Shown one piece after another: positions 1-23,079 of a stretch of DNA of 23,079 nucleotides. The notes under the pieces were generated by a model. It was not told the origin of the DNA. It worked only from the letters and a program-made list of their open reading frames with translations, and searched no databases. This DNA is from Capsulimonas sp. (GTDB taxonomy: Bacteria; Armatimonadota; Armatimonadia; Armatimonadales; Capsulimonadaceae): NCBI GenBank assembly GCA_025963815.1, contig JAOQAA010000510.1, forward strand, positions 1-23,079. Reading direction: 5' to 3'. The position numbers and the translations under genes were made by a program. How positions within the stretch are numbered: the stretch's first letter is position 1; the number at the start of each line of letters is the position of its first letter.

Positions 1-1
1 A

Positions 2-138
2 GATTCGGCCCCCAACCCCCAATCCTGGGGGAAGAGGCTGGCGGGGGCGGTTATTAATCTTGTCCTACGGCCCTAGGACAGGAATAGAAACGCTCTCGCA
101 AAACTCTTCCCCCAGGATTGGGGGTTGGGGGCCGAATC
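2..138. repeat. REPIN/MITE-like inverted repeat, 35-bp perfect arms
   Basis: Bases 2-36 are the exact reverse complement of 104-138, with 67 bases between them. Each arm also holds its own short palindrome: five C, a 6-base loop and five G at 16-31 and again at 109-124. The spacer has a third small palindrome, TGTCCTA at 61-67 facing TAGGACA at 74-80. Two inverted, individually hairpin-forming GC-rich units around a spacer is the architecture of REPINs (paired REP sequences) and of non-coding MITEs. No transposase is present, so mobilisation would need an enzyme elsewhere. It lies 3' of the minus-strand OsmC gene and could also end that transcript. Family assignment is inference; the repeat itself is read directly. 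Confidence 0.8.
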
Positions 139-173
139 CTCTCTGAGCATCAATTTGGTTAAAACCGCCTCAT

Positions 174-575
174 CTACTCATACCGATACTCAATCGGCGA
201 ATCGATATCTGGATGCAGGCTTGCGTGCACCGGGCACAGATGACCGACCCGCTCCAGTGTCGGGCGAAAATCTTCGGGGATACTGGCGGGCAAAACCACG
301 GTGACCGGCAGGCGGCCGATGCGGCGGGGGCTGGCGTTCATTTCCTTGGTGACATGGGCGGTCGCGCCTGTGATGTCCAGATCGTGACGTTCGGCAAACA
401 TGCCAATGGTCGTCAGGATACAGGCGGCAAGGCCGGAGGCGACCAGATCGGTCGGGCTGAAGGCGGAGGCGTCGCCCCCGATGTCTTTGGGCGCATCCGT
501 GCGCAGGGTCGGACCTTCTTCATGCGTTAGCGAGCATTTTTTGTTTCCGTCATAACGGACGTCTATCTCTACCAC
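174..575 (-). CDS. OsmC/Ohr-family peroxiredoxin-like protein
   Basis: This is an OsmC-like thiol protein of 133 residues; family members reduce organic hydroperoxides using two cysteines in the cytoplasm. Both expected cysteines are visible: C52 in the helix motif SGLAACILTT and C114 in HLCPVHASL. The motif SPTDLVASGLAAC is typical of the OsmC fold, and the length is normal. I chose the GTG at 575 because AGGGAG lies 6 bases upstream (582-587); a longer frame opening with TTG at 599 has no well-placed ribosome binding site. It is the last gene of a minus-strand set with the lipoprotein (38-base gap) and Rieske genes. Whether it is OsmC, Ohr or the YhfA-like subgroup cannot be decided here. 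Confidence 0.85.
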   Translation of the reverse strand: MVEIDVRYDGNKKCSLTHEEGPTLRTDAPKDIGGDASAFSPTDLVASGLAACILTTIGMFAERHDLDITGATAHVTKEMNASPRRIGRLPVTVVLPASIPEDFRPTLERVGHLCPVHASLHPDIDSPIEYRYE

Positions 576-613
576 GAACTTCTCCCTATCTTTCCACAAT
601 CTTTCGTTTCAGT

Positions 614-1015
614 TCAATTCCAGGCTTCGGTCCGGAATGTCACATTCAGCGTGGGCTTCTGAGGCCGCTCAATGCGCACCTTGATATCATACTTTGTCGC
701 CACCGGCAGGTTTAGTGGGATCTGGTATCGGCCGTTGCCCTGCGCACGGCCGCTGACAGAGGCGCCGGGCATCTTGGGGCTCACCATGGCGGCGGAGCCG
801 GTCACGTTGGCGTTGCCGATGGGCGCGCCCGTGGCGGCGTCGGTGAGATCCAGAATGATGGTGTCCAGCCCAGTATGGGGCGGTTTTTGCTCGGTGGTGA
901 ACTCGACATGGAGGTCACCCACCGTTTGCGCGGGCGGTGGCGGCGCGGCGGCGGGCTTAGAACAGCCCGCCGATAAAATTGCGCACGCGAGCGCGGCGAC
1001 GAATACGGAACGCAT
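614..1015 (-). CDS. Small lipoprotein with YtkA/FixH-like domain
   Basis: The 133-residue product begins with a lipoprotein signal peptide ending in the lipobox LSAGC, with C18 as the lipidated residue, followed by a short Ala/Pro-rich linker. The rest, about residues 35-130, looks like a single Ig-like beta domain of the YtkA/FixH type: GLDTIILDLTDAATGAPI, then NANVTGSAAM, then NGRYQIPLNLP. The family is often found beside copper or respiratory-chain genes, which suits the Rieske gene just upstream. I chose the ATG at 1015 because the signal peptide starts cleanly there and GGAGAG precedes it; an in-frame start exists six codons upstream. The exact ligand or partner is not visible. Confidence 0.75.
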   Translation of the reverse strand: MRSVFVAALACAILSAGCSKPAAAPPPPAQTVGDLHVEFTTEQKPPHTGLDTIILDLTDAATGAPIGNANVTGSAAMVSPKMPGASVSGRAQGNGRYQIPLNLPVATKYDIKVRIERPQKPTLNVTFRTEAWN

Positions 1016-1105
1016 GGTCTCTCCAGCAAACAAATAGAACGTGAAGTGAAACGCTATCGGGGCAGCAAGGCGTCCGAATGGCTTTTCCTGGAAGCTAAAA
1101 CGGGA

Positions 1106-1681
1106 TTACGCCAGCACCAGTTCCCCATTTTCGACACGGGTCGGCGATTCGACGAGCGGCGTGGGCGGTGGACCGGAGATGTTCTTTCCATCCCGGCTGA
1201 ACTTGCCGTAATGACAGGGACACACCAGGGCGTTATCCTTGGCGCTCCAATCGACCGTACAGCCCTTGTGTGTGCAGAAGGCCGAAAGCGCGCGGAATTT
1301 GCCGTCTCCCAGATTTTCCACCAGGTAAGGCTGCTTTTCCGCCCCGACCGTCACAAGCTTTGGCGGGTCTCCGGGACTGAATGAGGCGACGGAGCCAAGC
1401 GTCTGCGCGTCCCCTGCGGGAGAGCCGGGCGCGGCGGGAGTTCCGCCTTGCATCGGCGGCGTGGAGCGAGGCCGCGGCGGAACGGATTCCGCGCCGGCGC
1501 CTTCGGGAAAGAGGACTTTCGTCCAGCCGGCCCAGACGGCCGCGACGGCGAGCACCGTTCCCGCGCCGCCTTTGATCATCTGGCGGCGCAGGCGATCCGA
1601 CGGCGTGCTCACGCCCGCCGAACTGTCGGCGGGATAATTGACGGGGGTTGCCCCGTGATGTTGATTTGTCTCTTCAGGCAT
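1106..1681 (-). CDS. Rieske [2Fe-2S] iron-sulfur protein, membrane-anchored
   Basis: A 191-residue Rieske protein. The cluster motifs are complete: C136-T-H138-K-G-C141 and C154-P-C156-H157. C136/H138/C154/H157 would bind the 2Fe-2S cluster and C141/C156 would form the stabilising disulfide of the high-potential, cytochrome bc-type group. The GPPP stretch at 170-173 matches the conserved Pro loop. The N-terminus has a twin-arginine-like RRQMIKGG followed by one hydrophobic segment (about 37-53), so export by Tat and retention as an anchor is likely. A long Pro/Gly/Ala linker (60-95) precedes the domain. No cytochrome b gene is in the window, so its complex is unknown. ATG at 1681 follows a G-rich Shine-Dalgarno sequence. 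Confidence 0.9.
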   Translation of the reverse strand: MPEETNQHHGATPVNYPADSSAGVSTPSDRLRRQMIKGGAGTVLAVAAVWAGWTKVLFPEGAGAESVPPRPRSTPPMQGGTPAAPGSPAGDAQTLGSVASFSPGDPPKLVTVGAEKQPYLVENLGDGKFRALSAFCTHKGCTVDWSAKDNALVCPCHYGKFSRDGKNISGPPPTPLVESPTRVENGELVLA

Positions 1682-1740
1682 ATCCCCCCATTCGCGATTC
1701 CCGATCCAAACTCCTGCTTCATGCGCCGTGAGAGACCAGC

Positions 1741-1775
1741 CAAATCACTGAATGGAATGCTGTCAAATTACTGAA
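1741..1775. repeat. 12-bp near-identical direct repeat, possible operator
   Basis: CAAATCACTGAA (1741-1752) and CAAATTACTGAA (1764-1775) differ at one base and start 23 bp apart, about two helical turns. They sit 60-95 bases upstream of the Rieske start and beside a TTGACA hexamer on the minus strand. This spacing is what a dimeric regulator binding one face of the helix would use. It may equally be chance. Confidence 0.3.
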
Positions 1776-1867
1776 CAAGATATTGCAACAAATTCGCGTT
1801 TCGCGCGTCAAATGGATTGGGCGGGCAATCAGAATCCGTCCGAAGGCCAGTTTGCGGGCGCTCCGCC

Positions 1868-1897
1868 TTGCGCCGGAGGGGCAAATTATGTTATAAT
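1868..1897 (+). promoter_or_regulatory. Sigma-A/sigma-70-type promoter for the efp operon
   Basis: A perfect -10 hexamer TATAAT lies at 1892-1897, with TTGCGC (four of six matches to TTGACA if the final C is discounted to three) at 1868-1873 and an 18-base spacer. It is 38 bases before the efp ATG and is an AT-rich pocket in GC-rich DNA. It probably drives efp and, by read-through, the following genes. Confidence 0.6.
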
Positions 1898-1935
1898 TGA
1901 GGGAAATTTAACGCCAGGAGCGACTTTTTTTTCCT

Positions 1936-2490
1936 ATGGACACCAGTGATTTCCGAAACGGAATCTCGATCATTATGGATAACGACATCTATACGATCGT
2001 AGATTTTCAGCATGTCAAGCCCGGCAAGGGCGGCGCCTTCGTGCGCTCTTCGATCAAGAACCTCAAAACCGGCCGCACCATCGACAAAACGTGGCGCGCC
2101 GGCGAGCGCATGGAGCAGGCGATCCTTGAGCGCAAGACCGTGCAATATATGTACAACGACGGGACGGATTACTGGGTCATGGACCCGGAAACCTTCGAAC
2201 AGATCGCCGTCACCAAGGATCAGATCGAAGGCGTCAAGTACCTGAAGGAAAATATGGATCTGTCCGTCATAGTCCATAACGAGAAGATCATCGGGATCGA
2301 AGTCCCGAACTTCGTCGAACTGGAAGTGACGGAGACCGCCGGCAGCGAAAAGGGCGACACCGCCTCTGGAGGCGGCAAGCCCGCCACTGTTGAGACCGGC
2401 GCCGTCGTCACCGTGCCATTCTTTGTCAAGCAGGGCGATAAGATCAAGATCGACACCCGCAACGACCAATACCTCGAGCGCGTCAAATAA
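1936..2490 (+). CDS. efp: Elongation factor P
   Basis: EF-P (184 residues, near the usual 185-188) enters ribosomes stalled on polyproline stretches and promotes peptide bond formation. All three beta-barrel domains are present. The domain I loop is KPGKGGAFVR with lysine K31 at the tip, the position that is lysine in the EpmA-modified and unmodified types and arginine in EarP types; no EpmA, EpmB or EarP gene is in the window. The C-terminal signature region GDTASGGGKPATVETGAVVTVP matches the EF-P family pattern (split here only by my quotation). AGGAG precedes the ATG. It heads the large operon; several neighbours have proline-rich tracts, so EF-P is plausibly needed for their synthesis (inference). 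Confidence 0.97.
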   Translation: MDTSDFRNGISIIMDNDIYTIVDFQHVKPGKGGAFVRSSIKNLKTGRTIDKTWRAGERMEQAILERKTVQYMYNDGTDYWVMDPETFEQIAVTKDQIEGVKYLKENMDLSVIVHNEKIIGIEVPNFVELEVTETAGSEKGDTASGGGKPATVETGAVVTVPFFVKQGDKIKIDTRNDQYLERVK

Positions 2491-2588
2491 CTTTGCCGAA
2501 CTCTGGGTTGCGAGCTCGTTACGCGTGAACGATCGACCGGCGCCCTGCCCCGTGTTGCTTCAATCGCAGTTATTAAGAGCGTACTTTA

Positions 2589-3776
2589 ATGCCCACGACA
2601 TTCGACATTTCAGACGGACCGTCTCCTTCTCCGCATCAGCCCGGCTCCGGTCTCGGCCCCTCGTCCTCCGGACGCGGGACCGGCACCAAGCTGGACGACA
2701 TTGCGAGAACCATCTTCTATATCGCCCTCGCGGCGACCGTAATCTTCTTAGGATATCTCTTTTGGGGGATCTTCGGCGGTGCATGGGCCAATCCGAATTA
2801 CGGACATATGGTGTTCGCTGACAGAGCGCGCCAGCAGTCCAATATCCAGATGGTCTTTGGGCTGCTCCGACTTTCCACATTCGTCTCAGTCGTATGTATC
2901 CTGATCATGTGCCTTCGCGACGAGATGATCGGGTATATTCTGGTCGCCGTCGGCGCAGTCTTCTACTTCGGGCTGCCGTTTGCGACAAAGCAGGTTTACG
3001 ACGCGCAGGGGTTAAGCTTAAGTCCCGCAACGGACACCGCGCTGACTTTGCTGAGCAGTTTGTGGATGGTGTTCGTCGTCCCCGGCGCGGCATGGGTGAT
3101 CGCGGACGTCGTCCGGCGGTTTCAGGCGCTGTCCGAGCAGACGGCGCTGCAGCGCGCCAACGTCAAGTACGGGTCCGATGTGGCCCGCCAGTCCGGCAAA
3201 CAGCGTCAGCGATTTTTAGGGCGATGCTGGGAAACGGCCTTCTGCCGCGACCATGTGCGGGATAAGTGCCCGATCTACATCAAGCGGCGCGGCCCCTGCT
3301 GGTGGTATAAAGAAGGGTGTATGTGCGAGGAGTACATCGTCCTGCAGGCCGTCATCAGCGCGGACTGGAAAGATAAGACCAAGAAGGCGGATCAGGGACT
3401 TGGACTGCGCGCCGGCGCCGCCGGAATGCCGAAGACGATCCTGTCGCCGGCGGCCAAGCGGGATCGCTGCCGCCGATGTATTATCTATAACGAGCATCAG
3501 CGCGACAAATACAAGGCGTTGACGGCGCTGACCATCATCGCCGTTCCCGCCGTCATGTATTTTAACCTGCCGGCAATGCAGTCCGGAGTGGGCGCAATTC
3601 TGCGGTTCGTCGATTCCGTCACATCGAAGTTCGCGTTTACAACTTCGCATGGCCCGAATCTGACCAGGACAGCATCCGATGGATTGGTCACCTTTATGAT
3701 CGTCTGTCTCGGACTGGTTATTTTGTCGCAAGCCCTCAAGCTCGTCGAGTACTGCGTCTTTAAGCTGAAGATCTAG
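2589..3776 (+). CDS. Polytopic membrane protein with eight-cysteine cytosolic loop
   Basis: I do not recognise this 395-residue protein. It has a Ser/Pro/Gly-rich N-terminus (1-34), four predicted membrane segments (about 41-64, 88-108, 112-132, 152-174), a hydrophilic stretch of about 130 residues, then two more segments (about 311-330 and 366-386). The hydrophilic part holds cysteines C213, C219, C227, C237, C244, C246, then C294 and C297 in a CRRC motif. The number and spacing suggest zinc or iron-sulfur binding, unusual in a polytopic protein. The positive-inside rule (VRRF after segment four, many Lys/Arg in the loop) places this part in the cytoplasm. It lies between efp and accB on the same strand, about 100 bases after efp. 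Only a weak ribosome site (AAGAG) is seen. Function unknown. Confidence 0.8.
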   Translation: MPTTFDISDGPSPSPHQPGSGLGPSSSGRGTGTKLDDIARTIFYIALAATVIFLGYLFWGIFGGAWANPNYGHMVFADRARQQSNIQMVFGLLRLSTFVSVVCILIMCLRDEMIGYILVAVGAVFYFGLPFATKQVYDAQGLSLSPATDTALTLLSSLWMVFVVPGAAWVIADVVRRFQALSEQTALQRANVKYGSDVARQSGKQRQRFLGRCWETAFCRDHVRDKCPIYIKRRGPCWWYKEGCMCEEYIVLQAVISADWKDKTKKADQGLGLRAGAAGMPKTILSPAAKRDRCRRCIIYNEHQRDKYKALTALTIIAVPAVMYFNLPAMQSGVGAILRFVDSVTSKFAFTTSHGPNLTRTASDGLVTFMIVCLGLVILSQALKLVEYCVFKLKI

Positions 3777-3779
3777 CGC

Positions 3780-3802
3780 GGCGCGGCCATTTCGGCCGCG
3801 CC
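3780..3802 (+). terminator. GC-rich 9-bp hairpin before accB, possible attenuator
   Basis: GGCGCGGCC (3780-3788) pairs perfectly with GGCCGCGCC (3794-3802) across a 5-base loop. It sits just after the stop of the membrane protein gene and directly before the accB ribosome site GGAAAG (3803-3808). The downstream bases are only moderately T-rich, so it may be a weak terminator, a processing barrier or an element affecting accB translation. Confidence 0.45.
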
Positions 3803-3821
3803 GGAAAGTTTGATTTTGAAT

Positions 3822-4247
3822 ATGACCCTCGAAAGTATCGAAGAGATCGTTGCCCTGCTGGAAGAGCATCCGGTCGCCGAGATCGAGATTGAAGAACAGG
3901 GGCGGCGGCTCCTCGTACGCAAATCGCCCGCAGGCCGCCCGCCGTCGCTCCTCGCCGCCGAGGAGCCCGAGACATTCGCGGAGACCGAAGCCGCCCCGTC
4001 TTCCGAAGCTCCGCCGGTCGCCCTCAGCCTCCTGCTGACGGCCCCGATGGTGGGGATCTTCCACCATCACGATCCGCCGATCCGTTACGGCGCGACCATT
4101 AAGACGGGCCAGCTGATCGGCTACATCGAATCGTTGAAGCTGATGAACGAAGTCACGGCGGACAGCGGCGGACGCGTGACCGAAGTTTGCGAAGACAATA
4201 CCGCTGTGGGATACGGCCAGCCACTGTTCCGTATCGAACCAGTCTAG
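3822..4247 (+). CDS. accB: Biotin carboxyl carrier protein of acetyl-CoA carboxylase
   Basis: BCCP carries biotin between biotin carboxylase and carboxyltransferase in the first step of fatty acid synthesis. Counted from the ATG at 3822 it has 141 residues: an N-terminal helix region (1-35), an Ala/Pro/Glu-rich linker (about 36-68) and the C-terminal biotinyl domain (about 70-141) with APMVGIF and the biotin loop. The biotinylated lysine is K106 in ESLKLMNEV. The usual motif is E-A/S-M-K-L/M-M; here the residue before the lysine is Leu instead of Met. The start is uncertain: the TTG at 3816 has the best-spaced ribosome site (GGAAAG, 7 bases), while ATG 3822 is 13 bases away. accC follows after one intervening gene. 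Confidence 0.93.
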   Translation: MTLESIEEIVALLEEHPVAEIEIEEQGRRLLVRKSPAGRPPSLLAAEEPETFAETEAAPSSEAPPVALSLLLTAPMVGIFHHHDPPIRYGATIKTGQLIGYIESLKLMNEVTADSGGRVTEVCEDNTAVGYGQPLFRIEPV

Positions 4248-4257
4248 GAGGACTCCG

Positions 4258-4836
4258 ATGGCGATGCGACGTTCGGCGGCGCGACAGCGCGGCCAGTGGT
4301 CTCTTGTCGGTATGCTCGTGGCGATCGCGATCCTGATGATCCTCGCCGCGACGATCGTGCCTCAGATCGCAGCCGAGCACTCCAAGCCCGGCCAAGCCGC
4401 CACGCCTAAAGAGCGCGCCTACGGCTCCGCCTGCTCGGAATACGCCGCCCAAATGTCCCAGGCCGTCCAGATGTACAAGATCGACCATAACGATCATACG
4501 CCCCGTGATGTCTCGCAGCTCAAGAAATACGGCGTGACCGATGAGCAGATCTACGCGCAGGGCTGCTCGTATCAAATCGACCCGGATTCGGGGACCGTCA
4601 CCGACGTCGGCGGAGGCCGCGCGAACAATGCGCCCCCGCCCTCCGCGGAGCAGCTGCCGCAAGGCTTCCATCCCGATGGGATCGGGCTCCCGCCGGGATC
4701 ACCCGCTCCATCATCGTATGCGCCATCTTACACGCCGAGCGCCGCTCCGCCGCCCAGCGCCGCCCCCGCCGCCGGAACCACCCTGCCCGGAGGGATCCGA
4801 ATGCCGAATATTCCCACGGCCGGAGCGGACATGTAG
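4258..4836 (+). CDS. Pilin/pseudopilin-like protein between accB and accC
   Basis: This 192-residue protein starts with a basic leader (MAMRRSAARQRG), then a hydrophobic helix at about 15-36, the layout of type IV prepilins. It is atypical: the cleavage-like site is G12 followed by Gln-Trp-Ser-Leu-Val-Gly, and the glutamate normally at mature position +5 is replaced by glycine in this alignment. Residues 40-115 form a small soluble domain with C59 and C103, which could form a disulfide, and an 'NDHTPRD' segment like the one in competence-type pseudopilins. The C-terminal third is a Pro/Ala/Ser-rich low-complexity tail. AGGAGG lies 7 bases before the ATG, giving very strong translation initiation, 10 bases after accB stops. 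No pilus machinery is in the window, so its assembly system is unknown. Confidence 0.7.
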   Translation: MAMRRSAARQRGQWSLVGMLVAIAILMILAATIVPQIAAEHSKPGQAATPKERAYGSACSEYAAQMSQAVQMYKIDHNDHTPRDVSQLKKYGVTDEQIYAQGCSYQIDPDSGTVTDVGGGRANNAPPPSAEQLPQGFHPDGIGLPPGSPAPSSYAPSYTPSAAPPPSAAPAAGTTLPGGIRMPNIPTAGADM

Positions 4837-4866
4837 AAAGGGCCGCTCCGAGCCGCCGTCCAAATT

Positions 4867-6216
4867 ATGTTCAAAAAAATACTGATTGCCAACCGCGGCG
4901 ACATCGCCGTCCGTGTCATCCGCGCCGCGCGCGAGATGAAGATCGCCACTGTCGCGGTTTACTCCGAAGCGGATGTCGATGCGCTTCATGTTCAGCTCGC
5001 CGATGAGCGCGTTTGTATCGGGCCTCCGGACAGCAAGGGATCGTATCTCAACGCCGCGAATATCCTGAGCGCCGCATTAATCACAGGCTGCGACGCCATC
5101 CATCCCGGCATCGGATTTTTGGCGGAAGATTCTTCGTTCGCGGAGAAGTGCGCCCAGATCGGCCTCAAGTACATCGGACCGCCGGTCAAGTCCATCGAAA
5201 TGATGGGCGACAAGATCCAGGCGCGCATGACGATGGAAAAGGCGGGCGTGCCGATCGTTCCCGGCACCAATATCGCCCTGCGCGATCCGGCGGAAGCGGC
5301 GAAGATCGCCGCCAAGATCGGTTTCCCGGTCATGATCAAGGCCGCCGCCGGCGGCGGCGGGCGCGGTATCCGGGTCGTCCGTGAGGAATCCGACTTCCCG
5401 AAGACGCTCAAGACGGCGCAAATGGAAGCCGAGACCAGCTTCGGCAACCCCGACGTCTACATCGAGAAGTTTATCGAGACCTTCCGGCATATCGAAGTTC
5501 AGATCCTGGCCGATGAGCACGGCAACGTCGTGCATTTAGGTGAGCGCGACTGTTCGCTGCAAACCCAGCGTTACCAGAAGATGGTGGAAGAAGCGCCCGC
5601 GCCGAACCTCCCGGCGGCGGCGCGTAAGCGCATCTGCGACGCCGCCGTGCGCGCCGCCAAGGCCGCCGGTTACGCCAGCGCCGGAACGATCGAGTTCATC
5701 GTCGCGCCGGATCACACGTTTTACTTCATGGAGATGAACACGCGCCTCCAGATCGAACACCCGATCACCGAGACCGTTACGGGCATCGACTTAGTAAAGT
5801 GGCAAATCCGAGTCGCCGCCGGCGAGAAGCTTGCTTTCTCCCAGCGACAGATCGAATGGACGGGACACGCCATCGAAGTGCGCCTGACCGCGCGTGATCC
5901 CCTGCGCGATTTCGCGCCGAGCGCCGGTAAGATCGCCACCGTGCGCCTCCCCGGCGGCCTTGGCGTACGCATCGACACGCAGATCTTCTCGGGATACGAA
6001 GTGCCACCCTACTATGACTCGATGCTCGCCAAGATCATCGTCTGGGACACCGACCGCGCCGGCGCCATCGCCCGCATGCAGCGCTGCCTGGACGAAGTCG
6101 AGATCGTCGGCGTCAAGACGGACTTAGAGTATCACAAGAAGATCTTCGCCAACGAAGCCTTCCAAAGAGGCGACCTGAACACGAAGTTCCTGGCGACCCA
6201 CGTCGATGTGGTCTAA
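4867..6216 (+). CDS. accC: Biotin carboxylase subunit of acetyl-CoA carboxylase
   Basis: AccC carboxylates the biotin on BCCP using ATP and bicarbonate. The length, 449 residues, is normal. Visible features are the N-terminal fold start KKILIANRGDIAVR, K115/K158, the glycine-rich ATP-grasp loop AAAGGGGRGIRVVR (159-172), H208, K238 in QKMVEEAPAP, and the catalytic/metal segment MEMNTRLQIEHP with E289, N291 and R293. One oddity: where E. coli has CSMQRRHQK, this protein has CSLQTQRYQK, one residue longer and with the first arginine replaced. 'GFLAED' replaces the common GFLSEN. No clear Shine-Dalgarno sequence precedes the ATG, 30 bases after the pilin-like gene. Confidence 0.96.
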   Translation: MFKKILIANRGDIAVRVIRAAREMKIATVAVYSEADVDALHVQLADERVCIGPPDSKGSYLNAANILSAALITGCDAIHPGIGFLAEDSSFAEKCAQIGLKYIGPPVKSIEMMGDKIQARMTMEKAGVPIVPGTNIALRDPAEAAKIAAKIGFPVMIKAAAGGGGRGIRVVREESDFPKTLKTAQMEAETSFGNPDVYIEKFIETFRHIEVQILADEHGNVVHLGERDCSLQTQRYQKMVEEAPAPNLPAAARKRICDAAVRAAKAAGYASAGTIEFIVAPDHTFYFMEMNTRLQIEHPITETVTGIDLVKWQIRVAAGEKLAFSQRQIEWTGHAIEVRLTARDPLRDFAPSAGKIATVRLPGGLGVRIDTQIFSGYEVPPYYDSMLAKIIVWDTDRAGAIARMQRCLDEVEIVGVKTDLEYHKKIFANEAFQRGDLNTKFLATHVDVV

Positions 6217-6243
6217 CGGAATTTCCATGATGCAAGACATTTC

Positions 6244-6630
6244 ATGAAACGCCGCAAGCGCATCCGCATTCCCTTCTGGAGGACGGCGCTCGCCCTCCGT
6301 ATTCTGCTCTGCGCGAGCCTGATCGGATGCGTGTACGGTTTCGCGGCGAACTCCGCGATCGTGGTTCAACGGCAGGCGGTCCTGCCGCCCGGCGCGGAGC
6401 ATCCGTGGGATTTTTACGCCAACGGATTCCTCTGCATCGGCCTTCTGGCCCTGGCAGGAATCTATCTGACGCGCACCGACGACGCGCCCCACCGCCTTCT
6501 CAGTCGGCGTCTCACCAGCGCACAGTCGTGGCGTAAACTGCGCCCGGAGCTGGTGCTGCGCTTCCCCATTCCCAAAAAGGCGAAACGAACGCGCCCTGTT
6601 CGGGGTACAATAAAGCGAAATGACACCTGA
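6244..6630 (+). CDS. Small membrane protein with two transmembrane helices
   Basis: A 128-residue protein of unknown function. It has a very basic N-terminus (MKRRKRIRIPFWR), a first hydrophobic segment at about 15-35, an external loop of about 25 residues, a second segment at about 58-75, and a basic C-terminal tail (residues 90-128). Both ends should be cytosolic. Its last 11 bases overlap the start of nusB, so the two are translated together. I see no strong ribosome site before the ATG. The codon usage and position inside the operon support a real gene. Confidence 0.65.
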   Translation: MKRRKRIRIPFWRTALALRILLCASLIGCVYGFAANSAIVVQRQAVLPPGAEHPWDFYANGFLCIGLLALAGIYLTRTDDAPHRLLSRRLTSAQSWRKLRPELVLRFPIPKKAKRTRPVRGTIKRNDT

Positions 6631-7102
6631 TTCCCACATCCCGAATACTGCCGGCAAGAACACGCGCAGAGACGCGCGTGAGCTGGCCCTGCGCATGCTT
6701 TACCAAATTGAAATCGGCCATCAGCCCCCTCCCGAGGTGATTGCTGAAGCGCTGAAGCAATCCCAGCTCGACGAGAAGAACAGCGCCTTTGCTCAGGAGC
6801 TGGTGCTCGGCGTGCTTGAGCATCAAGTATCCATCGACGCCCGCCTAACCATCCTCGCCTCCGACTGGGCGCTGGATCGGCAGGCCGCCGTGGACCGCAA
6901 TATCCTGCGGCTCTCGTCCTTCGAAATGATCTACCGCCCGGACTCTCCGGTCGCGGCGGTCGTCAATGAGGCCGTGGAGCTCGCCAAGAAATACAGCACC
7001 GCCGAGTCGGGGCGTTTTGTCAACGGCGTCCTCGGCGCTCTGGCGCGCGAACCGCGCGGCGACGAAGAGACGGATTTGGATACCGATCAGGACCCTGCAT
7101 GA
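6620..7102 (+). CDS. nusB: Transcription antitermination factor NusB
   Basis: NusB (160 residues) binds boxA RNA with NusE/S10 and supports antitermination in rRNA operons. The all-helical signature is clear: RRDARELALRMLYQIEIG at 17-34, a middle LVLGVLEHQ segment, then RNILRLSSFEMIYRPDSP and the conserved VVNEAVELAKKYSTAESGRFVNGVLGALA motif (each quoted piece kept short or split). The tail after residue 145 is acidic. It overlaps the preceding membrane protein gene by 11 bases and is followed by the GNAT gene with one base between stop and start. Confidence 0.95.
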   Translation: MTPDSHIPNTAGKNTRRDARELALRMLYQIEIGHQPPPEVIAEALKQSQLDEKNSAFAQELVLGVLEHQVSIDARLTILASDWALDRQAAVDRNILRLSSFEMIYRPDSPVAAVVNEAVELAKKYSTAESGRFVNGVLGALAREPRGDEETDLDTDQDPA

Positions 7103-7103
7103 T

Positions 7104-7571
7104 ATGCCGTACTTCGAACTTCGGCCGTTCGATCTCGCCGAAGCCGAGACGGTCGCGCACTGGGTATTGACGGCGGAAGAATACTGGAAGCTGACCGGCG
7201 CGCAAGGGTTCCCCCTTACGGCCGATCAAGTGGCGGCTTGGATCTACGAAACCAACTTCGCCTTCACCCTTCGCCGTGACGGAGATATTGTGGCCTACGG
7301 CGACATTATCGAGGACGAAGTTGAAGGCGATGTCGAGATCCAGCACTTGATCGTCGCTCCGGACGTACGCCGCGACGGCGTCGGCTCCGTGATGATGACT
7401 AAGCTGTGCGCGTTCCTCGTCGAGTACCATAAATATCCGGAAGTCTGGACGCGCGTGGGCCGTGACAATGAAGCGGCGATCCAATGCGCGCTCGGGGCCG
7501 GCTTCCTTCCGGACCCAAAGCTTTCCGGAGAGCGCTATCTCTGGATGAAGAAAATCCTGTACGCCGAATAA
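7104..7571 (+). CDS. GNAT-family N-acetyltransferase
   Basis: A 155-residue GCN5-related acetyltransferase that would move an acetyl group from acetyl-CoA to an amine. Motif A is seen as IQHLIVAPDVRRDGVGSVMM, with the pyrophosphate-binding R/Q-x-x-G-x-G/A equivalent RRDGVG, and the closing 'NEAAIQCALGAGF' helix matches the usual N-x-x-A-x-x-x-Y/C-x-x-x-G-F. I chose ATG 7104 because it starts one base after the nusB stop and begins the typical beta-1 strand YFELRPF. The frame runs open further upstream inside nusB, but that part is not family-like. The substrate is unknown; a small molecule or ribosomal protein are both possible. Confidence 0.85.
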   Translation: MPYFELRPFDLAEAETVAHWVLTAEEYWKLTGAQGFPLTADQVAAWIYETNFAFTLRRDGDIVAYGDIIEDEVEGDVEIQHLIVAPDVRRDGVGSVMMTKLCAFLVEYHKYPEVWTRVGRDNEAAIQCALGAGFLPDPKLSGERYLWMKKILYAE

Positions 7572-7584
7572 TACGAGACGCCCC

Positions 7585-8166
7585 ATGATCCTCTCCGACC
7601 GCAGCATCAAAGAAGGCGTCGCCGCCGGACGCATCACGATCACGCCCTACGACGAAAGTCTGGTCCAGCCGGCGTCGATCGACATCCGCCTCGACCACCG
7701 CTTCCGAGTCTTCCGAAACTACAAATATTCCGCCATCGATCCCAAAGCCGCCCAGGAAGGTCTCACGGAGATGGTGACCGCCGAAGAAGGCTCGCCGTTC
7801 GTGATCCATCCCGGCGAATTTATTCTCGCGAGCACATTAGAAAGTATCGCGCTCGGCGACGACTTAGTGGCCCGCCTGGAGGGCAAAAGCTCACTGGGAC
7901 GACTGGGGCTAGTCGTACACGCCACAGCGGGATATATCGATCCCGGCTTCTCGGGCCATATCACGCTGGAACTTTCCAATGTCGCCAATCTGCCGATTTT
8001 GCTCTACCCCGGCATGAAAGTCGGCCAGATCTCCTTCTTCGCCATGAGTACTCCCGCCGACCGCCCCTACGGCCACCCTGAGCTTGGCAGCAAGTACAAA
8101 GGCCAGAGCACCCCCACCGCGAGCCTTATGCACATGAACTTCCCAAGCGACGAGGAAAAATCGTAA
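7585..8166 (+). CDS. dcd: dCTP deaminase, probably bifunctional dUMP-forming
   Basis: The 193-residue protein belongs to the dCTP deaminase/dUTPase superfamily, supplying dUMP for thymidylate synthesis. Key parts are LSDRSIKEG at the start, LVQPASIDIRLD (27-37), EGKSSLGRLGL (99-109) and HATAGYIDPGFSGHITLEL (112-130) with catalytic E129. These segments resemble the Mycobacterium-type enzyme that converts dCTP directly to dUMP (deaminase plus pyrophosphatase) more than the E. coli monofunctional enzyme, as remembered. The substrate call is therefore inference from sequence style. It overlaps the next gene by one base (TAATG), so the two are translationally coupled. Confidence 0.92.
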   Translation: MILSDRSIKEGVAAGRITITPYDESLVQPASIDIRLDHRFRVFRNYKYSAIDPKAAQEGLTEMVTAEEGSPFVIHPGEFILASTLESIALGDDLVARLEGKSSLGRLGLVVHATAGYIDPGFSGHITLELSNVANLPILLYPGMKVGQISFFAMSTPADRPYGHPELGSKYKGQSTPTASLMHMNFPSDEEKS

Positions 8167-9395
8167 TGTCTTTGCAAAGCTATCAAGTACTGCAGCGCGA
8201 CGACGCCGGCGTTGCGCACTTTGCACAGGACAACGGAACCGTCGTCGAGCTAAAGACGGGCGGCCCCTACGAAGTTGGCGACGCGACGGAAATCTTAGTC
8301 GGCGACCTCTGGGTGCTGGCCGGACAGAGCAACATGGAGGGCTGTGGCCGTCCCATCGACATGGAGACAAGTTCTCCGCTCGTTCACTCCTTTCAAAGCA
8401 AGGAAGTTTGGGCCGTGGCTGAGGAGCCGCTGCACTGGCTGGATGAGTCCCCTCGACCCGTACATCGCAAGATCAACGGTATGCCGCCGCCGCTCGAAAC
8501 TCTGGAGCCCCGTCCTACCGGCCGCGCAAACGGTTCCGGCCTTGGTCTGACGTTCGCGAAGCTCATCCAGGCGCGCACGGGTGTCCCCGTCGGCCTGATC
8601 CCCTGCGCGCATGGCGGCACCTCCATGGATCAGTGGAGTCCCGAGCGCGACGCAACGGAAGGGGACAACTCTCTTTACGGCGCGACCCTTTCCCGGATCC
8701 GCGTGAACGGCGGCAAGGTGGCGGGAATTCTTTGGTATCAGGGCGAAAGCGATGCCGATGGAGCCTCCGTCCCACTGTACATGGACCGAATGGTCGCTCT
8801 CATCCAGGCCTTCCGTCGCGATCTGGATCAGCCCGATCTTCCCTTCTATCTCGTTCAATTAGGCTCCTATGTGACTGCGGGCGCGCCTGGCGAAGCCGCC
8901 CGATGGAGCGCAATCCGAGCAGAACAGCGCAGGCTCACAACGGCGCTGCCCAACGTTGGAATGGCGAGCGCGATCGATCTCGACTTGGACGATGGGATTC
9001 ACATCAGCACTGCGGGACTCAAGCGGCTCGGCAAGCGATTGGCGAATGTTGCGTGCGGCTTCCCCACGCCGACCCTGGCCGGCGTCGAAAAGATCCAGTC
9101 CTCCATCGGCAATTACGTCACCCTACGCGTCTCGTTCGACGGCGCCCGTGGCGGGCTGCGCGCGGAAGGACGACCCACAGGATTTACGCTGCGCGATTCG
9201 GACGACGCGGATACGCACCAAATATTCAAGACGACTCTGGAGGGCGACGCCGCCATCCTTCATCTGAGCGTGGAGACACTGCCAGTGGGCTTGACCCTCT
9301 GGTATGGCTATGGTCTCGATCCTTACTGCAACATCACTGACGCCGAGGACGCCGCCGTTCCGGCCTTCGGCCCAATCTCACTTCCGGTGGACTAA
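8166..9395 (+). CDS. SGNH-type sialate O-acetylesterase-like hydrolase, no signal peptide
   Basis: A 409-residue serine esterase of the sialate O-acetylesterase/CE6 (former DUF303) group. The nucleophile motif is LWVLAGQSNMEG with S55. Other blocks are IPCAHGGTSMDQWSP (145-159), ILWYQGESDAD (188-198) and the catalytic D276/H279 in DDGIHIS. Residues 300-409 look like a C-terminal beta-sandwich. Related enzymes are usually secreted and act on sugar esters, but this one begins directly with a soluble domain and shows no signal peptide, and its start is fixed by the one-base overlap with dcd. The substrate in the cytoplasm is unknown. Confidence 0.85.
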   Translation: MSLQSYQVLQRDDAGVAHFAQDNGTVVELKTGGPYEVGDATEILVGDLWVLAGQSNMEGCGRPIDMETSSPLVHSFQSKEVWAVAEEPLHWLDESPRPVHRKINGMPPPLETLEPRPTGRANGSGLGLTFAKLIQARTGVPVGLIPCAHGGTSMDQWSPERDATEGDNSLYGATLSRIRVNGGKVAGILWYQGESDADGASVPLYMDRMVALIQAFRRDLDQPDLPFYLVQLGSYVTAGAPGEAARWSAIRAEQRRLTTALPNVGMASAIDLDLDDGIHISTAGLKRLGKRLANVACGFPTPTLAGVEKIQSSIGNYVTLRVSFDGARGGLRAEGRPTGFTLRDSDDADTHQIFKTTLEGDAAILHLSVETLPVGLTLWYGYGLDPYCNITDAEDAAVPAFGPISLPVD

Positions 9396-9401
9396 CATCT
9401 T

Positions 9402-10283
9402 ATGGCGACTATTCTTCTTGACGGCAATGCAACATCGAAGGCGATCCGCGCGGAAATCGCGCGGGACACGGCGCGGCTGACCGCCGCGACCGGCGTCGTC
9501 CCCAAGCTCGCGGCGATCCTGGCCGGCGACGACCCCGCATCCGCGACCTACGTGCAGATGAAGGCGCGCGCATCGGCCAAGGCGGGCATCGAATCCATCA
9601 CCTACCCGATCGCCAACGACGCCCCCGAGTCCGAAGTACGCGACCGATTGGCGCAGTTGAACGCCGATCCGACCGTGCACGGCATTCTGATCCAGCATCC
9701 CCTGCCCAAGCACATGGACGAACCCAGCATTCTTTCAGAGCTGAGCGCGGAGAAAGATGTGGACGGCATCGCCCCGATCTCCCTAGGGCGTCTGGTCGCC
9801 GGTCTGGATTCGTTCCACTCCTGTACCCCCGAAGGCATGATCGAATTACTCAAGCGCTACAATCTTCCTATCGCCGGCAAACACGCCGTGGTCGTCGGAC
9901 GCAGCGTGATTCTCGGCAAGCCGCTCGCCCTGCTGCTGCTCGCCGAGCACGCCACCGTCACGATCTGCCATTCACGCACGCCGAACCTCGCCGAAATCAC
10001 CCGGCAGGCCGACATCCTCTGCGCCGCCGTCGGCCGCGCCGAATTGATTACGGGCGACATGATCAAGCCGGGCGCCGTTGTACTGGACGCCGGCTACAAC
10101 AAAGTCGAGGGACGGGCCAAAGATGTGGGCGACGTCGAGTTCGAAAGCGCTTCGCTGGTCGCTTCGGCGATCACGCCTGTTCCCGGCGGCGTCGGCCCCA
10201 TGACCATCGCCATGCTTTTGCGCAACACGCTGACCGCGGCCGCCCGCAGCGCGGGCTTCTCGCTAGAACCGGAGACGGTGTGA
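9402..10283 (+). CDS. folD: Bifunctional methylenetetrahydrofolate dehydrogenase/cyclohydrolase FolD
   Basis: FolD interconverts 5,10-methylene-, 5,10-methenyl- and 10-formyl-tetrahydrofolate, feeding purine synthesis and formyl-Met. The 293-residue length is normal. Active-site residues are visible: Y50 and K54 in YVQMK, Q98 in HGILIQHPLPKH, D121 in KDVDGI. The NADP-binding part shows GRSVILGKPLALLL, followed by CHSRT, and the C-terminus has PVPGGVGPMTIAMLL. It starts six bases after the esterase stop and overlaps ispA by four bases (GTGA). In the similar Firmicutes-type gene order xseA and xseB lie between folD and ispA; here they are absent. Confidence 0.97.
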   Translation: MATILLDGNATSKAIRAEIARDTARLTAATGVVPKLAAILAGDDPASATYVQMKARASAKAGIESITYPIANDAPESEVRDRLAQLNADPTVHGILIQHPLPKHMDEPSILSELSAEKDVDGIAPISLGRLVAGLDSFHSCTPEGMIELLKRYNLPIAGKHAVVVGRSVILGKPLALLLLAEHATVTICHSRTPNLAEITRQADILCAAVGRAELITGDMIKPGAVVLDAGYNKVEGRAKDVGDVEFESASLVASAITPVPGGVGPMTIAMLLRNTLTAAARSAGFSLEPETV

Positions 10284-11173
10284 GTTTCGATCTGACGGCC
10301 TATCTGCAAGGGCGCCGCGTCCTGGTGGACGCGGCGCTAAACCACTATCTTCCTACGGAGGATCAAGAGCCGGATAAGATCCACGCCTCGATCCGCTACT
10401 CGATCTTCTGCGGCGGCAAACGCCTGCGCCCGATCTTGGCCCTCGCCGCCGCCGACGCCCTCGGCGCCGACTTTGCCCACGTCATGCCGCTTGCCTGCGC
10501 GGTGGAGTGCATCCACACCTTCTCCCTGATCCACGACGACCTGCCCGCCATCGATGACGACGACCTGCGGCGCGGCGCCCCGACTAACCACGTGGTCTAC
10601 GGCGAAGCGATGGCGATCCTCGCCGGCGACGCCCTCCTCGCCTTCGCCTTTGAACTCATCGCCGAATGCCGCGCCTTCTGCCCCGCCGACCGCGTCCTGG
10701 AAGCGCTCGTCATGGTCGCGCAGGCCAGCGGCACGCGCGGAATGGTGGGAGGACAGGTTTCCGATATCGAGTGCGAAGGCCGCGCCGACTTAGATGAACG
10801 CACCGTGGCGTCGATCCATGAACGCAAGACGGGCGCACTGCTCATCGCGTCTTTAGTCGCCGGCGCGCGCCTCTGCGGCGCCTCCAAAGCCCAGGAAAAC
10901 GCCCTGCGCCGCTACGGCGAAAAGATCGGTCTGGCGTTTCAGATTACCGACGATATTCTGGATCTCGAAGGGGATGCGGAAAAGCTGGGAAAACCACTCG
11001 GGAGCGATCTGAAGCAAGACAAGGCGACTTATCCAAAAATCCTGGGAATCGAAGAATCCCGCACGCTGGCAAGCCAAGCGGCGGAAGACGCCATCGCGTC
11101 CCTGTCCATCTTCGACGAGAAAGCCGATCCGCTGCGCGCGCTGGCGCGGTATATGGTGGAGCGGGACAATTAG
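10280..11173 (+). CDS. ispA: Polyprenyl synthetase, farnesyl diphosphate synthase type
   Basis: This enzyme joins isopentenyl units to make short prenyl diphosphates for quinones, carriers and hopanoids. The 297-residue protein has GGKRLRP (45-51), the first aspartate-rich motif HDDLPAIDDDDLRRG (85-99), MVGGQVSDIE, the ERKTGAL lysine and the second aspartate-rich motif QITDDILD (221-228). The first motif holds the two-residue insertion of bacterial FPP synthases, and F81, five residues before it, is bulky, favouring a C15 product; a C20 product is possible. The GTG start overlaps folD's stop. It is the last gene of the operon and runs straight into a strong palindrome. Confidence 0.93.
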   Translation: MSFDLTAYLQGRRVLVDAALNHYLPTEDQEPDKIHASIRYSIFCGGKRLRPILALAAADALGADFAHVMPLACAVECIHTFSLIHDDLPAIDDDDLRRGAPTNHVVYGEAMAILAGDALLAFAFELIAECRAFCPADRVLEALVMVAQASGTRGMVGGQVSDIECEGRADLDERTVASIHERKTGALLIASLVAGARLCGASKAQENALRRYGEKIGLAFQITDDILDLEGDAEKLGKPLGSDLKQDKATYPKILGIEESRTLASQAAEDAIASLSIFDEKADPLRALARYMVERDN

Positions 11174-11214
11174 GGACCTATTCCCCCGGCGCTAAAGCGC
11201 GGGGGAATAGGTCC
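11174..11214. terminator. Bidirectional palindrome between ispA and the FHA gene
   Basis: The stop codons of two convergent genes flank a near-perfect 41-base palindrome with no spare bases. GGACCTATTCCCCC (11174-11187) pairs with GGGGGAATAGGTCC (11201-11214), and inside it GCGC pairs with GCGC around TAAA, with one bulged G. There is no T-tract on either strand, so it may be a factor-independent barrier without a U-run, or an inserted repeat unit used as a shared 3' end. Confidence 0.65.
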
Positions 11215-12219
11215 TCACTCTTCAAACCGAAAGTAACTATCCCCGATCTTGATCTCGTCCCCCTGATGCAGTACGGCTTTCTCCACACGCATCCCATTCA
11301 CATACACCCCGTTCGCGCTCGCCTCGTCGATCAGCGTGATGTAGCCGCTCATTCCACGCTCAATGCGTGCGTGGCGACGGGAGACCTTGGTTTCGGCCAG
11401 GACGATCTCGTTATCGCCGTCGCGGCCGATCGACATCGTGGGGGTGGAAAGAACAAATCGTGCGCCAGCCGCCAGGCCTTCGGTTCCCACGAGGCGGGGC
11501 ATGTGGACGCGGCTGCGCCGGCGCGATCCTCGGTCGCCGGTTTTCGTGACCCGGTAACGAGGGCGGCGTTTACGTTCGGAGGCAGCGCCGCGTTCCGGCG
11601 ATGACAGTTCCCGGGATTCCCACGCCGGGGCTGAGGAGCCCTCGTAACCGTAAGCCGGCTGAGAACGGCGCATGAGCTTTTGGAAAATCCAGCTGCATAA
11701 TCCGGCCAGCGCCATTCCAATCAAGAATGTGGCGAGCGGCGTCTCCCACGCGTCCTCGGGATTCGTGGATGTGGGCGTTTCCGGGATGTGGTCGGCTTCG
11801 GCGTCTCCGTCGTGAGCGAGCGCCGATACCGCCGCCCGGGGAGGCGCCGCAGCCGCATCCGTCCCAGCAGAGGCGATCGGAACAAAATCGCTGACGAGCA
11901 GCGCCAGCGGTGGAACGGAGCCGGAAGGGCCTACATTGAGAGGCGCAGTCGCGAGACGGCCGGTTTTTCCGTCCAGCACAAAAAGCTTTTGGTCCGGTTC
12001 CTGCGGAATACGAACAGCGATGGAGGCGTGCCCACGCGATGTGAATGGCAGAACGGTTATCTTGTCCTGCCCCGAAGTGACCCAGATGGAAAAAAGACCG
12101 TTGTCCGGAAGATTCAGCACCAGTTGCTCCGCGCGCACGGAGCTGGCGGACGCCAGTAAAAACACACAAGTCACGGCTATCGATCGGACGATCCCAATGT
12201 GATACCATCGTTTACTCAT
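11215..12219 (-). CDS. Membrane-anchored FHA-domain protein
   Basis: A 334-residue protein with a signal-peptide-like N-terminus (about 8-30, ending SSVRA), a mostly beta-type extracytoplasmic region (about 32-120), a linker, one membrane segment (about 160-180), then a basic Ser/Arg-rich linker and a C-terminal FHA domain (about 245-332). FHA hallmarks are MSIGRDGDNEIVL, KVSRRHARIER, and ANGVYVNGMRV: the GR, SxxH and NG residues that read phosphothreonine. So it may link an envelope signal to Ser/Thr-kinase signalling. I chose ATG 12219: it forms an ATGA overlap with the preceding gene and has AGGGAA 6 bases away; ATG 12225 abuts that site. No kinase gene is nearby. Confidence 0.8.
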   Translation of the reverse strand: MSKRWYHIGIVRSIAVTCVFLLASASSVRAEQLVLNLPDNGLFSIWVTSGQDKITVLPFTSRGHASIAVRIPQEPDQKLFVLDGKTGRLATAPLNVGPSGSVPPLALLVSDFVPIASAGTDAAAAPPRAAVSALAHDGDAEADHIPETPTSTNPEDAWETPLATFLIGMALAGLCSWIFQKLMRRSQPAYGYEGSSAPAWESRELSSPERGAASERKRRPRYRVTKTGDRGSRRRSRVHMPRLVGTEGLAAGARFVLSTPTMSIGRDGDNEIVLAETKVSRRHARIERGMSGYITLIDEASANGVYVNGMRVEKAVLHQGDEIKIGDSYFRFEE

Positions 12220-13796
12220 TGGCATTTCCCTATCGCTTTCGGCAAGTATTCGATAATATCCCTGGCGATCAGCCCGGCCGCTCCGCCAAAATGCTGAGCG
12301 GCCAGGTCTCCCGCCAAACCGTGCACATACGCCCCGGCCGCCGCCGCATCGGCGGCGGCCAGCTTCTGGCCGAGCAGCGTTGCGATTACTCCCGTCAAGA
12401 CATCTCCCGATCCCCCGGTCGCCATGCCGGGGTTGCTTGTGGTATTGATGGTCAGCCGGCCGTCGGCATCTGAGATCAGCGTACGCGCTCCCTTGAGCAG
12501 AACGACGCAGCCGTAAGTTTTGGCGGCGGCGCGGACATTGCCCAGCCGATCCTCCTGCACCTGCGCGGTGGAAACACCGAGCAGACGCCCCATCTCTCCG
12601 GGATGCGGCGTCAGCACCGTGGCCGCCATGCGGCTGCGGATGATGGCGGCGCCGCGATCGGGCTCCATCGAGAGCGCGTTGAGGGCGTCGGCGTCAACTA
12701 CCAGAGGTACGGAGCAGCGCGCCGTGAACTCCCGCACGAATTCCCGGAGATCTTCGTCCTGAACGCCGCCAAGGCCGGGGCCGATCGCTGCGGCCGTTCC
12801 CTTAGCCGCCAGCGCCAGCGCTTCGTCCAGCGCCTGGGAAGAAAATGTCTGACGCGCCGTCTGCGGCAGCCCGGTCGTCATCACCACCGGGTTCGCCACG
12901 CTCATCGCCGCAGTCAGCACTCCCTCCGGCACAGCGAGCGTAACCAAGCCCGAGCCGGTGCGCGCTGCCGCTTCCGCGCTGAGCGCGGCGGCGCCGATGA
13001 AGCCCGCCGACCCGGCGAAGACCGTCACATGCCCAAATTTTCCTTTGTTCGCATCGCGGCCATTGACCCGCGCGGGAATCCAGCGTGCGATATCGCCAGC
13101 ATCCGTAACTCGCGCCGCTGCCCCGTCGAGCAAAATCCTCGGCGTTCCGATATCTCCGACGATCAATTCCCCTACGAATTCTGCAGCGGGAAAGACAAGC
13201 AGACCGATCTTCGGCAGTGCAAACGTTATTGTCAGAGACGCACGCACGGCGGAATCGTTCACATTCCCGGTATCGGCTTCAATGCCCGAAGGGACATCCA
13301 CTGCGACAACAAACGCCCCCACGCTTCCGGCCGCGTTGATCGACCCCGCCATGGATGCTCCCACGCCTTCTAAGGTCCCACGAAATCCCGTTCCCAGCAA
13401 TGCGTCGATCACAATCTCCGAAGACGCCAGCGACGAAGCGAGATCGGTGGGAATGGCGCCGTCAATCCGATGGATCGTCAGGCCGATCTTCTCAGCCATT
13501 AATAAATTCGCGGCAGCGTCCGCAGAGAGAGTTTCTCCCGGGCGTGCGGCCAGCCAAACCGTGACGTCAGCTCCCATCCGAACGGCGAGATGGCGGGCAA
13601 TAGCCAGGCCGTCGCCGCCGTTATTTCCCTTGCCACATACGACGGCGACACGCGCGCCAGCCAATGTGTGACGGGCGGCCAGCGTTTCCACCACACGAAG
13701 CGCGGCGTTCTCCATCAGGATCAGACTGGGAACGCCGAACTCCTTGATCGTGCGCCGATCAATCTCGCGCATTTCCTCAGATGTTGCAACATTCAT
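12216..13796 (-). CDS. nnr: Bifunctional NAD(P)HX epimerase/ADP-dependent NAD(P)HX dehydratase
   Basis: Nnr repairs hydrated, damaged NADH and NADPH. The 526-residue protein has the N-terminal YjeF_N epimerase domain (about 1-215) with GKGNNGGDGLAIARHL (55-70) and DALLGTGFRG, and the C-terminal carbohydrate-kinase-like dehydratase domain (about 240-520) with TPHPGEMGRLLG and NPGMATGGSGDVLTG, which holds the catalytic aspartate. Both halves are complete. GGAGGTG lies 9 bases before the ATG. It overlaps the aldo/keto reductase gene upstream and the FHA gene downstream by ATGA junctions, so the three form one translationally coupled unit. Confidence 0.95.
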   Translation of the reverse strand: MNVATSEEMREIDRRTIKEFGVPSLILMENAALRVVETLAARHTLAGARVAVVCGKGNNGGDGLAIARHLAVRMGADVTVWLAARPGETLSADAAANLLMAEKIGLTIHRIDGAIPTDLASSLASSEIVIDALLGTGFRGTLEGVGASMAGSINAAGSVGAFVVAVDVPSGIEADTGNVNDSAVRASLTITFALPKIGLLVFPAAEFVGELIVGDIGTPRILLDGAAARVTDAGDIARWIPARVNGRDANKGKFGHVTVFAGSAGFIGAAALSAEAAARTGSGLVTLAVPEGVLTAAMSVANPVVMTTGLPQTARQTFSSQALDEALALAAKGTAAAIGPGLGGVQDEDLREFVREFTARCSVPLVVDADALNALSMEPDRGAAIIRSRMAATVLTPHPGEMGRLLGVSTAQVQEDRLGNVRAAAKTYGCVVLLKGARTLISDADGRLTINTTSNPGMATGGSGDVLTGVIATLLGQKLAAADAAAAGAYVHGLAGDLAAQHFGGAAGLIARDIIEYLPKAIGKCQ

Positions 13797-14743
13797 TCTG
13801 AAAACACCTCCGCGATTCGGTCTCGCTCCGCCTCATTGACCGCCGGAACGCTCACGGCGGCGACATTTTCTTCCACCTGAGCCGGGGTCTTGGCGCCCGC
13901 GACCACGCAGGCCACAACGGGATCGTCCAGTACGAAGCGAATGGCCGCCTGCGCGGGAGTCCGCCCGTCACCGTTCGTCAAGAAGCGCAGCCGCGCAGCC
14001 GTCTCCGCCATCGCCGTCACATATTCCACAGGCAGTGATGCCCGGATATCCCCCTCGGGAAAGACGGATTCAGAGCCGTGCACTCCGGCGAGAAAACCGT
14101 TGGCCAGCGGCTCACGCGCCAGAATGGCGACTTTCTTTCGTCGCGCCAGCGGCAGCAGATCCGTCGTTGCTCCCTGGTAGAAGAGGCTGTAAGCGACTTC
14201 GATCGCCGTGACGGGCGCATCGTTCTCCAGCAGCCAAACACCGTCCGCCGGCTCGGCGACGGAGACGCCATAGTGATGGATCTTCCCGCCGCGCTGAAGC
14301 GCCTCCAGGGTATCCCACACGCGCAGGCGCTCCATCTCCTCCACGGGTGGGTTCATCAGGAGAAACAGGTCTAGTGTCTCCCGGCGCAGCCGTATCAGAC
14401 TTTGCTGGACGGCGTGCGCCAAAGCGAACGGCGTCCAATCCTGCTCCAGTGTATCGTCCTTGCGATAAAAATTGACCCCGCCCTTGGTCACCACGTAGGG
14501 CTGCGCTCCCGTCCAATCGCGCAGCACTTCGCCGATCAAGGCCTCACTATGGCCATGGCCATAAATATCAGCCGTGTCGATCAGATTGACGCCCAGCTCC
14601 AGCGCGCGCCACAGCGCGGCTTTGGAAACCTCGTCGTCGGTCGCGCCATAACTGTTGCCAAAGGCGTCCCCGCCAATCGCCCACCCTCCGAAACCGATCT
14701 CCGATACCTTCCAGCCCGTTCGGCCAAACTTTCGCATATGCAT
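13793..14743 (-). CDS. Aldo/keto reductase lacking the catalytic histidine
   Basis: A 316-residue aldo/keto reductase, a TIM-barrel NADPH enzyme. The tetrad residues D56 and Y61 (IDTADIYGHGHSE) and K87 (VVTKGG) are present. The fourth, normally His in D-L-x-x-x-H-x-P, is M130 in LDLFLLMNPP (codon ATG at about 14352-14356 on the minus strand). The C-terminal NADP-binding part looks intact (VVAGAKTPAQVEENVAAV). The substituted histidine normally helps orient the carbonyl, so activity may be altered, or act on a different substrate. Two in-frame ATGs (14743, 14737) are possible and neither has a strong ribosome site. It heads the coupled set with nnr and the FHA gene. Confidence 0.88.
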   Translation of the reverse strand: MHMRKFGRTGWKVSEIGFGGWAIGGDAFGNSYGATDDEVSKAALWRALELGVNLIDTADIYGHGHSEALIGEVLRDWTGAQPYVVTKGGVNFYRKDDTLEQDWTPFALAHAVQQSLIRLRRETLDLFLLMNPPVEEMERLRVWDTLEALQRGGKIHHYGVSVAEPADGVWLLENDAPVTAIEVAYSLFYQGATTDLLPLARRKKVAILAREPLANGFLAGVHGSESVFPEGDIRASLPVEYVTAMAETAARLRFLTNGDGRTPAQAAIRFVLDDPVVACVVAGAKTPAQVEENVAAVSVPAVNEAERDRIAEVFSE

Positions 14744-14939
14744 GGTGAGATATTACCGCATCGAGACCGTTCCTGAAAATGCTGTGTGCCTGCTAGGGGA
14801 ATACCATTCAGTATATCTTAAGAATGACGCATTGTCCAATTTTCATAGGTAATCGCGTTTGGAAGGTTTCCCTGGTATTTCCGTCAGTATAAAACTCGCT
14901 TCTTTTCTCCGATGATAGAATTATCACCAGGAAGGCCGT
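14744..14939. other. Divergent intergenic region, AKR operon and HD-GYP gene
   Basis: This 196-base, AT-richer gap separates two divergent transcripts. A convincing minus-strand promoter is present at 14810-14838. For the plus strand the best -10-like hexamer is TATAAA at 14888-14893, without a good -35 at 16-18 bases. No gene-like open frame is present. Confidence 0.5.
14810..14838 (-). promoter_or_regulatory. Sigma-A/sigma-70-type promoter for AKR-nnr-FHA
   Basis: Read on the minus strand, TGGACA (14833-14838, five of six matches to TTGACA) and TATACT (14810-14815, five of six matches to TATAAT) are separated by exactly 17 bases. The site lies 66 bases before the AKR ATG. No competing pair of this quality is seen in the gap. 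Confidence 0.6.
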
Positions 14940-16325
14940 TTGAATTTTATGGACGAGTCGCTCAAACCGACCGCGCTCTCGCTTGCCGAAATACTCTCGT
15001 CGCTCAGTTACGCTCTCGATCTTACCGGCGGACAGCCGATGGGGCACGCACAGCGCTCCTGCCTGATCGGGATGCGGATCGGATCGATGTACGGTCTCTC
15101 CGAAGGAGAACTGACCAGTCTTTATTACGCCATCTTGATGAAGGACGCCGGCTGCTCCAGCAACGCCGCGCGCATGTACGAGATCTTCGGCAGCGACGAT
15201 CTGAAGGCGAAGTGCGACAGCGCCGTGGTCGATTGGTCGAACATCTTCGAAGCGGCGCGCTACGCCGCCGCCCACGCACTGCCGTCGGGCTCGCTGTGCT
15301 CGCGGGCGGCGCGGGTTCTGAAGATCGGCGTCCAGGGATCACGGCAAAACCAGGAGATCCAAGAGTCCCGCTGTAACCGAGGGGCGCAGATCGCGATGAT
15401 GCTTGGGCTGGGCAAGTCGGCGGCCGATTGTATCCGCTCGCTGCCCGAGCGATGGAACGGTTCCGGCGCGCCGCTGGGGCTGCGCGGCGAAGCTATCCCA
15501 CTGCTTTCCCGCATCGCATCGCTGGTGCAGACACTGGATGTGTTCGATCGTACTTTCGGCCTGGATGCGGCGTATGACATGGCGACGAAAAGGTCCGGAC
15601 GCTGGTTTGATCCGGATCTGGTCCGAATCGCACTGCGGTTTCGGCACGACGCTCGGTTCTGGAATGAGGTTCGTACTTCTGCCCGAGAGACACTGCTGGA
15701 TCTCGATATCCGCGGCGCGATTGAGGTTGCGACCGAGACAAGGATTGATTCCATCTGTGACGCCTTCGCGCAAATCGTGGACGCCAAATCTCCCTTTACC
15801 GGCCAGCATTCGTCACGGGTGTGTGATTATACGATCCAGATCGCTCGTGAATTCGGGATTTCCGGCGTGCGGCTCACGACACTGAGGCGGTCAGCGCTGC
15901 TGCACGATGTCGGAAAGCTTGCCGTACCGAACACGATTTTAGACAAGCCCGGCAAGCCGGACGAGGAAGAATGGAACTGCATCCGCCGCCATCCTTTCCA
16001 TACGCAGCAAATTCTTCAGCAGATTCCCGGCTTCAAGCGCATCACGGAGATTGCGTCCGCTCACCATGAGCGCCACGAAGGGCGCGGCTACTTCCAGGGC
16101 CTGAGCGGCGATCAGCTGGACCTAGACATGAGAATACTCGCGGTCGCCGATGTGTACGACGCCCTCTCCGCTGACCGCCCCTATCGAGGAGCGATGACGC
16201 CCGAAGAAGTCTTCGCCATTCTGGACAAAGATCGAGGCGTGGCGCTGGACTCTGACTGCATCGATGTCCTGAGGAAATACGGCCTTCCCAGCGCCCCGGC
16301 GCCTCCTCTGCTGCGCGCGGCGTAA
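14940..16325 (+). CDS. Tandem HD/HD-GYP domain protein, c-di-GMP phosphodiesterase-like
   Basis: A 461-residue protein. The C-terminal half (about 265-440) is an HD-GYP domain: H290, the HD pair H322-D323 in LLHDVGKLAVPN, H350, HHERHEGRGYFQGL (375-388) and D404 in ADVYDALSADRPYRG. The normal GYP triplet is GYF. The N-terminal half (about 20-215) looks like a decayed copy: GHAQRSCLIGMRIG, then LYYAILMKDAGC where HD is KD, then ERWNGSGAPLGLRGEAIPLLSRI. So the active half probably hydrolyses a cyclic nucleotide and the first half may be regulatory. The TTG at 14940 has AGGAAGG (14929-14935) 4 bases upstream; ATG 14949 is 13 bases away, so I prefer TTG. Confidence 0.85.
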   Translation: MNFMDESLKPTALSLAEILSSLSYALDLTGGQPMGHAQRSCLIGMRIGSMYGLSEGELTSLYYAILMKDAGCSSNAARMYEIFGSDDLKAKCDSAVVDWSNIFEAARYAAAHALPSGSLCSRAARVLKIGVQGSRQNQEIQESRCNRGAQIAMMLGLGKSAADCIRSLPERWNGSGAPLGLRGEAIPLLSRIASLVQTLDVFDRTFGLDAAYDMATKRSGRWFDPDLVRIALRFRHDARFWNEVRTSARETLLDLDIRGAIEVATETRIDSICDAFAQIVDAKSPFTGQHSSRVCDYTIQIAREFGISGVRLTTLRRSALLHDVGKLAVPNTILDKPGKPDEEEWNCIRRHPFHTQQILQQIPGFKRITEIASAHHERHEGRGYFQGLSGDQLDLDMRILAVADVYDALSADRPYRGAMTPEEVFAILDKDRGVALDSDCIDVLRKYGLPSAPAPPLLRAA

Positions 16326-16377
16326 CGGCGTCATTGCGCGTTGGTATAGCCTGCTCGTTTCTGGGTACATAAAGCGC

Positions 16378-17466
16378 ATGAGCGCCACAACCCCACCCAC
16401 CGAAACAACGGAACCCGTCCATAACGAGCAGGCGGGCGACACATCTTCTGATCAGAAGTGTGTCTCAATCATTTTTAATCCCGTCTCGGGTCAGAGCGAT
16501 CCTGAGGCACGCAAAAAGAGCATCTCAGAGGCGCTCGCCGAGCACGGATATCGATGTCAGTTTATTGAGACCACCAAGGAAGTCGGCGGCGAGGAGCTGG
16601 CGAAAAAAGCGCTGAGTTCCGGCGTCGATCTGATCGCGGTGTCCGGCGGCGACGGCACCGTGATCGAGGTTCTCTCCGCCACCATTGGCTCAAATATCCC
16701 GGTCGCCGTGCTGCCGGCCGGCACCGGAAACCTGCTTTCCGTCAATCTCGGCATTCCCACCACCGTTCCCGAAGCTGTTCACGTGGCGCTGTCAGGACAT
16801 CCCTATTGTCTCGATCTCGCCCGTTCGAACGACGGCAAGCACTTCGCGATCATGGGCGGCCTCGGCCTGGACGCCCGAATGATCAAGGACGCCGACCGCG
16901 AGACGAAAAACCGTCTTGGAGTATTCGCGTATCTGTGGGCGGCCCTGAAAAACCTGCCTAAGAGAGGCGCCGTTGTCGAGATCGTACTGGACGGCAAGCC
17001 GCCGATCCGCGCCCGTGCTAAAAGTGTGCTGATCGCCAATATGGGCAAGGTAACCGGCGGCGTGGAGGCGATGCCGACCGCGTCTCCCAACGACGGTCTG
17101 CTGGATATTGGGATCGTCAAGGCGGAAACCCTCGCACAGTGGCTGCGGATCGCCGGCTATGCGCTGATGGGCCGAACGCAGGACGCTCCCGAGCTGGATG
17201 TCTATCAGGCCAAAAAGATCACTGTCCGCACGCCCACCCCCGAGCCGATCGAGTTCGACGGCGAATCGGGAGGCGACACCCGCGAATGGAGCGTAGAAGT
17301 CGTACCCAGCTGCGTCAATATTCTCCTCCCGGAGGGCGCCCCCGCCGCGAAAGACGCCCAAGGCTCACCCGAAGCGATGGCGAAGAGAAATCTCACCGGC
17401 CTTGCGGTCAGCGCGGGAATTGTGGCCACGATCGCAACGCTGATTGTTTGGCGACGACGCAAATAA
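16378..17466 (+). CDS. Diacylglycerol/lipid kinase-family protein with C-terminal membrane anchor
   Basis: A 362-residue DAGK-catalytic (YegS/DgkB/BmrU) family protein that would phosphorylate a lipid using ATP. Motifs include IIFNPVSGQ (31-39), AVSGGDGTVIEVL (87-99, the GGDGT nucleotide loop), VLPAGTGNLLSVNLGI (111-126) and MGGLGLDARMI. The C-terminal domain has NDGLLDIGIVK and a membrane-proximal beta-sandwich ending near 315. Unusually, it carries a hydrophobic tail of about 18 residues followed by WRRRK at the end (340-362), a tail anchor not found in typical cytosolic members. No strong ribosome site is seen before ATG 16378. It ends at an intrinsic terminator. Confidence 0.9.
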   Translation: MSATTPPTETTEPVHNEQAGDTSSDQKCVSIIFNPVSGQSDPEARKKSISEALAEHGYRCQFIETTKEVGGEELAKKALSSGVDLIAVSGGDGTVIEVLSATIGSNIPVAVLPAGTGNLLSVNLGIPTTVPEAVHVALSGHPYCLDLARSNDGKHFAIMGGLGLDARMIKDADRETKNRLGVFAYLWAALKNLPKRGAVVEIVLDGKPPIRARAKSVLIANMGKVTGGVEAMPTASPNDGLLDIGIVKAETLAQWLRIAGYALMGRTQDAPELDVYQAKKITVRTPTPEPIEFDGESGGDTREWSVEVVPSCVNILLPEGAPAAKDAQGSPEAMAKRNLTGLAVSAGIVATIATLIVWRRRK

Positions 17467-17492
17467 GATTTATGAAATAAGATTGCTTCACG

Positions 17493-17542
17493 AAAAAGCC
17501 GTCTGCTCGTCTTCGTTTTGAAGCGCGGGCAGACGGCTTTTT
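17493..17542. terminator. Bidirectional intrinsic terminator
   Basis: AAAAAGCCGTCTGC (17493-17506) pairs perfectly with GCAGACGGCTTTTT (17529-17542). The 22-base loop contains a smaller stem (CTTC/GAAG). A run of T follows on the plus strand and, by symmetry, on the minus strand, so it can stop both the lipid kinase transcript and the convergent DUF5666-like transcript. Confidence 0.9.
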
Positions 17543-17564
17543 CTATCTTAAGCTTGCGGAGTGA

Positions 17565-18332
17565 TTACTGAACCGGAGCGGGCGCGGGACCACCCTGGCC
17601 ACCGCCACGACGGCGTCCGCCCTGACCGCCAGGAGCACCCTGTCCACCAGGGCCGCCTTGACCGCCGCCACGTCCAAAGCCCATGCCATTCATGACGCGC
17701 ACGGTGGTGGCGACCTGAGAGCCCGCGTCACCCGTGACTTCGGCGCTGACAAACGAGTCCGTCTTCACGTCCGACCACGAACCAGCCGCCGGTCCCGTGA
17801 TGCGCGTATCGGCCGTCGTCGTGACGGTGATGGTCTTGCCGTCGGCCGTCGTAATCGTCAGAGCGGGCTTGAGCGTTGCGATCACGCCCATCGTGCCGCC
17901 ACGGCGTCCACCGCGGCCGCCAGGGCCCCCTGCCCCGCCGGGAGCGCCGGCTCCAGGACCACCAGCGCCGCCGGGACGTCCCGCGCCAGGTCCGCCCTGA
18001 CCGGCCGGAACGACCGTGATGGAGCGAGCTTCGACATTGCCGCTGTCATCGGGGCGTCCGCCGACGCGGATATTATCGCCGACCTTCAGGGAGTCGAGGG
18101 TCTTGGTCGCTTCCACGGTGTACTTGGTCGCATCGGTGACCTTGAATGTGGTCGTGGTGGGCTCCGCCTGTGGGTCGCGGAAGTTACGGCTTGTCACGGT
18201 GATGGTTTTCGCCGCAGCGTCCACCGCCGAAACCTGCCCCATCACTCGATCGTCTCCGGGAGCCGCGTGAACTGCCGAAATTGCGACGATTGCCGTCATG
18301 GCCGCCATCGCGGGCCAAAATGCGTGCTTCAT
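17565..18332 (-). CDS. Exported DUF5666-like protein with Gly/Arg-rich linker and tail
   Basis: A 255-residue exported protein with a signal peptide (MKHAFWPAMAAMTAIVAISA, cut near VHA). Two similar beta-barrel-like units follow: DRVMGQVSAVDAAAKTITVT (about 27-95) and MGVIATLKPALTITTADGKT (about 145-205), resembling DUF5666 repeats in which a 'xVDxxxxTITV' strand pair recurs. They are joined by a Gly/Pro/Arg-rich linker and followed by another in the tail. I chose ATG 18332, where the signal peptide starts; ATG 18344 is also possible. It lies 85 bases downstream of the Spy-like gene on the same strand, so may be in the sigma-factor operon. DUF5666 assignment is from memory; function unknown. 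Confidence 0.7.
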   Translation of the reverse strand: MKHAFWPAMAAMTAIVAISAVHAAPGDDRVMGQVSAVDAAAKTITVTSRNFRDPQAEPTTTTFKVTDATKYTVEATKTLDSLKVGDNIRVGGRPDDSGNVEARSITVVPAGQGGPGAGRPGGAGGPGAGAPGGAGGPGGRGGRRGGTMGVIATLKPALTITTADGKTITVTTTADTRITGPAAGSWSDVKTDSFVSAEVTGDAGSQVATTVRVMNGMGFGRGGGQGGPGGQGAPGGQGGRRRGGGQGGPAPAPVQ

Positions 18333-18416
18333 GCTGTTTTCCATCCTTCTCGAGCTGTTGTCTGAATTACGAACCTGTTTGTGTTGAGTGAAAGCTTGCC
18401 ATGCTTTGAAAGCGAT

Positions 18417-18920
18417 TTAGCGCGGCGTCCAGTCGCGATGACCGTGGCTGGGATCTCCCGGGCCGCCGTGTCCGCCGTCCGGTCTCGGCCGCCGCTGGAT
18501 CGATGATTGAAGCTGCGCGAACTGATCCGGAGTCAGGATCTTGCGCAGCTGCTGCTGGTCGGAAAGGCGCAGATCGAGCAGCTGTCCCTGCACCCGGTTC
18601 AAATCCTGGTTGAGCCGCGCCGCGGCGGCGGCGTCCAGATCGTACTTGCGATAAACATCCGAAAGCTTGCGCCGGGTCTGCTGCAGCTGGGAGAACAGGT
18701 CGGCGGATTGCGTTCTTGAGGCGCTCTCCAGCGCCGTCAGTCTTTGCTGCTGCGCCGGCGTCAAGTTCATGCCGTTTGTCTCGTTATCGACCAGACGGAT
18801 CCCAGGATGCTCGCCTGGGGCCGCTCCCACGGAAGCCACGCAGATCAGAGTCGCCGCCAGACACGCCGCAGCGCCCCGGCCCGCGAGTTTCAATTGTTTT
18901 GCGAATCGAGATGTGTCCAT
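18417..18920 (-). CDS. LTxxQ-type (Spy/CpxP/CnrX-like) periplasmic protein
   Basis: A 167-residue protein with an N-terminal hydrophobic signal/anchor (about 13-33). The mature part is helical, with two 'LTP' helix starts: NLTPAQQQRLTALE (52-65) and ILTPDQFAQLQ (128-138), the pattern of the Spy/CpxP LTxxQ family of periplasmic chaperones and metal sensors. The C-terminus is Gly/His-rich (HGG, HGHRD), which could bind metal. It overlaps the end of the anti-sigma gene by 31 bases and has GGAAG before its ATG. With a sigma factor and anti-sigma factor upstream, it resembles CnrX-type sensors that act with such a pair, though that is inference. Confidence 0.8.
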   Translation of the reverse strand: MDTSRFAKQLKLAGRGAAACLAATLICVASVGAAPGEHPGIRLVDNETNGMNLTPAQQQRLTALESASRTQSADLFSQLQQTRRKLSDVYRKYDLDAAAAARLNQDLNRVQGQLLDLRLSDQQQLRKILTPDQFAQLQSSIQRRPRPDGGHGGPGDPSHGHRDWTPR

Positions 18921-19405
18921 ATTTCTTCCATCGACCCGCCCGCTGGATCGTCCACAGCCGAGTTAGAGGTCGAAACGTCGCTCAATGTGTGCCAGGAAGC
19001 AAGCGTGTCCGCCGAAGCGACATGGCTAACAGAGGCTCCAGGCGTCGTGTCCGCCGCCGTGACCGGCACAGAAACGGGATGTTCAGAACGAGGCGACGGC
19101 GGCCGCAGCGTCACCAACGCCACCACGACCAGCGCAACGGCGCCGCTCCAAACAAGGCGTGGAGCGGGCAAAACGCGACGGCGGCGCGGCTCCAGACGAT
19201 GCGCCATTGGCGCCCACAAATCCTTGGAGGAAGTTTTCTCACGGCTCCAGTCGCGAAACGCCTGCCGCAGCTGCGCTTCTGATCGCATCAAGCGAGCGCA
19301 AGAAACGCATGTTTCGCCATGGCTCTCCATTTGCGCGGCGAGATTGGCCGAGAGCTTTCCTGCGGCCCAGTCCGCCGCCAGCGATTCTAAATATCGACAA
19401 TTCAT
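18890..19405 (-). CDS. Zinc-finger-type membrane anti-sigma factor
   Basis: The 171-residue protein has a ZAS-type N-terminus with H29-G-E-T-C33-V-S-C36 (the HxxxCxxC motif), a further C3, and one membrane helix at about 86-101, then an extracytoplasmic Ser/Thr/Ala-rich region. Such proteins hold an ECF sigma factor at the membrane and release it on stress. I chose ATG 19405, which overlaps the sigma factor stop by ATGA; a frame open further upstream lies inside the sigma gene and has no family features. Coupled translation should keep the two in balance. Confidence 0.88.
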   Translation of the reverse strand: MNCRYLESLAADWAAGKLSANLAAQMESHGETCVSCARLMRSEAQLRQAFRDWSREKTSSKDLWAPMAHRLEPRRRRVLPAPRLVWSGAVALVVVALVTLRPPSPRSEHPVSVPVTAADTTPGASVSHVASADTLASWHTLSDVSTSNSAVDDPAGGSMEEIWTHLDSQNN

Positions 19406-20052
19406 GCATATTCCTCGGGCGACGCGGCTTCCATAGCGGCGCGCAAACGACGGCGCGCTCGCATTACTCGAACCCGCAGCAGCGGTCCCGGACACTGGGT
19501 GATCCGAGCAATCTCGTCGTAACCCATTTCCTCGCCATAGTACAGGGTCAGCAGCAAACGGTCGTCTACTTTCATCTCCTGAAGGCACTTGTCCAAAAGA
19601 CGAGATCGCTCCATCGCTTCCAGATTGCCCAGCGCGACTGCTTCCGCGTCTTCCGTCACGACATCCGCCCAGTCCACCGGCGGCGCCGTCCGCCGCAGAG
19701 CCTTACGCCGCCGTAATCGGTCATAAGCAATGTTGGTGGCGATCCGGTAAATCCATGTGGAAAAGCTCGAGCGGCGCTCGAACCGATCCGCATCGCGCCA
19801 AACACGCAGAAACACATCCAAGACCGCTTCTTCGGCGTCTTCCTGAGTACCCAGCAAGGGACTGAGATAACGGAACAGCCGAGGCTGATAGCGGCGCACG
19901 ATCTCACGCATGGCGGCGGGATCGTCCTGCGCGCAGCGCTGGACGAGCAGCAGATCCGTCTCCGCGTGCTCACAAGCCGCGAGGTCCGAATGATCGCGCA
20001 GATTGTCGCTCTGCGCGCCCCCGGCAAATTCCAGCGGCGCCATCATACTCAT
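19402..20052 (-). CDS. ECF (sigma-70 family) RNA polymerase sigma factor
   Basis: A 216-residue ECF sigma factor with a ~35-residue N-terminal extension. Region 2: QRCAQDDPAAMREIVRRYQP, then LLGTQEDAEEAVLDVFLRVWR and FSTWIYRIATNIAYDRLRRR. Region 4: DRLLLTLYYGEEMGYDEIAR and RVRVMRARRRLRAAM. ATG 20052 has AAGGGTGG a few bases upstream; GTG 20058 abuts it. It is followed by its anti-sigma factor and by envelope proteins, so it probably directs an envelope-stress or metal regulon, and may control its own promoter; I could not identify that promoter with confidence in 20053-20314. Confidence 0.92.
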   Translation of the reverse strand: MSMMAPLEFAGGAQSDNLRDHSDLAACEHAETDLLLVQRCAQDDPAAMREIVRRYQPRLFRYLSPLLGTQEDAEEAVLDVFLRVWRDADRFERRSSFSTWIYRIATNIAYDRLRRRKALRRTAPPVDWADVVTEDAEAVALGNLEAMERSRLLDKCLQEMKVDDRLLLTLYYGEEMGYDEIARITQCPGPLLRVRVMRARRRLRAAMEAASPEEYA

Positions 20053-20141
20053 CGCCACCCTTGCCCCGCCTGTCCCGGTGATTTCGAGTTCATCTGAATG
20101 CGTAGACGCAGGAAAGTCGCCCCCGTATCACTTTTTTGGGC

Positions 20142-20167
20142 AATATTGAAAATAAATTTTCAATATT
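20142..20167. promoter_or_regulatory. Perfect AT-rich palindrome, possible operator
   Basis: AATATTGAAAAT (20142-20153) and its exact reverse complement (20156-20167) are separated by two bases. It sits between the two divergent transcripts at the edge of the AT-rich island. A dimeric repressor site for either side, or a hairpin of the insertion, would both fit. There is no T-tract that would make it a strong terminator. Confidence 0.45.
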
Positions 20168-20239
20168 TGTAGAGCGAGCAGCTCCCCTGACCTAGTCGTT
20201 CGATTGATTGCGTCTCGAAAATCTCTTAATTACTGCATT

Positions 20240-20265
20240 GCACCAATATATTATTGTGCTTTTTT
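20240..20265 (+). terminator. Terminator-like hairpin with six T upstream of SIR2-TPR
   Basis: GCA and CAATA (20240-20242, 20244-20248) pair with TATTG and TGC (20252-20259) around a 3-base loop with one bulge, followed by TTTTTT. It could block read-through into the SIR2-TPR gene or be an attenuator. The stem is AT-rich and weak. Confidence 0.3.
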
Positions 20266-20282
20266 GTTTGCTGTGCTAAGAT
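20254..20282 (+). promoter_or_regulatory. Weak promoter candidate for the SIR2-TPR gene
   Basis: TTGTGC (20254-20259) and TAAGAT (20277-20282) are 17 bases apart, with the start codon 33 bases after the -10. Both hexamers match the sigma-A consensus only partly. The -35 overlaps the terminator-like hairpin, so only one of the two readings is probably right. Confidence 0.3.
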
Positions 20283-20314
20283 AGTCACACATTCTGCGCG
20301 TTAGGAGACAGGCT

Positions 20315-22186
20315 TTGACATCTGAGATTGAAAAGGGAAAAATGATTTCCTTGTTAGAAGCGGTGAGCGAAATCAAGCAAGCATGCAGCACACCTACGTT
20401 AGGCACCTCTAAAGGTGATAAAGTGCGTTCTCCTTTTTTCTTCTTCACAGGTTCAGGAATCTCATATCCGTCAATTCCGCTTGCGCCTGAGGTGCTACGT
20501 CACTGCGAAGAAGTCGCTCAGGATTTGGGACGTGTAATCAAACAGCCAAACTCTGACCCCAACTACGCCTACTCGCAATGGTTCAAGGCAGCGTACCCGC
20601 ATCGTATCCAACGTCAAGAATACCTGCGCAGTCTTATAACAGATGCACCTATTACACACGCCAACTTCCGACTAGCCCACCTCCTCCTAGAAACTAACGT
20701 CACGAATGTTGTCGTCACCGTAAATTTTGACGACCTACTATCTCATGCATTAACGCTATTTGGTAAAACACCAGTTATATGTGACGATCCTCGGACCGTA
20801 GAACGTATAGATCCAGAGAAGCCTGATATTCAGTTAATCCACGCACATGGCTCATATTGGTTTTACGATTGCCGCAATACTAGCGAGGAAATCGTAGATA
20901 GGGCAAGGTCGCTTGAGGACACTACTCTAACCATGGCCGCATTACTCGATAAAATCCTGGCTTATCGTGCTCCCTTAGTCATTGGCTATAGTGGATGGGA
21001 AAGTGATGTGTTTATGACTGCTTTGAAGCGTCGTTTACTTACACCGTTACCATTCAATCTCTATTGGTTCTGTTTCCGTCGAGATCAGGTGGCCGATATG
21101 CCTCGCTGGCTAGTATCACATCCCGATGTATATTTCGTTGTGCCGCCGATGCTAAAGAATAACGATGGTGATGACACATCTAAACAAAATGACAGCGATC
21201 CTGTTGATCCAACGCTCAGTGCCACGGAAGTTCTCGACGCTATGATTGAACAACTAGGAGTAGCCTCGCCATCATTGACTAAAGATCCTCTTTCGTTCTT
21301 TGCTAACCAACTACGTCACTCGATTCCTGCAAACGAATCAGAGAATCGCAATGATATTTATTCGTTTCGTAGTGTAATTGAACGAATTGAAAGGGCTCAG
21401 CACTTAGAGTCTGAACACAGAGAGAATATTGAGACTCAATTAGAGAACGTTCGTGATGCTCTACGTCGCGCCCAGTACGATGAGGCAACAGAACATGCAC
21501 AACAGATCATAATTGATGATTTAACGGAAAATCAATTGCGCGACTTAATAAAGGCCATGGACTCAGCTGTAGATGCGTTGCCTGTAAACAATTCAAAAAC
21601 AACACAAGCATGTGTTACACTTATTAGTTGTTATGATGCGTTAGTAAAAAAAGCAGGAAATCAACCTGAATTAGAATATGCGACAGCAAGATCATTAAAC
21701 AATGAAGGGAGCTACTTTCTTAACGTTAAACAACCAGACAAGGCGCTGTTAGTATATCAAGGGGCCATAGAACGTTTCGAAAAATCATCAAACCCCAAAC
21801 TGCACAACATTGTAGGTATTTTATGGAATAATTTAGGAGTAACATTACTACATCTAAAAAGGTTTCAGGAGGCCATTGACGCAGCACATGCAATAATAAC
21901 TATGAATAAAACAAAAAGCGAATATTTCTATAATAACCAACCTATAACAGCACTAATAATCGAAGGCAAAGCACTGGCGAAGATGGGGCTATATCAAGAA
22001 GCGTTAGATATATTTAGCAAAGCAAATAAAGAAGCCGAAGCTGCTCCCAGTATGACAACATACGCTAAGGGTATGTTAGAGTCTTCAAAAACTGAACAAG
22101 CCTTGGCTCGTGCTCAGCTTCTTAGTGTTCCAATTGCCGCCAAGCCGCCGCTGCCGATACCGCCTGCCGCCAAGCCAAAAGAATAA
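20315..22186 (+). CDS. SIR2-like NADase domain plus TPR protein, candidate defence gene
   Basis: A 623-residue protein in an AT-rich island. The N-terminal SIR2-like domain (about 38-280) shows FFFFTGSGISYPSIPLA (41-57, the Rossmann NAD loop), VTVNFDDLLSHAL (134-146, catalytic-type N137), IQLIHAHGS (172-180, H178) and VIGYSGWESD (222-231). A helical middle (about 340-420) and a TPR-like region (about 455-575: NNEGSYFLNVKQPDKALLVY, then NNLGVTLLHLKRFQEAIDAA, then GKALAKMGLYQEALDIFSKA) follow. SIR2 domains fused to sensor regions in known defence proteins (ThsA, DSR1/2, Avs5, SIR2-HerA) deplete NAD during phage infection; the same role here is inference. TTG 20315 has AGGAG seven bases upstream. 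The C-terminal 20 residues form an Ala/Pro/Lys tail encoded by GC-rich DNA. No partner gene is adjacent. Confidence 0.85.
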   Translation: MTSEIEKGKMISLLEAVSEIKQACSTPTLGTSKGDKVRSPFFFFTGSGISYPSIPLAPEVLRHCEEVAQDLGRVIKQPNSDPNYAYSQWFKAAYPHRIQRQEYLRSLITDAPITHANFRLAHLLLETNVTNVVVTVNFDDLLSHALTLFGKTPVICDDPRTVERIDPEKPDIQLIHAHGSYWFYDCRNTSEEIVDRARSLEDTTLTMAALLDKILAYRAPLVIGYSGWESDVFMTALKRRLLTPLPFNLYWFCFRRDQVADMPRWLVSHPDVYFVVPPMLKNNDGDDTSKQNDSDPVDPTLSATEVLDAMIEQLGVASPSLTKDPLSFFANQLRHSIPANESENRNDIYSFRSVIERIERAQHLESEHRENIETQLENVRDALRRAQYDEATEHAQQIIIDDLTENQLRDLIKAMDSAVDALPVNNSKTTQACVTLISCYDALVKKAGNQPELEYATARSLNNEGSYFLNVKQPDKALLVYQGAIERFEKSSNPKLHNIVGILWNNLGVTLLHLKRFQEAIDAAHAIITMNKTKSEYFYNNQPITALIIEGKALAKMGLYQEALDIFSKANKEAEAAPSMTTYAKGMLESSKTEQALARAQLLSVPIAAKPPLPIPPAAKPKE

Positions 22187-22334
22187 TCAAGAATCTTATA
22201 GACAGGAATCGAACCAAACATAAGAGTCAATAACTCAACATTTTAAGTTTCGAGCTATAGCTAGGTGCCGCCTTCGGAACTCTGTTATAACGAAAATAGT
22301 TACAACAATCAGAGCAGATTGAAGGAGCGGAAAA
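22187..22334. other. Short spacer at the right edge of the AT-rich island
   Basis: These 148 bases are still AT-rich for the first hundred or so and then return to host-like composition at about 22320. No terminator hairpin, promoter pair or direct repeat matching the left edge was seen. They hold the ribosome site AAGGAG (22322-22327) of the next gene. Confidence 0.5.
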
Positions 22335-22850
22335 TTGGAGAATTCAACGGCGAAAGAACTCACGGCGCGGCCGATCGATGCGGGCGTTTCCATCGGGCAC
22401 GTGCATTTGAAGGTGGCGAACCTCGACCGGGCGCTGGCTTTTTATCAGGGTGTGCTGGGGTTTGAAGTGGTCGTGCGAATGGGAGACAGCGCGGCGTTTA
22501 TTTCGGCCGGCGGCTACCATCACCACATCGGGCTGAACACCTGGGAAAGCAAGGGCGGATCTCCCCCACCCCCGGGAACCACAGGCCTCTACCATGTGGC
22601 GATTCTATACCCAACGCGGGCGGCGCTGGCCGACGCCTTGAAACGGCTGATCGCGGCGGGGATTTCTCTGGACGGCGCGAGCGACCATGGCGTCAGCGAA
22701 GCGTTGTATCTGTCTGATCCGGACGGAAACGGCGTAGAGCTTTACTGGGACCGGCCGCGCGATCAATGGCCGCTGACTCCCGAAGGCGAAGTGACGATGT
22801 ACACACGGCGTCTGGATTTGCAGGGATTGCTCGCGGCGGATGCAGTGTAA
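22335..22850 (+). CDS. VOC-family protein (glyoxalase/extradiol dioxygenase fold)
   Basis: A 171-residue protein with paired beta-alpha-beta-beta-beta units of the vicinal oxygen chelate superfamily, like the CatE/YfiE-type group. Visible parts: IGHVHLKVANLDRALAFYQ with the first-metal-ligand H, GGYHHHIGLNTW, GLYHVAILYPTRAALADALK, and SDPDGNGVELYWDRP with the final glutamate ligand. The TTG start is fixed by AAGGAG 7 bases upstream. The next gene starts 54 bases later on the same strand, so they may form an operon. The reaction cannot be told from the sequence: glyoxalase, fosfomycin-resistance and dioxygenase roles all use this fold. Confidence 0.85.
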   Translation: MENSTAKELTARPIDAGVSIGHVHLKVANLDRALAFYQGVLGFEVVVRMGDSAAFISAGGYHHHIGLNTWESKGGSPPPPGTTGLYHVAILYPTRAALADALKRLIAAGISLDGASDHGVSEALYLSDPDGNGVELYWDRPRDQWPLTPEGEVTMYTRRLDLQGLLAADAV

Positions 22851-22904
22851 AGAATATCACGGACGGGTAAAGTAAGCCACGAATTCACGCGAGAGGAGCG
22901 GCTT

Positions 22905-23079
22905 ATGAGCACGATCACGAAAGATTTCGAAGAGTTTATGAAGCGGCGCACGAAAGCGGCGAACGCTTATGTGAACGGAGACGCGAAACCGCTGAGCGGC
23001 TTGACGGCGCAAAAATCGCCCGCGACGTTCTTTGGTCCTGGCGGCGGCTTTACTCAAGGCGCTGGGGATGTGCAGTCAC
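22905..23079 (+). CDS. SnoaL/NTF2-like (ketosteroid isomerase-fold) protein, 3' part missing
   Basis: An open frame runs from ATG 22905 to the window end (58 codons and one extra base) with no stop, so the gene is partial. GAGAGGAG lies 6 bases before the ATG. The start has an amphipathic helix (DFEEFMKRRTKAANAYV), then NGDAKPLSGL, then SPATFFGPGGGF and QGAGDV, which is the cone-shaped NTF2/SnoaL/DUF4440-like pattern of small ligand-binding or isomerase proteins. It follows the VOC gene on the same strand. Its full length and active residues are outside the window. Confidence 0.7.
   Translation, partial: MSTITKDFEEFMKRRTKAANAYVNGDAKPLSGLTAQKSPATFFGPGGGFTQGAGDVQS

Follow-up and report, generated by a model that had tools for sequence, protein, structure and literature searches.

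A lone SIR2-TPR gene in an AT-rich insert of Capsulimonas sp., a candidate one-gene defense effector acquired horizontally

We analyzed a stretch of 23,079 nucleotides from Capsulimonas sp., a soil bacterium (assembly GCA_025963815.1, contig JAOQAA010000510.1), referred to here as the window. Near its right end a single gene encoding a SIR2 domain joined to TPR repeats lies in a G+C-poor segment between two genes of the native backbone. G001 is a genome of the same genus used for comparison. The features of the locus and the evidence for each are:

19402..20058, minus strand: sigma-70-family (ECF-like) factor gene, left flank, native backbone (Pfam, G001 comparison)
20138..22325, no strand: AT-rich single-gene insert (empty site in G001 aligned by blastn and pairwise, GC 0.426; right border at 22325-22360, not sharper)
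20142..20167, no strand: perfect inverted repeat, 12-bp arms around a 2-base center, just inside the left border (sequence, genome search, resampling)
20303..20307, plus strand: AGGAG, ribosome-binding-site-like, 7 bases 5' of the TTG start (read from sequence)
20315..22186, plus strand: SIR2-TPR gene, 623 aa, intact (ORF, Pfam, AlphaFold2 model with mean pLDDT 90.5)
20339..21154, plus strand: SIR2 domain (roughly residues 9-280), the predicted NADase effector (Pfam, PADLOC, predicted structure)
20450..20464, plus strand: GSGIS loop (residues 46-50), by family analogy the loop that binds NAD (alignments)
20723..20725, plus strand: N137, aligned with SPARSA N142 (phmmer alignment, locus alignment, cited mutants)
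20846..20848, plus strand: H178, aligned with SPARSA H186 (phmmer alignment, locus alignment, cited mutants)
21215..21502, plus strand: helical middle part (residues 301-396), in which P319, L321, P325, L326, Y349 and R384 are invariant across the family (alignment, model)
21527..22126, plus strand: TPR superhelix, residues 405-604, predicted sensor (Pfam, model, alignment)
22335..22850, plus strand: glyoxalase/dioxygenase-family gene, right flank, native backbone (Pfam, G001 comparison)

The insert differs in base composition from the DNA around it, for which the G+C fractions counted in the window are 0.613 (1-20137) and 0.597 (22326-23079); the lowest other 2-kb stretch has 0.566 (50-base steps, bases 1-20000). 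GC3 is 0.370 in the SIR2-TPR gene and 0.729 in a pool of 13 other window genes, with a single-gene minimum of 0.677. A blastn comparison with the G001 segment matched 19254-20137 and 22360-23071 and skipped what lies between, and a weaker pairwise alignment carried the homology back to about 22325. Since homology to G001 ends at 20137, is firm from 22360 and weak from about 22325, the island spans approximately 20138-22325. In G001 the SIR2-TPR gene is absent and both flanking genes are kept, head to head and about 200 bp apart, with the glyoxalase protein 90% and the sigma-factor protein 78% identical to their counterparts in the window, where the SIR2-TPR gene lies between the two. Relative to the empty site in G001, 20138-22325 is a single-gene insert, and the empty site together with GC and GC3 supports horizontal acquisition of the gene. 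An earlier note made from the DNA alone had described a G+C-poor island at 20100-22330, a change of codon use with it and horizontal acquisition, all of which hold. The two 60-base counts it gave are exact (19 of 60 at 21781-21840, 41 of 60 at 10621-10680), and conservation of the gene at this site in relatives, which it had named as evidence against itself, was not found in G001.

GC3 also declines along the SIR2-TPR gene, from 0.48 in the first sixth to 0.26 in the fifth sixth, and the sensor part is therefore AT-richer than the effector part. A gene of the native backbone, for an NAD(P)HX repair enzyme (epimerase-dehydratase; 12216-13796, minus strand), is linked to NAD by topic only.

No integrase or transposase was found among the ORFs of the insert, no tRNA or clear target-site duplication was seen, and no RNA family reached its gathering score in 19900-22500. 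Scans for promoters and terminators returned six and three sites, compared with 4.2 and 2.2 in shuffled sequences. The inverted repeat at 20142-20167 has no other copy in its own genome with up to three mismatches allowed, and 200 order-1 resamples of the insert yielded no arms of this length. It is possibly an operator, as one option. Apart from two G/C pairs, the repeat consists of A and T only.

The SIR2-TPR gene is a single intact ORF with one copy in its own genome (734 contigs, 69% complete). Pfam identifies SIR2_2 (PF13289) at residues 132-236 (E 1.7e-9) and TPRs within about residues 457-575, where the strongest TPR_1 and TPR_2 matches fall at about 503-529 (E 8e-10 to 1e-9). The short-pAgo SIR2 models of PADLOC 2.0.0 match about residues 76-261 at E 6e-19, and one of them, PDLC02419, matches 70 of 70 members of our alignment A2. 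PDC-S65 matches more weakly (E 3e-10, residues 125-252), with one of its models found in 61 of the same 70 members, and a weak match to RTas346 (E 0.014) lies outside the SIR2 part. Two PHROGs families of unknown function match the SIR2 part as well. The only cysteines are at positions 24, 64, 156, 186, 253, 433 and 439, and they form no CxxC pair.

Comparison of the predicted SIR2 fold with known structures returned chains of SPARSA, KomC, ThsA, DSR2, Avs5 and SIR2/HerA at ranks 1-42 of the best 50, with the first classical sirtuin at rank 43. The modeled fold is closer to defense SIR2s than to deacylases. When the protein is aligned with the Sir2 chain of SPARSA (phmmer), N137 pairs with N142 and H178 with H186 (numbers counted along the printed alignment). 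Alanine mutants of SPARSA N142 and H186 lost NADase activity (excerpt of PMC10781750), and the catalytic pair of DSR2 is N133/H171 (excerpt of PMC10981675).

These positions are well conserved among the 39 family loci, which we collected by a pattern-based scan with each species represented by one genome, so that they are a sample of the family. Among them G46 is kept in 38, G48 in 37, S50 in 37 and N137 in 38, the remainder being gaps, and H178 is present in 39 of 39; a further protein, P0072, has Tyr in the H178 column of a 38-row alignment. Judged by alignment, the predicted catalytic Asn-His pair and the GxGxS loop are present as in immune-type SIR2 NADases. In the family alignments the predicted effector is conserved and the TPR tail attached to it is divergent, with mean pairwise identity among 70 sequences of 0.608 for residues 40-280, 0.469 for 301-396 and 0.336 for 405-604. 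The complete 623-residue gene, its SIR2-TPR make-up and the GSGIS, N137 and H178 positions had all been read correctly from the DNA in the earlier note, and in the structure prediction that it proposed the overall SIR2 fold ranks closest to immune SIR2s, ThsA and DSR2 among them.

The closest fold, SPARSA, resembles the protein up to about residue 261 by sequence (SIR2-APAZ models, 78-261) and 339 by structure (VIA alignment). SPARSA has APAZ after SIR2, where the window protein carries its TPR tail, and it needs an adjacent short Argonaute, whereas the neighbors here are the sigma-factor and glyoxalase genes and no Piwi match was found in the genome at 69% completeness. DSR2, the best Foldseek match, responds to a phage tail tube protein and is likewise a single protein with an N-terminal SIR2, a helical middle and a C-terminal sensor; however, it has about 990-1000 residues (SIR2-MID-CTD) compared with 623, the whole-length rmsd is above 20, and no DSR2 model is among the PADLOC matches of the window protein at E up to 1. 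Avs5 also combines an N-terminal SIR2 effector with C-terminal repeats, TPR in some, as sensor (excerpt of PMC12931631), but has a STAND NTPase between them, and the window protein matches no STAND or AAA family (Pfam, E up to 1). ThsA of Thoeris has SLOG in place of the TPR tail, and no TIR partner (ThsB) is among the immediate window neighbors scanned. SIR2-HerA has its HerA partner, unlike the sigma-factor and glyoxalase surroundings here and the 39 loci, in which no partner recurs. Since each has a defining feature that is missing here, the protein belongs to none of SPARSA, DSR2, Thoeris, Avs5 and SIR2-HerA. From size or layout the earlier note had already placed it outside the systems that it named (ThsA, DSR1/2, Avs5, SIR2-HerA).

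Other similarities are more limited. The likeness to PDC-S65, a phage-defense candidate of PADLOC, is confined to residues 125-252 of 623. The Effector-TPR-GreA/B-C-PIN systems are said to include SIR2 among the effectors that they link to TPRs (excerpt of PMC8195603), but neither GreA/B-C nor PIN is found in the window protein (Pfam, E up to 1). Classical sirtuin deacylases differ by their zinc-binding Cys tetrad, which is missing here. The tests support a protein that works like a SIR2 immune effector, yet lies outside the named systems by its layout. A literature search covering few subscription papers and no bioRxiv returned no description of a stand-alone SIR2-TPR family, and PADLOC 2.0.0 matched the SIR2 part only. 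The family can accordingly be called undescribed within PADLOC 2.0.0, NCBIfam and this literature search, which keeps that claim of the earlier note in a narrower form.

Of the 8000 candidates that were scored in a protein search, 342 reached E <= 1e-3, the top match sharing 65% identity; among the 120 matches listed most are nameless and the others are titled TPR or SIR2 family protein or similar. The frame is open across at least about 95% of the match in all 39 loci. By title the tree covers nine phyla, with 38 of the 39 loci placed, 37 of them with a phylum label, and L062 (210 aa) left out. It requires 13 changes of phylum label, where the least possible is eight and shuffles average 20.9; Bacillota cohere, and Acidobacteriota (seven changes), Myxococcota (three) and Planctomycetota (three) are split. 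This pattern may reflect descent with repeated transfer, both of which it fits, without proving single transfers. Three of 291 genomes of the window's phylum match at E 1e-40, G290 being a second genome of that phylum with the gene, and L058 (Candidatus Zipacnadum vermilionense) is filed under Armatimonadota in the tree. Among 61 genomes (its own and 60 relatives) seven match at E 1e-3, strongly only its own and G027. Stand-alone SIR2-TPR genes apparently form a large, widespread and unstudied family.

Many relatives share the AT-rich character of the window gene. At 29 of 39 loci the target gene has lower GC than the genes next to it (median difference -0.040; Wilcoxon 3.5e-5, sign test 0.003), compared with 80 of 158 control genes of at least 400 residues at these loci. 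For GC3 the corresponding numbers are 29 of 39 (Wilcoxon 0.022) and 72 of 158; the AT shift is therefore weaker in GC3, yet not a matter of amino-acid make-up alone. Contrary to the family trend, six of the seven loci labeled Myxococcota are not AT-richer.

Matches in mobile elements are few. One of 72,556 plasmid records matches, a Priestia plasmid with a relative of 36% identity less than 6 kb from integrase and recombinase genes. In IMG/VR one contig matches (L068), with a SIR2-TPR relative of 36% identity that adjoins portal- and capsid-like genes (named by eye) on the opposite strand; these genes are of a Gram-positive prophage type. Two of 50,697 phage records match, both through distant SIR2 proteins. 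The temperate-type Vibrio phage 10N.286.45.B12_PE001 (L070) has a distant SIR2 protein between repressor and integrase genes, and the archaeal pleolipovirus Haloferax virus Halfgib1 (L071) encodes another.

A fixed partner gene was considered and rejected: among 310 neighbor ORFs at the 39 loci the widest cluster, aldehyde-dehydrogenase-like (partly named by eye), occurs in three loci at differing offsets. With no neighbor cluster recurring in more than three of the 39 loci, the gene stands alone, as had been claimed. At E 1e-15, 41 PADLOC model families matched 118 nearest ORFs (37 of 39 loci; the corrected set has 125) and 80 matched 118 farther ORFs drawn randomly from 133 at the same loci; these tallies are not gene counts, one R-M protein matching many models. 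The nearest genes of the relatives are thus no richer in defense models than the farther ones, and guilt by association lends no support to a defense role. Phage_integrase was found in two of the 118 near ORFs. The look at neighbors of homologs that the earlier note had suggested showed no defense enrichment near relatives and no consistent housekeeping context, the latter because there is no consistent context at all.

The C-terminal repeats show unexpected regularity in relatives. Internal identity of at least 0.5 at a lag of 30-54 residues was found in 64 of the first 120 homologs, 36 of which reach at least 0.7, and the best lag is 43 residues in every case printed (22 proteins). L040 carries 6.7 copies of a 129-bp unit with 86% matches (9734-10598) and L034 4.7 copies with 90% matches (7344-7943), both as C-terminal arrays. 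Such near-identical 43-residue units look like recent array turnover. The window copy has no homogenized array (internal identity 0.21, no TRF row), and its nearest relatives, P0001 and P0006, are equally degenerate in their repeats and equal in length.

We favor, with moderate confidence, the interpretation of the gene as a one-gene, horizontally acquired defense effector. On our best reading its product is a one-protein predicted NADase that may be turned on phage or similar invaders through a TPR sensor of its own, and probably destroys the NAD of the cell once the repeat-built sensor recognizes an invader; we infer activity, trigger and defensive role from the anatomy and its parallels. 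The TPR superhelix would bind a product of the invader, most likely a phage protein. The helical middle part would pass on this binding, and the SIR2 domains would come together as an active oligomer in the manner of other immune sirtuins. Splitting of NAD+ by this oligomer would then halt the growth of the infected cell or kill it ahead of phage maturation. Available excerpts of the respective papers describe filament dependence of ThsA and Avs5 (PMC12700824), the repeat domain of Avs5 as its likely sensor (PMC12931631), and the CTD sensor, MID and SIR2 of DSR2 (PMC10981675). Against defense count the scarce plasmid, phage and IMG/VR matches, the missing His of P0072, the modest GC3 shift, the six of seven Myxococcota loci and the lack of enrichment of defense genes nearby.

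This last point also speaks for a related possibility, that the NAD-consuming SIR2 enzyme serves conflicts other than chiefly anti-phage ones, in plasmid exclusion, as a selfish addiction-type gene, or as a damage sensor triggering programmed cell death. Anatomy and spread also fit such roles, and SPARSA senses phage or plasmid DNA (excerpt of PMC10981675). Nevertheless, no antitoxin-like partner recurs alongside it in the 39 loci, and most solved SIR2 immune relatives among the structural matches come from phage defense (DSR2, ThsA, Avs5, SIR2-HerA), and we regard a non-phage role as unlikely. It is improbable that the protein is instead a sirtuin of regulation or metabolism, a deacylase or ADP-ribosyltransferase that docks through its TPR tail and takes no part in conflict, in view of the absent zinc-type Cys tetrad, the immune SIR2s among the nearest folds and sequence models, the patchy spread and the horizontal acquisition.

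Two further readings concern the copy in the window itself. The acquired gene could have decayed or fallen silent here and no longer serve any function: it lies alone in AT-rich DNA without a homogenized array, and its promoter signal is not clearly above shuffle level. The intact frame, the presence of all catalytic positions and the equally long and equally degenerate P0001 and P0006 make this very improbable. A foreign piece misjoined into the contig would account for the sharp jump in composition, and the genome is fragmented; yet the insert sits precisely between two genes that adjoin in G001, with both flanks aligning up to it, and an assembly artifact is hardly credible.

Returning to the one-gene defense effector, a broader and more speculative proposal, which we consider possible but somewhat doubtful, is a switch-free innate immune receptor, in which a conserved SIR2 NADase and relay would be combined with a rapidly rebuilt 43-residue TPR-like array in lone genes across phyla. 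The array would then be the common sensor of several killing devices, with a trypsin-like protease, ParA-like domains and perhaps AAA_16 NTPases, and the SIR2 version would work without a STAND NTPase. If the one-gene defense reading is true, the SIR2 immune NADases would gain a large stand-alone family in which a single gene supplies effector, relay and sensor, offering a handy test of TPR sensing and SIR2 switching without a partner or STAND NTPase. The homogenized arrays of relatives would provide a direct route to asking if turnover of their repeats is how bacterial sensors evolve.

A search with the array of the homolog P0047 (residues 470-889) returned 778 proteins, with SIR2_2 in 21 of the 120 listed (manual count). 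In nine hand-picked array proteins without SIR2_2, Pfam found one trypsin-like and one ParA-like domain above the cut-off, and AAA_16 in three and nSTAND3 in one below it; three of the nine showed repeats and scattered weak matches only. A 43-residue array shared as sensor with other N-terminal domains is a lead, because TPR searches draw unrelated TPR proteins and the query was P0047, not the tail of the window protein. The tails of P0121, P0152, P0123 and others resemble the P0047 array and follow trypsin-like, ParA-like or weak AAA_16 N-terminal parts.
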